From Pelagibacterium halotolerans B2 (GTDB lineage Bacteria > Pseudomonadota > Alphaproteobacteria > Rhizobiales > Devosiaceae), in the NCBI RefSeq assembly GCF_000230555.1, contig NC_016078.1, positions 806,001-870,000 on the forward strand: a stretch of DNA of 64,000 bases. The letters run 5' to 3'. A program made the translations under genes and the position numbers. The notes under the pieces were generated by a model. The model was given only the letters and a program-made list of their open reading frames with translations. It made no database searches and was not told the origin of the DNA. Shown piece by piece: positions 1-64,000 of the stretch (its first letter is position 1; the number at the start of each line of letters is the position of its first letter).

Positions 1-1
1 A

Positions 2-1306
2 GCGCTGCGCCACCTCGGCGTCGACAACGTGGAGCTTTTCGATCGCGCGCCCGAAGGCAGGGAAGGGCCATGGGTGACCTACGCACGCATGCGAACGCTT
101 CGTACGGCAAAGGCTGCATCCGGCCCGGCCCTGGGCATCGGGTCGCTGACCTTCCGGGCCTGGTATGAGGCTCAATGGGGGGGCGATGCGTGGGATCGGA
201 TGGATCTGGCGCCGCGAGAGATATGGATGGACTACCTTGTTTGGTATCGCAAGGTGACTCGGGCCAAGGTCAACAACGGCGCCGATGTAACGCGGATATC
301 CATGCGCGAGGATGGCCTTTTGGAGCTGACCGTAAGCGGCCGGCCGGCTCTGGCCCGACGCGTGGTTCTGGCCACCGGTCTTGATGGGCTGGGAGCGCCC
401 AAGCTCCCCGCCATCGCATCGGGGGTGGACAAGGCTTTCGTTGCTCACAGCTCGGACATGTTCGACCTTGAAGGTTTGGCCGGCAAGCGCGTCGGTGTCG
501 TGGGGGCGGGGGCGTCTGCCATGGACAACGCCGCCGCGGCACTGGAAGCGGGGGCGGCCAGCGTCGATCTTTTCGTGCGCCGCAGCGAGCTGCCGCGTAT
601 CGACAAGTTCACCGGCGTCGGCTCCAAGGGAATGACCCACGGCTTTTACGGCCTGCCCGACCCGATAAAATGGGAGTTCATCAACGAGGGCGATCGTGCC
701 GCAGTGCCTCCGCCGCGACATTCGGTCAAACGGGTTTCAGCGCACGACAACGCCCGCCTCCACCTCGAGAGCCCCATAGTCGGCCTGCGAGATTGCGGTG
801 ACCATATCGTTGCCCAGACGCCCAGGGGTGACTATCCGCTCGACTTCCTGATCTTTGCCACCGGGTTTGGCATCGATCTGGCCAGTCGGCCGGAGTTGGC
901 AGACATTGCACCCCATATCCTGACCTGGGGCGACCGGGTGGATGAGCAAAGACGCGCCGCCAACCCGCAACTCGCCCGCGCGCCCTATCTGGCCGATGAC
1001 TTTACCTTTCTGGAGGCCGAACCCGGAAAATGCCCGGCGCTTTCTTCCATTGCCTGCTTTGCGTACCCGGCCGTGCCCACGCACGGCAAGCTCACCAGCG
1101 GCATTCCGGCGGTAAGCGACGGTGCGGACAGGTTGGCCAAGGGCATGGTCCGCTCGCTTTTCGTCGAAGAAGCCGAGGCCCATCTCCAGCGCTTCATGAC
1201 GTACCAGACACCCGAACTTCTGGGCGATGAATGGCCGGACGCCGACACGGTCCGCTCGACCGGTTCCGCGTCTTCCGCCCAATTTCTGCGAAAGGAAATT
1301 TCATGA
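2..1306 (+). CDS. Flavin-dependent monooxygenase/oxidoreductase, 5' truncated by window edge
   Basis: The reading frame is open to the first bases of the window and its first residues (ALRHLGV...) align with residues 61 onward of the flavoprotein at 24359, so the true start and the FAD-binding GxGxxG lie outside. 434 residues are visible. A second Rossmann motif (GAGASA) is seen at about residue 164 and ATG(L/F) motifs follow each dinucleotide domain, as in class B-type FAD/NADPH oxidoreductases. The stop overlaps the start of the next gene (ATGA), so it is cotranscribed with the M19 and M81 genes. The substrate is unknown; by context it may oxygenate or oxidise a nitrogenous compound taken up by the neighbouring transporter. 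It is a paralog of the protein at 24359-25834. Confidence 0.8.
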   Translation, partial: ALRHLGVDNVELFDRAPEGREGPWVTYARMRTLRTAKAASGPALGIGSLTFRAWYEAQWGGDAWDRMDLAPREIWMDYLVWYRKVTRAKVNNGADVTRISMREDGLLELTVSGRPALARRVVLATGLDGLGAPKLPAIASGVDKAFVAHSSDMFDLEGLAGKRVGVVGAGASAMDNAAAALEAGAASVDLFVRRSELPRIDKFTGVGSKGMTHGFYGLPDPIKWEFINEGDRAAVPPPRHSVKRVSAHDNARLHLESPIVGLRDCGDHIVAQTPRGDYPLDFLIFATGFGIDLASRPELADIAPHILTWGDRVDEQRRAANPQLARAPYLADDFTFLEAEPGKCPALSSIACFAYPAVPTHGKLTSGIPAVSDGADRLAKGMVRSLFVEEAEAHLQRFMTYQTPELLGDEWPDADTVRSTGSASSAQFLRKEIS

Positions 1307-2295
1307 CCGATGCCGACCAGTTGCACCGTCAGTCTATCGTCATCGACGGTCTGCAGTGCTCCGATTTCAACCGGGAGCTCTTCGAGGAGGCGCGGCGCGG
1401 TGGCGTGACGGCAATCAATTGCTCTGCGGTTCTGTGGGAGAACTTTAACGGCGGCATCGATTACGTTTCCATGTGGAAGCGCCTCATTCGCGACAACAGC
1501 GACATTGTGATCCCCGTCCGCAGCGTCGCCGATATCAGGCACGCCAAGGACACCGGCAAGCTCGGCATCATCATCGGCTGGCAGAACACATCGCCGATTG
1601 AAGACAGGCTCGACTACGTCGAGATATTCAAGGATCTCGGCGTCGGTATCATGCAACTGACCTACAATACGCAGAACTATTCCGGCGCAGGCTATCTCGA
1701 GGCCAGAGACTCCGGGCTGACCGGCTTCGGCAGGGAAGTCGTCTCCGAGATGAACCGTGTCGGTGTGCTCTGTGACCTCAGCCATGTCGGCGAGCGCACG
1801 GCACTCGATGCCATTGCCCATTCCCAAAAGCCCTGTGCCATCACCCATTGCCTGCCGCGCGGGCTTCGGGATGTGCCGCGCAACAAATCCGATGAGGTCT
1901 TCAAAGCCTGTGCCGAAAAGGGCGGAGTTGTCGGTACGTCCCTGTTCGCACCCGGCCTGGCCGATGGAAACGAAGCGACAGTGGCAAGCGTTATCGACGC
2001 GCTTTCCTACACCCTCGATCTCGTCGGCGAGGACCATGTTGCGATCGGTACGGACTTTTCCCTCAATCGCCCGCGTCCCGGCCCCTGGCTGCTCTGGGCC
2101 AACAAGGACAAGGGCACTGCGCGCACCCTGACCGAGTTCGGCAGCGTCAAGATCTCCAAGCCACTGGGCATTCGCCGCATTGACGAGTTTCCCAACCTGA
2201 CCGCCGAAATGGTTGCGCGCGGCTGGTCGCAGGAACGCATCGGCAAGATTCTGGGCGGCAACTGGCTGCGTGTTCTGGACACGGTATGGGGATGA
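1303..2295 (+). CDS. Peptidase M19 (membrane/renal dipeptidase) family protein, atypical
   Basis: The product is 330 aa. The ATG at 1303 is preferred over earlier frames because it has an AAAGGAAA ribosome site and overlaps the preceding stop (ATGA). M19 hallmarks are present: LTYNTQN near residue 120, DLSHVG near 160, a THC...R stretch, and GTDFS near 250. The N-terminal zinc-binding His-x-Asp, usually DGHND, is replaced by DGLQCSDFN, so two canonical metal ligands are missing. Such M19 subgroups exist and their substrates are not settled. It probably hydrolyses a dipeptide-like or cyclic amide bond, acting with the M81 protein immediately downstream. Function inferred from family and context. 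Confidence 0.8.
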   Translation: MTDADQLHRQSIVIDGLQCSDFNRELFEEARRGGVTAINCSAVLWENFNGGIDYVSMWKRLIRDNSDIVIPVRSVADIRHAKDTGKLGIIIGWQNTSPIEDRLDYVEIFKDLGVGIMQLTYNTQNYSGAGYLEARDSGLTGFGREVVSEMNRVGVLCDLSHVGERTALDAIAHSQKPCAITHCLPRGLRDVPRNKSDEVFKACAEKGGVVGTSLFAPGLADGNEATVASVIDALSYTLDLVGEDHVAIGTDFSLNRPRPGPWLLWANKDKGTARTLTEFGSVKISKPLGIRRIDEFPNLTAEMVARGWSQERIGKILGGNWLRVLDTVWG

Positions 2296-3710
2296 CCCGC
2301 GCTGCGGTCCTTCAATTTTTCCATGAGGCCAACGCATTTTCCCCGCTCAGGGTGACGCGGGACGAATTTCTGACCCGGCACCATCTCAGTGGCCAGGCGG
2401 TGCACGATGCTTTCGCGACGACATCGAACTGGATGGGGGGCGTGCTGACCGCGCTTGAACAGCGCGAGATCGAGACCGAGATTGGTTTGTGCACCGCCGC
2501 CCTTCCAGGCGGTCCGCTCGAGGCGGATTCCTGGTCACGGTTGCGCTCGGAATTTCTGGAGAGTCTCTGGTCGATCGTGGAACGCGGGCCGATCAGCCAT
2601 CTGTTCGTTCTGCTTCACGGCGCACTGGCGGTCGATGGCATATCCGATCCGGAAGGGGCCGTGGTGGCCGAGATGCGCCAACGGTTGGGCGCCCGGACGC
2701 GGATCACGACAACGCTCGATTTCCACGCCAACATCAGCCCCCGTTTGCAGGCGGCAAGCGACGTCATCGTCTCGGGCAAACTCTACCCCCACACCGACAC
2801 GCGTGAGCGGGGTGCGCTCGCCGTCAGGTTCGGCCTCGCCGGCGGTGAACTCAAGACGTGGCATTTCAATCTGGGCATATCGGTGCCCATGCCCAATCAG
2901 GCGACGACCGAGGGGCCGTTCGCCCGGCTGGCCGAACTGAGCGACACTTTTGCGGCGCGAAATGGCGTCGAAGATGTCAACATCATTGGCGGCTTTCCAT
3001 TTTCGACCGAGGCCTATGCCGGCACGAGTCTTCTTGTCACCGGCACGGAAAAGCAAGCGGCTCACGAGGTGTATGAGCGCGTTCTGGACGCTGTCGAGAA
3101 CGAGCGGGACGACCTTCTGCGTCCCGTGTCATCGCCAAGGGCCAGCATCACCCGGCTGCGCGAGCGCCTTGGAAACGGCCGGTTGATATTGGTCGACGTC
3201 GGAGACAATCCCGGCGGCGGCGGACTGGGGGATCGCACTGAATTGCTTGCCGAACTCGAAGCGTTGGGCCGCCCCTACGCCTTCGGCGCTCTTGTCCGCC
3301 CCGATCTCGTCAAGGCTGCCCAGGCCGTTGGCACGGGCGGCACGGTCGATATTCAAAGCGGGCGAGAAAAGCTATCGTGCACGGTTGCCTCACTCGCCGT
3401 CATCCGCTACCGAAACACTGGCGACATGATGCGCGGCGAAGAAGTTTTCGGGGGAGATGGCGCCGTCCTCTCCACGCGGGCCGGATCGATACTGGTCTCG
3501 AGCCTGCGCATCCAGGCCTATGACACGCAGGCCTTTGAGAGCATGAACATCACGCTCGACGATTGTGACATCATCGCGATCAAATCAATTGCGCATTTCA
3601 GGTCATCCTACGCGGACCTGGCCACTGGTGGTATCATACTGACCGACAGCGGCGGCTGGTCATCTCACCGGAGGCGGATTGAGTGGGAGCAGGGTGCGGA
3701 AGGCAGATAA
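2292..3710 (+). CDS. M81 family metallohydrolase (MlrC-like)
   Basis: The product is 472 aa. The N-terminus MTRAAVLQFFHEANAFSP carries the family's HExN-x-FSP signature; TLDFHANIS near residue 145 and DVGDNPGGGG near 305 match the other conserved metal- and substrate-binding blocks of M81/MlrC proteins. The ATG at 2292 overlaps the preceding stop as ATGA and gives the usual family N-terminus; an ATG six bases upstream is possible. MlrC was named for a peptidase that cleaves linearised microcystin, but most relatives sit in amide or dipeptide catabolic clusters with ABC transporters. Here it closes a three-gene run with the monooxygenase and M19 protein. The substrate cannot be read from the sequence. 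Confidence 0.85.
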   Translation: MTRAAVLQFFHEANAFSPLRVTRDEFLTRHHLSGQAVHDAFATTSNWMGGVLTALEQREIETEIGLCTAALPGGPLEADSWSRLRSEFLESLWSIVERGPISHLFVLLHGALAVDGISDPEGAVVAEMRQRLGARTRITTTLDFHANISPRLQAASDVIVSGKLYPHTDTRERGALAVRFGLAGGELKTWHFNLGISVPMPNQATTEGPFARLAELSDTFAARNGVEDVNIIGGFPFSTEAYAGTSLLVTGTEKQAAHEVYERVLDAVENERDDLLRPVSSPRASITRLRERLGNGRLILVDVGDNPGGGGLGDRTELLAELEALGRPYAFGALVRPDLVKAAQAVGTGGTVDIQSGREKLSCTVASLAVIRYRNTGDMMRGEEVFGGDGAVLSTRAGSILVSSLRIQAYDTQAFESMNITLDDCDIIAIKSIAHFRSSYADLATGGIILTDSGGWSSHRRRIEWEQGAEGR

Positions 3711-3742
3711 TGGCTGGAAATTTGATTGCAGATAGCTGAAAT

Positions 3743-3780
3743 AAATAGAAAATCCTCCATCGCGCCCATGATGGATTGGA
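3743..3780 (+). repeat. Partial copy of the dusA 5' end (candidate attachment-site relic)
   Basis: These 38 nt match 28887-28924, the beginning of the intact dusA gene, at 33 of 38 positions. In frame they read NRKSSIAPMMDWK against NRKFSIAPMVDW in DusA, and similarity stops immediately after the Trp codon. The 5' end of dusA is the known insertion point of a family of tyrosine-recombinase islands, which leave a short direct repeat of the gene start at the distal end. No start codon or downstream dusA sequence is present, so this is a non-functional remnant. Confidence 0.7.
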
Positions 3781-4011
3781 AAAAAGAAAGGAATTTCAGC
3801 AAAATCAACTTGATACGATTTTTGATCGTTGCGCGGTCAGTTGTATCCAATCGCCCCGATGCATTCGCGATATGGCCCGGAAAATTCCGTCGGCGCTGCG
3901 CAACTGGGCCGCTGGATCGGACGATTGTCCCAGATGCTTGCTGCAAAAAGGCAAAGCCGGTGGCAGCTCTTGTCAATAGCATGTCGCGAAGGTCCACCTT
4001 AGTCGCGAGTT
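3781..4011. other. Non-coding gap between dusA remnant and atzF, nothing else recognised
   Basis: With the remnant before it, this forms a gene-free stretch of 301 bases between convergent genes. I see no convincing coding frame, terminator hairpin or RNA. It may be debris from a recombination junction. Confidence 0.4.
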
Positions 4012-5817
4012 TCAGGTAGCCACGGCTTCCGGTGAGGTTCCATGGGCCAGATATGAGCGCCAGCCCCCAAGGGCGCTGATGTCAACCGCGCCCTCAATGC
4101 CCGCGGACTCACAGACGAACCCCTTCACGACGGTGCCGTCCTGGAGCACGACGTTTCCGATGCACAAAGGGGACGGGACGCCGGCCATGAAGCCACCAAA
4201 TGCGGACTGGGGCAACGCCCAGATCTCGACGGGAACGGCCACGCCCGCGCCGCGTCCGACCCGGACCAAGCCTGGGCGGAACGGTGGGCCGTCGGCCAGC
4301 GCATACAATGCATAGTCCGGCGCCGTCTCGGTAGCGCTCACGAACCGGCCGCCACGCGACGTGATCTCGGAATTGAGCGGCAGACCGGACATGTGCGCCC
4401 CGCAAACGGCAATGGCGATTTCGTCGTCGCGTGGCTGGGCATCGGGCAACGCCGCCGCCGGACGCAGCCAGCGCGTCGCGCCCAGCAACCCCGTCTCCAC
4501 CGTCAAAGCCAGAGCCGCGGCACGATCGTCTTCGCCGGCGCGGGCCAGAACGGTCATGTTGCCGGGCCTGCCGTCGGCGCGCGAGCCGGTGGGCACGGCT
4601 ATGCCGCACATGTCGAGCAGGTTCACGAAATTGGTATAGGTCCCAAGTCTCGCGTTGGGACCAATCGGATCGGCTTTAATCTCGGCCCGGGTCACAAAAT
4701 TGGGGATCGTTGGGACGCACAGGAGGTCGACACCTTCCATTGCCCCTTCGCATCGGCGCTTGAGGGCCTGTAATTTGTAGATGCCTTCGAAGGCATCCAC
4801 TGCCGATTTTTCCAACCCATCCGAAACGATGGCGAGCGTCGTCGGATGCAGGGTCTCCGGCGCTTCAGTGATCCGGGCACCGACCGCTGCGGTGCGTTCG
4901 GCCACCCATGCGCCTTCGTAGAGCATGCGGGCCACGTCGAAAAAGGGGGTCATGTCGATCGATTTCACGGTTACACCCGCCCGCTGCAGTCTGTCGATAT
5001 CGGCGTGGAAATGATCGGCCTGTTCCATATCACCGAACGTTTCAAGCGTCGCTTCGTCCGGTACGGCGATGGTGACGTCCGCTGGCAGTCTGGCGAGTGG
5101 ACCGAGGCGCATGTCGCGCGCATAGGCATCCGCCGCATCGAAACCGGCCGCCGCAGAAAACACTTCATAGGCATCGGAGACCGTGAAGGCGAAGATAGAA
5201 ACGGTATCGAGGGTGCGGCAGGCCGGCACCACGCCGCGCGCGGACAACAGACCAAGCGAGGGCTTGAGGCCGACAAGATTGTTGAGCGCGGCCGGAACGC
5301 GGCCAGAGCCCGCCGTGTCCGTTCCAAGCGTAAAGCAGGCAATTCCGTGTGCAACCGCCACGGCCGACCCGGACGATGAACCGCCCGGCACGATCTCGGG
5401 ATCGATCGCGTTATTCGGCACCGGATAGGGCGTCCGTACACCGACAAGGCCCGTGGCGAACTGGTCGAGATTGGTTTTTCCCAGGCAGATCGCACCGGCG
5501 GCCCTCAGGCGGGCAACCACGAACGCATCTTCGCCCGGATCATAGGAGAAGGCCGGGCAGGCAGCGGTCGTTGGCATACCCGCCACGTCGATATTGTCTT
5601 TCACGGCGTAAGGAATACCCCAGAGCGGGCGCCCATCCGGCGCGCCGAGCGCGCGGGCTTCGGCAAGCGCGGCCTCACGGGCCTCGTGAATAAAAATGCC
5701 CGGATCGGCCACCCCGTCGAGCCGGCGGAATGCTTCGGCAATTGCGTCTTCGGGGTGCACGCCATCGGCATAGGCCTGGCGCAATGCCGGCAGCGTGAAC
5801 GGCAATTCTGATAGCAT
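4012..5817 (-). CDS. atzF: Allophanate hydrolase-like amidase
   Basis: The product is 601 aa, the usual length of AtzF-type enzymes. Residues 1 to about 450 form an amidase-signature domain with the Ser-cisSer-Lys triad: K73 (AVKDN), S147 in GGSSSGS, and S171 in DTAGSGR. The spacings (74 and 24) equal those of AtzF. The C-terminal 120 residues (from about DEIAIAVCG) match the allophanate-hydrolase C-terminal domain. The ATG at 5817 is chosen because AAGGAC lies just upstream; a TTG two codons earlier is weaker. It is the last gene of the dppABC-dppDF operon, 22 bp behind the ATPase gene. It likely releases ammonia and CO2 from allophanate or a related N-carbamoyl compound. No biuret, cyanurate or urea-carboxylase gene is adjacent, so the real substrate may differ. 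Confidence 0.85.
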   Translation of the reverse strand: MLSELPFTLPALRQAYADGVHPEDAIAEAFRRLDGVADPGIFIHEAREAALAEARALGAPDGRPLWGIPYAVKDNIDVAGMPTTAACPAFSYDPGEDAFVVARLRAAGAICLGKTNLDQFATGLVGVRTPYPVPNNAIDPEIVPGGSSSGSAVAVAHGIACFTLGTDTAGSGRVPAALNNLVGLKPSLGLLSARGVVPACRTLDTVSIFAFTVSDAYEVFSAAAGFDAADAYARDMRLGPLARLPADVTIAVPDEATLETFGDMEQADHFHADIDRLQRAGVTVKSIDMTPFFDVARMLYEGAWVAERTAAVGARITEAPETLHPTTLAIVSDGLEKSAVDAFEGIYKLQALKRRCEGAMEGVDLLCVPTIPNFVTRAEIKADPIGPNARLGTYTNFVNLLDMCGIAVPTGSRADGRPGNMTVLARAGEDDRAAALALTVETGLLGATRWLRPAAALPDAQPRDDEIAIAVCGAHMSGLPLNSEITSRGGRFVSATETAPDYALYALADGPPFRPGLVRVGRGAGVAVPVEIWALPQSAFGGFMAGVPSPLCIGNVVLQDGTVVKGFVCESAGIEGAVDISALGGWRSYLAHGTSPEAVAT

Positions 5818-5839
5818 AGTCAAGTCCTTGTAAGCCGCC

Positions 5840-7471
5840 TTAGGCGGCGGATTTCCGCTTTGGTGCCTGCGGCGCCGCGGAAAGCAATTCTTTGGTGTAG
5901 TCGTGTTGCGGGTTGTCCATCACCTGCTCGGCGGGTCCGATCTCGACCACCTCCCCGGCACGCATCACAATCACCTGGTCGCACAGCAGACGCACCACGT
6001 TGAGATCGTGACTGACGAAGAGATAGCTTATGCCCAGCCGCGCCCTGAGGTCGGCGAGCAGATTGAGCACCACCGCCTGGATCGATACGTCCAGCGCCGC
6101 CGTGGGCTCATCGAGGATCAGGAAATCGGGATCGGGCGCGATGGCGCGGGCGATGCCGACACGCGCCTTCTGTCCGCCGGACAACTGGTGCGGAAACCGG
6201 TCGAGCAGATGGACGGGCAAGCCGACCAGGGTGGCCAACTCCTCGACACGCGCGCTCAGCGCCGAAGCCTCCATCTTTCCCATCCGCTTGAGCGGCTCGG
6301 CGATCGACATGCGCGCCGAATGACGCGGATTGAGGCTATCGGTCGCGTCCTGAAAGACCATCTGAATTTTCGATCGCAATGGATGACGGGCGAAGCCGGC
6401 CGATGGGATCTTTGCAAGGTCCTGCCCCCGATAGAGAATTTCACCGGAAGTGCTGTCGAGCAGCCGCACCAGCATCGACGAGGTCGTCGACTTGCCGCAT
6501 CCGCTCTCTCCAACCAGCCCCACGCTTTGGCCCTCGCGAATAGTGAAGGACACGTCTTTGACCGCATGCACCGGTCCGGACTTGCCGTCATAGGTCTTCA
6601 CGAGGTTTTTCACCTCGATCAGCGGCATGTCCTTGACAGTATGGGGCGCTAGCGGCTTGCGGTCTTCTTCTGGCAAAAGCGAACGGATCGAGACGCCGCG
6701 TCGTGGCGTCGCGTCCATCAGCTTGCGGGTGTAGGGATGGCCGGGCTTGGTGAACAGGCGCACGGGATCGCCCTGCTCGACAATCAGCCCGTCCTTCATG
6801 ACCACGATGCGGTCGCAATATTGCGAGGCGAGGCCGAGATCGTGGGTAATCAGAATGGACGACATGCCCCGCGAGGTGACGAGATCGTTCACAAGATCCA
6901 TCACCGCCTTCTGGGTGGTGATATCGAGCCCGGTTGTCGGTTCGTCCGCGATCAGCAGTTTGGGATCGCAGGCGAGCGCGATGGCGATGACAATGCGCTG
7001 GCACATTCCACCCGAGAGCTCGAACGGATAGGCCTCGTAGCGGGCGGCGGCATCGCGAATTTTCACTGCCTCCAGCGCAGCGATGGCCTTTTGTTTCGCG
7101 TCATGCCGTGTGGCGCGGCTGTGCTGACGCAGTACATCTTCAATCTGGTGGCCAACTTTCCGGATAGGGTTGAGCGCCGCGCGCGGGTTCTGGAAGATCA
7201 TGGAAATTTCCCGGCCACGAATGTCGCGCATATCCCTTTCTGCAGCGTTGCGCAGGTCGATACCGCCATATGTCGCAGCCCCCGCCTTGATGTGCCCGCC
7301 CGCATCGAGGATGCGCATGAGCGCATAGGAGGTGACCGATTTGCCTGAGCCGCTTTCCCCCACGATACCGAGCCGCTCGCCATTGGCGAGATCGAAACTG
7401 ATCCCCTTGACGGCGTTGACTTCGCCGCGCCGGGTCTTGAAGGCGACACTGAGATCGCTAATCGAGAGCAT
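5840..7471 (-). CDS. Dipeptide/oligopeptide-type ABC transporter, fused double ATPase (DppD-DppF)
   Basis: The product is 543 aa with two complete nucleotide-binding domains. The first Walker A is GESGSGKS near residue 40 with an LSGGM signature; the second is GESGCGKS near residue 315 with LSGGQ. Each is followed by the OppD/OppF-type C-terminal segment (for example PGHPYT). The ATG at 7471 is preceded by a perfect GGAGG, so the longer upstream open frame is not used. It energises the importer formed with the two permeases and the binding protein of the same operon. Fusion of D and F is common in alphaproteobacterial transporters for opines, dipeptides and amides. Confidence 0.92.
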   Translation of the reverse strand: MLSISDLSVAFKTRRGEVNAVKGISFDLANGERLGIVGESGSGKSVTSYALMRILDAGGHIKAGAATYGGIDLRNAAERDMRDIRGREISMIFQNPRAALNPIRKVGHQIEDVLRQHSRATRHDAKQKAIAALEAVKIRDAAARYEAYPFELSGGMCQRIVIAIALACDPKLLIADEPTTGLDITTQKAVMDLVNDLVTSRGMSSILITHDLGLASQYCDRIVVMKDGLIVEQGDPVRLFTKPGHPYTRKLMDATPRRGVSIRSLLPEEDRKPLAPHTVKDMPLIEVKNLVKTYDGKSGPVHAVKDVSFTIREGQSVGLVGESGCGKSTTSSMLVRLLDSTSGEILYRGQDLAKIPSAGFARHPLRSKIQMVFQDATDSLNPRHSARMSIAEPLKRMGKMEASALSARVEELATLVGLPVHLLDRFPHQLSGGQKARVGIARAIAPDPDFLILDEPTAALDVSIQAVVLNLLADLRARLGISYLFVSHDLNVVRLLCDQVIVMRAGEVVEIGPAEQVMDNPQHDYTKELLSAAPQAPKRKSAA

Positions 7472-7482
7472 GTTCGACCTCC

Positions 7483-8394
7483 TCAGGTCCGCCGACGCGG
7501 GTCGACGATATCGCGCAGTCCGTCGCCCATCAGGTTGAAGGTGAAGACCGCCAGCATCAGCCAGAGGCCGGGGAACAGAGCCAGCCACCACTCGCCGGAC
7601 ACGATGAAATTGGCGCCCTCGGCCACCATGATCCCCCATTCGGGTGTGGGCGGGCGCACGCCCAGGCCGATAAAGCTGAGACCGGCCGCATTGAGGATGG
7701 CCCAGCCCAGATTGAGCGAGACCTGCACCATCATCGGCGGCAGGGCATTGGGAAAGATGTGAAAGGCCAGCACGCGCGCATCCGAATTACCCGACAGCTT
7801 GGCCGCAAGCGCAAAACCGGATTCGCGTCGGATGTTCACCTCGGCGCGGACAACCCTGGCATAGAATGGAATATTGATGATCGCGGTGGCGATGATGATG
7901 TTGGTCACCGAATTGCCCAATGCCGCGACGATGCCCATCGCGAGCACAAAGAGCGGGAACGCCATGATGGTGTCGAGAATGCGGTTGAGGATGATATCGA
8001 TCCACCCGCCGCGATAGCCGGCGATGGCCCCGAGTACAGATCCGACGACAAAGGAAATCGCCACCGCCGCGACCGAGATCACCAGATCGAGCCGGGTCGC
8101 CACGATCACACGTGAAAACACATCGCGTCCGAGCGCATCCGTGCCGAACCAATGCGCCAGCGAAGGCGGTTGCAGCGCGATGGCGGCATTGGTCGCCAAC
8201 GGGTCGTAGGGCACCACATAGGGTCCGATAAGCGCCGACAGCAAGAAGAATGCAAACATGGCAAATGAGAGCGCCGTGACCGGATTTTCGCGCAGTACGT
8301 AAAGCATATGAGCCAAAGCACCCGATTTCGGCTTTGCTTCCGGTTCCGGACCGGTGGACTTGATCTGATCGGGTGCCAAGGCTGTCTGTGTCAT
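7483..8394 (-). CDS. dppC: ABC transporter permease, DppC family
   Basis: The product is 303 aa with about six membrane segments, a cytoplasmic N-terminal tail of about 30 residues, and the DppC-typical GTDALGRDVFSR motif near residue 95. The inner-membrane EAA-type loop (FALAAKLSGNSDARV) contacts the ATPase. Its start overlaps the dppB stop by four bases (ATGA), which implies coupled translation. It forms the membrane channel with DppB. Confidence 0.92.
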   Translation of the reverse strand: MTQTALAPDQIKSTGPEPEAKPKSGALAHMLYVLRENPVTALSFAMFAFFLLSALIGPYVVPYDPLATNAAIALQPPSLAHWFGTDALGRDVFSRVIVATRLDLVISVAAVAISFVVGSVLGAIAGYRGGWIDIILNRILDTIMAFPLFVLAMGIVAALGNSVTNIIIATAIINIPFYARVVRAEVNIRRESGFALAAKLSGNSDARVLAFHIFPNALPPMMVQVSLNLGWAILNAAGLSFIGLGVRPPTPEWGIMVAEGANFIVSGEWWLALFPGLWLMLAVFTFNLMGDGLRDIVDPRRRT

Positions 8395-9416
8395 TTTGCA
8401 GATGTCCCGAAGCGAGGATCGATCGCGGTGTAGGTGAGGTCGATGATAAGATTGAGCAGCACAAACAGCATCGCCATGGCGAGCACGAAGCCCTGCACGG
8501 CGGCGTAATCTGAAACCACCAGCGCCTCTACGGCATAGGAGCCGATACCGGGCCAGGCGAAGACCTTTTCGACGAGCACATTGGCGCCGAGCACGAAGGA
8601 AAAGACCATGCCCAGCGTCGTCACGACCGGCAGCAGCGCATTTCGGAACGCATAACCGAACAGCACCTTCTGCCGCCCCAGTCCCGCCGCCCGCGCGGTG
8701 CGCACGAAATCGGCGGATAGCGCGGAGAGCATGGCGGCGCGGGTCATGCGGGCGATGGGCGCAAGCGTAAATAGGGCCAGCGTCGCGGCGGGCAGAATGA
8801 GCTGCTTGAGCGCCCCGAACCAGGTTTGCCAGTCGCCGATGATCGCGGCGTCGATGAGAAAGAACCCTGTAACGCGCGGCGGTTCGAGATAGATGAAGTC
8901 CAGCCGGCCAAGCGGTGACGGCGCAATTCCGAGCAGATAGTAAAACACGTAGATCAGCACGATGCCGGTAAAAAAGGTCGGAAGCGACACACCCGCTGTT
9001 ACGAGAATACGGCAGAGTTGATCGATCCAGCTTCCCGGCTTTGTGGCGGCGAGCACACCAAGCGGAATGGCAATGAGGCAGGAAACGATCAGTGCGGTCA
9101 GGGTCAGTTCGAGGCTGGCCGGCAGGCGTGAGGCGAGTTCGACCGAAACGGGACGTCCGGTGGAAACGGACTGTCCCAGATCCCCCTGGATCAACTGCCC
9201 CACATAGATGACGAATTGCTCGGGCAGCGACTTGTCGAGCCCGAGCGCCACGCGCACCTGTTCGATGGATTCAGGCGTTGCAGCAACGCCCGCGAACTGG
9301 ACTGCGGGGTCACCGGGCAAGGCGCGCGTGAGCAGAAAGCTGATCACCACCACTCCGATGACAACCGGGACCGCCTGGGCGACCCGGTTGAGAATGGCTG
9401 CGGCCCGTCCGGACAT
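8391..9416 (-). CDS. dppB: ABC transporter permease, DppB family
   Basis: The product is 341 aa with an N-terminal membrane anchor, the DppB-type FLLTRALPGDPA motif, GDLGQS near residue 97 and an EAA loop (DFVRTARAAGLGRQKV). It starts three bases after the stop of the binding-protein gene. It is the partner of DppC in the inner membrane of a family-5 (peptide/opine/nickel class) importer. Confidence 0.92.
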   Translation of the reverse strand: MSGRAAAILNRVAQAVPVVIGVVVISFLLTRALPGDPAVQFAGVAATPESIEQVRVALGLDKSLPEQFVIYVGQLIQGDLGQSVSTGRPVSVELASRLPASLELTLTALIVSCLIAIPLGVLAATKPGSWIDQLCRILVTAGVSLPTFFTGIVLIYVFYYLLGIAPSPLGRLDFIYLEPPRVTGFFLIDAAIIGDWQTWFGALKQLILPAATLALFTLAPIARMTRAAMLSALSADFVRTARAAGLGRQKVLFGYAFRNALLPVVTTLGMVFSFVLGANVLVEKVFAWPGIGSYAVEALVVSDYAAVQGFVLAMAMLFVLLNLIIDLTYTAIDPRFGTSAK

Positions 9417-9419
9417 GGA

Positions 9420-11030
9420 TCAGGCCTCCCCGGTGCCTTTGAGGGAACGGATGTCGAGCTGACGGTGGAACCAGAACTCGTAGCCTTCCGCACCATTCAC
9501 CGCGACGTTGAGGGCTGGTTGATAGAGCGGAATGCGCGGCAGATCCTCGAATGCGATCTCGAACATGCGGCTGATCTTGGGCAGGTATTGGGGATCGTCC
9601 TGCGCCATCGGCAAGGTCTCTTCGGTGAGGGCCTGCACCTCTGCATTGGCGTAGTTCGAGGAGTTGAACAGGTTTCCCTCCATATAGGCCCAGAAGAAAT
9701 AATAGTCGGGCGTGTCGAGCCAGCCGCCGAAATTCTCCAGATGCAGCGGCAGACGTTTTTCGACCAGAGAGGCCGTGCGCCAGTTTGCGCCGGGAATCTT
9801 CTCGATCTCGGTGGTGATGCCGATCTTGCCGAGCGCTTCCTGGATGAGCAGCGCGGTCGGCTCCATCCAGCTCGACAGGTCGGTACTGATCGACATCGGC
9901 ACCGAGAACCCTTCGGGATAGGCCGACGCCGCCATCAGTTCCTGCGCCTTTTCGATGTCAGTGAAATAGGGCGATTTGCGCGGCCACACAGTATCGGAAA
10001 TTTCCGCTTCGCCACCCCAGAGTGGTGCGCCGCGGCCATATGCGGCCGTCTGGAAAATCTCTTCATAGGGAATGGCATAGGCGATAGCCTTGCGCACGTT
10101 GGAATCCTGGAAAGGTTCGAACTCGTAGTTGATCCCGACCACATGGATGGTGTTGGCGATCGGGGTCGAATAGACGGTGAGCTTGTCGGCGAGTTCGGCA
10201 GCGTCCTTGTCGGGAATGTCGAAGGAAATATGCACATCGCCGCGCTCGACAAGGGCCCGGCGCGTTGCCGGACTTGGCACCTCGCGCTGGATCACGCGGG
10301 GAATTTCGGGCAGCGGGCCGCCGACCCAGCCGTCGAACCGCTCGAAAACGATCTGCTGGCCATTGTCCCAGCGCGCCACTTTGTAGGCGCCCGAACCGGC
10401 CGGATTGGTGTGCAGATATTCCATCGCCCAAGGGTCGTCCTCGGTGACGTTGGCCTTTGCGACTTCGGAATTAATGATGAAGGGCACCGGTACCGCCAGA
10501 TCCGGCAGGGAAAGCTTGGAGGCCTGGTCGAGCTTGACCACAAAGGTCTCCTCATCCACCGCCTCGAACTGGTCGGGCCGGGTCAAACCGCCGGCTTGCA
10601 TCTGGGTGGTCGGGAATCCGCCCACGGACACGGCGCGATCGAACGACCATTTCACGTCGGCCGCTGTCACCTTGCGCCCATCCCAGAACACCGCATTTGG
10701 CTTGAGCTTGAATGTGATGGTCAGCCCGTCTTCCGATGTTGTCCAACTCTCCGCCAGTTCCGGCTCGATCTTGGTGTAGTCGAAGGAAAGGCTTCCATCC
10801 TCGAGTTCCTTGGAGCCGAAGGTGATCAGCCGATCATAGCAGTTGATGGCGATCTGGTAGCTGGGGCGATTTGTGCCGGTACGATGCAGGTCGAGGCTGT
10901 TGATGGTCTGTCCTGTCGCAATGACCAGCGTATCGAGCGGCGCAGCTGTGACGGGAATGGCACGCGCCAACGGCAATCCGGCCATCAGCGCGGCGCCGGT
11001 TTGCAGGAAAGAGCGTCTCGAAAACGACAT
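9420..11030 (-). CDS. dppA: Extracellular solute-binding protein family 5 (DppA-like), Tat-type signal
   Basis: The product is 536 aa. The N-terminus MSFSRRSFLQTG carries a twin-arginine-like motif followed by a hydrophobic stretch and AxA cleavage region near residue 29, so export by Tat is likely. The body shows the SBP-5 pattern (ELAESWTTSEDGLTITFKLK near residue 90). It is the first gene of the leftward operon dppA-B-C-DF-atzF and is transcribed divergently from a LysR gene 136 bp away. It captures the substrate in the periplasm; linkage to an AtzF-like enzyme suggests an amide or ureido ligand rather than ordinary peptides. Confidence 0.92.
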   Translation of the reverse strand: MSFSRRSFLQTGAALMAGLPLARAIPVTAAPLDTLVIATGQTINSLDLHRTGTNRPSYQIAINCYDRLITFGSKELEDGSLSFDYTKIEPELAESWTTSEDGLTITFKLKPNAVFWDGRKVTAADVKWSFDRAVSVGGFPTTQMQAGGLTRPDQFEAVDEETFVVKLDQASKLSLPDLAVPVPFIINSEVAKANVTEDDPWAMEYLHTNPAGSGAYKVARWDNGQQIVFERFDGWVGGPLPEIPRVIQREVPSPATRRALVERGDVHISFDIPDKDAAELADKLTVYSTPIANTIHVVGINYEFEPFQDSNVRKAIAYAIPYEEIFQTAAYGRGAPLWGGEAEISDTVWPRKSPYFTDIEKAQELMAASAYPEGFSVPMSISTDLSSWMEPTALLIQEALGKIGITTEIEKIPGANWRTASLVEKRLPLHLENFGGWLDTPDYYFFWAYMEGNLFNSSNYANAEVQALTEETLPMAQDDPQYLPKISRMFEIAFEDLPRIPLYQPALNVAVNGAEGYEFWFHRQLDIRSLKGTGEA

Positions 11031-11082
11031 GTGTGCGAACCCCTCAAGCTGAAAAATATGTTACCGCACAGCTTTCAGTTTT

Positions 11083-11096
11083 TTGTGGTTCCGCAA
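11083..11096. promoter_or_regulatory. Candidate LysR box between dppA and its regulator
   Basis: TTGTGGTTCCGCAA is an imperfect palindrome with T-N11-A spacing, in the 136-bp divergent control region. A second symmetrical pair, GCTGAAAA (11048) and TTTTCAGC (11106), flanks it. The location fits autoregulation plus activation of dppA, but no experiment supports it. Confidence 0.35.
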
Positions 11097-11166
11097 ACTG
11101 CTACATTTTCAGCGATGCGGTGCAAAAAACACACCGCTTATCTCCGGGCACGGGAAAAAGAACGCG

Positions 11167-12069
11167 ATGAGGCACTTGCAGAACTTTAGGCTTATCGAGG
11201 CGGTGGTGCGGGCCGGCTCCATGCGCCGCGCTGCGGAGGACATGAATATCACAGCTTCCGCGCTAACGCGCCGCATCAACGCCTTCGAACAGGAATTCGG
11301 TGCAGAGCTCTTTGAGCGCCTGCCCGGCGGTGTGCGACTCAATCCCGCGGGCGAACTTCTGCTGCACCACTACAGGCTCATGCTTTCCGACCTGTTGCGG
11401 GTTCAGGGACAGGTGGCCGATCTTGCCGGCGAGCGGCGCGGCCACGTTTCCATCGCCTGCTCTCAGGCCATGCTGCCCTATTTCCTGCCCGCGCAGATCG
11501 CAACCTATCGTGCCAGTCACCCTGGGGTGACCTTTAACGTCAATGTGCGAGACCGCGCCCAGGCCGAGCAGGAACTGGCGAGCTACTCGAGCGATCTCGC
11601 CCTGGTGTTCGAACCTGTCTATCTCGTCGATTTCGAAGTGATTCATGTGGTGCCGCAAACGGTCCAGGTGATCATGCGCGCCGACCATCCGCTGGCTAAC
11701 AAGTCCGAGGTTCGGCTACGCGAATGCCTCGATGTGCCACATGTCGCGCCGACGACAAAGTACGGGGTGCGCCACCTCATGGACTTCGCGGCGCGGCGTG
11801 GTGTGCGAAGGGTCGACCCTGTGCTTGAAACCGAAAGCTTTGAACTCATCCGGCACTACGTGCTGCATGAAAACGTCATCGGCTTCCAGATCCCGATCGG
11901 CCTGCGCGACACCGGAGATGATCCGCTCGTCTATCGGCCGATTTCGGAAAAGGACATGCCTGCAGGAAACCTTATTCTCGGACAGATGCGCGGCCGCACG
12001 CTGCCCGTCGCCTCGGCGCGCTTTGCCATGCAACTGTCTCAGGCCCTGAAGGACTACGGAGGCGTATAG
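11167..12069 (+). CDS. LysR-family transcriptional regulator (of the dpp/atzF operon)
   Basis: The product is 300 aa. A winged helix-turn-helix occupies residues 5 to 63 (FRLIEAVVRAGSMRRAAEDM), followed by a periplasmic-binding-like effector domain. The ATG at 11167 gives the canonical LysR N-terminus; a longer frame upstream adds 28 residues that do not belong to the family. It is divergent from dppA, the usual arrangement for a LysR protein that controls the facing operon. The inducer is presumably the transported compound or a breakdown product. Confidence 0.9.
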   Translation: MRHLQNFRLIEAVVRAGSMRRAAEDMNITASALTRRINAFEQEFGAELFERLPGGVRLNPAGELLLHHYRLMLSDLLRVQGQVADLAGERRGHVSIACSQAMLPYFLPAQIATYRASHPGVTFNVNVRDRAQAEQELASYSSDLALVFEPVYLVDFEVIHVVPQTVQVIMRADHPLANKSEVRLRECLDVPHVAPTTKYGVRHLMDFAARRGVRRVDPVLETESFELIRHYVLHENVIGFQIPIGLRDTGDDPLVYRPISEKDMPAGNLILGQMRGRTLPVASARFAMQLSQALKDYGGV

Positions 12070-12425
12070 AAAGGCCGATGCACCTCGCCCGACGCCACAC
12101 CGGTTGCCGGTAATTGGGTGCAATCGCTGATGTTCAATGCTCCGAATAAACAGGTATAGAGCATGTCCGATTTTTGGGGTTGAAAGTGTACCGTGAAGGC
12201 GCCGACCGACATGGTTGCCGCCAGGAAGCCAGGAAGTGAGAAAATGGTCCCAATCCAGGCGATTCTGCCGCATTCATGTTGGCGAATTGCGATTCCGGTA
12301 TCCGCTGCGTCGATTATGATTTTGCCAACAGTCAAACGACATGGCAGAAATCCGCAGTGCCACCTGTGGCCAGAATGCGCTGGCCAGCTTGGCCGGCAAG
12401 GTGATGGGGTGCTGTGACCTGCCCG
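12070..12425. other. Intergenic region, 356 bp, no gene recognised
   Basis: This stretch lies between two convergent genes (LysR ending at 12069 and the amidohydrolase ending at 12426). Short open frames exist on both strands but none has a ribosome site or recognisable protein family. No terminator with a clear T-run was found. Confidence 0.5.
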
Positions 12426-13622
12426 TCAGTGCGATCCGGTCAAGCAGCCGAGTCGGGGGCCGGCGATCTGTCGACCACCTCTGAAGACCATGCGCTCGGA
12501 CGGAGGATTGGCAAGGGCGGCCTGGGCGCAGGGCGCCTTTATCAACACGAAGTCAGCCGGGGCGCCGGCAACGAGAGGAGGTCGTGTTTCGCCTAGAACC
12601 GCAGCGGTGCGATCGGTGGCCAGTGAAAGGGCAAAGGCGAGACCAGAATCGGTGGCCCAGCATTGTTGGCGCGCCGCGATGGCGGCGCGCTCGAGCATGT
12701 CGCCATTGCCGAATGGGGACCAGGCATCGCAGATATTGTCCGACCCCAGCGCCACGCAGACACCGCGTTCGGCCAATTGGTCGAGCGGGGGCATCAGGCG
12801 CGGCGGCGCGCTCGAGATGATGGCAACACCGGCATTGGAAAGTCGGGCTGCGATGATTTCGAATTCAGGTTCGTTTAACTCCGATAGAGCAAATCCATGA
12901 CTGATTGCAATGTGCGAGGGGCGCCCATGGGCGAGCGCGCGCTCGCAGATTGCGGATATGGTTTTGACGCCAAGTGGGCCAGTTTCGTGCAGATGAATGT
13001 CGATGCCGACGTCAAAGTGTGACGCGAGAGAAAAAATGATATCGAGATGAGCGGCGCGGTCACCGTCGATCGCCATGGGGTCGAGCCCGCCGATGAGGTC
13101 AGCCCCCTGTGAAAGCGCAGCGGTTAAAAGGTCCTTGGTGCCCGGAGCACGAAGGATGCCCGACTGGGGAAAGGCAACGATTTCGATCGTGATGCGGTCA
13201 GAATAGCGTTGGCGCAATTCGAGGACCGCGTGGAGATTTTCAAGGCCCCAATCGGGGTCGATGTCGACGTGGGTTCGCATCAGTCCGGTGCCAAAGGCAA
13301 TCTCGCGCTCGATCAACGCCGCGCCGCGCACCGAAACAGGAACATCGAGGTTGGCACGGATTTGCTTTTCCATGCCAATACGGCCCAAAACGTCGTTTTG
13401 CCTGATGTGGGGCTGCCATGGTGCGCCCAGAAATGTCTTGTCGAGATGACAATGGCCCTCACTCAAGGGCGGCAGGCAAACCCAACCTGACGCATCGATG
13501 GGAAGACAATCAGATGGCGCAGCCTCGGCGCGCGCGGCAATTTTGTCCTCGACAATGGCCAGAGCGCCATGGCTTTCATCGGCAAACGTCATACCTTCAA
13601 GCCACATCGGTGCTTGTTTCAT
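12426..13622 (-). CDS. AtzC/cytosine deaminase-like amidohydrolase
   Basis: The product is 398 aa. The metal and catalytic ligands of the AtzC/CodA branch are all visible: H57 and H59 (GHCHLDK), H210 (DIHLHETG), H242 (ISHGF) and D295 in GSDNICD followed by a PFGNGDM loop like that of AtzC. Such enzymes remove an amino or alkylamino group from a heterocycle by hydrolysis. It is the last gene of a five-gene leftward operon and its start overlaps the flavin reductase stop by four bases. It is probably one hydrolytic step in a nitrogen-heterocycle catabolic pathway; the true substrate is unknown. Confidence 0.85.
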   Translation of the reverse strand: MKQAPMWLEGMTFADESHGALAIVEDKIAARAEAAPSDCLPIDASGWVCLPPLSEGHCHLDKTFLGAPWQPHIRQNDVLGRIGMEKQIRANLDVPVSVRGAALIEREIAFGTGLMRTHVDIDPDWGLENLHAVLELRQRYSDRITIEIVAFPQSGILRAPGTKDLLTAALSQGADLIGGLDPMAIDGDRAAHLDIIFSLASHFDVGIDIHLHETGPLGVKTISAICERALAHGRPSHIAISHGFALSELNEPEFEIIAARLSNAGVAIISSAPPRLMPPLDQLAERGVCVALGSDNICDAWSPFGNGDMLERAAIAARQQCWATDSGLAFALSLATDRTAAVLGETRPPLVAGAPADFVLIKAPCAQAALANPPSERMVFRGGRQIAGPRLGCLTGSH

Positions 13623-14137
13623 GGCAGAGGGCGCATGGCACGATCGAAATGGATCAGCGGTGCTGCCGGGCTCGGGGCCAATCGCACAGCCTGTGCCTGT
13701 GCGATCAGGATGATGTGGGTGGAATAGGGAATGTGTTGGCTGATGGTGCAGTCAAAGACCGCGAGCGCGCTATCAAGAGTTGGAACGCCGGTTTGGAGCG
13801 CAGACCAATTGCCGCGCCTGAACCGCTCGGCCTTGAGCGCCGCAGACGCAAATGGCTCGGCAATGGCCTGATCGGTGCTGGCAAGAATATTGACCGACAC
13901 GGCGCGGGTCGCAACGATGGCGTTGCGGGCCGAGGCCGTTTGGGAGACGCAGACCAACAGACTGGGTGGGTCCAGGGTGAGGGAGGTCACCGAGGTCGCG
14001 ACCAGGCCAACGGGATTTTCGAGACTGCCACTGGCAATGATCGATACCCCTGAGACCAGCTTGCTCATCCCGGCCCGGAAATCGGCTTCGAGACCAGTGT
14101 TGTCATCTGCGGTGGCAAATCGGGGCAAAGCACTCAT
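13619..14137 (-). CDS. Flavin reductase family protein (FMN-binding)
   Basis: The product is 172 aa with the flavin-reductase-like split barrel. The conserved VGLVATSVTSLTLDPPSLLV block (residues 43 to 62) binds flavin. The family supplies reduced FMN to a separate monooxygenase component. No oxygenase is adjacent in this operon, but a luciferase-like monooxygenase is encoded in the divergent unit (22101) and is the obvious partner. Start and stop both overlap neighbouring genes by four bases, so translation is coupled throughout. Confidence 0.88.
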   Translation of the reverse strand: MSALPRFATADDNTGLEADFRAGMSKLVSGVSIIASGSLENPVGLVATSVTSLTLDPPSLLVCVSQTASARNAIVATRAVSVNILASTDQAIAEPFASAALKAERFRRGNWSALQTGVPTLDSALAVFDCTISQHIPYSTHIILIAQAQAVRLAPSPAAPLIHFDRAMRPLP

Positions 14138-15393
14138 GGGTGGGCCTTTTTCCTGTGTGCGTGTCCGTCGGTGCCAGTGAGCCGTGCCCGTTCGCGAACA
14201 AAGGTCTGGCAGCCTGTCTTGAACCCCATGATGGGGGCTGCAAGACGCCGCACAGCGTCCGCGGGTGTGGGTGCGTCGACCAGCACCAAGTCGGCGGGCG
14301 CGCCAACGCGCAGATCCCGCTCGAGGCCGAGTTGGGCGAATCCGTTGGCGCTCACCATGTCAAAACAGCGCGCAAGTTCTTGATCGGAGGCGAGCTGGGC
14401 AAGGTTGGCAAAAAGATTGGCCATGCGGATCAGATTGGCATCGCCATAGGGCGTGAAGGGGTTGAGCACATTGTTGCTCGCAATGGTGGTGAGAACGCCT
14501 TGTGCATCGAGTGTCTGAAGCGGCGCGACACCGCGCGGCACAAGCCGGTCATGATCGCGACCATTGAGGAACAGATCGGTGGCCGGGAGCGCGGTGACCG
14601 AGATCCCGGCGCTCGCGAGCCGTCTGGCCAGTTCATCGACCATCTGCGGCGCCATGGCGGACATCTTGGTCGCATGACCGATAGAAACCCGCCCACCCCA
14701 TCCGCGTCGTTCGGTCTGCGCGATGATTTCGGGCAGAGCTGAGCCCTCGGGATCAAGATCAAAGTCCGCGTGGAAATCCACAGCGACATTATAATCCTGG
14801 GCCAGATCAAAGATCGCCGTGACGTGAGCAGTGGGGTCTGGATCCATATAGGGGCACCCGCCGATCTGGTCGGCGCCGTTTTCAAGCGCGGTCTTTAAAA
14901 GCGCTGCTGTTTCTAGCTCTTGGGTCAGACCTTCCTGGGCGAACGCGCACAGCGTGAGATTAATGGCATGGTCGTAGGCACGCCTAATGTCGAGCAGCGC
15001 CTGAAATGAGCGCAGTCCGGCCCGCGGATCGAGTTCAACGAAACTGCGCATCGCGTTTGTGCCCGAAACGATAGCCATTTCGATCACTTGAGCCGCCCGG
15101 GCATAAACATCCTCGCGCGTGAAGCCTGATTTGGCCGAGGCTGTTAGACTCACCGCTTCGGCGAGTGTGCCATTACAGATGGAGCATCGATCAAGGATCA
15201 TTGCCTTGTCGAGATGAATGTGGGTTTCCGCATAGCCCGGAATGGCCATCGCCCCCTGCGCTTCGATACGAACCGCCGCTGGGCCGAGTTCGGGGCCAAT
15301 TGCTGCAATGCGCCCCTCGATCACTCCGATTTCGCATGGAACGGAATGGCCGGGTCGCGTCACTCCGACGATGAGCAGATCGAATGCGCTCAT
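14134..15393 (-). CDS. AtzC-like amidohydrolase with Asn in place of the catalytic Asp
   Basis: The product is 419 aa. H58 and H60 (ETHIHLDK), H208 (DFHAD) and H240 (IGHATK) match the metal-binding His residues of AtzC/cytosine deaminase. At the position of the conserved Asp (ASDN in AtzC) this protein has ASNN, that is N307, followed by PFTPYGDANL. Loss of the Asp would change or abolish standard metal-assisted hydrolysis, although whole subgroups may share it. It resembles its neighbour at 12426 in overall layout but is clearly diverged. It sits mid-operon, coupled by four-base overlaps on both sides. Confidence 0.85.
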   Translation of the reverse strand: MSAFDLLIVGVTRPGHSVPCEIGVIEGRIAAIGPELGPAAVRIEAQGAMAIPGYAETHIHLDKAMILDRCSICNGTLAEAVSLTASAKSGFTREDVYARAAQVIEMAIVSGTNAMRSFVELDPRAGLRSFQALLDIRRAYDHAINLTLCAFAQEGLTQELETAALLKTALENGADQIGGCPYMDPDPTAHVTAIFDLAQDYNVAVDFHADFDLDPEGSALPEIIAQTERRGWGGRVSIGHATKMSAMAPQMVDELARRLASAGISVTALPATDLFLNGRDHDRLVPRGVAPLQTLDAQGVLTTIASNNVLNPFTPYGDANLIRMANLFANLAQLASDQELARCFDMVSANGFAQLGLERDLRVGAPADLVLVDAPTPADAVRRLAAPIMGFKTGCQTFVRERARLTGTDGHAHRKKAHP

Positions 15394-16943
15394 TGATCGG
15401 CCATGGCGTTGAACCGATAGGGGCGATAGCCCGCGTCAAGACCGGAATGGGCAAGATGACGCTCGATGAAGGGTAGAAGCAAGTTGACCATCTCGCTGGC
15501 TTCGGTCTCGCTTTCCGTGGCCGGCGCACTAAGCTTATCCTTGATTTCTGCCATCACCGCATCGCGGTCGACCCGTATAACGCGTCCTCCATCGACGACC
15601 AGATCGCCACCGACAAAGACCTTGTCGATGGCGGATTTGGTTGCACGGTGCAGAACGGTCTCCGAAATGGGCGTTGCACTGGAAACAAACGGACGCTCAA
15701 GCGCATCACGATCGAGGAGAACGATGTCGGCCATATATCCAGGTTCTAGCCGACCGGCCAATCCGCCGAATCCGGCCGATTTTGCGCCGTGCTCAGTAGC
15801 CATCTGAAGGATAGCCGCAGCATCGGGCCGCTCGCTGAATAGCCCGGTTTCACGATGAAGCGCCCAGGCGAGCTTGATCTCGGCCAACATGTCGCGATCA
15901 TCGCAGAGATTGGATTGATCGATGCCTAGCGCGATTGGAATGGACTTCGCCCGCATCGCGTTGACCGGAGCGATGCCCGAGCCAAGGCGTAGGCCCGAAC
16001 TGGCATTGTGGCATGCCGAGCAGCCGCATTCGGCAAGAATATCGATGTCCTCAGAATCGAGCCAGTTTCCGTGTCCGATAGTCACGTTGGGGCCCAGGAC
16101 GCCCAATCGGGCGAGATGGGCAACTGCCGAACAGCCAAAGGATTCACGCGCGTAACGAGCCTGTCGCTCGGTCTCGACCAGATGCATGTGAATATTGGCA
16201 CCGGAGGTCCGGGCCGTTTCTGCGATCAACTGAAGTGCATCATCGGAACACCAGTGCAGATTTGCTGGAGCAAGATGCATTCGCACCCTGTCGGGCTCCT
16301 CGCGCTCCCATAGGGAGCGGATTCGCTCAAAAAACGCCATGTATTCGGAGGTGGGGACGCAGGCGGGGGCAAGCCGCGGGGTGATCCAGTCGCGCAACGC
16401 CTTTGGAAATTGGGCGATAAGATCGGCATCGGGACCGTACCCAAGGATCGAGCGATCGCGCATCATGAACGAATAGCCTGCGCGCATGCCAATCTCGCCA
16501 TAGGCAGAAAGGACCGTGTTGCTGGTGGCGGCCCACTCCTCGGGCGTTCCCACCAGTCCTGAATGAATGTGATGGACGCTGGTGGTGCCGCTTTCGAGCA
16601 TTTCGATGGCCGAATATAGCGTATCAAGGCGCGGCCCGATCTGGCGCATGGCGCGAAAGCGGGGCAGCCACAACTCGAGCGGTGCAAAAGGCACCCCACT
16701 CATCAGCGGAGTGATACCGAAATGGTGGTGGGCGTTAGTGAAACCCGGCATGGCAACCAGGCGGCGCGAGCCGTAGCGTGGGAGATGGTCGTTGCCAAAT
16801 CCGACGGCAGCAATGGGACCGATCTGGGCAATGCGGCCTCCGTGGACGCGAATGGCCGCGTCGTGGCGCAGAGCCATGGTTCCATCAGGCGCGACGCCAA
16901 TCAAAACAGTGCCGGCCTCGATGATGCAATCGGTCTCGCTCAT
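15390..16943 (-). CDS. AtzB/TrzN/guanine deaminase-type amidohydrolase
   Basis: The product is 517 aa. It has H72 and H74 in NAHHHFG, HMHLVET near residue 253, IGHGNWL near 288 and GIDQSN near 335, the ligand set of the s-triazine hydrolase/8-oxoguanine deaminase group. The C-terminal about 70 residues are a family-typical extension containing acidic runs. These enzymes dehalogenate, deaminate or dealkylate triazines, pyrimidines and purines. With two AtzC-like enzymes beside it and an AtzF-like enzyme elsewhere in the block, the set resembles the logic of atrazine degradation without being that pathway. Coupled to the neighbours by four-base overlaps. Confidence 0.85.
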   Translation of the reverse strand: MSETDCIIEAGTVLIGVAPDGTMALRHDAAIRVHGGRIAQIGPIAAVGFGNDHLPRYGSRRLVAMPGFTNAHHHFGITPLMSGVPFAPLELWLPRFRAMRQIGPRLDTLYSAIEMLESGTTSVHHIHSGLVGTPEEWAATSNTVLSAYGEIGMRAGYSFMMRDRSILGYGPDADLIAQFPKALRDWITPRLAPACVPTSEYMAFFERIRSLWEREEPDRVRMHLAPANLHWCSDDALQLIAETARTSGANIHMHLVETERQARYARESFGCSAVAHLARLGVLGPNVTIGHGNWLDSEDIDILAECGCSACHNASSGLRLGSGIAPVNAMRAKSIPIALGIDQSNLCDDRDMLAEIKLAWALHRETGLFSERPDAAAILQMATEHGAKSAGFGGLAGRLEPGYMADIVLLDRDALERPFVSSATPISETVLHRATKSAIDKVFVGGDLVVDGGRVIRVDRDAVMAEIKDKLSAPATESETEASEMVNLLLPFIERHLAHSGLDAGYRPYRFNAMADQ

Positions 16944-17989
16944 GTGTAGTCAGGCACCAGGCCGACGCGCCGGGCGGCGGCGAGTTGGTAGAGCGGGTCG
17001 CCATAAGCACCGAATTCCTGGGTGGCAGTGAAAACCAGGCTCAGGTCGTGCTCATCATAAGATTGCGCGGCTGCAGCCTTGATGGTCTCCCAGGGGGGGA
17101 CAGGCAGGTCGCGCCAGCGCTCCACGGTCTCCCGATCCGGCAGGGTGGGGAACCCCATCTCGCCCATCAGCGCAGCAACGCACTGCCAGAAATGGCGCAG
17201 GAGCGTTTCGGGATCACGGCTATAGGGCATGACCACTCGCAGCCAGTGCAGGCCAGTGACAGCGTGCAGCGCGGAAAAATCCATGGTGGCAGCAAAAAGC
17301 ATAATGGCCGTGTTGGCCATGCGCGGGAGGGTTTCAGCATCGACCGCCAGCCAATCGATCACTGGGGCAAACTCGGGCAGGCGGCCGGACTCGGCCATGT
17401 TTTGCCAGAGCAATTCGTGCAGCGGCAATTCGTGCATCGCGTCGATATCGGCAATGCGGCCAAGGATTTCGGCAGGATCAAATGTGATCGGGGCGACACC
17501 CAGGCTGGGCGGCATGTCGAGATAGGTGGCGGCCCAGTACGCCAGCGATGCGGCGATCTCGGTCTCGTCCTCGCGTATCAATCCATAGGCCATACGCATG
17601 AGCGCGTGCAGCGCGCTGGCGCCAATCCCAGGAGCAAGAATGTCAAGGTAGGCGTGCAGCGCGCCGGCTATACCCAGCCGGTCGACCTCGCGGGTAAAAA
17701 AGACCCGCAGGTCCGGCTCGCGCTCGCGCCGCCCGATCGCCGATAGCCAGCTTGCAGCATCAAGCCGGGCTATGGTTGGGCCGAAGGGCACAAGAGCCTT
17801 GTAGTCGCGGTAGTGGGTGAAAAATTCTGCCAATCGCTCGGGGGAGCCGCCCAGCCGGTCAAGCGCGACCAGCACCATCGGGGCGTGGTTGGCATAGGTT
17901 TTGGCGAACTCCGACCCATAGGCGGACATAGTCGCCATGACTTCGGCCAGACCGGATGTGGGATGGGGGGCAAACTGAAGGTGAGACAT
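16940..17989 (-). CDS. Questin oxidase-like (DUF4243) family protein
   Basis: The product is 349 aa when started at the ATG at 17989, where the family pattern begins (YANHAPMVLVALDRLGG near residue 27). The frame stays open far upstream, but that extension is compositionally unlike the protein and runs through the divergent promoter and its LysR boxes, so I reject it. The family is named for fungal enzymes that open an anthraquinone ring without an obvious cofactor site; bacterial members are mostly uncharacterised. It is the first gene of the leftward operon, which suggests an oxidative or ring-opening step before the hydrolases. No strong ribosome site is visible. Confidence 0.75.
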   Translation of the reverse strand: MSHLQFAPHPTSGLAEVMATMSAYGSEFAKTYANHAPMVLVALDRLGGSPERLAEFFTHYRDYKALVPFGPTIARLDAASWLSAIGRREREPDLRVFFTREVDRLGIAGALHAYLDILAPGIGASALHALMRMAYGLIREDETEIAASLAYWAATYLDMPPSLGVAPITFDPAEILGRIADIDAMHELPLHELLWQNMAESGRLPEFAPVIDWLAVDAETLPRMANTAIMLFAATMDFSALHAVTGLHWLRVVMPYSRDPETLLRHFWQCVAALMGEMGFPTLPDRETVERWRDLPVPPWETIKAAAAQSYDEHDLSLVFTATQEFGAYGDPLYQLAAARRVGLVPDYT

Positions 17990-18120
17990 GACTAAAAACC
18001 GATTGGGTGATTTGAGCCAACGATAGGCCGGCTGGAATGGCATGCAAGTTGGGAGCAATCGGTTGAATCCGGCGTGTTGGGGTGGCCAAAAGTGAGGCGC
18101 AGCAAGGGTTTGGGATGCAG

Positions 18121-18139
18121 CGTTGCCGGGCGGGCAACG
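18121..18139. promoter_or_regulatory. LysR-type operator, copy 1
   Basis: CGTTGC and GCAACG are separated by seven bases, and the inner T and A have T-N11-A spacing. It is 132 bp upstream of the questin-oxidase-like start. Confidence 0.6.
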
Positions 18140-18250
18140 CCGTGAGGCAAAAAAGGCGGCCTGAGCGTCAGAGCGGGCGGGGGCATCCATGCACTTGAAT
18201 TTCAAACAGAAATTTAGCGCCGCATTTGACTGAGAAGTCCGGTTCCCGGC

Positions 18251-18269
18251 CGTTGCCGAAATCGCAACA
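18251..18269. promoter_or_regulatory. LysR-type operator, copy 2
   Basis: CGTTGC and GCAACA are separated by seven bases, with one mismatch from perfect symmetry. It lies 189 bp upstream of the ABC ATPase gene. Confidence 0.55.
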
Positions 18270-18457
18270 GATTGCCCCCAATTGCTCTCTTGCGCCGATT
18301 TTGCATTGCTGCTTACCGTTTGATCATCGCAATAGCGCTGCTCAATTTCTATGCGATTGGCGCGAGGTGAAGGTCTGTCGGCCGCATCAAGAACTGGCAA
18401 ATTCCATCGGGGGAGGGTGGTTTCGCCGCAATCCGCCGCGTGCGGAAAGGAGAAAGC

Positions 18458-19273
18458 ATGGTCCAAGCGCAGGGATTTGGATTGGTGGCCGACGATGTCG
18501 GTATGGTCTATCGCCGCGGTGCCCAGGAAACGCTCGCACTCGCCGATTGCAATCTTAATGTTGGGCGCGGCCAGTGGGCCTCGCTGATCGGCGCTTCCGG
18601 GTGCGGAAAATCCACGCTGTTGCGCATATTTGCCGACATCGTGCACCCAACCTGTGGCACGGCGACCCTGCATGGGCTCACTCCTGCCGAAGCGCGTGCC
18701 AACCGCACCTTTGCCCTGGTCTCCCAGCAGTCGACCATGCTGCCTTGGCGCAAGATCCTGGAAAATGTCGAACTCGGTCTCGAAGTGGCAGGAGTGGGCA
18801 AGTCCGAACGCCGGCGCGCCGCCATGGAGGCGATCGAATTGGTGGGGCTGATGGGATTTGAACATGTCTATCCCAATGAACTCTCGGGCGGCATGCGCCA
18901 GCGCGCCGCGATCGCTCGGGCACTAACGCTTCGACCCCAGTTTCTGCTCATGGACGAACCGTTCGGGGCGCTCGATGAAATCACCCGTGAAAAGCTCAAT
19001 TTCGAATTGCTGCGTATTCTGCGCGAAACCTCGGCAACGCTTTTGCTGGTCACCCACTCGATCAGCGAAGCGATCATCCTTTCCGACCAGGTGGCGGTCA
19101 TGACCCCGCGCCCGGGGCGGATTTCCAAGATCGTTGACATCGGGTTTGGCCATGAGCGCACGAGCGCAATGCGCGATGATCCACGCTTTGCACAATACGA
19201 GATCGCCCTGCGGCACGCGCTGCATGGCGCCCCGCCGGAAAAGTCGGCGACTGTCCACAAGATGTATGCCTGA
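18458..19273 (+). CDS. ABC transporter ATPase, nitrate/sulfonate/taurine type
   Basis: The product is 271 aa. Walker A is GASGCGKS near residue 45, the signature LSGGMRQR near 145, and Walker B LLMDEPFGALD near 165, the set shared by SsuB/TauB/NrtD and ThiZ-like ATPases. The ATG at 18458 follows AAAGGAG; an earlier GTG is less likely. It opens the rightward operon ATPase, binding protein, two permeases, luciferase-like monooxygenase. The high-affinity class of importer suits scarce organic nitrogen or sulfur compounds. Confidence 0.92.
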   Translation: MVQAQGFGLVADDVGMVYRRGAQETLALADCNLNVGRGQWASLIGASGCGKSTLLRIFADIVHPTCGTATLHGLTPAEARANRTFALVSQQSTMLPWRKILENVELGLEVAGVGKSERRRAAMEAIELVGLMGFEHVYPNELSGGMRQRAAIARALTLRPQFLLMDEPFGALDEITREKLNFELLRILRETSATLLLVTHSISEAIILSDQVAVMTPRPGRISKIVDIGFGHERTSAMRDDPRFAQYEIALRHALHGAPPEKSATVHKMYA

Positions 19274-19299
19274 ACCCCTCGTTCAACTGGAGCCCTGAC

Positions 19300-20325
19300 A
19301 TGACTGCATGCCGTTTCCCACATCCCCTGCGCGCCATATCCGCCACCAGCGCTGCAATTTTGGCCCTCGCTGCCGCCAGCGCGATGGCCCAAGACCTTAA
19401 GCCCCTCACGGTGGTTTTGAGCTATGTCCCCAATGTCGAAAACTTTGGAGCTCTTTATGCCAAGGAGATGGGTTTTTTCGAACAAGCCGGTCTGGATGTG
19501 ACTCTCATTCCGGGGGGACAGGGGATCGACCAGATCCAGATGGTGTCGGCCGGTATGGCTCAACTGGGCATGACCGGTGCTGATTCCGTGGTCGCCGCAG
19601 TCGACAAGGGCGCCGATCTCAAGGTGATCGCCGCCCAGTTCCAGACCTCCCCGGTCGCCATGACCTGCCGCGAAGACTCCGGGATTACCGAGCCTTCAAT
19701 GATTGCGGGCAAGCGGCTTGGCGTCAAACAGGCTGCCCAGGTTTACGCGGAATCGTTTCTGGCCAAAAACGATGTCGATATCGCTGACGTTGAAACCACA
19801 ACCATCGGCAATTCGGACGTCTCCACCATCATAGCCGGCGCGGTCGATTGCATGATCACCACATTTGCGGTCAACGAACCGCGCCTGATCGAAAATGCGG
19901 GGGTGCCCGTAACCGTTTTGCCCCTTGGTGATTGGGGGATGAATTCGCAATCGGGCTCCTGGATTGTGACCGGCGAATTCCTCTCTGACCCGGAGAACGC
20001 GCAAACTCTAGTTGCCTATCTTGAAGCCGAAGCGCGGGCATGGGACGTCTATTTCGACGATCCTGAAGCAGCCGCGCAGTTCATTGTCGAGGGCAATTTC
20101 AATGACGGGCTCGATCTCGACCAGCAGACCTATCAGGCGGTACATCAGGCTGACTACATGCTCTCGGACCTAACAGCCGAAAACGGCATCTTGTGGCTCG
20201 ATCCCGACGTCTGGGACGAAACGGTCCAGAACGCGTTTGAGGCCGGTGCGGCTTCCAGCGTGATCGATCCGGAGAGTTTTACAACCACGGAAATCCTTGA
20301 AGCGGCCCAATTGCCGATGCGCTGA
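19300..20325 (+). CDS. ABC transporter substrate-binding protein, NMT1/SsuA-like
   Basis: The product is 341 aa with a signal peptide whose hydrophobic core ends in ASAMAQ near residue 30. The mature part starts LTVVLSYVPNVENFGALYAKEMGFF, as in THI5/NMT1 and SsuA-type binding proteins for pyrimidine precursors, sulfonates and similar small aromatics. A ribosome site (GGAG, ACTGGAGCCC) precedes the ATG. It is 26 bp behind the ATPase gene and delivers ligand to the two permeases that follow. The NMT1-like fold is consistent with a heterocyclic substrate but does not prove it. Confidence 0.9.
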   Translation: MTACRFPHPLRAISATSAAILALAAASAMAQDLKPLTVVLSYVPNVENFGALYAKEMGFFEQAGLDVTLIPGGQGIDQIQMVSAGMAQLGMTGADSVVAAVDKGADLKVIAAQFQTSPVAMTCREDSGITEPSMIAGKRLGVKQAAQVYAESFLAKNDVDIADVETTTIGNSDVSTIIAGAVDCMITTFAVNEPRLIENAGVPVTVLPLGDWGMNSQSGSWIVTGEFLSDPENAQTLVAYLEAEARAWDVYFDDPEAAAQFIVEGNFNDGLDLDQQTYQAVHQADYMLSDLTAENGILWLDPDVWDETVQNAFEAGAASSVIDPESFTTTEILEAAQLPMR

Positions 20326-20397
20326 TCGCGTTTGCCCTCCGGTGCTGGAGCCAGGTGGCTCCGGCACTCGTTGCCAGACCGGACAAGGATGATGTTG

Positions 20398-21234
20398 ATG
20401 AGCGGAGCTATCTCCAATGCGCCCGGTGTTGATACACGAGCACCCTCAGGCTTGAATTTGAGCCGGTTCAGGCATGTGGCCACCTTCTGGCCGCCTGTTC
20501 TGTTTTTGGCATTACTGATCATGCTTTGGGCCGTGCTTTCGCAAATCGGGGTCATTCCTGGGTTCTTGCTGCCGGCACCGGGAGCGATCGCACTCGAATT
20601 TGTCACCAATTCCGAAGTGCTCATGCGGCATGCCTCAGCGACCGCATTCGAGGCGTTGGCGGGGTTTACGATTGGCAATCTTGCTGCGATTGTTGGAGCC
20701 GCGTTGCTGTCTTCAATGCCCGTTCTGCGTGACGCATTTTATCCCTATGCACTCATTTCGCGGGCAGTGCCCATTGTGGTGTTTACACCCGTGGTCGTGG
20801 TTTTGCTCGGACGCGGCCTGCCACCCATTATCGCCATTGTCTCGTTCGCGGTCTATTTCCCGACCTTTCTCAACATGATGCGTGGGCTCAAATCTCCCGA
20901 GCCCGACTATTACGAGATGCTGCACTCGTATTCGGCCAGCCCGCTCCAGCGGCTCAAGATGATCGAATTTCCCGCGGCAATGCCCTATCTGTTTGCGGCG
21001 CTGAAAATCAGCGCGTCTTCTGCCTTTATCGCAGCGCTTGTGACCGAGTGGATCGGCGCCAATACCGGGCTGGGCTACCTGGTCGTCGTCTCCTCGCAAT
21101 ATTTCCGGCTTCCCACCATGTGGGCTGCCATCTTCACCTCGGCCGCTCTGACGCTGACGCTTCTGGCCGTCGTTCACGTCGTCGAGCATCTTCTGAAACG
21201 CTACACCGCCGCATCACCCGATGTTGGCGCCTGA
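20398..21234 (+). CDS. ABC transporter permease, SsuC/TauC type (1)
   Basis: The product is 278 aa with about six membrane helices and an EAA-type cytoplasmic loop (YEMLHSYSASPLQRLKMIEFP near residue 180). Of three closely spaced in-frame ATGs the one at 20398 has the best spacing to AAGGA. It pairs with the next permease; a heterodimeric membrane channel is usual for importers encoded with two such genes. Confidence 0.88.
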   Translation: MSGAISNAPGVDTRAPSGLNLSRFRHVATFWPPVLFLALLIMLWAVLSQIGVIPGFLLPAPGAIALEFVTNSEVLMRHASATAFEALAGFTIGNLAAIVGAALLSSMPVLRDAFYPYALISRAVPIVVFTPVVVVLLGRGLPPIIAIVSFAVYFPTFLNMMRGLKSPEPDYYEMLHSYSASPLQRLKMIEFPAAMPYLFAALKISASSAFIAALVTEWIGANTGLGYLVVVSSQYFRLPTMWAAIFTSAALTLTLLAVVHVVEHLLKRYTAASPDVGA

Positions 21235-21244
21235 GGAGACCGCA

Positions 21245-22072
21245 ATGACAGCCCACGCGGATTTGCGTGTCCAAACTATCGGTTTAGTGCCCCAGCTATG
21301 GGACGCAATTGGTGCCCGTCGCAAGGTCGTACTGCCGATACTGGTATTTTGCGCCATCGTCGCCTTCTGGGAATATGCGACCGCAATCCGCCTTGTGCCC
21401 CCGATCATTCTCGCCGGGCCAAGTGCGATCGTCCGGGCGCTGCAGACTTCTGGTCTCGAAATCCTCGCCAACATGGCCGTAACACTTTTCCAGGCCCTCG
21501 CCGGGTTTGTTATCGGCAATGTGCTGGGCCTTTTGGTGGCGATAATCTTCGTTCATTCGAGCATGGTCCGGCGCACCGTCTATCCCCTGGCAATCGCCGC
21601 CGAGGCCGTGCCCATCGTGGCGGTCGTGCCCGTCCTGATCTTGTGGTTGGGCAATGGGGTCGAGCCAAAAATCTTCATCACCAGTTTTCTGACCTTCTTT
21701 CCCATGCTCATCAACGCCTATCGCGGGCTGCGCAGTGCCGATGCCGAAGTCCAGGAACTGCTCTATACGCTCTCGGCCTCACGTTTCCAGACACTGATCA
21801 TGGTCCGCTTACCCGCCTCGGTGCCGTTCTTGTTCAACGCTCTCAAGCTTTCTGCATGCACCTGCATCATGGCCTCGATCGTGGCGGAATGGCTCGCCTC
21901 AAATCGCGGGCTTGGCTATTTGATCGTGCTCTACGGCCAGCGCTATCAGATCCCCGAAGTGTGGGCGACAGCGCTGGTCGCAACCGCAATGAGCCTTGTG
22001 GTTTATGGCACCATGGTTCTGGCAGAGCGCTGGGCAATGCCCTGGAAGCAGGCTTCGGACTTTTCCTCATAG
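21245..22072 (+). CDS. ABC transporter permease, SsuC/TauC type (2)
   Basis: The product is 275 aa, similar in layout to the preceding permease: six helices, an EAA loop (VQELLYTLSASRFQTLIMV) and the C-terminal RYQIPEVWA block. The ATG at 21245 follows GAGGAGA and lies 10 bp after the previous stop. The two permeases are homologous but well diverged, which fits a heterodimer. Confidence 0.88.
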   Translation: MTAHADLRVQTIGLVPQLWDAIGARRKVVLPILVFCAIVAFWEYATAIRLVPPIILAGPSAIVRALQTSGLEILANMAVTLFQALAGFVIGNVLGLLVAIIFVHSSMVRRTVYPLAIAAEAVPIVAVVPVLILWLGNGVEPKIFITSFLTFFPMLINAYRGLRSADAEVQELLYTLSASRFQTLIMVRLPASVPFLFNALKLSACTCIMASIVAEWLASNRGLGYLIVLYGQRYQIPEVWATALVATAMSLVVYGTMVLAERWAMPWKQASDFSS

Positions 22073-22100
22073 ATTTCTCGAGCTTACAAAGGAATTTGCC

Positions 22101-23117
22101 ATGCACCCCAAGTTTGGCCTGATGGACCAAGGATGGGCGCCACCTGAAATGAGCGATGCGGAATCAATTGCCCAAACGGTTGGCACGATAAACCTGGCCG
22201 ATGAACTGGGCTTTGATTCAGCCTGGGTCGGTGAGCATCACCATCGGCGGCCAGAAGCCGCGTTCTGGGGGCGGGTGTCTGCGTCCGAGCTGGTGCTGGC
22301 CCATGCTGCAGCCACCACCAGCTCGATTGCGCTCGGTACGGGCGTGCGTGTGCTCTCCACCACCACAGCCCTGCGCACCGCCGAGGAAATGAGTATGCTC
22401 AGCGTTCTTTCGGGTGGGCGGGTTGATTTCGGGATCGGGTTGGGCTCGGGCCAGCCGGGGATGCAAAGCCGTGATGAAAAGGCCGCGGCCTTCCGCGTCC
22501 TGGTCTCGGACCTGCTGGCGTTCTTGCGCAATGACCCTGCGACCGGATTGCCTGAACTCAGCCCCGTTTCACCAGTCGATATCACCACCCGATTGTGGGC
22601 CGCGGCGCGCGATGAGCCAACGATCGCCCATCTGGCCGATCTGGGGATCAATCTGGTTGTGGGGCAAGCCGAGACAGGGCCGGTTCAGGCCAATTACGTC
22701 GAACAATACCGAAAGGCAGGAGGCAAGGGGCGTACACGCGGAGTGCGGCTGGTTCACGTTGCACCGACCCATGCCGAAGCGCTGGCCCGAACGGAGGCGG
22801 CGAGCGATCTTTACTTTTCCCAGATGACCAAGGGAGGCTACCACAAGGAAGCGATCGACAAGGGTCTTTTCCCTGCCGAGCCGGAAAGCCGCGAGGCGAT
22901 GCTTGAGCAGATCAACTTCATCGTGGGCACACCCGAAACAGTGATCAAAGAACTCAACACCTATATCGCCCAAACAGGTGTCGATCAGCTCGACGCCATG
23001 GTGCGCATACCGCGCCTTGCGATTGGTGACGTGCACGAGTGCATGCGGCTTTTGAAGCGCGAAGTGATCCCCAATCTGGCGTTTGGTGTTGCCCCCATGT
23101 GGTCAAAGACCGCTTGA
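22101..23117 (+). CDS. Luciferase-like (LLM class) flavin-dependent monooxygenase
   Basis: The product is 338 aa. The N-terminal strand is followed by DELGFDSAWVGEHHH near residue 37, and LGTGVRVLS plus SGGRVDFGIGLGSG near residues 78 to 118 are typical of the bacterial-luciferase TIM barrel that binds reduced FMN. The ATG at 22101 has AAAGGA upstream. Such enzymes need a separate flavin reductase; one lies in the divergent operon at 13619. It is the last gene of the importer operon, so uptake and oxygenation would be induced together. It is not RutA by residue pattern, and the substrate is unknown. Confidence 0.88.
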   Translation: MHPKFGLMDQGWAPPEMSDAESIAQTVGTINLADELGFDSAWVGEHHHRRPEAAFWGRVSASELVLAHAAATTSSIALGTGVRVLSTTTALRTAEEMSMLSVLSGGRVDFGIGLGSGQPGMQSRDEKAAAFRVLVSDLLAFLRNDPATGLPELSPVSPVDITTRLWAAARDEPTIAHLADLGINLVVGQAETGPVQANYVEQYRKAGGKGRTRGVRLVHVAPTHAEALARTEAASDLYFSQMTKGGYHKEAIDKGLFPAEPESREAMLEQINFIVGTPETVIKELNTYIAQTGVDQLDAMVRIPRLAIGDVHECMRLLKREVIPNLAFGVAPMWSKTA

Positions 23118-23118
23118 G

Positions 23119-23137
23119 CGTTGCGCAAGACGCAATG
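23119..23137. promoter_or_regulatory. LysR-type operator, copy 3
   Basis: CGTTGC and GCAATG are separated by seven bases. It lies directly after the monooxygenase stop and 75 bp upstream of the LysR start, where autoregulation is expected. Confidence 0.5.
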
Positions 23138-23211
23138 GCGGTGTGCGCAATTATCGATTTTACGGGCTCTGAATATGCCAGAGAGTGGAATTCCCAGAAA
23201 GGGAGGCCGAC

Positions 23212-24192
23212 ATGGCATCGAGCTTTGTGCATGTTCATCTGGTGGCGCTGCGCTATTTCGGCGAAACCGTCCGCACCGGCTCCATGCGCCAGGCGGCCGA
23301 GCACCTCAATGTCGCAGCCTCGGCCGTCAATCGCCAGATCCTCAAGCTTGAGGACCAGCTCCAGTGCAAGCTGTTTGACCGTCGCGCCGAAGGGGTTCGC
23401 CTCACGGCGGCTGGGGAAGTGCTCTACAACTACATTTTGCGGCTCGAGCGCGATCTTGACCGCGCCATTTCCCAAATTGACGATTTGCGCGGCTTGCGGC
23501 GCGGCCACGTCAAGATCGCCTGTGAGGACGGGCTGGGGCGCGACTACCTTCCACCCCTATTGAGCCAGTTTCACAAGGATCATCCCGGCATCACCTATAG
23601 CGTCGAGATCGCCTCGGCACTCGATATTTTGACACAGGTGGCCGACGGCGCGATCGATATCGGTATTGCCATGGCGCCCCCGCGCAACCCCGATGTCAGT
23701 ATCATCGCCCAGGCTGCAATGCCCATGGGCGTGGTGGTTGCGCCAGACAGCCCGCTGGCAGGGCGGCAATCGGTACGTCTGCGCGATCTGGCGGGAGAAA
23801 CCGTCATTCTGGCCAAAGACGGTACCGGCGGGGGGGCCAGCTATTACGAACAGCTGGGCTTTGCACAGCCCCATACCCGGTTCATGCAGACCAATGCTCC
23901 CGACTTCATCACCAATCTGGTCAAGGCCGGGCTCGGTGTGGGCATCCGTTCTCCCATCGGGATCATGGGTGATATCGAAGATCGAAAAATCTGCTTTGTC
24001 CCTATTGGTGACACCACGCTCGAAGCGCCTACCCTTTCGCTTTATGCCAAGCCCCACCGGGCTCTGCCGATGGCCGCTGCCACCTTGCTCGAGCGATTGA
24101 AGGATGCGTTGCCCGAATTTCGCGACCGGGTGCATGCGGCCGGCCGCTGTCCGCTGGTGATCGACCCTCAAAGAGAAGTCGCACCAGCCTAG
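23212..24192 (+). CDS. LysR-family regulator, probable controller of the catabolic regulon
   Basis: The product is 326 aa with a winged helix-turn-helix at residues 8 to 66 (GSMRQAAEHLNVAASAVNRQ) and a LysR substrate-binding domain. The ATG at 23212 follows GGGAGG. The inverted repeat CGTTGC-N5/7-GCAACG occurs before this gene, twice in the divergent operon region and twice before the next flavoprotein gene, which points to this protein as the shared regulator. It resembles the LysR protein at 11167 in domain layout but controls a different set of sites. Confidence 0.92.
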   Translation: MASSFVHVHLVALRYFGETVRTGSMRQAAEHLNVAASAVNRQILKLEDQLQCKLFDRRAEGVRLTAAGEVLYNYILRLERDLDRAISQIDDLRGLRRGHVKIACEDGLGRDYLPPLLSQFHKDHPGITYSVEIASALDILTQVADGAIDIGIAMAPPRNPDVSIIAQAAMPMGVVVAPDSPLAGRQSVRLRDLAGETVILAKDGTGGGASYYEQLGFAQPHTRFMQTNAPDFITNLVKAGLGVGIRSPIGIMGDIEDRKICFVPIGDTTLEAPTLSLYAKPHRALPMAAATLLERLKDALPEFRDRVHAAGRCPLVIDPQREVAPA

Positions 24193-24193
24193 T

Positions 24194-24212
24194 CGTTGCC
24201 GGAACGGCAACG
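24194..24212. promoter_or_regulatory. LysR-type operator, copy 4
   Basis: CGTTGC and GCAACG are separated by seven bases and form a perfect inverted repeat (the symmetry extends to CGTTGCCG/CGGCAACG). It lies 147 bp upstream of the flavoprotein start. Confidence 0.6.
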
Positions 24213-24226
24213 CCCTTTGTCAAATT

Positions 24227-24243
24227 CGTTGCTAGGCGCAACG
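24227..24243. promoter_or_regulatory. LysR-type operator, copy 5 (short spacer)
   Basis: CGTTGC and GCAACG are separated by five bases. Its centre is 32 bp, three helical turns, from copy 4, so both could be bound on the same DNA face. Confidence 0.5.
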
Positions 24244-24358
24244 CTGCGGTGTGGCGCAGTGTAAGCCAACCGCGGGAATACGGTACCTATCGTCCTGGCG
24301 TCCCGCTCGCTTCCGCAATCCCCGGCCGTATTTTCGGCCCAGCGAAGAGGGCACCGCA

Positions 24359-25834
24359 ATGACAACAATCTCAAAGACCTCCGCCCAGCGTCTTACCGCA
24401 CTGGCCGATCGCGCGCGCGCGGAACTGAACATGCTCAGTTTTGCCACCAAGCCCTGGGTGATGCCTAAGATCGAAGATGGAGCAAAAATGCTCGATGTGG
24501 TGATCATCGGGGCCGGGCAGTCAGGTTTGGTGGTTGGTCACGCGCTCAAACGCCATGGTGTGACCAATTTTGTGGTGCTCGACCGCAATCGCCAAGGCTA
24601 TGAGGGAGTGTGGGAAACCTACGCCCGCAATCATGAAATCCGCTCGCCCAAAGAGATCATGGGCGCCGATCTCGGCCTGCCCTCAATGACCATTGAGAGC
24701 TTTTACCGCGCCAAGCATGGCGATGCCGCCTGGGATGAAATCAAGCGAATTCCGCGCACCGACTGGATGGATTTCTTGCGCTGGTATCGCGCCATCGCCG
24801 ATCTGCCGATCCGCAACGAGGTGACCGTCGCCGACATCGACTATGATGCAAATGGGGTGACGATCACTACCAAGGATGGTGAGACACTGCGGACGCGGCT
24901 GGTGATCCTTGCGACGGGCATGGACGGCGGCGGGGGTTGGCAGACCCCCGAAATCATCACCCGCAACCTGCCGCATGGTCGCTACAACCATGCGTGCGAA
25001 GTCTATGATGTGAGCCGGTTCAAAGACAAATCAATCGGCGTTCTGGGCGCGGGAGCGGCTGCGTTCGATGCAGCGGTGGCCGCGCTCGATGCGGGCGCAA
25101 GACACGTGGACCTGTTCATGCGCCGACCCCAATTACCCATGATCGATGTGGCTCGCGAAATCGAGACGGCCGGCCAGCTCAATCACGGTCATGAATTGTC
25201 CGATGAGACAAAATGGGGGCTCTCACGCTTTATGAGCGGGCTGAGCCAGTCCCCGGCCGAGCACCACTTTTATAAGGCCTGCAGCTTTGACAATTTCGCC
25301 ATGCACCTGGGGTCGCCCTGGTGGTCGGTAGGGATTGAGGGTGACATGGTGGCGATCAAGACCCCCAAATCCCAATTTCGCTTTGATCATGTGGTGTCCG
25401 CGACCGGGGTTGCAGTGGATATGACGCGTCGGCCCGAATTGGGTAAAATCGCCAAAGGGGCAGCGCTCTGGCGCGACAGGTTTACCCCTCCTGCCGATGA
25501 TCCAGCGCCTGGGCGGCTCAATTTTCCCTATCTCAATCATTGCTATCAGTTCACCGAGCGCGAGCCGGGCACCGCACGCGGAATCGAGCGCATCTTTGCC
25601 TTCAATGCGCTCGCCTCGCTTTCGATGGGTGGAATGTCTGCCGTCTCGATCTCAAGTCATCGTTTTGGGGTGCCCCGTGTTGTGGCCGGGGTGACTGGTT
25701 TCCTGTTCCGCGAACAGGAGCAGGCGATCATTCCAATGTTGGCCGCCTACAATACTCCCGGCATCGTTTTGACCGACCGCACCCGCGAAAAGCTGGGACT
25801 GGCGGTTGATTCAGCACTCGCCAAAGCAGGGTGA
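24359..25834 (+). CDS. FAD/NAD(P)-dependent monooxygenase-like oxidoreductase
   Basis: The product is 491 aa. VVIIGAGQSG at residues 47 to 56 binds FAD, ATGMDG near 185 ends the first dinucleotide fold, and VLGAGAAAFD near 228 is the NAD(P) motif. The ATG at 24359 follows a GAAGAGGG site; an upstream extension is not supported. It is a full-length paralog of the truncated flavoprotein at the left edge. Two LysR-type operators precede it, so it belongs to the same regulon as the two operons to its left. It probably oxygenates a substrate or intermediate of the pathway. Confidence 0.88.
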   Translation: MTTISKTSAQRLTALADRARAELNMLSFATKPWVMPKIEDGAKMLDVVIIGAGQSGLVVGHALKRHGVTNFVVLDRNRQGYEGVWETYARNHEIRSPKEIMGADLGLPSMTIESFYRAKHGDAAWDEIKRIPRTDWMDFLRWYRAIADLPIRNEVTVADIDYDANGVTITTKDGETLRTRLVILATGMDGGGGWQTPEIITRNLPHGRYNHACEVYDVSRFKDKSIGVLGAGAAAFDAAVAALDAGARHVDLFMRRPQLPMIDVAREIETAGQLNHGHELSDETKWGLSRFMSGLSQSPAEHHFYKACSFDNFAMHLGSPWWSVGIEGDMVAIKTPKSQFRFDHVVSATGVAVDMTRRPELGKIAKGAALWRDRFTPPADDPAPGRLNFPYLNHCYQFTEREPGTARGIERIFAFNALASLSMGGMSAVSISSHRFGVPRVVAGVTGFLFREQEQAIIPMLAAYNTPGIVLTDRTREKLGLAVDSALAKAG

Positions 25835-25953
25835 GCCAACGCAATCAAGCTCTACAATTCCAATTTCTCTCCCAACGCGGGCGACCGAAATCCGACACGT
25901 ACATGCCGTGCAGGCCATATACACCCACGCTGCGCAGACTGCGCGACCGATGA

Positions 25954-27813
25954 ACCGGGGCGCAGGTCCGGCTTGCCGACCGGCCGGAGATCACGCGCGA
26001 TGCCCTTGTTAGCGAATTGGGCGCCCGGGCGGATGCCGTGTCGAGCTTTCCGGTCGTCGTCTCGCTCCAGGAAACCGATCCGCTCTTGAAGGCCGGCATG
26101 GCCGTGGAGACTTCGCTCCAGGGCGAAACCGGCGAGTTCGCCTTCTCGCTCGGCGCGGTGGTGGCCATGATGCTCGCCGGATCGTGGCTCGCAGCGCATT
26201 ACTTTCTGCCGTTTCTGGCCGCCGCTCTGTTGAGGAAAAAGAACACCTCAGGCGATGAGGGGCGCATCGTCAGGGTTTATGGCGATCTCGTGCGGAGGTT
26301 CCTGCCGCTCGGGATTCCGGTTGTCCTGGCCAGCTACGGGCTTGTCGTTGTCGGGGGAATGGCATTTGGACTGCTCAAGTCCGAAATGTTCCCGTTAAGC
26401 GAACGCGCGGAATTCCTGATCTATCTCGATATGCCCAAGGGCACCGCGATTACAGCGACGCGGGACGAAGCCCTCGCTGTCGACAGATGGCTCAGGGACG
26501 ATGCCCTCAATCCTGAAGTCCTGAATACAACGACGTTCGTCGGTCATGGCGGTCCGCGCTTTTATCTGGCGCTCTCGCCGGCGAATACCGATCCGTCGAG
26601 CGCCTTCATCCTCGTCAATACAACGTCCTACCAGGGTGCGGTCGAAGCGGCGGACCGTGCGCGTGCTCATCTTTTCGAGAACCATCCCGCGGCGCGAGCC
26701 CGGGTGACGCGATTGTCGATGGGTGGCGGCGAATCCGGCATTGTGGAGGTTCAGATCAGAGGACCCGATGCCGACGTCATGCTCGCTGCCGCGAAAAAGG
26801 TCGAGGCCGCTTATGCCGATATTCCCGGCATCGTTCTCAACGAGAACGACTGGGGCAACAAAGTCATCAAGGTGGTGATCGACGTCGCTCAGGACCAAGC
26901 CCGGGAACTCGGGGTTACCTCGCGCGAGATATCCGATGTTCTCAACACGTATTTCAGCGGCACAACCTATTCAACCTTCCGGGACGGGCCGGACTCGATT
27001 CCCATCGTTCTGCGCGCCGAACCGGGCTTTCGCGACAGTCTCGAGGACATTGCGAATCTTTCGATCCCGGTGGACACGGGCCTCATTGCGCTCGACCAGG
27101 TCGCGACCTTCCGACCTCAGCTCGAATTGTCGCAACTCCGACGCGAGAACCAGGTTCGGCAGATCGTCATTTCGGGCAAGAGTGCCATTCTGTCCGCGCG
27201 CGAGATCGAACAAGCGATCCGGCCGACGCTCGACGGCCTCGACCTGGGGCCGGACTATCAGATCGAGATCGGCGGGGAGACCGCGGATTCCGCCGAAACG
27301 AACGCCAAACTCGCGGCGGGAATGCCCCTTGCGTTGATCGTGATGATCGCAGCGCTCGTCTTTCAGTTTAATTCCGCGCGCCGGGTCGTGCTTACGTTCA
27401 TGACCATCCCGCTCATCGTCATCGGCGCGCCGTTGACGCTCTTTCTGACCGGCCAGCCGCTCTCCTTCTTTGCGATCCTCGGCCTGATCTCGCTGATGGG
27501 CATCATCATCAACAATGCCATCGTTTTGATCGACCAGATCGACATCGAGCGACAGACGCTCGACCGGGATGAAGCGATAGTGGTGGCAGCAAAAAAGCGT
27601 TTGCGACCGGTTATGCTCACATCCTTGACGACGATCCTTGGATTGTTGCCGATGGCCCTTTTCGACGGGGCGCTCTTCGAGCCCATGGCGACACTGATGA
27701 TCGGAGGGCTCTTGTTCGCCTCCCCTCTTACGTTGCTCTTCGTACCGTGCGGATATCGGCTTATGTTCGCGCAGACAAAGAGCTTGGCTCAGCCGGAAAT
27801 GTCCCGATCATGA
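25954..27813 (+). pseudogene. Deletion-fused efflux remnant: adaptor C-terminus joined to RND pump C-terminal half
   Basis: The open frame begins right after a stop at 25951 with no start codon or ribosome site. The first about 50 residues (ELGARADAVSSFPVVVSL...AGMAVETSLQG) resemble the C-terminal domain of a periplasmic adaptor (HlyD/MFP). The frame then passes straight into an RND transporter at its fifth to sixth membrane helix (VVAMMLAGSWLAAHY) and continues to the pump's C-terminus, about 570 of the usual 1,020 residues. The adaptor N-terminus and the first 430 or so RND residues are missing, as after one internal deletion. It cannot make a working pump. It lies at the right end of the accessory block, where decay is expected. 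Confidence 0.8.
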
Positions 27814-27913
27814 TGGCCAAATCGGTCTTCCGGGAAAGGCGCAGCACAGGACTGGGCGTAAACGACGTGATATGCCGCGAGCGATAACACCCCAAAGCTG
27901 CTGGAAAACAAGT

Positions 27914-28016
27914 AGAGCGCGTCCAGCAAAAGTGGAAACGGTTTTGCGGTTCGGACGCGCGACGAAACAACAACTTAGAGGATTTTCGCGATTCGAATAA
28001 AAGCGGAAATGCTCTA
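27914..28016. repeat. Rhizobiales-type palindromic intergenic element
   Basis: Two hairpins stand in tandem: GCGCGTCC...GGACGCGC at 27917-27960 with an inner GCAAAA/TTTTGC pair, and AGAG..TTTTCGC...GCGG..GCTCT at 27977-28015. The sequence pattern (AGAGC, GCAAAAGTGGAAAC, TTTTCGCGATTCGAAT) is the one I know from short mosaic repeats common between genes in Rhizobiales (RIME/Bru-RS class). Assignment is from memory, not a search. Confidence 0.6.
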
Positions 28017-28034
28017 AACGAAGCGCGTGTCGTG

Positions 28035-28454
28035 ATGAGGGTATATGACACCAGAGCCCAAATCGTTGGGGTTGGATATGTTCAGGCGCCAAGCATACTC
28101 ATTCCGTTCGAAAGAAGATTTCCACGAACCGACGAAGCCGGCTTTCTGGAGGTCATCATTCTGTGGGGCGTCATAAGAATACCCATAATTTTGTTTGGCT
28201 ATGTCGTCTATCCGATCAGAAAATATCGACCTTACCTGTATTCTCGATCACACGATGAAGAGCCTGACTTCTTTTGCGCTCCGGAGAATGCAGCCTCCGT
28301 CAATGCGATTGTTCTGGAACAAATCAAAACTGCAGATATGGAACGCGAGCTGGCGGCCGAGTTGCGTCATATGGAAATGCTCAAGAGAGCCAAGATGAAA
28401 CGATTTATCCTGGCAATGAAGGGAGGTGGCTCGCAGGCGGCGGAGCCCGGTTGA
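28035..28454 (+). CDS. Hypothetical protein with one or two membrane segments
   Basis: The frame encodes 139 aa from the ATG at 28035 (a GTG one codon earlier is also possible). A hydrophobic stretch near residues 38 to 60 (FLEVIILWGVIRIPIILFGY) may span the membrane; the C-terminal third is charged and probably helical. No family is recognised and no strong ribosome site is seen. It stands alone between a repeat and a pseudogene in an AT-richer stretch, so it may be a remnant rather than an active gene. Confidence 0.35.
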   Translation: MRVYDTRAQIVGVGYVQAPSILIPFERRFPRTDEAGFLEVIILWGVIRIPIILFGYVVYPIRKYRPYLYSRSHDEEPDFFCAPENAASVNAIVLEQIKTADMERELAAELRHMEMLKRAKMKRFILAMKGGGSQAAEPG

Positions 28455-28496
28455 ACGGCGGGGAAGGGGACGCAAACCTATCAAATTTCCGTTCCA

Positions 28497-28770
28497 TTAC
28501 GTGTGCTGGCGGAACATGGGCGCCTCGGACAGCGCGATGTCACACCGTTCGTCGAGGTATGAGTCCAAGTCTTGCGGATGAATGCTCCTCGCAGACTTCC
28601 GGCTCCTTTCAATTCGCACCAAGGGGATACCGATCTCTCCTGACCCAGGCTTGCGAAGAAAATTTCGGCAGCGTCAGATATGAAAAGAAATCGCGGCGCA
28701 CCTTTTCAAGCGGGATGACGGTTTTGCCGTTGTTCTTGGCCATAAGCAGAAAGGCCGTGTTTAGCGACAC
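28497..28770 (-). pseudogene. PrtN/pyocin-activator-like gene, frameshifted
   Basis: On the minus strand the frame reads LNTAFLLMAKNNGKTVIPLE then VRRDFFSYLTLPKF, the N-terminal half of PrtN-family proteins. A run of four T (revcomp of 28658-28664 region) shifts it out of frame. Removing one T restores LRKPGSGEIGIPLVRIERS and then a HPQDLDSYLDER tail ending at a TAA at 28499. Total length of 274 nt equals about 90 codons plus one base, the family's normal size. PrtN-like small DNA-binding proteins are common next to dusA, where they accompany dusA-type integrases. A sequencing error in the T-run is the alternative to a real mutation. Confidence 0.7.
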
Positions 28771-28875
28771 TGAGATGCAACATTTTGAAAAATCGGGTGG
28801 AAAAGGGCATATGTATAACAAAAAACCGCAATGCCAGTCGGTCCAAACTCGATATGGTTCGTCAAATAGCTTTAG

Positions 28876-29871
28876 ATGATTGAAAAAAATAGAAAATTTT
28901 CCATTGCGCCCATGGTGGACTGGACGGACCGTCACTGCCGGTATCTTCACCGGCAGTTGACGTCGCGCGCGTTGTTGTTCACCGAGATGGTGACCAGCGC
29001 GGCGCTGGTGCATGGGGATGCCGAACGGTTGCTGGGGTATAATGACAGCGAGCATCCGGTGGCGGTGCAGCTTGGCGGATCGGATCCGGTGGAGCTGGCG
29101 AGGGCCGTCGAAATCTGCGATCGCTTCGGATACGATGAAATCAACCTCAATGTCGGCTGTCCGTCCGACCGGGTTCAATCCGGGCAATTCGGCGCGTGTC
29201 TAATGGGCGTGCCGGGGTTGGTGGCCCAGTGTCTAGTCGGCATGGCGGAGGCGACCGACACCCCCATTACAGTCAAATGTCGCATCGGGATCGACGATCA
29301 GGACATCGAGGCCGATCTCGACCGCTTTGTCGATGCCGTGCTTCCCACGGGCATAGAGGCGCTTTACGTCCATGCCCGCAAAGCGTGGCTCAAGGGGCTT
29401 TCTCCCAAGGAAAACAGGGACATACCGCCTCTCAATTACGATCGGGTGTATCGCCTGAAACAGCGGCTCGGCGACTTTCCGGTGATGATAAACGGTGGCA
29501 TCAAATCGCTCGACGAGTGCGAAAACCACCTTCGGCATACCGATGGCGTGATGCTCGGCCGCGCCGCATATCATGATCCAATGATTTTGGGCGTCACCGA
29601 CGAAAAAATATTCGGCGAGAAGCGTTCGCCGGTCACGCTTGACGACATCGAGGCCGCCATGACTGCCTATGCCGAAATCGAGTTAGGCAAGGGCACGCGC
29701 CTCAACCAGATCACGCGCCACATGCTCGGTCTGGCCAACGGATTGCCCGGAGCGCGGCGGTTCCGGCAGATCCTGAGCGTCGAGGCTTGCAAGCCCGGCG
29801 CCGGGCCCGAGGTGATTACTACGGCATTTGCCCAGGTCGACCAGTCGGTTGATGGCACCCGCGTGGCATAG
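28876..29871 (+). CDS. dusA: tRNA-dihydrouridine synthase A
   Basis: The product is 331 aa. The N-terminal FSIAPMVDWTDRHCR and NLNVGCPSDRVQSG (catalytic Cys near residue 96) are diagnostic of DusA, as is the FMN-binding VKCRIGIDD block near 135. The enzyme uses FMN and NADPH to reduce uridines in the tRNA D-loop. The gene is complete. Its first 50 bases are repeated imperfectly at 3743, which marks the gene as the probable integration site of the accessory block upstream. Because insertion at the 5' end replaces the promoter, its present expression signals may come from the island. Confidence 0.95.
   Translation: MIEKNRKFSIAPMVDWTDRHCRYLHRQLTSRALLFTEMVTSAALVHGDAERLLGYNDSEHPVAVQLGGSDPVELARAVEICDRFGYDEINLNVGCPSDRVQSGQFGACLMGVPGLVAQCLVGMAEATDTPITVKCRIGIDDQDIEADLDRFVDAVLPTGIEALYVHARKAWLKGLSPKENRDIPPLNYDRVYRLKQRLGDFPVMINGGIKSLDECENHLRHTDGVMLGRAAYHDPMILGVTDEKIFGEKRSPVTLDDIEAAMTAYAEIELGKGTRLNQITRHMLGLANGLPGARRFRQILSVEACKPGAGPEVITTAFAQVDQSVDGTRVA
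28887..28924 (+). repeat. dusA-end copy of the 38-nt direct repeat (candidate att site)
   Basis: It is identical to 3743-3780 at 33 of 38 positions, and the repeats are 25,144 bp apart. It lies inside the first codons of intact dusA. Three of the five differences are at synonymous third positions, which suggests two diverged dusA starts rather than a recent duplication. Confidence 0.65.
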
Positions 29872-29876
29872 GCCGT

Positions 29877-30500
29877 TCAGTCCCCCTTGCGTGCCACCAC
29901 GAAAAGCGCACGATCCTCGCCGGGCTTCCAGCGATGAACGATCTCGAAACCGGGCCGCTTGATCCTGGCGATCACCTCGTCGGTGCTCATGATTTTGAGA
30001 ATCGGCAGCAGTCCAACCGCTCGTCCGATTGGGGCCAACACCTTGAAATAGGCCATCTTATCACCCAGGCAAGCGGTGCTTGAGACGAAATATCCCCCCG
30101 GGGCCAGCATACGATAGACTTTGGCGATTACCGCATCGGGATCGCTGAGCAGATGCAGGATACTCATGCCCAGCACCATGTCATAGGGCCGGTCAGGAGG
30201 GGGCAGGGTGGTAATGTCGGCGCGCTCGAACGTGATATTGTCCACGCCGGTGTCGTGAGCCCGCTGGCGCGCTTTCTCGAGCATACGCTCGGAAAAGTCG
30301 ATCGCCCGGATGTGGGCGACGAACGGCGCGTGCTTTATGGCCGTGCCCCCGGTGCCGCAGCCGAATTCGAGCAGTTCCATGTCGGGGCGCAGATAGCCCT
30401 GCGTCACCTTGAGCTTGGTCTGGTAGTCGTCCTCATGGGTGATCGGCAAACGCGCATATTTGTCCGCGGTCCTGTCCCAGAACCTGCTGGTTGCAGCCAT
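29877..30500 (-). CDS. Class I SAM-dependent methyltransferase
   Basis: The product is 207 aa. Motif I is LEFGCGTGGTA near residue 45, followed by an acidic motif II (IRAIDFSE) and the post-I LPPPDRPYDMVLGMSILHLL segment, the Methyltransf_11/25 pattern. The ATG at 30500 is preferred to a longer frame that overlaps the divergent LysR region. It is convergent with dusA (5-bp gap) and divergent from the LysR gene, which may regulate it. Its acceptor cannot be inferred. Confidence 0.85.
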   Translation of the reverse strand: MAATSRFWDRTADKYARLPITHEDDYQTKLKVTQGYLRPDMELLEFGCGTGGTAIKHAPFVAHIRAIDFSERMLEKARQRAHDTGVDNITFERADITTLPPPDRPYDMVLGMSILHLLSDPDAVIAKVYRMLAPGGYFVSSTACLGDKMAYFKVLAPIGRAVGLLPILKIMSTDEVIARIKRPGFEIVHRWKPGEDRALFVVARKGD

Positions 30501-30595
30501 GGCAAACCCTCTGGCCGGTTGAATTGCTCCCAGATTACCGCAGTTTACCACATAGAGAAATTGCCCAATTTCGCACGAGTGTTATACATTCTTGC

Positions 30596-31522
30596 ATGAG
30601 CATGAACGCACACGGCTTCGACTGGAACCAGATGCGTGCCTTCCTCGCGACCATCGAGGCCGGCTCGCTTTCGGCCGCGGCCAGGGCGTTGGGGCTGACC
30701 CAGCCCACGCTGAGCCGGCAGATCGCCGCGCTCGAAGATGACCTGGGATTGTTGCTGTTCGAGCGGGTGGGGCGACGGCTGACGCTGACGGAAGCCGGTC
30801 GGCGACTGGCCGAGCAGGTGCGGGCGATGGGAGCAGCGGCCGATCGGATTGCCATAACGGCGTCTTCTCAGTCGCAGGCGCTCGAGGGGCGTGTGCGGAT
30901 CACGGCTGTCGACATTCTGGTGGCCCATGTCCTTCCACCTGTCCTCGAAACACTCTATGCGATTGCGCCGGGCATTGAGATAGAAATCATCGCCTCCAAT
31001 TCAATCGACGATCTGATGCGCCGCGAGGCCGATATTGCCATTCGCCACGTTCAGCCCGACCATGAGGATCTCATCGCCCGCCGGTGCCGGGATACCGAAG
31101 TTGCGCTCTATGCGGCCAGCTCATTCCTGGAAAAGTTCGGCCGCCCGATCCAGCCCAGCGATCTCGCCGAGGCGCCATTTATCGGCTTTGCACCCGACGA
31201 TTCCGTCGACCAGGAGCTTAACAGGCGCGGCATACCCGTTACGCGCGGAAATTTCCGCTGGCTCTGTGTCAGCTCGCTCGTGGGGCTTGAGCTGATCCGG
31301 CGCGGATTAGGGATCGGGCTGACATTTGCCGACGCGGCCGACCAGTTCCCCGATCTTGAGCGCGTCCTGCCCGATATGGAGCCATTACGGGCACCGGTCT
31401 GGCTCACCGTGCATCGCGAATTGCGCACCAGTCCACGCATGCGTATTGTCTTTGATGCGCTGGCAGAATCCTTCGGCTCGAGCCCCGATCCTAGTCGTGC
31501 AGCTCCAGGGAATCCTGACTGA
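30596..31522 (+). CDS. LysR-family transcriptional regulator
   Basis: The product is 308 aa with a helix-turn-helix at residues 8 to 66 (GSLSAAARALGLTQPTLSRQ) and a LysR effector-binding domain. The start chosen gives the family N-terminus; the ATG two codons later is equally possible. It is divergent from the methyltransferase gene with 95 bp between starts. Its 3' end overlaps the convergent protease gene by 32 bp. Confidence 0.9.
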   Translation: MSMNAHGFDWNQMRAFLATIEAGSLSAAARALGLTQPTLSRQIAALEDDLGLLLFERVGRRLTLTEAGRRLAEQVRAMGAAADRIAITASSQSQALEGRVRITAVDILVAHVLPPVLETLYAIAPGIEIEIIASNSIDDLMRREADIAIRHVQPDHEDLIARRCRDTEVALYAASSFLEKFGRPIQPSDLAEAPFIGFAPDDSVDQELNRRGIPVTRGNFRWLCVSSLVGLELIRRGLGIGLTFADAADQFPDLERVLPDMEPLRAPVWLTVHRELRTSPRMRIVFDALAESFGSSPDPSRAAPGNPD

Positions 31523-32177
31523 CCGTATAGCGCGATAGGGTTTCGAGAAACGTCATGCCCAGAAGTGAGGTCTCGAGCGCATTGTCCTCGACCACGAAGG
31601 CCCGGATATTGCGGCGCACGATATTGCCCACTTCGATCTGCTCGATCCGAATGGATGCCGCCGTACCTGTACCGTTGGCGGTCTGAACGGGAATGGTATA
31701 GCGCAGGCTATCCGTGTCGATGCCGGCGGTGACCGCATCGGTATGGGAGAGGACGACCGCGCTGGCGCCGGTATCGAAGATCATGGGCACTTTGGCCCCG
31801 TTGACGCTCGTATCCACGCTGAAACTGCCGCCGAACGAGCGGGAAACATGGACGTTTCCGGTCTGCGGGTCGACGATGGCGGCGCCGGGCTGCAAGGCGC
31901 CGAATACCCGCTGGCCCATGCGCTCGATATCGCCGCGATAGGTGTAGCCGAGCACCAGAATCCCGCCGATTGCGATCCAGATGACAAACCCTGAAAGGAT
32001 TTCGCCGAGCCGGTGTCGGCGTCCCACCAGTGCGCTGGCAACAAGCGTTCCGATCACCACGAGCGGAATGGCGCTCGCCGTCTGGGCTTGCGTCAGTCCG
32101 AAAACCGCACCGGCATCGGCGCTGATGGCGACCGCAAGGCCGACCACGATCAGAATGGCGAAAGCGACAAACAGCAT
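31491..32177 (-). CDS. Retropepsin-like aspartic protease, membrane anchored (TIGR02281 type)
   Basis: The product is 228 aa from the ATG at 32177. Three hydrophobic segments occupy residues 1 to 85, followed by a single pepsin-like domain with FDTGASAVVLS near residue 135, the catalytic DTGAS of retropepsins. These single-domain proteases probably dimerise and face the periplasm. The gene lies 17 bp after cobS on the same strand; a TTG at 32198 would overlap the cobS stop and is an alternative start. No link to cobalamin synthesis is known. Confidence 0.85.
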   Translation of the reverse strand: MLFVAFAILIVVGLAVAISADAGAVFGLTQAQTASAIPLVVIGTLVASALVGRRHRLGEILSGFVIWIAIGGILVLGYTYRGDIERMGQRVFGALQPGAAIVDPQTGNVHVSRSFGGSFSVDTSVNGAKVPMIFDTGASAVVLSHTDAVTAGIDTDSLRYTIPVQTANGTGTAASIRIEQIEVGNIVRRNIRAFVVEDNALETSLLGMTFLETLSRYTVSQDSLELHD

Positions 32178-32194
32178 GAAAGATCCAAATGGGT

Positions 32195-33067
32195 TCAACC
32201 GGCGATGATAGTCATAAAGGTTGCCAATAGGGCAATTTCAAGCAGCGCCTGCAAAGCGCCGATGAGATCGCCCGTTTGGCCGCCCACCAGCCGGTCACAA
32301 AGCCGTGTCCACCCAAATGCAACGGCCGCACCGATTGCGAGAGCAGCCATAACGCCCAGAGGAGATACGAACGGAACCGCCAGAATGACAGCAATGACGA
32401 GAGCGAAAACGAGCCCGAACCCGAAAGCGTTCCGCGAAAGCCGGCCAGCGGTGGCCGAAGCGCCCACGGTGCGGGCCGGGGGCAGGGCCATGGCGATATA
32501 AAGCCCACCGGAACGCGCGACCAGACCGGCCGCCAGCCACAGCATTGCCGCAGCCAGCCCGCCATTGACCGTCAGTGCGGCAAGTGCTGAGGCCTTGAGA
32601 CCGACGAGGAACACGATGGTCAGCACGCCGTACGTGCCGTGGCGGCTGTCCTTAAGGATTTTCAATCGACGCTCGGCGGTATTGCCGCCAAACAACCCGT
32701 CGGCCGCGTCGGCTGCCGCATCTTCGCTCATGGCACCTGTGACGATGGCCGAACACGCGGCGGCGGCAATCGCTGCAAACAGAGGCGGAATACCGCCCGC
32801 AATACCGAGCAGCAGCACCCCGGCAGGACCGAGCCCTATGAGGATACTGGCGAGTGGCAGGATGCGGGCAATGCGATCAAGATTGGGAACGGCGTGTGGC
32901 TGCCTTCCGCTCGGCAGACGCGAAAAAAAGCGGAGCGCCATGACCAGATCAGGGACCAGACCAGTGCCCTCGGGTGACGACTTGCCGTCTCTGGAAGTCC
33001 CACTGTGGTTATCGGCATCGCTCAATTGCGTTTTTCCCCATTTCGTCCCAAAAGGAGCACCCCTCAT
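32195..33067 (-). CDS. cobS: Adenosylcobinamide-GDP ribazoletransferase
   Basis: The frame encodes 290 aa with six or so membrane helices. EDAAADAADGLFGG near residue 115 and RRLKILKDSRHGTYG near 132 are the CobS signatures. It joins adenosylcobinamide-GDP to alpha-ribazole (made via CobT) in the last steps of cobalamin assembly, at the inner membrane. The first about 36 residues are not family-like; the true start may be the TTG at 33025 or the ATG at 32941 (MALRFFSRLP, the normal family N-terminus). It is divergent from cobT. Confidence 0.9.
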   Translation of the reverse strand: MRGAPFGTKWGKTQLSDADNHSGTSRDGKSSPEGTGLVPDLVMALRFFSRLPSGRQPHAVPNLDRIARILPLASILIGLGPAGVLLLGIAGGIPPLFAAIAAAACSAIVTGAMSEDAAADAADGLFGGNTAERRLKILKDSRHGTYGVLTIVFLVGLKASALAALTVNGGLAAAMLWLAAGLVARSGGLYIAMALPPARTVGASATAGRLSRNAFGFGLVFALVIAVILAVPFVSPLGVMAALAIGAAVAFGWTRLCDRLVGGQTGDLIGALQALLEIALLATFMTIIAG

Positions 33068-33090
33068 ATCATCCGAATCCGGGAGCGACC

Positions 33091-34107
33091 ATGTCTGCCC
33101 AAGCCTTCACCGATTTCCACGATCTCCTGATGCTCGGCCCCGATGGCGACGAGGCGGCGGTTGCGGCGGTACGGGCCCGAGACGCACAATTGACCAAACC
33201 CGCCGGATCGCTCGGCGAGATGGAATTTCTGGTCGAACATATGGCCCGCTGGCAGGGCAAGGCCGAGCCGACATTCGAAGACCCCATGGTCGCGATTTTT
33301 GCCGCCAATCATGGGGTGACCGATCAGGGCGTTTCGGCTTTTCCGCGCGAAGTAACCAAGCAGATGGTCAACAATTTCACCAAGGGCGGGGCCGCGATTT
33401 CGCAGATATGCGCGCTCCATGAAATCAATTTGCGGGTGTTCGAATTGGCGCTCGACGTGCCCACCGGAGACATTACAGTCCTCCCCGCCATGGACGAGCG
33501 CACCTGCGCCGCCACCATAGCCTATGGTATGGAAGCCATCGCGGGCGATGTCGATTTCCTGTGCATCGGCGAGATGGGGATCGGCAACACCACGGTCGCC
33601 GCTGCGATCTACGCGGCTCTTTATGGGGGCACAGGCGCCGATTGGGTGGGGCGCGGCACCGGCGTCGACGACGCGGGGCTCGTCCGCAAGGCCGATGCTG
33701 TGGACAGGGCACTGACCCGCCACGCGGGTCGCCTCAAGACGCCATTTGAAATTCTCGCCAATCTTGGCGGACGCGAAATCGCGGCCATGGTCGGCGCCAT
33801 AATTGCCACGCGCCACCAGAAAGTGCCCATGATTGTCGACGGCTTCGTTGCAACGGCCGCTGCCGCCATCGCACACGCTGTCAATCCTGCCTCGATCGAT
33901 CACTGCCTGTTCGGACACGTTTCGGCCGAGGGCGGGCATGCGCGCGCGCTGGAAAAAATCGACGCAAAGCCGCTGCTCGATCTCGGTATGCGGCTAGGTG
34001 AGGGGAGCGGTGCAGCCCTGGCCGCCGTTCTGTGCAAGACGGCCCTCCACGTGCACAAGAACATGGCGACTTTCGCCGAAGCTGCCGTCGATGAAAAGCT
34101 GAACTGA
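33091..34107 (+). CDS. cobT: Nicotinate-nucleotide--dimethylbenzimidazole phosphoribosyltransferase
   Basis: The product is 338 aa. FAANHGVTDQGVSAFP near residue 69, GEMGIGNTT near 165 and RLGEGSGAA near 304 (containing the catalytic Glu) identify CobT. It transfers ribose phosphate from nicotinate mononucleotide to dimethylbenzimidazole, forming the lower ligand precursor of B12. The ATG at 33091 follows GGGAG. It is back to back with cobS; no cobalamin riboswitch is seen in the 23-bp gap or the overlapping 5' sequence. Confidence 0.95.
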   Translation: MSAQAFTDFHDLLMLGPDGDEAAVAAVRARDAQLTKPAGSLGEMEFLVEHMARWQGKAEPTFEDPMVAIFAANHGVTDQGVSAFPREVTKQMVNNFTKGGAAISQICALHEINLRVFELALDVPTGDITVLPAMDERTCAATIAYGMEAIAGDVDFLCIGEMGIGNTTVAAAIYAALYGGTGADWVGRGTGVDDAGLVRKADAVDRALTRHAGRLKTPFEILANLGGREIAAMVGAIIATRHQKVPMIVDGFVATAAAAIAHAVNPASIDHCLFGHVSAEGGHARALEKIDAKPLLDLGMRLGEGSGAALAAVLCKTALHVHKNMATFAEAAVDEKLN

Positions 34108-34193
34108 GCGGCACCGTGAAATCCTGCCGGACTGGTTCTTTTCGAGCCTGCCGACCGTCCGTTAAGTGAACGCAATTTTTACGGAGAATTGCC

Positions 34194-34877
34194 ATGTACG
34201 CGCTCTACATTGCCAACAAGAACTATTCCTCCTGGTCGCTGCGGCCCTGGGTGTTGCTCAAGGCCCTTGGTATCGATTTCGATGAGCGCTTCGTGCCCTT
34301 TCTCCAGGGGTCCAGCTATGAGGAGTTCCGCAAGTTCTCTCCCACCGGCCTCGTGCCATGTCTCGTTGATGGCGATCTGACGGTCTGGGATTCTCTGGCG
34401 ATCACTGAATATGTCGCCGAGGACCATTCGCAAGTCTGGCCGACAGATCGGGCGGCGCGCGCCTGGGCGCGCTCGGCGTCAGCCGAGATGCATTCGGGAT
34501 TTTCCGCTTTGCGCAACATATGCGGCATGAATGTCGGTGTGCGTGTGCGCATGCATGAAATCAGCCCCACATTGCAAGCCAATCTCGACAGGATAGACGA
34601 ACTGTGGAGCGAGGGCCTTTCGCGTTTTGGCGGGCCATTTCTCGCAGGCGAGGTGTTTACAGCGGTCGACGCGTTCTTCTGCCCGGTCGCCTTCCGCCTT
34701 CAGACCTATGGCCTCAAGCTCAGCGATAGTGCGCTCGCTTATGCCGAACGGCTCAGGAGCCTGCCGGCCATGAGGGAATGGTACGAAGCGGGGCTCGCCG
34801 AGAGCATCCGCGACGAACCGCACGATGCCGAAATTGCTTTGGCCGGCACGCTCATGGAGGACTTGCGGGCCGTCTAG
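34194..34877 (+). CDS. Glutathione S-transferase family protein
   Basis: The product is 227 aa. The N-terminal thioredoxin fold (YIANKNYSSWSLRPWVLLKALG, catalytic Ser in NYSSWS) and the FSPTGLVPCLVDGD cis-Pro loop are those of the GstA/zeta-like group common in alphaproteobacteria. The helical C-terminal domain ends with a typical MREWYEAGLAE segment. It conjugates glutathione to electrophiles or acts as an isomerase. GGAG precedes the ATG. It overlaps the convergent kinase gene by four bases. Confidence 0.9.
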   Translation: MYALYIANKNYSSWSLRPWVLLKALGIDFDERFVPFLQGSSYEEFRKFSPTGLVPCLVDGDLTVWDSLAITEYVAEDHSQVWPTDRAARAWARSASAEMHSGFSALRNICGMNVGVRVRMHEISPTLQANLDRIDELWSEGLSRFGGPFLAGEVFTAVDAFFCPVAFRLQTYGLKLSDSALAYAERLRSLPAMREWYEAGLAESIRDEPHDAEIALAGTLMEDLRAV

Positions 34878-36397
34878 GAGGCTTCCGAGTAGATCTCGAG
34901 CCGGTTGCGCTGCTCGACCACGGGCGCCATGCCTTCCATGACGCGGGCGCGTGGGAAGGTGGCGATCACTTCGGTGCCGAAGCGCAGCTTGGAGAAGAGA
35001 TCGAACCGGCCCTGATGCAGATCCATGATCTTCTGGACGATGGGCAGTCCAAGCCCTGCGCCCTGTTCGGCGGTCTTTTGCGCCAAAGAGCCCTGGCCGA
35101 ATGACGAGAGGACGGTTTCGATCTCGTCTTCGGGGATGCCGGGACCATTGTCGACGACGGAGATGAATTGCCCGCCATCGGTGGACCGGCCTACTGTCAG
35201 AACGATCTTGCCCGATTGCGGGGTGAATTTTATGGCGTTGGAGAGCAGGTTGAGGACCACCTGGCGCACCGCGCGCTCGTCGCCCCAGATCTTGGGAAGT
35301 GCGTCGCCGGCGTCGAACTGAAGGTCGACATTTTTCGAGCGCGCCCGGATTTCGAGCATGCGCCGGCAATCGTCTGAAATATCGACAAGCGAAATAGCCT
35401 CTTCATTGAGGTCATACTTGCCCGCTTCGATGCGCGAGAGATCAAGCAGTTCATTGATGAGGGTTAAAAGATGCTGCCCGCTCGCATGGATGTCGCCGGC
35501 ATATTCCTTGTACTGAGGCACGGTATGGGCGCCCAGCAGCTCGGATTTTAGCACCTCGGAAAAGCCGATGATGGCATTGAGCGGCGTGCGCAGCTCGTGG
35601 CTCATGGTGGCGAGAAAACGCGACTTGGCGATATTGGCCTGCTCGGCATGACGCCGGGCCTCGTCCGACATCGTACGCGCTTCCTCGAGTTCGAGGATCA
35701 GGGCGTCCTTTTCCCATTGATGCTCAAGATTGCCGATTTCGGACTTGTAGAGCTGGCGGGTGAGAAACAGGAAAAAGAAAAATGCGCCGATGGCAACGAC
35801 CGACATGGCATAATTGAGCGTGCCGCCGCTCCAGATCAGCATGGCCGCCACCGAGACAGTGCCGGGGAACGTGGTGACCAGCGTGGCGCTGGGCAGCGTC
35901 CGGGTGGCGACGGCGTTTGCGGCAACGCCAACAAGCAGCATGGCAAAAATGATGATCTGGATGTCCTGCCCGCCGCCGGTGATCGTGAGAACCGGCAGGG
36001 TAGCCCAGGACAGGCCGGTGATCGTTTCGGCGATGATAAAGGTCTGTGTCCAGCGGCGGGGGTCGAACTTGGCGTTGCTCTGCTTGCGGAACCGCCGGCA
36101 GATCATGGCGACGCCGAGATTGGCAACGCCGACGGCGCTTGCCCACAGCGCGGCTATCGCCGGATCGATCCAGAGAACGGCGGCAAGAGAGAGGATGCTC
36201 AAGAGCGCGAGCGTCGGCAGAACACTGGTCAGGCGGGCGCCTGCATATTCGGCCAGCAATTCATAATCGAAGGTAGCTCGTGTGCCAGAGCTTGAGGTCA
36301 GCTTCTGGCGTGCATCGAGAACGGCACGCTGAACCGTACGGCGCGATTCTCCCCGACGCGGCGCTTCGGTTGCACGGTTTGGCCGGCTGGACGCCAT
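34874..36397 (-). CDS. Membrane sensor histidine kinase
   Basis: The product is 507 aa. Five or six hydrophobic segments lie between residues 55 and 215, followed by a short coiled coil, the HisKA box (FLATMSHELRTPLNAIIGFS, phospho-acceptor His near 265) and a HATPase domain with DNGPGIP, GxGLGLP. The kinase core resembles PleC/DivJ/PdhS cell-cycle kinases of alphaproteobacteria, including the ELLGAH insert after the H-box. No response regulator is adjacent, so its partner is elsewhere. It lacks a PAS domain. It is convergent with the GST gene. Confidence 0.88.
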   Translation of the reverse strand: MASSRPNRATEAPRRGESRRTVQRAVLDARQKLTSSSGTRATFDYELLAEYAGARLTSVLPTLALLSILSLAAVLWIDPAIAALWASAVGVANLGVAMICRRFRKQSNAKFDPRRWTQTFIIAETITGLSWATLPVLTITGGGQDIQIIIFAMLLVGVAANAVATRTLPSATLVTTFPGTVSVAAMLIWSGGTLNYAMSVVAIGAFFFFLFLTRQLYKSEIGNLEHQWEKDALILELEEARTMSDEARRHAEQANIAKSRFLATMSHELRTPLNAIIGFSEVLKSELLGAHTVPQYKEYAGDIHASGQHLLTLINELLDLSRIEAGKYDLNEEAISLVDISDDCRRMLEIRARSKNVDLQFDAGDALPKIWGDERAVRQVVLNLLSNAIKFTPQSGKIVLTVGRSTDGGQFISVVDNGPGIPEDEIETVLSSFGQGSLAQKTAEQGAGLGLPIVQKIMDLHQGRFDLFSKLRFGTEVIATFPRARVMEGMAPVVEQRNRLEIYSEAS

Positions 36398-36723
36398 CGA
36401 ACTCTCGTTACGCTACTCAACTACTCATCGGGCCAGCATAAAACCTGCTCACCCGTACGCGAGCCTCAACGCTAAGCCACGCGTGGTTAACAGGACGTTG
36501 AACCGCAAGCGGCGTTTAGACGCAATTTTCACCATAGTTGGCCGAAGCCCCGCTGGCTGGCCAGTTCCGACGCCCGTGAAGGTAGAGCAACCGGTGGATA
36601 AACCTGAAGTGGTTTGCCTTGACATGGGCAATGCTGGCACGTCAAATGCCGGGCCGAGGCGGACGATTTTCCAGAATACTGGAAATTTTCGTTGATTATA
36701 AGAATACTATTTCAGGGGCTTCC
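36398..36723. promoter_or_regulatory. Divergent intergenic region of kinase and Lrp genes
   Basis: The region is 326 bp and holds no gene. An inverted repeat TTTCCAG-AATA-CTGGAAA lies at 36668-36685, about 40 bp before the Lrp start, with a TATAAG hexamer just downstream, consistent with an autoregulatory site over a promoter. Confidence 0.4.
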
Positions 36724-37200
36724 ATGGCGCTCGACAAACTCGACCGCAAAATTCTCCAGCTTTTGCAGAAGGATGCCACGATGCCCGTGGCGGAAATCGG
36801 CCGTAAGGTCGGTCTGTCCACCACGCCGTGCTGGCGTCGCATCCAGAAAATGGAGGAAGAGGGGGTCATCAAGCGTCGCGTCGCCGTGCTCGATCCCGAA
36901 AAGGTCAATGCCGGCGTCACCGTATTCGTTGCGGTCAAGACCAATGAGCACAATGACGCCTGGCTGCGCAAATTTGCGGCAGTCGTCGAGGATTTTACGG
37001 AGGTCGTCGAATTCTACCGCATGAGCGGGGACGTCGACTATCTGCTGCGCGTTGTCGTGCCGTCCATCCAGGCCTATGACATCTTTTATAAAAAGCTGAT
37101 CTCCAAGATCGCGCTGTCGGACGTCAGCTCGTCCTTTGCCATGGAGCAGATCAAATACACCACGGCCCTGCCGCTCGAATTTGCGGTCGTTGGGGACTAA
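36724..37200 (+). CDS. Lrp/AsnC-family transcriptional regulator
   Basis: The product is 158 aa. An N-terminal helix-turn-helix ([20 protein letters not shown], then [20 protein letters not shown]) is followed by the RAM/ASNC ligand domain ([14 protein letters not shown] near 103). The ATG at 36724 gives the standard start; upstream in-frame residues are not family-like. It belongs to the Lrp group that reads amino-acid supply. The stop overlaps the convergent moaA stop region by four bases. Confidence 0.92.
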
Positions 37201-38210
37201 CCGCCGGTCACTGACATGTGCCGGCCGACGGCCGGAGCCGAGCGCCGCTCGATCACGAAATCATGACCCTTGGGTTTGAGGATCATCGCGCGATCGAGCG
37301 CCGCGTCCAGCCCTTCGCGGCCACCGTCGCGCAAGGCGGCGCGCAGATCGACGCGATCTTCCTGCCCCAAACACATATAGAGCTGGCCGGTACAGGTCAG
37401 CCTCACGCGGTTGCAGCTTTCGCAGAAATTGTGGCTGAGCGGCGTGATGAACCCGATCGTGCCCCCGGTTTGTTCAATCCGCATGTAGCGGGCCGGCCCG
37501 CCGGTCCGCTTGGCAATGGGCGTGAGCGTGAAGCGCTCGGCCAGCCGATCACGGACCGTGCGAAGCGAGAGGTGGGTATCGGCGCGGTCGAAGCTGACGT
37601 CCCCCAGGGGCATTTCCTCGATAAGGGTCAATTCAAACCCTTCCGAATGGGCCCATTCGAGCATGGGCACGATTTCCTCTTCGTTGACGTTCTTGATCGC
37701 CACCATGTTGAGCTTGACCGCAAGTCCCGCGTCGCGCGCCGCGTAGATGCCATCGAGCACTTGCGGCAACCGTCCGCGCCGGGTGATCGCCCTAAACTTG
37801 TCGCCGTCGAGCGTATCGAGGGAAACGTTGACCCGACGGATACCCAGTTCGGCCAGGCGGCCCGCATGCAGAGCGAGTTGGCTCCCATTGGTCGTCAGCG
37901 TCAGTTCATCGAGCTCGCCTCGCGCCAGATGCCGGTCTGAAAGCGCTTCGATGAGTTTTATGATGTCGCGCCGAACCAGTGGCTCTCCGCCCGTCAGTCG
38001 AACCTTGCGGACGCCGCGGCTGACAAACGCGCCGATGACGGCCTGAATTTCTTCAAAGCTGAGCACCTCGCTCTTGGGCAGAAAGACCATGTCTTCGCCC
38101 ATGCAATAGGTGCAGCGGAAGTCGCAGCGATCGGTCACCGAAACCCGCAGGTAGGTGACATGCCGGCCGAAACTGTCGACGAGAGGGCGCTGGGGCGCTT
38201 GATTTGTCAT
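37197..38210 (-). CDS. moaA: GTP 3',8-cyclase (molybdenum cofactor biosynthesis protein A)
   Basis: The product is 337 aa. The radical-SAM cluster motif CDFRCTYC lies near residue 29, and the C-terminal second cluster is [12 protein letters not shown]...C near 265. TGGEPL and the GxGG-type GTP-binding region are present; the usual C-terminal GG is here VTGG. It starts molybdopterin synthesis by converting GTP to cyclic dehydro-GTP. The ATG at 38210 is chosen over a longer frame running into the rpiA promoter region. It is divergent from rpiA with 132 bp between starts. Confidence 0.95.
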
Positions 38211-38342
38211 TGGGCGAATATAGGCGCTATTGCGCGCAGCGAAAAGCCGGGTTCGGTCACTGCGATGTGCGTATCGACATTGGTAGCGTTGACAGATGAT
38301 CCGAACTGCCGTTCTAGAGGCAAAACGGGGAGATTTCAGATC

Positions 38343-39062
38343 GTGAGCGACGACCTCAAGCGCAAGGCGGCCGAGGCGGCAATGTCCGAAGTCAAATCGG
38401 GCATGCGCATCGGACTGGGTACGGGTTCGACAGCCAAGCACTTTGTCGACCTGCTGGGCGCCGAAGTGGCCAAGGGCTTCCAATGCCTTTGCGTACCGAC
38501 CTCGGAAGCGACGGCCGCGCAGGCGCGCGGCCTGGGTATTCCCCTGACCACGCTCGACGATATCGACAGCCTCGATGTCACGGTGGATGGGGCCGATGAG
38601 ATCGACCGCGATTTCCAGCTCATAAAGGGCGGCGGCGGGGCCCTGCTTCGCGAAAAGATCGTCGCTGCGGCATCAGCGCGGATGATCGTGATCGCCGACG
38701 ATTCCAAACTGGTGGAGTCATTGGGCCGGTTTGCCCTGCCCATAGAAGTCAATCCCTTTGGCCTAGCCGCAACCGAGAGGGCTATTGCCGGCGTGATGGC
38801 CGAGTTCGGCGCGCTGGGCGGAAAGGCCGTGCGGCAGGGTGAAGGTGCAGAGCCATATCTGACAGACGGCGGACACTATATCGTGGACGCATCTTTTGGC
38901 CGTATTTCGAACGCAAAAGCGCTTTCGCTGGCACTGCTCGAAATTCCCGGTGTCGTGCAGCATGGGCTGTTCATCGATTTGTGTTCGGAAGCCTATCTTG
39001 CTACGCCCAAGGGGACGATCAAACTGTCCGAGCATGTGAATTATAACCCGCTCATTTCGTAA
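38343..39062 (+). CDS. rpiA: Ribose-5-phosphate isomerase A
   Basis: The product is 239 aa starting at a GTG with GGGGAGA upstream. GLGTGSTA near residue 28, TVDGADEID near 83 and [11 protein letters not shown] near 96 are the substrate-binding and catalytic blocks of RpiA. It interconverts ribose 5-phosphate and ribulose 5-phosphate in the pentose phosphate pathway. An upstream in-frame ATG would add 61 residues unlike the family and is rejected. Confidence 0.95.
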
Positions 39063-39077
39063 GGGACCGTACGCACA

Positions 39078-39644
39078 ATGACTTTCCTGCCCACTCTGCG
39101 CCGGCTCACAGCGGCGCTCGTTCTGTTCGGTGCCGCGCTGGTTGCGTCGGCCCCTGTCCATGCCCAACAGGAAATTTCACCCGAACATCTCGCCAAAGCG
39201 CGTGAATATGTCGACATGACCGACTCCGCGCAGCTTTACGAGCGGACGCTCATTGAGATGGGGCTGCGCGTCATGCGCCTGATGATCCAGGAGGACCCCT
39301 CGCTGCGCGATCCGCTGATCAACGCGCTGCAGACCGTCTATGACGGATATCTTGCCGATCGCGACCCGCTTTATAATCAGTTCGCCCGCATCTACGCGAT
39401 TCGGTTCTCGCTCGAAGAGCTTGAGGAAATCGTGGGCTTTTACAGCACACCGGTCGGCGAGAAGCTGCTGAGCCAGAATGCCGGCATCAACGAAGATCTT
39501 CAGTTGGTTCTCGGCGTCTGGAGCCGCAATACATCCAACGAATTCCTTTCGCGCGTACGCACCGAACTGCGCAATCAGGGCTATAATGCCCCCGAAGTCG
39601 AGGCGCCCGTTCTTGAAGAAGAGGGCGAAGCTGCACCACAATAA
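39078..39644 (+). CDS. Exported DUF2059 family protein
   Basis: The product is 188 aa with a signal peptide cleaved near VHAQQ (residue 30). The body is helical and matches the DUF2059 pattern, ending YSTPVGEKLLSQNAGI near residue 130; the C-terminus is a short acidic tail. It is periplasmic and its role is unknown. It follows rpiA by 15 bp and is probably cotranscribed, with a strong terminator 27 bp after its stop. Confidence 0.85.
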   Translation: MTFLPTLRRLTAALVLFGAALVASAPVHAQQEISPEHLAKAREYVDMTDSAQLYERTLIEMGLRVMRLMIQEDPSLRDPLINALQTVYDGYLADRDPLYNQFARIYAIRFSLEELEEIVGFYSTPVGEKLLSQNAGINEDLQLVLGVWSRNTSNEFLSRVRTELRNQGYNAPEVEAPVLEEEGEAAPQ

Positions 39645-39670
39645 GGTCTGGTTTCTCCGGCTCGCTTTTG

Positions 39671-39699
39671 CCCCCGTCCGGCAGGACGGGGGTTTTTTT
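39671..39699 (+). terminator. Rho-independent terminator after rpiA-DUF2059
   Basis: A nine-base-pair stem CCCCCGTCC/GGACGGGGG with a GGCA loop is followed by seven T. Confidence 0.9.
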
Positions 39700-39757
39700 G
39701 TTTGCGGTCCGCGCCTATATCGTTGCCTCAAAACACAGCAACGGCGCGGGGTCCCCA

Positions 39758-41137
39758 ATGGGCGAGAAGTTTGATTTGATCGTGATCGGTGGGGGATCGG
39801 GGGGCGTGCGAGCGGCGCGCGTTTCGGCCCAATTGGGTGCTAAGGTCGCGATCGTCGAAGAGTATCGCTATGGTGGGACCTGCGTCATCCGCGGATGCGT
39901 GCCCAAAAAGCTCTTTGTCTATGCCTCTCGGTTTGGCGATCTGTTCGATGTCGCCCCGAGCTTCGGATGGACGGTCGATGCCGCGTTCGATTGGCCGACC
40001 CTTCTGGCCAACAAGGACAAGGAAATCGCCCGCCTCGAAAAGATCTATGAAACGCTGCTCGACGGCTCCGGCGTCAAGATCTTCAAGGCGCGCGCCACGG
40101 TTACGGGCCCGAATGCGATAAAGCTTTCGACCGGAGAGGAGCTGGAGGCCGAGCGTATTCTGATCGCGACCGGCGGTGCTCCCTTCAAGCCCGATATCGA
40201 AGGCAGCGATCTCGGGATCACCTCCAATGAGGCCTTCCACCTCGAAACGCTGCCAAGGACAATCCTGATTGAAGGCGGCGGTTATATCGCCGTCGAGTTC
40301 GCGACGATCTTTGCGGGACTTGGTGTCGACACGACGCTGGTCTATCGCCGGGACAAAATCCTGCGTGGGTTCGACCACGACGTCCGTGACGGTTTGGAGG
40401 ATGCGCTGCGCGAACGTGGGGTGCGGTTCCGGTATGGGTATCACATTTCCGGCTTGCGCAGAGACGGGGAGGGCGTTTGTGTTTCATTCTCCCATGGCGA
40501 GGAAGCGACTTTCGACAAGGTCATGTTCGCGACCGGTCGCCATCCCAACACTTCCGATCTGGGTCTCGATGCGGCCGGGGTCCAACTGGACCAGACCGGC
40601 GCGGTCGTGGTCGATGAATATTCACGCTCGTCGGTGCCTTCGATCTATGCGGTCGGGGACGTTACGGGCCGTGCGGCGCTCACTCCGGTCGCGATCCGGG
40701 AAGGTTCGGCATTCGCGCAGACCGTCTATAACAACACGCCCACCACCGTGCCCTATCATCTGATCCCTACTGCCGTATTTTCCGAGCCTGAAATCGGAAC
40801 GGTGGGCATGAGCGAGGAAGCGGCAGCCGAGCGCTATCGCTCGATCGATATCTATGTCACCCGCTTCCGCCCCATGATGAACACGCTTTCCGACCGGCAG
40901 GAAAAGATGATGCTCAAGCTCGTCACGGAAACCGATACCGGCCGGATACTCGGCTGTCACATTTTGGGACCGGGAGCCGGTGAGATGATCCAGCTCATTG
41001 CCATTCCTCTGGGCATGGGTGGGACAATGGCCGATTTCAATCACGCCATTGCCGTACATCCCACGGCAGCAGAAGAGCTGGTGACCTTCAAATCACCAAG
41101 CTATCGTGTTGTCGATGGAGAAAAATGCAACCCGTAA
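39758..41137 (+). CDS. gor: Glutathione-disulfide reductase
   Basis: The product is 459 aa. IGGGSGG near residue 10 binds FAD, GGTCVIRGCVPKK near 40 holds the redox-active cysteines, and the C-terminal HPTAAEE near 440 carries the active-site His. It reduces glutathione disulfide with NADPH in the cytoplasm. The ATG at 39758 is chosen because the longer frame crosses the preceding terminator. It stands as a separate transcription unit. Confidence 0.95.
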   Translation: MGEKFDLIVIGGGSGGVRAARVSAQLGAKVAIVEEYRYGGTCVIRGCVPKKLFVYASRFGDLFDVAPSFGWTVDAAFDWPTLLANKDKEIARLEKIYETLLDGSGVKIFKARATVTGPNAIKLSTGEELEAERILIATGGAPFKPDIEGSDLGITSNEAFHLETLPRTILIEGGGYIAVEFATIFAGLGVDTTLVYRRDKILRGFDHDVRDGLEDALRERGVRFRYGYHISGLRRDGEGVCVSFSHGEEATFDKVMFATGRHPNTSDLGLDAAGVQLDQTGAVVVDEYSRSSVPSIYAVGDVTGRAALTPVAIREGSAFAQTVYNNTPTTVPYHLIPTAVFSEPEIGTVGMSEEAAAERYRSIDIYVTRFRPMMNTLSDRQEKMMLKLVTETDTGRILGCHILGPGAGEMIQLIAIPLGMGGTMADFNHAIAVHPTAAEELVTFKSPSYRVVDGEKCNP

Positions 41138-41192
41138 CCCCGAGTTGATGCGGCGATCGGCGCCCTTCGACCATAGAATACTTGGCATGGGG

Positions 41193-41238
41193 GTCCGGAG
41201 TTGGTAAACCGCCGGACCTTCCCGGCTTTTCGGGAAGG
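41193..41238 (+). promoter_or_regulatory. Tandem hairpins in the aroG leader (possible attenuator or gor terminator)
   Basis: Stem 1 is GTCCGG/CCGGAC (41193-41217) and contains an inner GGT/ACC pair. Stem 2 is CCTTCCCG/CGGGAAGG with a GCTTTT loop (41217-41238), followed six bases later by a T-run. They share one base, so they are adjacent rather than exclusive. They lie 26 bp before the aroG start. Confidence 0.4.
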
Positions 41239-41263
41239 GCAACCATTTTTAGTGAGTGAAACG

Positions 41264-42640
41264 ATGAGCACGTGGACACCTGACAGTTGGAGGACGAAAC
41301 CGATCCTGCAGGTCCCGACCTATCCGAGCCAGACAGAGCTTGAATCGGTCGAGGCCCGGCTCGCTTCGTTTCCCCCCTTGGTTTTTGCAGGCGAGGCGCG
41401 AGACCTCAAGGCCAACCTGGCCGAGGTCGCCGCGGGTCGCGCCTTTCTTTTGCAGGGCGGCGACTGCGCCGAAAGCTTTGCCGAACACCACGCCGATCAT
41501 ATCCGCGATTTCTTCCGCGTCTTTCTGCAGATGGCGGTGGTATTGACGCATGGCGCGTCCAAGCCCGTGGTAAAGGTCGGGCGTATTGCCGGCCAGTTCG
41601 CCAAGCCGCGCTCGGCCGACACTGAAACCATAGATGGCGTCGAACTGCCCTCCTACAGGGGCGATATCATCAATGGCATCGACTTCACACCCGAAGCTCG
41701 TATCCCCGATCCCAATCGCCAGCTCGAGGCATACCGGCAGTCGGCGGCCACGCTCAATCTGCTGCGCGCCTTCTCGGCAGGTGGGTTTGCCAATCTTTCG
41801 CGCGTGCATGAATGGACCATGGGGTTCGTCAAGGACTCCAACTGGTACCCGCGCTATGAAGAGGTGGCAAAAAAGATCGATGATGCCATCGAGTTTCTCG
41901 GCGCTCTTGGTCTGAGCCCCGAAAATACGCCGGTGCTGCGCGAGACGAAATTCTTCACCTCCCATGAAGCGCTGCTGCTGGGCTACGAGCAGGCCATGAC
42001 GCGTCGGGACTCGATCACCAATGACTGGTACGCGACCTCGGGCCACATGATCTGGATCGGGGATCGCACCCGCAATCCCGACCACGCGCATGCTGAATAT
42101 TTCAGGGGCATCCACAATCCGATCGGCGTGAAATGCGGGCCCTCCATGTCGTCCGACGATTTGAAGCGCCTCATGGACGTCCTCAACCCCAAGGACGAGG
42201 CGGGTCGATTGACGCTGATCGCACGCTTCGGGTCCGACAAGGTTCAGGAGCATCTCCCCCGGCTCATCGAGACTGTAAAGTCGGAGGGCCGTACCGTCGT
42301 CTGGTGCTGCGACCCTATGCACGGCAACGTCATCAAGGCGTCGTCGGGTTATAAGACGCGCCCGTTCGACCGCATCCTTTCCGAGGTGAAGTCGTTCTTC
42401 GACATCCATCGCGAAATGGGGACCATCGCCGGTGGTGTGCATGTGGAAATGACGGGCCGCGACGTGACCGAATGCACCGGCGGCGTGTCGGCGGTGACCG
42501 AAGCCTCGCTGTCCGACCGCTACCACACCCATTGCGATCCGCGCCTCAACGCCAGCCAGGCTCTGGAACTGGCCTTCCTCATTGCCGAGGAAATGCATGG
42601 TCAGCGCACCAACGGTACAGCCAAGGCTGTCGGATATTGA
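41264..42640 (+). CDS. aroG: 3-deoxy-7-phosphoheptulonate synthase, class II (plant type)
   Basis: The product is 458 aa. [11 protein letters not shown] near residue 63, the GQFAKPRS motif near 110 and KCGPSM near 290 define class II DAHP synthases. It condenses phosphoenolpyruvate and erythrose 4-phosphate, the first step of aromatic amino acid synthesis. The ATG at 41264 gives the normal N-terminus ([10 protein letters not shown]); a GTG four codons earlier is possible. A structured leader precedes it and a terminator follows, so it is monocistronic. Confidence 0.95.
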
Positions 42641-42668
42641 TTTAGCTCAATACTGTTGAAACGGAAAA

Positions 42669-42699
42669 AGGCGCTGTTCACGGACAGCGCCTTTTGTTT
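42669..42699 (+). terminator. Rho-independent terminator of aroG
   Basis: The stem AGGCGCTGT/ACAGCGCCT with a TCACGG loop is followed by TTTGTTTTT. Confidence 0.88.
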
Positions 42700-42776
42700 T
42701 TCCATTTAGCCAACATTAACCCTAACGGGCTCATAACCAAGACGAATGAAATTGTTCGCGTCGTTCGGAGGGCTCA

Positions 42777-43724
42777 ATGTCGCGTGTTCTCACTGGTCTT
42801 GCTGCGGGCCTGCTGGCCGCTGCCGCGGGCGGGCAGGCCATCGCCGCCGATTGGGGCGTTCAGCCAGACCCGGTATTCAAGCCGGCCTATCCTGTCGATA
42901 TGATGCCTTATGAAGACAGCCTCGATTTCGAGGCGGGGATTCGATACTTCTATGGCATGGGCGGTCAGCGCACCAACATTGTGGGCAACCAGTATTCGGT
43001 CGACGATGCAAGCCACTTCATCGAACTCCATGGTCGAATTGACGACCACTCGACGGACACCTTCCTCACTGCAAATCTTGGCTACGCGGCTGTAATCGAC
43101 GGTAACTTCGAAACGCCGTGGAGTGGTGGTTCGGTGTCAACCGATTCCGGTGAGATTGCCTATGCCGGAGCAGACTTCGGCTATACGCCCTTCAAAAATG
43201 AGGGGATGGGGTTGGGCGCCTTTGTTGGCTATCAGTATCTCAATGAATCGCCCGATATGGGTCGTGCTAGCTTTCTGACCGCAGGTGGGGGCGGGGACAG
43301 CACGGCCAATCAACTGGAAGTTCACGCGCTGCGCCTTGGCGTTGCGGGCCGTGCCGAGTTCAACGACGCATTCGACGTCACCGTCAACGCTGCCGCCATC
43401 CCTTATGCTTCGCTGACCGGAACCTACGGAGCCTTCAACGGGCTCGACGTTATCGATCCCGGAGCGCCCTATGTGAGAGGCAATGCAGCAACCATTTCCG
43501 GTCATCTCTATGGCGGTGCGCTGGACGCGATGGTGGGATTCAAGCCGACCGAGAACCTCGCCATCAGGGCAGGAGCGCGTGGCTACTACCTCACGGGCCC
43601 AACTGAGATCTACTATGAGGCACGGAACTCGGGCGACCCGAGCGATGTGCAGGGATTTTGGGCAAGTGGCACGACCGAGCTGTTCCGCTGGGGGCCGGTC
43701 ATCGAACTGACCGGCACGTTCTAG
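42777..43724 (+). CDS. Outer-membrane beta-barrel protein
   Basis: The product is 315 aa with a signal peptide cleaved after about residue 23 (AIAADW). The rest alternates polar and aromatic residues in strand-sized units, contains repeated GxxFGY/GAFVGYQY patterns and ends in a Phe (ELTGTF), the usual C-terminal signal for outer-membrane insertion. GGAGG precedes the ATG. No named porin family is certain; it resembles the omp25/RopB-like small barrels in layout. The stop codon TAG is part of the CTAG target where the IS element inserted, so the protein is intact but cut off from its terminator at 44612. Confidence 0.75.
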   Translation: MSRVLTGLAAGLLAAAAGGQAIAADWGVQPDPVFKPAYPVDMMPYEDSLDFEAGIRYFYGMGGQRTNIVGNQYSVDDASHFIELHGRIDDHSTDTFLTANLGYAAVIDGNFETPWSGGSVSTDSGEIAYAGADFGYTPFKNEGMGLGAFVGYQYLNESPDMGRASFLTAGGGGDSTANQLEVHALRLGVAGRAEFNDAFDVTVNAAAIPYASLTGTYGAFNGLDVIDPGAPYVRGNAATISGHLYGGALDAMVGFKPTENLAIRAGARGYYLTGPTEIYYEARNSGDPSDVQGFWASGTTELFRWGPVIELTGTF

Positions 43725-43742
43725 GCTGTAGTGACGATTTAG
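43725..43742 (+). repeat. Left terminal inverted repeat of the IS element
   Basis: It matches the right end (44567-44584) as a reverse complement over at least 17 bases. Confidence 0.85.
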
Positions 43743-43802
43743 GTTTCTGGGATTCCCAAGGCCGGGCAAATCAGATTCAACACTAGCTTTTTGGAGGCTG
43801 GT

Positions 43803-44566
43803 GTGGACGGCGAGGTTCTTCGAGACGATCAATGGGCGCGGCTGATGGGGTTTGTTCCCGGCGGCCGCAAGGGTAAGCGCGGTCCGCGCAGTGATGGGCG
43901 GCGCTTTTTCAATGCGGTTCTCTGGCTTGCACGATCCGGTGCCCGCTGGCGTGACCTTCCCGAGGACCGGTTCGGCCCCTATCAGACGGTCAAAAGGCGC
44001 TATTACCGCTGGATCGAGATGGGGGTGTTCGACCGGATCTTTGAGGCGGTGGCGAACGATCCGGATATGGAATGGCTGGCGCTGGACGCCACCATCATCA
44101 GGGCGCAGGCCCAAGCCGCCGGCGGGCGGCGAAAAAGGGGGGAGCGCAAGCCCAGGCTCTCGGCCGCTCCCGGGGCGGCTTCGGCACAAAGCTCCATGCC
44201 ATAGTCGACGCCTTGGGGCTGCCGGTCCGCTTCGAACTCGGCCCCGGCCAGCAGAACGACATGGCGCCAGCCTGCGATCTGATAAAGGGACTTGCCGCCC
44301 AAAAGGTGCTTGCCGACCGCGCCTATGACGCCGACAGCCTGCACGACATCATTCTTGAACAGGGTGGCGAACCGGTCATCCCGCCCCGCCGCCATCGCAA
44401 ACACCAGCACCGCTACGATAAGATTGCCTATAAAAACCGATGGGGCATCGAGGGTTTCTTCGCCAAGCTCAAGCAGTGGCGGCGCATCGCAACCCGCTAC
44501 GACAAACTCGCCGCAAACTTCCTCGGCTTCATTAAGCTCGCCGCAATCATGTTGTGGCTGAAATGA
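43803..44566 (+). CDS. IS5-family DDE transposase made by programmed -1 frameshift
   Basis: The first frame runs from a GTG at 43803 (GGAGG upstream) to 44204 and holds the N-terminal domain and first catalytic Asp (LALDATII). The second frame, one base back, continues from about 44132 to 44566 and holds the second Asp (LADRAYDAD) and the Glu (GIEGFFAKLKQWRR, with the Y-2-R-3-E-6-K-type spacing). The slip site is the A-run GAAAAAG at 44131-44137; reading -1 gives KKGGAQAQALGRSRGGFGTKL, a normal IS427-group sequence. The overlap of 130 bases and the slippery run argue for programmed frameshifting rather than decay. Full product about 254 aa. Confidence 0.85.
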
Positions 44567-44584
44567 TTAAATCGTCACTACAGC
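44567..44584 (-). repeat. Right terminal inverted repeat of the IS element
   Basis: It is the reverse complement of the left end, followed directly by the second CTAG. Confidence 0.85.
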
Positions 44585-44611
44585 CTAGCATTCCAAAGCC
44601 AATCACGACCG

Positions 44612-44644
44612 AGCCGGGCGGTTTTCGCAGCCCGGCTTTGTCTT
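44612..44644 (+). terminator. Rho-independent terminator, original end of the beta-barrel gene unit
   Basis: The stem AGCCGGGC/GCCCGGCT has a ten-base loop and is followed by TTGTCTT. Before the IS insertion it would have stood about 28 bp after the beta-barrel stop codon. Confidence 0.75.
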
Positions 44645-44717
44645 GCGCCGCCTTGCCCTCGACAGCCGCGCACTATAAGTCTGGCGCGCTTCCCATGACT
44701 GCCGGACTTAGAATTTC

Positions 44718-46388
44718 GTGACCGATACGCTCCGCATTGCCCTTGCCCAACTGAACCCCAAAGTCGGCGCGATTGCCGGAAATCTCGCAACAGCGCGCCA
44801 GGCGCTGGCAGAGGCCGAGGCGGTGGGCGCGGACATTTTGATGTTTACCGAACTCTACCTCACCGGATATTTCCCTGAGGATCTGTTGTTCAAGCACCAG
44901 TTCGTGACCGAGGCGATGGAAGCTGCGCGCGCGCTTGCGCGCGAGACAAAAGGGCTCAACGTCTCGGTTCTGCTGCCTACTGTCTGGAGTGTGGACGGTA
45001 AGCTCTATAACAGCGTCATCCTTGCCGAGGACGGGGCGGTCATCGACCGCCGGGACAAGGTCGAATTACCCAATGACGATGTTTTCTACGAAAAGCGCTA
45101 CTTTACCGTCGGTGAGCTTCCCACTCCGATGATAATAAAGGGCATTCCGGTCGGAGTGCCGATCTGCGAAGATGTTTGGCATAAACCGGTGTCGGCGGCT
45201 CTTGTCGAGCACGGGGCGGAAATACTTCTCTGCCCGAACGGGTCGCCTTACTGGCGCAACAAGCAACACCAGCGACTGGAACTGGTCCGCCAGCGCGTTG
45301 CGGAAACCGGGCTGCCCATTCTCTATTCCAATCAGATCGGCGGTCAGGACGAACTGGTCTTCGATGGTGCGAGTTTCGGGATTAACGCCGATGGCTCGCT
45401 GGCCTTCCAGGGCAAGAGCTTTGTGCCCGATATGGTGCTTTCGGACTGGCAAAAGAATGACACCGGTTGGCATTGCGTCAAGGGGCATGTCACCGAACTT
45501 GTGCCGGTCAACGAGGCCCCCTGGCACGCCGCCATGCTCGGGTTGCGTGACTATGTGCACAAGAACGGCTTCAAGTCGGTCGTCATGGGGCTGTCGGGGG
45601 GCATAGATTCCGCAGTGGTCGCGGCGCTGGCTGTCGATGCGTTGGGCGCCGAAAATGTGCACTGCCTGATGCTGCCCTATCGCTACACATCGGAAGCCAG
45701 CCTGCGCGACGCAAAGGCGTGCGCCGAAACGCTTGGGGTTCGCTACGATATCGTGCCGATCGGCGCTCCGGTCGATGCGGTCAATGAAAACCTTGCAACA
45801 GTATTTGAGGGCCACGCTGCCGATATCACCGAGGAAAATCTCCAATCGCGCATGCGGGGCACCATTTTGATGGCGGTGTCCAACAAGCTCGGTTCGCTGC
45901 TGATCACCACGGGCAACAAGTCCGAAATGGCGGTCGGTTACGCCACGATCTATGGCGACATGAACGGTGCCTACAACCCGATCAAGGATATGCTCAAGAT
46001 GCAGGTCTATGGGTTGGCGGAATGGCGCAACTCCTACTATCCGACTGATGTGCGCGGACCGGCGGGTGTGGTCATTCCCCCCGAAATCATTTCCAAGGCG
46101 CCGAGTGCCGAATTGCGGCCCGACCAGACCGACCAGGATTCGCTGCCTCCATACCCGGTGCTCGATGCGATCATCGAAGCATTGGTTGAGGAGGAGCAGT
46201 CGCTGGCCGAAATCGTAGCCCAAGGATTCGATGCCGAATTGGTCAAGCGCATCGAGCGGCTGATCTATATGGCCGAGTTCAAACGTCGCCAGTCGGCGCC
46301 AGGGCCAAAGCTCACGCCAAAGGCCTTTGGCATCGGTCGGAAATACCCCATCACGTCGGGCTATCGCGACGGGAGCGTGGCCCGATGA
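44718..46388 (+). CDS. nadE: Glutamine-dependent NAD+ synthase
   Basis: The product is 556 aa starting at a GTG. The N-terminal nitrilase-type glutaminase domain has the triad E45 (FTELYLTGY), K near 114 (RRDKVELP) and C near 150 (PICEDVW). The C-terminal synthetase has SGGIDSA (ATP-binding P-loop) near 293 and TGNKSEMAVGY near 400. It amidates deamido-NAD with ammonia channelled from glutamine. Its stop overlaps the gltX start (ATGA). Confidence 0.95.
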   Translation: MTDTLRIALAQLNPKVGAIAGNLATARQALAEAEAVGADILMFTELYLTGYFPEDLLFKHQFVTEAMEAARALARETKGLNVSVLLPTVWSVDGKLYNSVILAEDGAVIDRRDKVELPNDDVFYEKRYFTVGELPTPMIIKGIPVGVPICEDVWHKPVSAALVEHGAEILLCPNGSPYWRNKQHQRLELVRQRVAETGLPILYSNQIGGQDELVFDGASFGINADGSLAFQGKSFVPDMVLSDWQKNDTGWHCVKGHVTELVPVNEAPWHAAMLGLRDYVHKNGFKSVVMGLSGGIDSAVVAALAVDALGAENVHCLMLPYRYTSEASLRDAKACAETLGVRYDIVPIGAPVDAVNENLATVFEGHAADITEENLQSRMRGTILMAVSNKLGSLLITTGNKSEMAVGYATIYGDMNGAYNPIKDMLKMQVYGLAEWRNSYYPTDVRGPAGVVIPPEIISKAPSAELRPDQTDQDSLPPYPVLDAIIEALVEEEQSLAEIVAQGFDAELVKRIERLIYMAEFKRRQSAPGPKLTPKAFGIGRKYPITSGYRDGSVAR

Positions 46389-47713
46389 GTGTCGTTGTCC
46401 GCTACGCGCCATCGCCCACCGGGCGCCTGCATCTGGGCAATGCTCGCCCGCTCGTCCTCAATTGGCTGTTCGCCCGCAAGAATGCCGGCAAGTTCATCCT
46501 GCGGTTTGACGATACCGATACCGTGCGCTCGACCGAGGCGTTTGCAACAGGCATCGAGACCGATCTCGAATGGCTCGGCATCACACCGGATCTCAAGGTG
46601 CGCCAATCGGATCGGCTCTCGCTCTACGATGCCGCGCGCGACCGGTTGATTGCCGAAGGGCGGCTCTATCCGGCCTATGAAACGGCCGATGAACTCGACC
46701 GAAAGCGCAAGCGTGCCCGTGCGCTGGGTCGCCCGCCGATCTACGATCGCGCCGCGCTCGACCTGACGGACGAAGACAAGGCAAAGCTCGAGGCCGAAGG
46801 CCGCAAGCCGCATTGGCGGTTCAGGCTCGATGGTCGCGCCGTGGCCTTTGACGACCTCATCAAGGGCGGCCAGACTGTCAACACCGGTTCGATGTCCGAT
46901 CCCGTCGTGATCCGCGAAGACGGCAGCTATCTCTACACCTTCACCTCGGTCGTCGACGATATCGATATGGGTGTCACCCATATCATCAGGGGCGAAGACC
47001 ACGTTTCCAACACCGGTACGCAGATCGAGCTTTTTGAGGCGCTTGGGGCGCCTTCGCCCATCTTCGGGCACCACAATCTTTTGACAGACGCCGAAGGGCA
47101 GGGGTTTTCCAAGCGGCTGGGGTCGCTCTCGCTCAGCCAGTTGCGAGACGATGGCTACGAGCCGCTGGCAGTTGCCATCATGGCGTCGATCACCGGCACG
47201 TCGCTGCCGGTAGAGCCGTATCCCGATCTCGATGCAATTGCTCAAAAGCTTGAGTTCTCGATGATCTCCCACGGCTCGGCGCGCTTCGATCCGGCTGAAC
47301 TGGAAACCCTCAATGCCCGCATCGTCCACGCCATGGATTTTACGGCAGTGCGGGAGCGGGTGGGTGACATCGGGGGCATGACGGAAACGGCATGGCTCGC
47401 CCTGCGCGACAATATTTCCCGGCTTTCACAGCTCGTCCCGCTCTACCAAGACGTGGTTGTCAACGCCAAACCGGTCGTTGCGGAAGAAGACAGGGACTTC
47501 ATCGCCTTGGCCCGGCAAACCTTGCCCGAAGAGCCGTGGGACGAAACGACATGGGGTCAGTGGACCGGCGTGCTCAAGGAAAAGTCGGGCCGCAAGGGCA
47601 AGGCGCTTTTCCTGCCGCTGCGACTTGCGCTGACCGGCAGGCACGAGGGGCCGGAACTCAAGGCGCTTCTTCCGGTTCTGGGACGTAAGGTGTCTCTGGC
47701 CCGACTATCCTGA
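46385..47713 (+). CDS. gltX: Glutamyl-tRNA synthetase (GltX2-type)
   Basis: The product is 442 aa. The class I signatures are RYAPSPTGRLHLGNAR near residue 6 and FSKRLGS (KMSKS equivalent) near 240. Alphaproteobacteria commonly have two GltX proteins; this length and the HLGN variant fit the shorter one, which may charge tRNA-Gln or a subset of tRNA-Glu for later amidation. It is translationally coupled to nadE. Its last 56 bases overlap the convergent DUF2865 gene. Confidence 0.93.
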   Translation: MSVVVRYAPSPTGRLHLGNARPLVLNWLFARKNAGKFILRFDDTDTVRSTEAFATGIETDLEWLGITPDLKVRQSDRLSLYDAARDRLIAEGRLYPAYETADELDRKRKRARALGRPPIYDRAALDLTDEDKAKLEAEGRKPHWRFRLDGRAVAFDDLIKGGQTVNTGSMSDPVVIREDGSYLYTFTSVVDDIDMGVTHIIRGEDHVSNTGTQIELFEALGAPSPIFGHHNLLTDAEGQGFSKRLGSLSLSQLRDDGYEPLAVAIMASITGTSLPVEPYPDLDAIAQKLEFSMISHGSARFDPAELETLNARIVHAMDFTAVRERVGDIGGMTETAWLALRDNISRLSQLVPLYQDVVVNAKPVVAEEDRDFIALARQTLPEEPWDETTWGQWTGVLKEKSGRKGKALFLPLRLALTGRHEGPELKALLPVLGRKVSLARLS

Positions 47714-48785
47714 CGTCCTTGTTTCCGAACGCAACGACCCGCATGTCGGGTCCCTCCAGGTCGGGTTGCTGTACCTGGGGATCGGCAGTGCCATCTGCGC
47801 GGGGCCGCGGCCGCGGCAGGGGCACATAGATGAGATCGGCCACTACGGCTTCGGCCTGTCGTGTTCCACGCGGATCGGGCTGGGGCAGGGGAAACTCCAG
47901 GTCACCGAAATCGATGATCGCACGCGACTGCCCGCCTTGTCCGTTAACCGCAATCGTTCCCACAGTCTCGCGGGTCTGGCACGAACAATTCGTGTCTATC
48001 TCCTCACGGAAGCGGAACGCGTACGGCATCGAGCGATAGGGCGTGCCTGATAGCGAAATCATGTCTTCGGGTTCTTCGCCCGGATTGCGGTATGAAAACA
48101 TAGCAACCTCGGTTCCCGGACACATTTCGTGGCAGCGAATGGCGTCCTGCGCGACATAGTCGTCGGTCGTGGAAAAGCTGATTGGCCAATAAAACCCGTC
48201 GCAGGTGCGCACGCAGACCGTGCGGCGGGTCTGCTGCGTGCTCCAGGGATTGAAGGCGCCGTCGACATAGTCATAGCCACCGCCGAAGATGTCGTTGAGC
48301 AGGCCGCCTCGTGTTCCCTCATTGCCGAAAGTGACACCGGATTGGCCCGTGTCACATCCATAGCGTTGGTAATCTGCCATGACCCGCTGATAGTTCTGGG
48401 CCATCGTCTGCCCTTCCTGGGCCATCGAGGTCAGTTGTTCGACCTGGCTGCGCCCAAGAGTAATCGACTGGGCAATCGATTGGCACTGACCGGAAAGCGC
48501 CTGGCCGGCATTGAGAACCTGCTGGCAACCCGATGCGACCCACTGGTTTTCGGCCTGACGAACCTCGACCTGCCGATTCTGAAGTTCCCGGGCAATGCCG
48601 TTGAAGCTTTGAAACATCTGGTTGCGCTCGATGCCCCGCAGAATGGCGGTGATCTGTCCGCAGTTCTGATTCTGCGCCATCGCCGCCGACATATCGGCAA
48701 TCATGAAGGCAAGAGATGCCAGAAGGGCGATCAGCAGGCGCGCCGACCCGGCAAAAGTACAACGAACTGAAATCATACCATCCAT
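47658..48785 (-). CDS. Secreted DUF2865 family protein
   Basis: The product is 375 aa with an N-terminal signal sequence ending near SAAMAQNQN (residue 38). A Gln-rich helical region is followed by the Cys-rich core VCVRTCDGFYWPISFSTT near 190, CHEMCPGTEV near 220 and CSCQTRET near 270, the pattern of DUF2865. The Cys pairs probably form periplasmic disulfides. The C-terminus is proline-rich. The family is known mainly from Rhizobiales and has no assigned role. An ATG three codons later is also possible. Confidence 0.85.
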   Translation of the reverse strand: MDGMISVRCTFAGSARLLIALLASLAFMIADMSAAMAQNQNCGQITAILRGIERNQMFQSFNGIARELQNRQVEVRQAENQWVASGCQQVLNAGQALSGQCQSIAQSITLGRSQVEQLTSMAQEGQTMAQNYQRVMADYQRYGCDTGQSGVTFGNEGTRGGLLNDIFGGGYDYVDGAFNPWSTQQTRRTVCVRTCDGFYWPISFSTTDDYVAQDAIRCHEMCPGTEVAMFSYRNPGEEPEDMISLSGTPYRSMPYAFRFREEIDTNCSCQTRETVGTIAVNGQGGQSRAIIDFGDLEFPLPQPDPRGTRQAEAVVADLIYVPLPRPRPRADGTADPQVQQPDLEGPDMRVVAFGNKDVRIVGPETPYVPEPEEAP

Positions 48786-48909
48786 GGGATGCCCGCCGCG
48801 ACCAGTGCGATCCGCTTATCAGGCTTTTGTCTCAACGCAAGGCTTTAACTGTGCCAAGGTATGGGCCATCTTAGCGGCCAATGCCAATCACTTCCGGTCT
48901 TATCCACTC

Positions 48910-49923
48910 ATGAAACTCGCCACGCTGCGTAACGGCCGTCCCGACGGACATCTGGTCATCGTCTCGAAAGACCTTACCCGTTTCGCCTCGGCGGGGCGCA
49001 TAGCATCCAATCTGCAGGCTGCGCTCGACGATTGGGAGCGCTGTGCGCCCATTCTGCGAGCCGTCAGCGACCAGCTCAACAATGGCGAGATCGCCGGCAT
49101 GCCGCTCGATCCGCGTGAAGCGCTGGCGCCGTTGCCGCGCGCTTATCAGTGGATCGATGGCTCGGGCTATATGGTGCATCTCGACAGGGTGCGCTCACTT
49201 AAGGGCAGCCGCGACGAGGAACTTCAGGATGAACGCCCCCTGATGTATCAGGGCGGTTCCGACAGTTTCGTTGCACCAATGGCGCCCATTGTCGTGCCCG
49301 AAGACGGCCTTGCCGTCGATTTCGAAGCGGAAGTGGTCGTGGTGACCGGCCATGTGCCGATGCGCCCGAACCGGGAGCAGGCGAGCGCCGCCATTCGTCT
49401 TATCGGGATCTGCAACGACGTTTCCCTGCGCCGGCTGGTGCTCAATGACCTCCAGAACGGGTTCGGCTTTTTTCACGCCAAGCCTGCCACCAGCTTCGCG
49501 CCGATCTTTGTGACCCCGGACGAACTGGGTGAAAACTGGAAGGATAACCGGCTGCATCTCAAGGTGCGCGTGCATGTCAACAACAGCCTTTATGGTCAAC
49601 CCAATGCGGGCAAGGACATGCGGTTCGACTTCGCCGATCTGATCGTTGCGGCGGCGCAGACGCGCGAACTCGGTGTGGGCACCATCATCGGGTCTGGAAC
49701 CGTCGCCAACGCCCATGACGAAATATTGCCGCTAAAACATGACGGCGTCGGTTTTGGCTGCATCGCCGAAGCAAGGACAGCCGAAAAGAGCAAGATCGGC
49801 AAGGCCCGCACCCCGTTCCTGGCCCTTGGTGACATCGTGCGGATCAATGCCGTGGACGACGACAATCGTTCGGTCTTCGGCTCGATCGAGCAGGCGGTGA
49901 AGCTGTTGGCGCCGGGCGGGTAG
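48910..49923 (+). CDS. Fumarylacetoacetate hydrolase (FAH) family protein
   Basis: The product is 337 aa. DFEAEVVVVTG near residue 138 supplies the acidic metal ligands, and IGICNDVSLR near 168, GVGTIIGSGTVAN near 255 complete the FAH fold pattern. Members cleave carbon-carbon bonds in acyl-pyruvates or fumarylacetoacetate, the last step of tyrosine or homogentisate degradation. The length and N-terminal domain fit the two-domain bacterial fumarylacetoacetase-like group, but hgd or maiA are not nearby. Its stop abuts the convergent TetR gene. Confidence 0.88.
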   Translation: MKLATLRNGRPDGHLVIVSKDLTRFASAGRIASNLQAALDDWERCAPILRAVSDQLNNGEIAGMPLDPREALAPLPRAYQWIDGSGYMVHLDRVRSLKGSRDEELQDERPLMYQGGSDSFVAPMAPIVVPEDGLAVDFEAEVVVVTGHVPMRPNREQASAAIRLIGICNDVSLRRLVLNDLQNGFGFFHAKPATSFAPIFVTPDELGENWKDNRLHLKVRVHVNNSLYGQPNAGKDMRFDFADLIVAAAQTRELGVGTIIGSGTVANAHDEILPLKHDGVGFGCIAEARTAEKSKIGKARTPFLALGDIVRINAVDDDNRSVFGSIEQAVKLLAPGG

Positions 49924-50688
49924 TCACTGGCGCTTGCGTTCAAGCATCAATTCCATGCCATCCAGGAACCGTTCAAGCGCGAATTTGAACGTGCGATGCG
50001 GATCGCCCGCGCCATATTCGGCTCCGGCAACCGGGCCGACCCGTGAGGAGATGGGGTAGGGCGTATAATCGATCGTTTCGAGAAACGGGCTGATCGTGTG
50101 CCACCATTCATCGTCGCTCATGCCTGTCGCGTCGCGAACGATCTTTTCCCGGGCGGCGTTGCGCACGGTGCCCACGACCATATCCATCAGGGCGGTAACC
50201 GCCAGATCCATCTCCAGATCGCTTAGCCCGATACCGTCCACGGACCCCAGCGCAACTTCATACGCGGCGAGCGTATTGGGCCCGAGCACCGGACGGTGAG
50301 TCTGGAATTGCAGGACCCATGGATGCTGGAGATAAAATCCCCACATGGTTTCGGCGATCAGCGTCATGCGGGCGCGCCAGTCCATTTGCGGCCAGTCGGA
50401 GGGCGGTGCCTTTCCGGGAGCGGCGACGTGGTCGAGCATCAGATCATGCAACTCGGCCTTTGAGGGAACGTGCGTGTAAAACGACATCGGAGAGATACCC
50501 ACAGCATCGGCCACCCGCCTTGTGCTGACGGCCTCGATCCCTTCGGCATCGGCGATATCGACGGCTGCCTGGACGATCTGCTCGAGCGCGATCTTGGGTT
50601 TGGGACCCCGGCGGGGCGCCTTGTCCCGGCCCCATAGCAGCTCAAGCAATTTTACCGGGTCACCCCGGCCGGCGATATCCTGGCCCAT
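49924..50688 (-). CDS. TetR/AcrR-family regulator of the adjacent ABC exporter
   Basis: The product is 254 aa. The N-terminal helix-turn-helix (IVQAAVDIADAEGIEAVSTR then GISPMSFYTHVPSKAEL) is canonical, followed by a TetR_C-like helical domain. It is divergent from the ABC exporter genes, and a 35-bp palindrome 22 bp upstream of its start is the likely operator. It probably represses both itself and the exporter until a drug-like ligand binds. Confidence 0.92.
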   Translation of the reverse strand: MGQDIAGRGDPVKLLELLWGRDKAPRRGPKPKIALEQIVQAAVDIADAEGIEAVSTRRVADAVGISPMSFYTHVPSKAELHDLMLDHVAAPGKAPPSDWPQMDWRARMTLIAETMWGFYLQHPWVLQFQTHRPVLGPNTLAAYEVALGSVDGIGLSDLEMDLAVTALMDMVVGTVRNAAREKIVRDATGMSDDEWWHTISPFLETIDYTPYPISSRVGPVAGAEYGAGDPHRTFKFALERFLDGMELMLERKRQ

Positions 50689-50710
50689 TCACGCTCCGAA
50701 ATAACTCTTT

Positions 50711-50745
50711 ACGCCGCACAATGTTATGATAACCTTGTGCGGCGT
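50711..50745. promoter_or_regulatory. 35-bp near-perfect palindrome, TetR operator
   Basis: Outer arms ACGCCGCACAA and TTGTGCGGCGT enclose an inner GTTAT-G-ATAAC palindrome on the same axis (centre 50728). Only one pair of bases breaks symmetry. It lies between the divergent regulator and exporter genes. Confidence 0.8.
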
Positions 50746-50865
50746 ACGATATTAAATACCACGCCACAGATTTTGTCGATCCGAAATGCCGAAACACCTG
50801 CTGACACGGCCTGTCAGCCGGAGTGGTTAGGCTTTGCCCAAAATATGTCAACCGGAGCCCAAGAG

Positions 50866-51828
50866 ATGATTCACGCCCGCGACATTACACGTATCTTCAA
50901 AACCAAATCGGGACCTGTGGAGGCCGTTCGGGGGCTCAGTCTCGATGTCGCCGACGGTGAGCTCGTCGCATTCCTCGGTCCGAACGGTGCCGGAAAATCG
51001 ACCTCGGTGCGTATGCTGACGACGCTTTTGCCGATGAGTTCGGGCAGCGCCAATGTCGGCGGTCACGATGTGGCGCGCGAGCCCGCCCTCGTGCGGCGCA
51101 AGATCGGCTATGTCGGTCAGAAGACCGCGTCGGGTCCCTATCACCGGGTGAGGGACGAATTGCTGATCCAGGGCAGGGCGCAGCGCATGGGAGAACGGGA
51201 GGCCGGCCGCCGGGCCGATGAGCTTCTGGGCATGCTTGAACTGGATGGTCTCGCACAGCGCGATTGCGCATCGCTTTCGGGCGGCCAGAAGCGGCGGCTC
51301 GATGTGGCGTTGGGGCTGATGCATACCCCCTCGATCCTGTTTCTCGACGAGCCTTCGACCGGGCTGGACCCGCACAGCCGCGCCAATCTCTGGGAGCATA
51401 TAGTGCGCATCCGAAAGGAAACCGGCATGACCATATTCCTGACGACGCACTATCTCGATGAAGCCGACACAATGGCTGAGCGCGTGATGATCATGGACAA
51501 TGGACGATTGATTGCCGACGACACGCCCGAACGGCTCAAGGCCGATCTGGCGGGGGATACCATCAAGGTTGTCCTGACCAGTCGCAGCGAAGTCACCAGT
51601 GCCGCCGAGATGGCCCAGAACCTGCCCGAAGCGCGCGACATCGCTCCCAATGGAATTGCACTCACACTCGTGGTCAAGGATGGCGAAGCCGTGCTGCCCC
51701 ACTATCTGCGGGCGCTGCAGGACAAGGGCATCGATATCGCGGCCGCCAACGTCAAGCACCCGACGCTCGACGACGTTTTTCTGGGCCTTACCGGCCGCTC
51801 GCTGCGCGAAAACGCCATCGCCGCTTAA
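50866..51828 (+). CDS. Drug-type ABC exporter ATPase (DrrA-like)
   Basis: The product is 320 aa. Walker A GPNGAGKS near residue 39, signature LSGGQKRR near 138, Walker B FLDEPSTGLD near 158 and the DrrA-type C-terminal extension (TLDDVFLGLTGR) are present. The ATG at 50866 has GGAG eight bases upstream; an ATG seven codons earlier lacks a site. It forms a two-component exporter with the next gene, under the divergent TetR. Confidence 0.92.
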   Translation: MIHARDITRIFKTKSGPVEAVRGLSLDVADGELVAFLGPNGAGKSTSVRMLTTLLPMSSGSANVGGHDVAREPALVRRKIGYVGQKTASGPYHRVRDELLIQGRAQRMGEREAGRRADELLGMLELDGLAQRDCASLSGGQKRRLDVALGLMHTPSILFLDEPSTGLDPHSRANLWEHIVRIRKETGMTIFLTTHYLDEADTMAERVMIMDNGRLIADDTPERLKADLAGDTIKVVLTSRSEVTSAAEMAQNLPEARDIAPNGIALTLVVKDGEAVLPHYLRALQDKGIDIAAANVKHPTLDDVFLGLTGRSLRENAIAA

Positions 51829-51848
51829 AGCAGGAAGAGAAAACCAAG

Positions 51849-52607
51849 ATGACTTTTCTCTCAGATACTTTCCTGTCGTTCCGCCGCGAGATCGGCCCCA
51901 CGCTGCGGAGCTGGTACTACATTATCTTCGGCATCATCCAGCCGCTGCTCTATCTCGCCCTATTCGTGCCGCTTCTCAACAACATGCCCATGGGCGGCGA
52001 TGGTAACGCGCTGCAATGGTTCGTACCGGGCATGGTCGTGATGCTGGTGCTGTTTACGACGGTGTCCTGCGGCTGGTCCTTAACCGAGGAATTGATGTCG
52101 GGCAGCTTCGAGCGGTTTTTGTCGACGCCGATCAACCGGCCCGCCATTCTGGTTGGACGCGCGCTTAAAGAACTTGCACCACTTCTGGTTCAGGCGGTGA
52201 TCCTTATTCTCGTCGCGCTACCCTTTGGCCTGCAACTTCATGCCGTTCCCATGCTGTTCGGGTTGCTGTTGCTGCTCGGATTTGGCATCGGGGTTGCAGC
52301 ATTGTCATATGCCCTGGCGATTGCCTCCAAACACGATGGGAGTCTGTTCTATCTGGTTTCCCATTCGGTCGCCCTGCCGCTGATGCTGCTCGGCGGCGTG
52401 CTGCTGCCCATGCAGATGGCACCCGACTGGCTCTATCTCGCCTCGCGCTTCAATCCGCTTGCCTATCTGGTTGAGGCCGAAAGAGCTTTGTTTGCCGGGG
52501 AAATAATGTTCTCGACAACGGTCGGTTGGGGCGTATTGGTCTCGATAGGGGTGGGCGTGCTTGGCCTCGCTGTGGGGTCGGCGACCATCAGGAGGGCGAC
52601 GCTCTAA
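51849..52607 (+). CDS. ABC-2 type exporter permease (DrrB-like)
   Basis: The product is 252 aa with six membrane helices and the ABC-2 pattern (ERFLSTPINRPAILVGRAL near residue 95, LPLMLLGGVLLPMQ near 180). It starts 20 bp after the ATPase gene with AGGAAGAG upstream. As a homodimer it would export a lipophilic compound across the inner membrane. Confidence 0.92.
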   Translation: MTFLSDTFLSFRREIGPTLRSWYYIIFGIIQPLLYLALFVPLLNNMPMGGDGNALQWFVPGMVVMLVLFTTVSCGWSLTEELMSGSFERFLSTPINRPAILVGRALKELAPLLVQAVILILVALPFGLQLHAVPMLFGLLLLLGFGIGVAALSYALAIASKHDGSLFYLVSHSVALPLMLLGGVLLPMQMAPDWLYLASRFNPLAYLVEAERALFAGEIMFSTTVGWGVLVSIGVGVLGLAVGSATIRRATL

Positions 52608-52954
52608 AACTTTCCGTGATCGGGATGGTCGCGACGGACCTGCCGTGCCAGTCTGAGGCATCGGAACATGGGCAGTGGTTCCGATCCATCCGGCCACGGG
52701 TGGAAGACACATCTGACTAACTCCAAGGTCTCCGTTCTGGGGGTGGCGTGTCGGCGCCGCCCCTATTTTCATGCTTGATTTGGGTTTTGTTCCCGTCCAT
52801 TGTGCGCGCCATGAAAACCAATGGCCTGATCTGCATTATTGGCTGCACCATTATCCGCTAACGTTAAGTTGGCGGCGCGGTTTTCATGTTCCCGGCACAA
52901 AGGAGTGGACCCGCTGCCAGCAGCGTAACCTCTTGCGCCTGGGGACATCTGTTT
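52608..52954. other. Intergenic region before cysS
   Basis: The region is 347 bp. Short frames are present but none has a ribosome site or family match. It presumably carries the promoter of the cysS-cimA run; no clear terminator for the exporter genes was found. Confidence 0.4.
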
Positions 52955-54361
52955 ATGCCGTCGCAACTGCCGACTTTGAAACTTCACAACACGCTCACCC
53001 GCACCAAGCAGGACTTTGTTCCCATCGATGGGAACAATGTGCGGATGTATGTGTGCGGGCCGACGGTTTATGACTTCGCCCATATCGGCAATGCCCGCCC
53101 CGTGATCGTCTTCGATGTGCTGTTCCGCCTGCTGCGCCACCTCTACGGCGACGAAAACGTGACCTATGTGCGCAATATCACCGACGTCGACGACAAGATC
53201 AACGCTCGCGCGTTGCGCGACCACCCCGATCTGCCGCTCAACGATGCCATCCGCAAGGTGACGGAGAAAACGGCAACTCAGTTCGAAAAGGATGTGGCCG
53301 CACTAGGGTGCCTCCCGCCTTCGGTCGAACCGCGCGCCACCGAGCATATTGAGGGCATGGTCGCCATCATCGAGCGGCTGGTGGCCAAAGGACACGCCTA
53401 CGAAGCGGGTGGTGAAGTGCTGTTTCGCGTTTCCTCAATGGCCGATTACGGCAAGCTCTCGGGCCGCAATCTTGAAGACAATATCGCCGGCGCCCGCGTG
53501 GCCGTGGAAACCCATAAGGAAAACCCGGCCGATTTCGTGCTCTGGAAGGCTTCGAGCGAAAATGAGCCGGGCTGGGAAAGCCCCTGGGGTCGCGGTCGGC
53601 CGGGGTGGCACATCGAGTGCTCGGCCATGAGCGAAGCCTTGCTTGGCGAAACCTTCGACATTCATGGTGGCGGGCTGGATCTGATCTTCCCTCATCATGA
53701 AAACGAAATCGCCCAATCGCGCTGCGCCCACGGCACCGAGATGATGGCCAATTACTGGATGCACAACGGTTATCTGCAGCTCGAGGGCCGCAAGATGAGC
53801 AAGTCCGAAGGCAATTTCGTCACCATCCGGGATTTGCTGGAGACTGAAAAATTCGGTGGACGCAAATGGCCGGGCGAAGTGCTGCGTTTGGCGATGCTGA
53901 TGACCCATTATCGCGAGCCGATCGATTTCTCGGTCGCCCGGCTGGAGGAGGCCGAGAACAAGCTCGTGAGCTGGCAGCGCGCTGCGCAGCTCGGCAAAGA
54001 AACGGCTCCCGACGCGTCCACAATTGCCGAACTGGCAGACGACCTCAATTTTTCCCGCGCATCGACGGTTCTCGATGCCATGGCCCGGAAGGCCAATCGT
54101 GGGACGGTGTCTGCTGCCCACTGCCTCGCGACGACCCTCGAGTTCTTTGGGTTTTCAACCGGCTCTCTCTTGAAAGACCATGGTGGGGACTCGGCTTCCG
54201 TAGAAGCTCAGATCGATGCCCGGCTGAGGGCTTTGACCGCCAAAGACTTCGCTACAGCCGACGCCATCCGCAACAGACTGCTCGAAGAGGGCATTCAGTT
54301 GATGGACTACAAGGACCCTGAAACCGGCGAACGCCGCACCAAATGGGAGATCAGGCGATGA
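52955..54361 (+). CDS. cysS: Cysteinyl-tRNA synthetase
   Basis: The product is 468 aa. [17 protein letters not shown] near residue 31 holds the zinc Cys and the HIGH motif, WHIECSAM near 220 the other zinc ligands, and KMSKSEGN near 276 the second signature. It charges tRNA-Cys. The ATG at 52955 gives the family N-terminus; a longer in-frame start at 52886 is unlikely. Its stop overlaps the start of the first of three GFA-family genes. Confidence 0.95.
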
Positions 54362-54840
54362 GTGCGATCGAAGCCAGCGAAACACTGACCGGCGGCTGCC
54401 AATGCGGCGCCGTGCGCTTTGCGACCAAACTGGTCGGGCGCGGCTCGATCTGCCATTGCCGCATGTGCCAGAAGGCGTTCGGGAGCTTTTTCGGTCCTTT
54501 GGTAACCTCCCATGACGGGCACTGGACGCGGGGCGAGCCCAAATGGTTCCAGTCTTCCGACGCTGCGCGTCGCGCATTTTGCAGCGATTGCGGAACGCCG
54601 CTCGCCTATGAAACCAAGTTCGGTCTGGAACTGGCTATAGGCACCTTCGACGAACCGGAAAAGGTGCCGCCCGAAATTCAGGTCAATCTGAACGACCGGG
54701 TGTCCTTTTTTGAAGGTCTGTCCACCCTGCCGGTCCGTGAGACGACCGATGAATGGCGCGATTTCATGTCGGGTATCCATTCCAACCAGCATCCCGACCA
54801 CGATACGGAATCCTGGCCGCCTAAGGAGGAAGCACTATGA
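54358..54840 (+). CDS. GFA/CENP-V family protein, copy 1
   Basis: The product is 160 aa. The zinc-binding cysteines of the glutathione-dependent formaldehyde-activating fold are present: [21 protein letters not shown] and FCSDCGTPL. Some family members bind glutathione or act as carbon-sulfur lyases; most are uncharacterised. It overlaps cysS by four bases (ATGA) and is the first of three tandem copies. Confidence 0.9.
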
Positions 54841-55337
54841 ACAGCATGGACATGGAGGTCAGCGGTGGCTGCCAATGCGGCGCCGTTCGCTATCATTCGA
54901 CCCAAATGCTCGACAATTCGCATCTGTGCCATTGCCGCATGTGCCAGAAAGCATCGGGGAGCATTTTCGCCGGGCTCGTTGCAGCACCGGACGACACGCT
55001 GGTTTGGACTCGCGGAAAGCCGGCGATCTGGCGCAGTTCCGAGCATGTGGAGCGTGGGTTCTGCGCCAATTGCGGGACGCCACTGTTCTATCACGACGTC
55101 AACAATGGCCGCACCAATCTCATGATCGGCTCGTTGGACAATCCGAGCGCTTTCCCGCCCGGAGCCAACACCGGCACGGAAGGAGCGGTGTCGTGGTTTG
55201 CGACCATAACGTCCATCGAAGACGGCGGCGCAACGGAAACCGACCGTGAAGCCTGGGCTTCGGCGATCAAGGCCACAAATCATCAACACCCCGATCACGA
55301 TACGCCTGAGTGGCAGGCCACGCCGAGGCGGCAGTGA
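54837..55337 (+). CDS. GFA/CENP-V family protein, copy 2
   Basis: The product is 166 aa with [21 protein letters not shown] and FCANCGTPL, and a C-terminal HQHPDHDTPEW that is shared with the other two copies (HPDHDT). It overlaps copy 1 by four bases. The copies are clearly related but well diverged, so this is an old triplication rather than a recent duplication. Confidence 0.9.
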   Translation: MNSMDMEVSGGCQCGAVRYHSTQMLDNSHLCHCRMCQKASGSIFAGLVAAPDDTLVWTRGKPAIWRSSEHVERGFCANCGTPLFYHDVNNGRTNLMIGSLDNPSAFPPGANTGTEGAVSWFATITSIEDGGATETDREAWASAIKATNHQHPDHDTPEWQATPRRQ

Positions 55338-55801
55338 GCGAGGTCCGCACCGGCGGCTGTCAATGCGGAGCTATACGGTTTCGCGTCACCGGACCGGTGA
55401 TCGATGCCTCGATCTGTCATTGCCGTATGTGTCAAAAGGCAACGGGCGGACTGTTCGGGGCGTATGTTGCAGTTGAAAATGCCAACTTTGTATGGTCCCG
55501 CGGCAAGCCCGCCTATTTTCAGAGCTCCTCGGTGGCCAGACGAGGCTTTTGCTCTGCCTGCGGTACACCGCTGACCTTTGAATGGGCTGAAAACCGCACG
55601 GCGCTTGCCATGGGGTGCTTTGATGCGCCTGAAGACTTCGTGTTCGACGTGGCCTACGCCAGCGAGCACATGCACCCCACGCTTTCGGGTCTTCCGCATG
55701 TTCCGGTCAGCCCCTTGGCCGACACGCCCGAGGCCGAACGCGCCTATAAGACCATGGCAGGCTTTCAGCACCCCGACCACGATACCGACCATTGGCCATA
55801 A
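55334..55801 (+). CDS. GFA/CENP-V family protein, copy 3
   Basis: The product is 155 aa from a GTG that overlaps the previous stop (GTGA); an earlier GTG at 55310 would add eight residues and a longer overlap. [30 protein letters not shown] and the terminal HPDHDTDHW match copies 1 and 2. Three coupled copies may form a heteromeric enzyme or act on different thiol adducts. Confidence 0.88.
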   Translation: MSEVRTGGCQCGAIRFRVTGPVIDASICHCRMCQKATGGLFGAYVAVENANFVWSRGKPAYFQSSSVARRGFCSACGTPLTFEWAENRTALAMGCFDAPEDFVFDVAYASEHMHPTLSGLPHVPVSPLADTPEAERAYKTMAGFQHPDHDTDHWP

Positions 55802-55813
55802 GGGAGGAGCCAT

Positions 55814-56194
55814 ATGAGCATGATCGACCATTTCGGACTGACCGTTGCCGACTATAGAACGTCACGGGATTTCTATGATTCAGTCCTTGCGGCGCTGGGC
55901 TTCGGCCGCATGCAGGAATTTGAAATTCCCGGTGGTATGATTGCCGGCTACGGCGACCAGAAACCCGATTTCTGGGTGCAATCGGGTGGCCGCTGCACGG
56001 GCAAGCTCCATATCGCCTTCGCCGCAAAATCGCGGGCCGACGTCGATGCGTTTTACCGGGCAGCGCTCGAAGCGGGCGCGCGCGACAATGGAGCGCCCGG
56101 CGTCCGTGACATGTATCATCCCAATTACTACGGCGCTTTCGTTTTCGATCCCGACGGCCACAATATCGAAGCTGTCTGCCACGCGCCTGCCTGA
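55814..56194 (+). CDS. VOC superfamily (glyoxalase-like) protein
   Basis: The product is 126 aa. The paired beta-alpha-beta-beta-beta units start DHFGLTVADYRTSRDFYD and end VFDPDGHNIEAVCH, with the metal-position His near residue 6 and Glu near 120. GGGAGGAG precedes the ATG, 12 bp after the GFA genes. Family members include glyoxalases, lyases and dioxygenases; with the GFA neighbours, a role in handling reactive carbonyl or glutathione adducts is plausible but unproven. Confidence 0.88.
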   Translation: MSMIDHFGLTVADYRTSRDFYDSVLAALGFGRMQEFEIPGGMIAGYGDQKPDFWVQSGGRCTGKLHIAFAAKSRADVDAFYRAALEAGARDNGAPGVRDMYHPNYYGAFVFDPDGHNIEAVCHAPA

Positions 56195-56219
56195 CATTTT
56201 TAAAAGCATCAAGCCTCAC

Positions 56220-57806
56220 ATGACCAAAGAACGCCTCTACCTTTTCGACACGACCCTGCGCGACGGGGCTCAGACGACCGGCATCGAATTCTCGCTCGAG
56301 GACAAGATTGCCATCGCCCGGCTTCTGGACGGGTTGGGCGTGGACTATGTCGAGGGAGGCTATCCCGGGGCAAATGTCGTCGATACCGCGTTCTTTTCGC
56401 AAAGCCGCACAAAGGCGGCCCAGTTCGTCGCCTTTGGGATGACCAAACGGGCAGGGCGGTCGGTCGAAAACGACCCGGGCATCGCCGATCTGATAAATTC
56501 CAGCGCGGATGCCGTCTGCTACGTTTCCAAGGCCTGGGACCATCAGGTCAAGCTGGCGCTGGGAATATCAACGAAGGAAAATCTCAAGAGTCTTGCCGAA
56601 AGCGTGCGGGCCGCCATCGATGCCGGCAAGGAGGCCTTTGTCGATTGCGAGCACTTCTTTGACGGTTACAAGGCCAATCGCACCTATGCGCTCGATTGCG
56701 TTAAAACGGCTCTCGAAGCCGGCGCACGCTGGATCGTCCTGTGTGACACCAATGGTGGCACCATGCCCTCTGAGATCGAAGAGATCGTAACGGACGTGAT
56801 AAGCCTTGCCCCGGGCGACAGACTGGGCATCCATGCCCATGACGATACTGGGCAGGCCGTGGCCAACTCGCTGGCAGCGGTCAGGGCCGGCGTGCGCCAG
56901 ATCCAGGGGACACTCAATGGCTTGGGCGAGCGGTGCGGCAACGCCAATCTGGTTACGCTGATTCCCTCGCTGGTGCTCAAGCCGGTGTTTGCCGAGCGCT
57001 TCGAAACCGGTGTCACGGCTGAAAGGCTGGAAACGCTGACCCATGTCTCCCGAGCCTTCGATGAAATCCTCAATCGTGGCCCTAACAGGCAGGCGCCTTA
57101 CGTGGGTGCTTCTGCTTTCGCCACAAAGGCGGGTATCCACGCATCTGCTATCGCCAAAGACCCGGCGACCTATGAGCACGTGAAGCCCGAAAGCGTCGGC
57201 AATGAGCGGTTGATCATGGTGTCCCAGCAGGCCGGAAAATCAAATCTGCTCACCACCCTCAAGCGCTTCGGCATTGAAATGGCCAAGGACGATACGCGGC
57301 TCGACAAGTTGCTGCGGCAGGTCAAGGAGCGCGAGGCACGCGGCTATTCCTATGACGGGGCGGAAGCCTCATTTTTCATGCTTGCGCACAAGATGTTGGG
57401 AACGTTGCCGAAATTCTTTGATGTGACTAGCTATCGCACGGCCATCGAACGCCGCCACAACGCCAAGGGTGAAATGGTCACGGTCTGTGAGGCGGTGGTC
57501 AAGATCGACGTCGACGGTGAAATCCTCATGTCCGTCGCGGAGGGAAACGGTCCCATCAACGCACTCGATCTGGCCATGCGCAAAGATCTTGGGAAGTATT
57601 CGGACAGAATCGACGATCTCGAACTTGTTGATTTCAAAGTGCGTATCCTGGACGGCGGCACGGGCGCGGTCACCCGTGTACTGATCGAAAGCCGGGACGA
57701 TAGCGGGGAGCGTTGGTTCACCGTGGGGGTGTCGCCCAATATCATTGATGCCTCCTTCGAGGCCCTGTATGAGTCGTTCACCTATAAGTTGATGAAGACG
57801 GCCTAG
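56220..57806 (+). CDS. cimA: (R)-citramalate synthase
   Basis: The product is 528 aa. FDTTLRDGAQTTG near residue 9 and HAHDDTGQAVANS near 203 are the DRE-TIM signatures of the isopropylmalate/homocitrate synthase group; KAGIHASA near 305 and the C-terminal LeuA-type regulatory domain are complete. The length and EGGYPGAN motif fit CimA rather than LeuA. It condenses acetyl-CoA and pyruvate toward 2-oxobutyrate and isoleucine. It starts 25 bp after the VOC gene, closing the cysS run. An upstream in-frame extension is rejected. Confidence 0.92.
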   Translation: MTKERLYLFDTTLRDGAQTTGIEFSLEDKIAIARLLDGLGVDYVEGGYPGANVVDTAFFSQSRTKAAQFVAFGMTKRAGRSVENDPGIADLINSSADAVCYVSKAWDHQVKLALGISTKENLKSLAESVRAAIDAGKEAFVDCEHFFDGYKANRTYALDCVKTALEAGARWIVLCDTNGGTMPSEIEEIVTDVISLAPGDRLGIHAHDDTGQAVANSLAAVRAGVRQIQGTLNGLGERCGNANLVTLIPSLVLKPVFAERFETGVTAERLETLTHVSRAFDEILNRGPNRQAPYVGASAFATKAGIHASAIAKDPATYEHVKPESVGNERLIMVSQQAGKSNLLTTLKRFGIEMAKDDTRLDKLLRQVKEREARGYSYDGAEASFFMLAHKMLGTLPKFFDVTSYRTAIERRHNAKGEMVTVCEAVVKIDVDGEILMSVAEGNGPINALDLAMRKDLGKYSDRIDDLELVDFKVRILDGGTGAVTRVLIESRDDSGERWFTVGVSPNIIDASFEALYESFTYKLMKTA

Positions 57807-57891
57807 CCGTTATAGTTCAAAAGACTGTTTCGAATACGCGAATCGCAGACATGGCCGATGCGGCGGCCGGGAAACATTTACGGAGGCTCAA

Positions 57892-60024
57892 CTGGCCGGT
57901 CCCATTTCTCCCATCGTTCTCGCAGTCGGCGCCGCCGCAGCGACGGTCGTCGTCACAATAGGCGTCATTGCCGGTCCCGGTACGATTGCCTGTGTGCAGC
58001 GCGGCGATTTTCCGATTTGCATGAACGAGACATTCTTTGGCGGATCGGCTGCCGCGACCGGTGATGAGGAGACGGTGCAGGAACTCGCGAGTACCTCGGG
58101 CGATGAAAGCTCGGCCTCCCTGGACGCCGCTACCGGTGAAACGGCAGAGATGGTCGGAAGCGAAGAGACGGCGACGAGTGTTTCCGAGGCCGTAATGCCT
58201 GCCTTCGGCCTCGTGCGGGTCGAGCCCGACGGCTCGGCTGTGATTGCGGGTAGCGCGACGCCATCCGGCGAAGTCCGCATTTTTGCCAATGACGACCAGA
58301 TCGGTGCCGAGACGGCTCAGGCTTCGGGCGATTTTGCCTTCGTGACCGACGCTCCGCTGCCGACCGGTGGTGTCGAACTTCGCATCCTCGACGTTGAAAC
58401 AGACCGGTTCGCCGACACCTCCGTCGTTGTGGTCGTTCAGGACGACAGGACCAGTGAACCGCTGGTGATTGCATCAGCGCCCGGCGAGGCCAGCGAGATA
58501 TTGCAAGGTCTCGATGGTCGTGATGCTGCCGCCGCAACTGTTGATGAGGACGCGTCGGAAGACGCCGCGTCCGAGGCAGCGTCGGAAAATTTGGCCATCG
58601 CTGAAGCCGAAATAGCAGATCCCGTGATCGACCAACCGGACGACAACCCGGCGGCACCGGAAGTTATGCTCCCTGTTGAAGAGGAGCCGGAGAGCCAGGT
58701 GCCGCCTGCAGATGTAGCGGAGGATGAACAGACGGTTGCAGCCTCCGAGGACGAGGCAGAAAGCCCGGCCGTCGCCAGAGAGGAGCAGGTGGCGAGTGAC
58801 GCCGACGACGCGCCGGAAGCGGAGGCAGGCAGCGTCCAGGAACCTGTCTCAACGCAAGCGCTCGATGCTGCGCAGCAGGACGACGAGCTCATTGGGGAAC
58901 AGCCAGCTCCCTCGTTGGTCAACCCGTCCGCGAACATGGAGCAAGAGGTTGCCGAGCCCGTCGCACCGGAAGACGGTCTTTCCGAAGACGAAAGCGACGG
59001 CGTAGAGGATATTGAGGTTGCGGACAGCGGGCCGGTGGAGAGCCCGGTGCAGACCGTGCCTGCCGATAATGAACGCTCACCTGCCGCTACCATTGATGCT
59101 GCCGACGAGCCTGCCGATGCCTCAGCGGCCGTCCTCGATCCGGACCCGGCAGTAGATCTGCCGGATAGTTCCACTGCCGACGCCGTGCAGCCTGCGCAGA
59201 ACAGCGAAAACTCTGTCGCCGCGGCTCCACAGCAGGCATTTTCGGCACCCACAATAGACGCTGTCGAAATCGATGGTGACCGTAATTTCTTTGCCGGTGC
59301 GGGCGAAGATGGGCTGAGCGTTCGCCTTTACGTCGATAACGCCGTGGTCGGTTCGACCGAAGTCAGTGATGGCCGGTGGCTGATTGAAGCAATTGATGTG
59401 CTCGATCAGGAAAGCCAGCGCATCCGTATCGATATGCTGGCGCCTGACGGAACGGTTGTCGGTCGCGCCGAGGTCGATTTCATCCTCGAACTGCCCGCTT
59501 CCGTTGATGACGACATCGTTGTGGCCGAACAGGGAGAAGTGCAGGCTGATAGCACCGCCCCAGCGCCGGATCAGCAAGCGGAGGTGCCGTCAGGCGCGGA
59601 TGCAGATGCGCCTGTTGCTTCGGCGCCGGCCGCACCGGACGTAGCCGAGCCAGTGCCAGCCGCCGATCCTTTGGAGAGCGTCGAGCCCGCCGAAGCTTTC
59701 GAACCGGCCGAGGTCGCCGAAGTACCCGATGCCGCTGAGCCCGCTGAGCCCGCCGAGGCCGTCGATCCAGCCATTCCGACGCTGGTTGGTGTTAGCGACG
59801 GGAATCGTACGGCGACGGGCCTGGCAATTATCCGGCAGGGCGATAATTTGTGGACAATAGCGCGCCGGGTCTATGGGGAGGGCATCCGCTACACCCAGAT
59901 ATTCGAGGCTAACAACGACCAGATTCGGGATCCGGACCTTATCTATCCGGGCCAGGTCTTTGATCTTCCGGGCACTGACGAAGTGATCGGTGACGACGGG
60001 GAACAATCTGCATCGCAGCAGTGA
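57892..60024 (+). CDS. Membrane-anchored acidic LysM-domain protein, CTG start
   Basis: The frame from 57892 encodes 710 aa. A perfect GGAGG at 57882-57886 stands five bases before a CTG, and the following 30 residues form one hydrophobic segment (LAVGAAAATVVVTIGVIAG). A GTG start at 57994 would remove that segment and has no site, so CTG is preferred. Two Ig-like/bacterial adhesion-type segments (near 75 to 150 and 460 to 545) flank long Glu/Ala/Asp/Pro-rich disordered stretches. The last 65 residues contain a LysM domain (GDNLWTIARRVYGEG) that binds peptidoglycan. It probably links the inner membrane to the wall. Alphaproteobacterial relatives usually have this order; the acidic linkers vary. 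Confidence 0.82.
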   Translation: MAGPISPIVLAVGAAAATVVVTIGVIAGPGTIACVQRGDFPICMNETFFGGSAAATGDEETVQELASTSGDESSASLDAATGETAEMVGSEETATSVSEAVMPAFGLVRVEPDGSAVIAGSATPSGEVRIFANDDQIGAETAQASGDFAFVTDAPLPTGGVELRILDVETDRFADTSVVVVVQDDRTSEPLVIASAPGEASEILQGLDGRDAAAATVDEDASEDAASEAASENLAIAEAEIADPVIDQPDDNPAAPEVMLPVEEEPESQVPPADVAEDEQTVAASEDEAESPAVAREEQVASDADDAPEAEAGSVQEPVSTQALDAAQQDDELIGEQPAPSLVNPSANMEQEVAEPVAPEDGLSEDESDGVEDIEVADSGPVESPVQTVPADNERSPAATIDAADEPADASAAVLDPDPAVDLPDSSTADAVQPAQNSENSVAAAPQQAFSAPTIDAVEIDGDRNFFAGAGEDGLSVRLYVDNAVVGSTEVSDGRWLIEAIDVLDQESQRIRIDMLAPDGTVVGRAEVDFILELPASVDDDIVVAEQGEVQADSTAPAPDQQAEVPSGADADAPVASAPAAPDVAEPVPAADPLESVEPAEAFEPAEVAEVPDAAEPAEPAEAVDPAIPTLVGVSDGNRTATGLAIIRQGDNLWTIARRVYGEGIRYTQIFEANNDQIRDPDLIYPGQVFDLPGTDEVIGDDGEQSASQQ

Positions 60025-60091
60025 GACATGCGCAAACGCTGTTCTCATCCTGAAGCAATGGGTCATCTTGCGTCGCCGATGATTTTTCTTT

Positions 60092-60107
60092 ATCGTTAAA
60101 TGACGAT
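60092..60107. promoter_or_regulatory. Candidate ArsR operator
   Basis: ATCGT-TAAATG-ACGAT is an inverted repeat 14 bp before the preferred ArsR start, where these repressors usually bind their own promoter. Confidence 0.35.
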
Positions 60108-60120
60108 GGAAGTCGCTCCA

Positions 60121-60447
60121 ATGCATGAAGACGATATCGCGGTATTGATGCGAGCCTTGGGGCATCCCGTGCGGCTGGAGATTTTGCGCATCCTGGCGCA
60201 GCGTGCCGAAAATTGCTGCTGCAACGACGTCACCGACTGTCTTTCGCTGGCGCAGAGTACGGTCTCCCAACATCTCAAGGTGTTGCTTGACGCCGGAGTA
60301 ATCGAGCGGCGAGCGCAGGGGACCCGTAACAATTATTGCGTCCGGACGGACAGGCTCGCTGCGTTCAACCGCGCGGTGGGCGACTACGTATCGGGGCTGG
60401 ATGTGTCGGGTCAACACTGCGAGCGCCAGCCGGCCCGGGCCTCCTGA
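60121..60447 (+). CDS. ArsR/SmtB-family repressor, cysteine rich
   Basis: The product is 108 aa from the ATG at 60121, which has GGAAG upstream and gives the family N-terminus (MHEDDIAVLMRALGHPVRLE); an ATG at 60100 is an alternative. The winged helix-turn-helix contains AENCCCNDVTDCLSLAQSTV, with four Cys around the start of the recognition helix, the same region as the ELCVCD metal site of ArsR. It may sense a thiophilic metal(loid) or a thiol oxidant. It is followed 52 bp later by an Atm1-type exporter. Confidence 0.88.
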   Translation: MHEDDIAVLMRALGHPVRLEILRILAQRAENCCCNDVTDCLSLAQSTVSQHLKVLLDAGVIERRAQGTRNNYCVRTDRLAAFNRAVGDYVSGLDVSGQHCERQPARAS

Positions 60448-60499
60448 GCCTGCTTTTGGGCGGTTCATCGCCGTTCCTCCTTTCTACCGGAGTTTTTTG

Positions 60500-62392
60500 A
60501 TGGCCAAGGCGCCCCGATCAACCGTCAGCGCCGACGAAGGCGCTTTGCTTTCCACGGTCCGCAACCTTTGGGACTACATGTGGCCCTCCGATCGGCCCGA
60601 CCTGCGGATGCGGGCCGTGCTCGCAATCGGTGCTCTGTTGCTGGCAAAGGTGGCCAGTACGCTGGTGCCGTTTGCCTATAAGGGCATCATAGATTCACTT
60701 GGCGCTTCCGGACCCGATGCTACGGTATTGCTCGGCCTCTCCGTGCCCATCGTTCTTGTTGTCGCCTATGGCATCGGCCAGATCGTCGATACCGGCTTTC
60801 AGCAATTGCGGGACATTCTCTTTGCCTCGGTGGGGCAGAATGCCGTGCGCCAACTGGCTTATCGCACCTTCACGCATGTGCATCGCCTGTCGCTGCGCTT
60901 TCATTTGCAACGCAAGACGGGCGGGCTGAGCCGGGTCATTGAGCGGGGCACCAAGGGGATCGAAACCATCGTGCGGTTCACGATGCTCAACACAGCGCCG
61001 ACCCTCGTCGAGTTCGTGATCGTTGGTGTCATTTTCGCTTGGCTGTTTGGTATCGCCTATGTGCTGGTTCTCGCCGCCGTCGTCGTTCTCTATATGATAT
61101 TCACTGTACAGGCTTCCAATTGGCGCATCGCCATTCGCCGTGACATGAATGAAAGCGATACCGACGCCAACGCCAAGGCGATCGATAGCCTGCTCAATTT
61201 CGAGACCGTAAAATACTTCGGCAATGAGGACCTCGAAGCAAACCGCTTCGACAAGGCCATGTCCGGTTATGAACGGGCGGCCATTCGCATCTGGACATCG
61301 CTGGGCTGGCTCAATTTCGGACAGGGGGTCATTTTCTGGTCAGGCATGATTGTCCTCTCGGTCATGTCCGCCCTGGCCGTCATGCGTGGCGAATTGACTG
61401 TTGGCGACTTTGTCCTGCTCAACACCTTCATGATGCAGATTTACAGGCCGCTCAACCAGATCGGCTTTGTCTATCGTGAGATACGACAGGGGCTGGCCGA
61501 TATCGAAGCGATGTTCCGGCTTCTCGATCAGAACCCAGAGATCGAAGACAAGCCGGACGCAGGTCATCTGGGAATCAGTGGACCGGTTCTTTCCTTTCAC
61601 GACGTCTATTTTCATTACGATCCGGATCGCCCGATCCTCAGGGGCGTGAGTTTTGAGGTGCCGGCAGGCAAAACGATAGCTGTCGTAGGACCGTCGGGCG
61701 CGGGAAAGTCGACGATTTCGCGGCTGATCTACCGCTTCTATGACGTGATTTCCGGCCAGGTATCGATCGATGGCAAGGACGTCCGGGATGTGACACAAGC
61801 CTCGCTGCGAGCCGCCATCGGCATGGTGCCCCAGGACACCGTGCTGTTTAACGATACAATTGCCTACAACATCCGTTATGGCCGCCCTGACGCTACTGAT
61901 GCCGAGGTCAGGGATGCCGCGAGGATGGCGCAGATCGGCGATTTCATTGAAAGCCTGCCCCATGGCTATGAGACGCAGGTCGGGGAGCGCGGGCTCAAGC
62001 TTTCGGGCGGAGAAAAACAGCGCGTGGCGATTGCCCGCACCATTCTCAAGGCACCACCCATATTGATCCTCGACGAGGCGACATCGGCGCTCGATACCCA
62101 CACCGAGCGTGAAATCCAGTCGGCGCTCGATACGGTTGCCCGTGGCCGCACCACGCTGGTCATCGCGCATCGGCTATCAACCGTGGTCGACGCCGATGAG
62201 ATCATAGTGCTCCGCGACGGTGTGATCGCCGAGCGGGGAAGGCACAACGACCTTCTGGCCAGCAATGGGCTTTACGCCCAGATGTGGAACCGCCAACGCG
62301 AGGCCGCCGAGGCAAGCGAGCGCCTCAGAGCGGCCCAGGAAGACCCTGAAGGGTTTGTAATACGCAAGCCCGCCGAACAACCGGCAGAATAA
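60500..62392 (+). CDS. ABC transporter, Atm1/ABCB7-type permease-ATPase
   Basis: The product is 630 aa. Six membrane helices span residues 40 to 310 and contain the FHLQRKTGGLSRVIERGTKG segment typical of Atm1/HMT1 exporters. The ATPase has Walker A GPSGAGKS near 398, LSGGEKQR near 500 and ILDEATSALD near 522. Bacterial Atm1 relatives export glutathione-metal conjugates and oxidised glutathione. The Cys-rich ArsR upstream supports a metal or thiol stress role. A bidirectional terminator follows immediately. Confidence 0.92.
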   Translation: MAKAPRSTVSADEGALLSTVRNLWDYMWPSDRPDLRMRAVLAIGALLLAKVASTLVPFAYKGIIDSLGASGPDATVLLGLSVPIVLVVAYGIGQIVDTGFQQLRDILFASVGQNAVRQLAYRTFTHVHRLSLRFHLQRKTGGLSRVIERGTKGIETIVRFTMLNTAPTLVEFVIVGVIFAWLFGIAYVLVLAAVVVLYMIFTVQASNWRIAIRRDMNESDTDANAKAIDSLLNFETVKYFGNEDLEANRFDKAMSGYERAAIRIWTSLGWLNFGQGVIFWSGMIVLSVMSALAVMRGELTVGDFVLLNTFMMQIYRPLNQIGFVYREIRQGLADIEAMFRLLDQNPEIEDKPDAGHLGISGPVLSFHDVYFHYDPDRPILRGVSFEVPAGKTIAVVGPSGAGKSTISRLIYRFYDVISGQVSIDGKDVRDVTQASLRAAIGMVPQDTVLFNDTIAYNIRYGRPDATDAEVRDAARMAQIGDFIESLPHGYETQVGERGLKLSGGEKQRVAIARTILKAPPILILDEATSALDTHTEREIQSALDTVARGRTTLVIAHRLSTVVDADEIIVLRDGVIAERGRHNDLLASNGLYAQMWNRQREAAEASERLRAAQEDPEGFVIRKPAEQPAE

Positions 62393-62422
62393 AAAAGGCC
62401 CCGCATTGACGGGGCCTTTTTT
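62391..62422. terminator. Bidirectional Rho-independent terminator
   Basis: The stem AAAAAAGGCCCC/GGGGCCTTTTTT with a GCATTGAC loop serves the exporter and, with its A-run, the convergent RND gene. Confidence 0.9.
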
Positions 62423-64000
62423 CTATTCGGCTGCAGGTCTGCGGGAAAGAACCGTTACGCCATTTTCATTGCGCTCTATAAGTTCTGTATCCTTGGTCAC
62501 TATATGCTTCCGGGCCGTATCGTCCCCTGCCACTTCAACGGCCATGCCGTCAAAGCCGGAGGGTGCGGCTTCCTCGGCGCGCCGCCCGCGAACCCAGTTG
62601 AACACGCTGGCGACCTGGCTCTTGATGACCTTTGGTGCGGTAATCATCACCGGAACCATGATGAGGGTCAGGGCGGTCGAAAAGAACAGCCCGCTCACCA
62701 GAGCGGCAGACAGGTGAATAAACCAGGACCCGGCAATGCCACCGACGACGATCTCGCGCCGAAGGAAGTCGAATTCGATATTGGCCCACATGGGAATAAC
62801 GCCGAGAGCGGTCAGGAATGCGGTGAGCAGAACCGGGCGCACGCGTTGCGCTGCCGTGAGCAACATTGCGGTCACGGGCTCGACCTGCTGATGACGGTTG
62901 TACTCGTTGTAGGTATCGATCAGAACGATGCCGTTCTTGACCACGATACCGGCGAGCGCCACCACCCCCAGCCCCGTCATGATGGCCGAAAAGCTCATGC
63001 CCGTAGCCAACATGCCGAGCAGAACACCTGCAACGGACATGAACACCGTCGAGAGCGTCACGAACACCTGGTAGAAGCTGTTGTATTCGAGCAGCAGGAT
63101 CAGGAAGATCAGAAACACAGCCGCACCGAACGCCTGTCCGATGAATGCGTTGGCATCGCCCATCTGCTCTTCGGCGCCACCGAAAGCAAAGGTAACGCCG
63201 TCGGGCCATTCCTGCCCATCCAGCCAGGCCTGCAATTCGGCTACCCGCGTGGCCGGGTAAACACCTTCGGGCAGATTGACCAGATTGGCCGCAATCGGCA
63301 TGACATAGACCTGATTGCGACGCTCGATATTTGCAACCCTGGGCACGGCCTGCCGCTCGATAAAGTTCGAGACCGGCACCATGCCTTCGGAGGTCGCAAT
63401 GCGCATGGAATCGAGCGCGTCAAGCGTGCGTTCGTCCTGTGGAAGGCGAACCTTGATGTCGAGTTCGTCTCCTGTCTGTTGATCGCGATAGGTGCCGAGA
63501 TCGACGCCTGACGTCACCAACTGCACATAGGGTGCCAGTTCACGGACACCGATGCCGTATCTGGCCGCCTCGAGGCGATCAACGGTAACCTGCCAGTCGA
63601 TACCGGGCGAGGGACGGCCGTCCTCGATATCTGCGGTATTGGGCAACTCATCCTCGAGATACTCTCGGATGCGGGCAACCGTGGGCGCCAGGGTGTCGTA
63701 GTTGGTACTCTCAACGCGCATGTTGATGTCCTTGCCGGCAGGCGGACCGCTCTCGGTGGCGAGAACCTGAACCTGCAGGCCGGAAATATCGGCAACGCGT
63801 TGACGGATATCGGTAAAGATTTCCTCGGCCTTGACCCGGTTGTTGTAGTCGATGAGTTGGAGCTGGAAATTGCCGATCGTATCGGGAGGCATCGTGCCCA
63901 TGGCGCCCGTGGTGCCGAACTGCATGATGATGTCCCGGATACCGTGGACCTGCATCAGTTCGTCTTCGACCTCGACGAGCATGTCGCGAACCTCTTCGGG
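62423..64000 (-). CDS. RND-family efflux pump, C-terminal part (5' end outside window)
   Basis: The frame stays open to the last base of the window; 525 residues are seen. They cover the periplasmic PC/DC subdomains and membrane helices 7 to 12 (GQAFGAAVFLIFLILLLEYNSFYQV near residue 290 from the visible start, then GLGVVALAGIVVKNGIVLIDTYN). This matches hydrophobe/amphiphile exporters of the AcrB group. The C-terminal tail of about 70 residues after the last helix is charged. It has no sequence link to the RND remnant at 25954 beyond family membership. Confidence 0.9.
   Translation of the reverse strand, partial: PEEVRDMLVEVEDELMQVHGIRDIIMQFGTTGAMGTMPPDTIGNFQLQLIDYNNRVKAEEIFTDIRQRVADISGLQVQVLATESGPPAGKDINMRVESTNYDTLAPTVARIREYLEDELPNTADIEDGRPSPGIDWQVTVDRLEAARYGIGVRELAPYVQLVTSGVDLGTYRDQQTGDELDIKVRLPQDERTLDALDSMRIATSEGMVPVSNFIERQAVPRVANIERRNQVYVMPIAANLVNLPEGVYPATRVAELQAWLDGQEWPDGVTFAFGGAEEQMGDANAFIGQAFGAAVFLIFLILLLEYNSFYQVFVTLSTVFMSVAGVLLGMLATGMSFSAIMTGLGVVALAGIVVKNGIVLIDTYNEYNRHQQVEPVTAMLLTAAQRVRPVLLTAFLTALGVIPMWANIEFDFLRREIVVGGIAGSWFIHLSAALVSGLFFSTALTLIMVPVMITAPKVIKSQVASVFNWVRGRRAEEAAPSGFDGMAVEVAGDDTARKHIVTKDTELIERNENGVTVLSRRPAAE

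Follow-up and report, generated by a model that had tools for sequence, protein, structure and literature searches.

Here, we report a gene cluster of Pelagibacterium halotolerans B2 that we judge, with a probability of about 0.55, to serve the inducible catabolism of an N-heteroaromatic compound with amino/oxo substituents, of the pyrimidine, pteridine or purine class. The cluster lies within a 64,000-nucleotide stretch (the window; NC_016078.1, positions 806,001 to 870,000), and its features are given in Table 1. Its core was redrawn around an FAD-dependent monooxygenase and a PF14027 protein, because this pair is recurrent and occupies one open frame in three genomes.

Table 1. Genes of the cluster and of its surroundings in the window (positions of the window; L numbers are compared loci)
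Feature	Coordinates	Strand	Evidence or remark
PF14027 (questin-oxidase-like/DUF4243) protein, 349 aa	16940..17989	-	Probable non-heme-metal ring-opening oxygenase
AtzB/8-oxoguanine-deaminase-type amidohydrolase	15390..16943	-	Amidohydro_1, 138 bits
CodA/AtzC-type amidohydrolase 1 (AtzC1)	14134..15393	-	Asn at usual beta-8 Asp
Flavin reductase (RutF/HpaC type)	13619..14137	-	Pfam, 106.6 bits; RutF, 110 bits (cut-off of 254.75 not reached)
AtzC-type amidohydrolase 2 (AtzC2; PRK05985 subfamily)	12426..13622	-	431 bits (cut-off, 408)
ABC importer ATPase (probable start, 18458)	18440..19273	+	Read from sequence; 80% identical gene in equivalent place in L050
NMT1/THI5-type periplasmic binding protein	19300..20325	+	Pfam, 127.9 bits
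ABC permease 1	20332..21234	+	Profile search
ABC permease 2	21221..22072	+	Profile search
Luciferase-like (group C) monooxygenase	22101..23117	+	Pfam, 104 bits; MsnO8 family, 97 bits (cut-off of 166.95 not reached)
LysR-type regulator	23185..24192	+	Homologues equivalently placed in L050 (65%) and L054 (49%)
FAD-dependent class-B-like monooxygenase (probable start, 24359; ORF opens at 24251)	24359..25834	+	Recurrent PF14027 neighbor
Allophanate hydrolase, full-length	4012..5823	-	794 bits (cut-off, 487); TIGR02713, 752 bits (cut-off, 511)
Oligopeptide-type ABC importer adjoining the allophanate hydrolase gene	5840..11030	-	Membership in cluster uncertain
Parts of that importer: ATPases; two permeases; binding protein	5840..7639; 7483..8394, 8391..9416; 9420..11030	-

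Neighboring genes of the five-gene leftward unit share an ATGA at 4/4 junctions, in line with the four-base overlaps given in a preliminary description of the sequence, and all gene families named there were recovered by profile match where they had been placed; its member list overlooked the importer ATPase and the FAD monooxygenase. The divergent rightward unit runs in the order ATPase, NMT1 binding protein, two permeases, luciferase-like monooxygenase, LysR regulator and FAD monooxygenase. The solved structure nearest to the binding protein was 3ix1, a receptor for FAMP (an aminopyrimidine), at weak similarity (E value, 2e-9). A 641-aa ORF (16940 to 18865) was rejected as a mechanical over-call: the opening ~140 codons lie opposite the ATPase gene on the other strand, the next 150 are intergenic, and the PF14027 match is confined to residues 325 to 607. 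The PF14027 gene most likely starts at 17989. The allophanate hydrolase gene forms a separate operon, on the strand of the leftward unit and 11 kb from the PF14027 gene; it is the sole match above the TIGR02713 cut-off in its genome, and its product is possibly the end of the same pathway.

The PF14027 protein is rare in its order and phylum. Matches occurred in 28 of the order's 397 genomes, counting its own and three in which the match was weak or distant (G038, G051 and G176), in none of five listed same-genus genomes and, when the phylum was searched with the Pfam model, in 5 of 398 genomes (4 above cut-off; own genome included). Plasmid records with the protein numbered 88, 85 of them from Rhizobium.

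Neighborhoods were compared over 27 loci, namely, the window, seven Rhizobium loci (six plasmid records and one genome scaffold; L001, L005, L006, L007, L017, L080 and L081) and nineteen genome stretches (L050 to L068) from 19 of the 27 other matching genomes; G176 was set apart as distant, and G244, G293, G278, G150, G187, G051 and G038 were left out. The stretch L060 is 5 kb long, and L051 and L061 run out at contig ends. Among these loci, which are not independent and were partly chosen (the Rhizobium loci being hand-picked close kin), an AtzB- or AtzC2-type amidohydrolase stood beside PF14027 in 24 (exceptions, L051, L061 and L081; the window is included in this and the following counts), an AtzC2 homologue in 18 and an ABC importer in 26 (20 sugar-type, 3 NMT1-type and 3 of a third type), with no importer match in the contig-end stretch L061; AtzC1 was present in 7. 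The FAD monooxygenase gene adjoined PF14027 in 20 loci, one of which (L017) was found via an FAD monooxygenase search and is biased for this gene, and was absent nearby in 7; a genome search for the enzyme gave no match in 2 of 13 genomes and a marginal one in 3. The FAD monooxygenase and PF14027 matches share one open frame in L064, L066 and L067, and both domains were confirmed by Pfam in L067, the one fusion scanned. The PF14027 protein, previously regarded as odd company for the other genes, is the hub of a recurrent set. Around four distant family members (L075 to L078) and a weak-match region (L079), no partners were found in stretches of 8 to 20 kb. Many relatives carry genes for a sugar-type importer, an FGGY kinase and an SDR, and the presence of three importer types argues for several substrates.

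The nearest relative of the whole cluster (L050, from genome G058; 61 to 80% identity) has the ATPase, binding protein, permeases, luciferase-like gene, LysR regulator and FAD monooxygenase divergent from PF14027 and AtzB; AtzC1, the flavin reductase and AtzC2 were absent in the 20 kb compared. Homologues of the AtzB-type protein that are 63 to 67% identical adjoin PF14027 in Rhizobium and in L050, and L054 holds the binding protein, PF14027, AtzB, ATPase, permeases, LysR regulator, FAD monooxygenase and AtzC1 in a different gene order. When the gene set was sought elsewhere, the full eleven genes were found together in none of the other loci (27 compared); parts of the set do recur together, beyond what chance would produce. 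The divergent promoters could also mark two unrelated neighbors, a hydrolase operon and an importer/oxygenase unit with its own substrate, and L009 and L013 indeed carry AtzC1 (L009 also AtzB) and a GGT-family gene, and neither PF14027 nor the FAD monooxygenase was matched over the 19 to 26 kb compared; we consider this quite unlikely, since both halves occur together in L050 and again, rearranged, in L054.

The luciferase-like monooxygenase and flavin reductase, which the preliminary description took as a two-component oxygenase, proved to be the least conserved members (2/27 loci, the window and L050, and 1/27, the window alone). Its broader scheme of import, oxygenation and hydrolysis of an N-heterocycle fits the homologous clusters; its emphasis on these two proteins is unsupported. 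A mainly hydrolytic, triazine-like deamination with this pair as the key oxygenase would account for the families present and the operon overlaps, but its chances are low given these counts and the scores of the AtzB-type protein, which fall far under the curated cut-offs for 8-oxoguanine deaminase (170 versus 532 bits) and N-ethylammeline chlorohydrolase (169 versus 609 bits). The AtzB-type protein is only distantly related to the solved AtzB-type chain (hydroxydechloroatrazine enzyme; 92 bits), AtzC1 matched PDB AtzC chains at 98 to 106 bits and CodA at 139 to 166 bits, and the NCBIfam lists scanned held no AtzB- or AtzC-named model. Residues H72/H74, H254, E257, H291 and D342 of the AtzB-type protein were invariant in 13 sequences. 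The HxH, H, E, H, D and beta-8 Asp positions of amidohydrolases are presumably metal ligands, and by alignment the family's metal-ligand and catalytic positions are present in the AtzB-type protein. AtzC2 has the beta-8 Asp in 6/6 sequences and AtzC1 has Asn in its place in 9/9 (window included in both), so stepwise deamination by three amidohydrolases, as first described, is too simple.

The PF14027 protein matched its profile at 74.6 bits (gathering score, 27 bits), has the fold of BTG13, PaD and AflY and is probably a non-heme-metal ring-opening oxygenase. By profile alignment, Met38 stands at the position of BTG13 His58, the residue mutated in 7y3x, and was Met in 145/145 bacterial sequences aligned. 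Ser317 stands at the lysine of the DxHxxK motif and was Ser in 142/142 sequences of the clade; the lysine is retained in PaD and in three distant bacterial members aligned. A carboxylated lysine is used by BTG13. The bacterial metal site seems to differ from the fungal one, and with these Met and Ser residues, the chemistry may differ or be lost. The shared fold, together with the match of the luciferase-like protein to the MsnO8 family (under cut-off), whose role is in polyketide metabolism, would suit degradation or detoxification of a quinone or polyketide, with PF14027 acting on an anthraquinone-like compound as in fungi and the amidohydrolases incidental; with an amidohydrolase adjoining PF14027 at 24 of the 27 loci and neither His58 nor the DxHxxK lysine conserved, this is very unlikely.

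Clues to the substrate come from relatives. One stretch of Rhizobium leguminosarum pRLN4 (L080) carries AtzC2, DeoR, SDR, PF14027, FAD monooxygenase and sugar-type importer genes, as well as two isochorismatase-family genes, atzF, BtpA/SgcQ, an FGGY kinase, AtzC1 and a GGT-family gene. Of the two isochorismatases, the first resembles BiuH (276 bits, under the cut-off of 370); its nearest solved structure was 6azo (245 bits), and 6xix, which we take to be TrtA, scored 200 bits. The structure 6azo is R. leguminosarum BiuH, as described in PMC7948467. The second isochorismatase lacks the cysteine in six copies checked (motif read by eye). A BiuH-like gene lies 6 to 10 kb from PF14027 in at least 11 of 25 genomes (G179, G087, G095, G282, G187, in which PF14027 is split over two contigs, G293, G225, G130, G099, G347 and G278) and 6 to 8 kb from it in 14/14 plasmid records with at least 69.9% identity, all from Rhizobium (distances from coordinates in 8 and from a separate analysis in 6); L098, one plasmid record under 69.9%, gave no PF14027 match. 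The plasmid BiuH-like genes beside PF14027 form their own group (70 to 100% identity to the query; next records, ≤58%). Of 28 genomes, 10 have an AtzF-like gene within 10 kb of PF14027 (in the window, the distance is 11 kb); two of the ten scored above the TIGR02713 cut-off and eight under it, the latter covering about the first 430 of 563 positions. All ten genomes have a full-length AtzF elsewhere, so the nearby copies are dedicated paralogues, which may act on another ureide. An 8-oxoguanine deaminase gene above its cut-off adjoins the cluster in L007, the gene to which the curated model was applied, and L017 and L065 carry homologues (by homology only).

With 8-oxoguanine-deaminase, BiuH-like and AtzF-like genes in relatives, the cluster is best read as opening an amino/oxo N-heterocycle by oxygenolysis; deaminases acting before and ureide hydrolases after PF14027 make ring opening of an N-heteroaromatic the simplest one. 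A flavin (riboflavin or lumichrome) catabolic unit would likewise offer a dioxopyrimidine ring, within the isoalloxazine, and would fit the sugar-type importer, FGGY kinase and SDR genes of many relatives, and a luciferase-like monooxygenase with a reductase is reminiscent of riboflavin lyase; we hold this highly improbable, as the 8-oxoguanine deaminase of a relative suggests an aminopyrimidinone ring. Several observations go against the best explanation, among them the variety of importers, the full-length AtzF outside the cluster in genomes with a nearby copy, and the Met and Ser substitutions of the PF14027 protein. In addition, the FAD monooxygenase is not universal, one amidohydrolase is without the usual Asp, and a close BiuH is missing from the window genome (top match to the L080 BiuH-like protein, 34% identity and 80 bits).

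The comparisons establish the gene content, the folds and families, the repeated grouping of FAD monooxygenase, PF14027 and amidohydrolase genes, and the fusion; for the N-heteroaromatic reading, we infer the substrate class, step order, metal, products and regulation as follows. The NMT1 importer would take up the substrate, the AtzB-type amidohydrolase would remove an exocyclic amino group, and the FAD monooxygenase, perhaps assisted by the luciferase-like enzyme and flavin reductase, would yield an electron-rich (hydroquinone-like) ring. The PF14027 protein, as a non-heme-metal oxygenase, would then break a C-C bond of the ring. The imide or ureide so formed would be hydrolyzed by the two AtzC-type proteins, and the last nitrogen would be released by allophanate hydrolase. 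A narrower version, which we regard as rather unlikely, is that the FAD monooxygenase and the PF14027 protein together split a fused pyrimidine (purine or pterin) at its central C-C bond, giving triuret-type products. By atom counting, a C4-C5 split of urate (or deaminated 8-oxoguanine) would give a ring of a triuret unit and an oxalyl unit, whose hydrolysis would release triuret and oxalate or oxamate; with a pteridine, the product would be biuret. GGT-family proteins are linked to oxamate hydrolysis (HpxW). In relatives, BiuH-like and AtzF-like enzymes would complete the breakdown, with oxamate as a possible substrate of the GGT-family protein; the window would be a variant that imports through the NMT1 system and has one allophanate hydrolase.

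If true, the N-heteroaromatic reading would give the bacterial branch of the questin oxidase family a catabolic role. The central-bond version would add an enzymatic, oxygenolytic purine/pterin pathway bypassing allantoin and a biological enzymatic source of triuret and biuret, uniting the questin oxidase genes common on Rhizobium plasmids, the adjoining isochorismatase and allophanate genes and the natural origin of triuret, which is so far unexplained. With both fused and unfused loci at hand, the question can be tested directly. No published pathway or cluster with this gene set was found in the literature searched, which omits most subscription papers, in agreement with the preliminary description, whose author knew of no named pathway with it.

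Among known systems, the characterized members of the questin oxidase family are, to our knowledge, all biosynthetic. MinC, which has a DUF4243 domain, is described as required for biosynthesis of the N-heterocycle antibiotic minimycin (PMC8724604). The cluster shares with this family (BTG13, PaD, AflY and the MinC DUF4243 domain) the profile match and the BTG13/PaD fold, whereas its PF14027 protein is paired or fused with an FAD monooxygenase, has amidohydrolase neighbors and carries the Met and Ser substitutions. In the nicotinate nic pathway, a flavin hydroxylase forms a hydroquinone-like N-ring, a non-heme dioxygenase opens it and amidases follow; this resembles our proposal in logic. The s-triazine Atz pathway has AtzB-, AtzC- and AtzF-type hydrolases in common with the cluster, whereas the oxygenases and PF14027 are the cluster's own. 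The Rut uracil pathway likewise combines a flavin monooxygenase and RutF-like reductase with ring opening and hydrolases, but the RutF match here is under its cut-off (Table 1), the window genes scanned included none of the isochorismatase family, and PF14027 is central. The triuret/biuret operon trtA-biuH-atzF, described in Herbaspirillum and R. leguminosarum 3841 (PMC7948467), has a parallel in the relatives, where a BiuH-like gene, a Cys-less isochorismatase-like gene and an AtzF-like gene follow one another (e.g., L080; BiuH-like and AtzF also in L092). The window has atzF alone. As described in PMC7948467, that operon begins at triuret and includes no oxygenase.

In compared loci with a sugar-type importer (L007, L017, L052-L059, L065, L067, L068, and L080, the last from Rhizobium leguminosarum pRLN4), genes for an FGGY kinase, DeoR, and SDR recurrently adjoin the gene for the questin-oxidase-like protein (PF14027), and BtpA/SgcQ genes likewise lie near it in several such loci. 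Because these genes recur beside PF14027, a sugar-linked (nucleoside-like) substrate is suggested for these relatives.

The left edge of the window carries a second FAD monooxygenase homologue, neighbored by M19 dipeptidase, M81/MlrC, and LysR genes and a TRAP transporter (see table). Opposite the allophanate hydrolase gene, they possibly make up another catabolic unit of a related kind. The RND transporter gene may, judging from its sequence, be truncated or broken.

Features in the window and in compared locus L080
Feature	Coordinates	Strand	Remarks
Second FAD monooxygenase homologue	window 1-1306	+	starts near 18862 in L083; 38-43% to L080 copy
M19 dipeptidase gene	window 1231-2295		adjoins second FAD monooxygenase homologue
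M81/MlrC gene	window 2286-3710		near second FAD monooxygenase homologue
RND transporter ORF	window 26017-27813		AcrB profile match restricted to positions 451-1019
Isochorismatase-family protein without catalytic cysteine	L080:22979-23584		homologues in L058, L064, L067, L068, L081

The beta-8 Asp was replaced by Asn in one group of CodA/AtzC-type amidohydrolases (9/9 examined; window 14134-15393 and relatives), which is predicted either to use a different mechanism or to lack hydrolase activity. Allophanate-hydrolase-like (AtzF-like) amidases adjoining PF14027 (e.g., in L058 and L068) matched the model over only the first ~430 of 563 positions, and full-length AtzF was present elsewhere in the same genomes. 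In L080 and all five loci with homologues, the gene for the cysteine-less isochorismatase-family protein is adjoined by a biuret-hydrolase-like (BiuH-like) gene; the cysteine-less protein may be a subunit or a decarboxylase such as TrtB.
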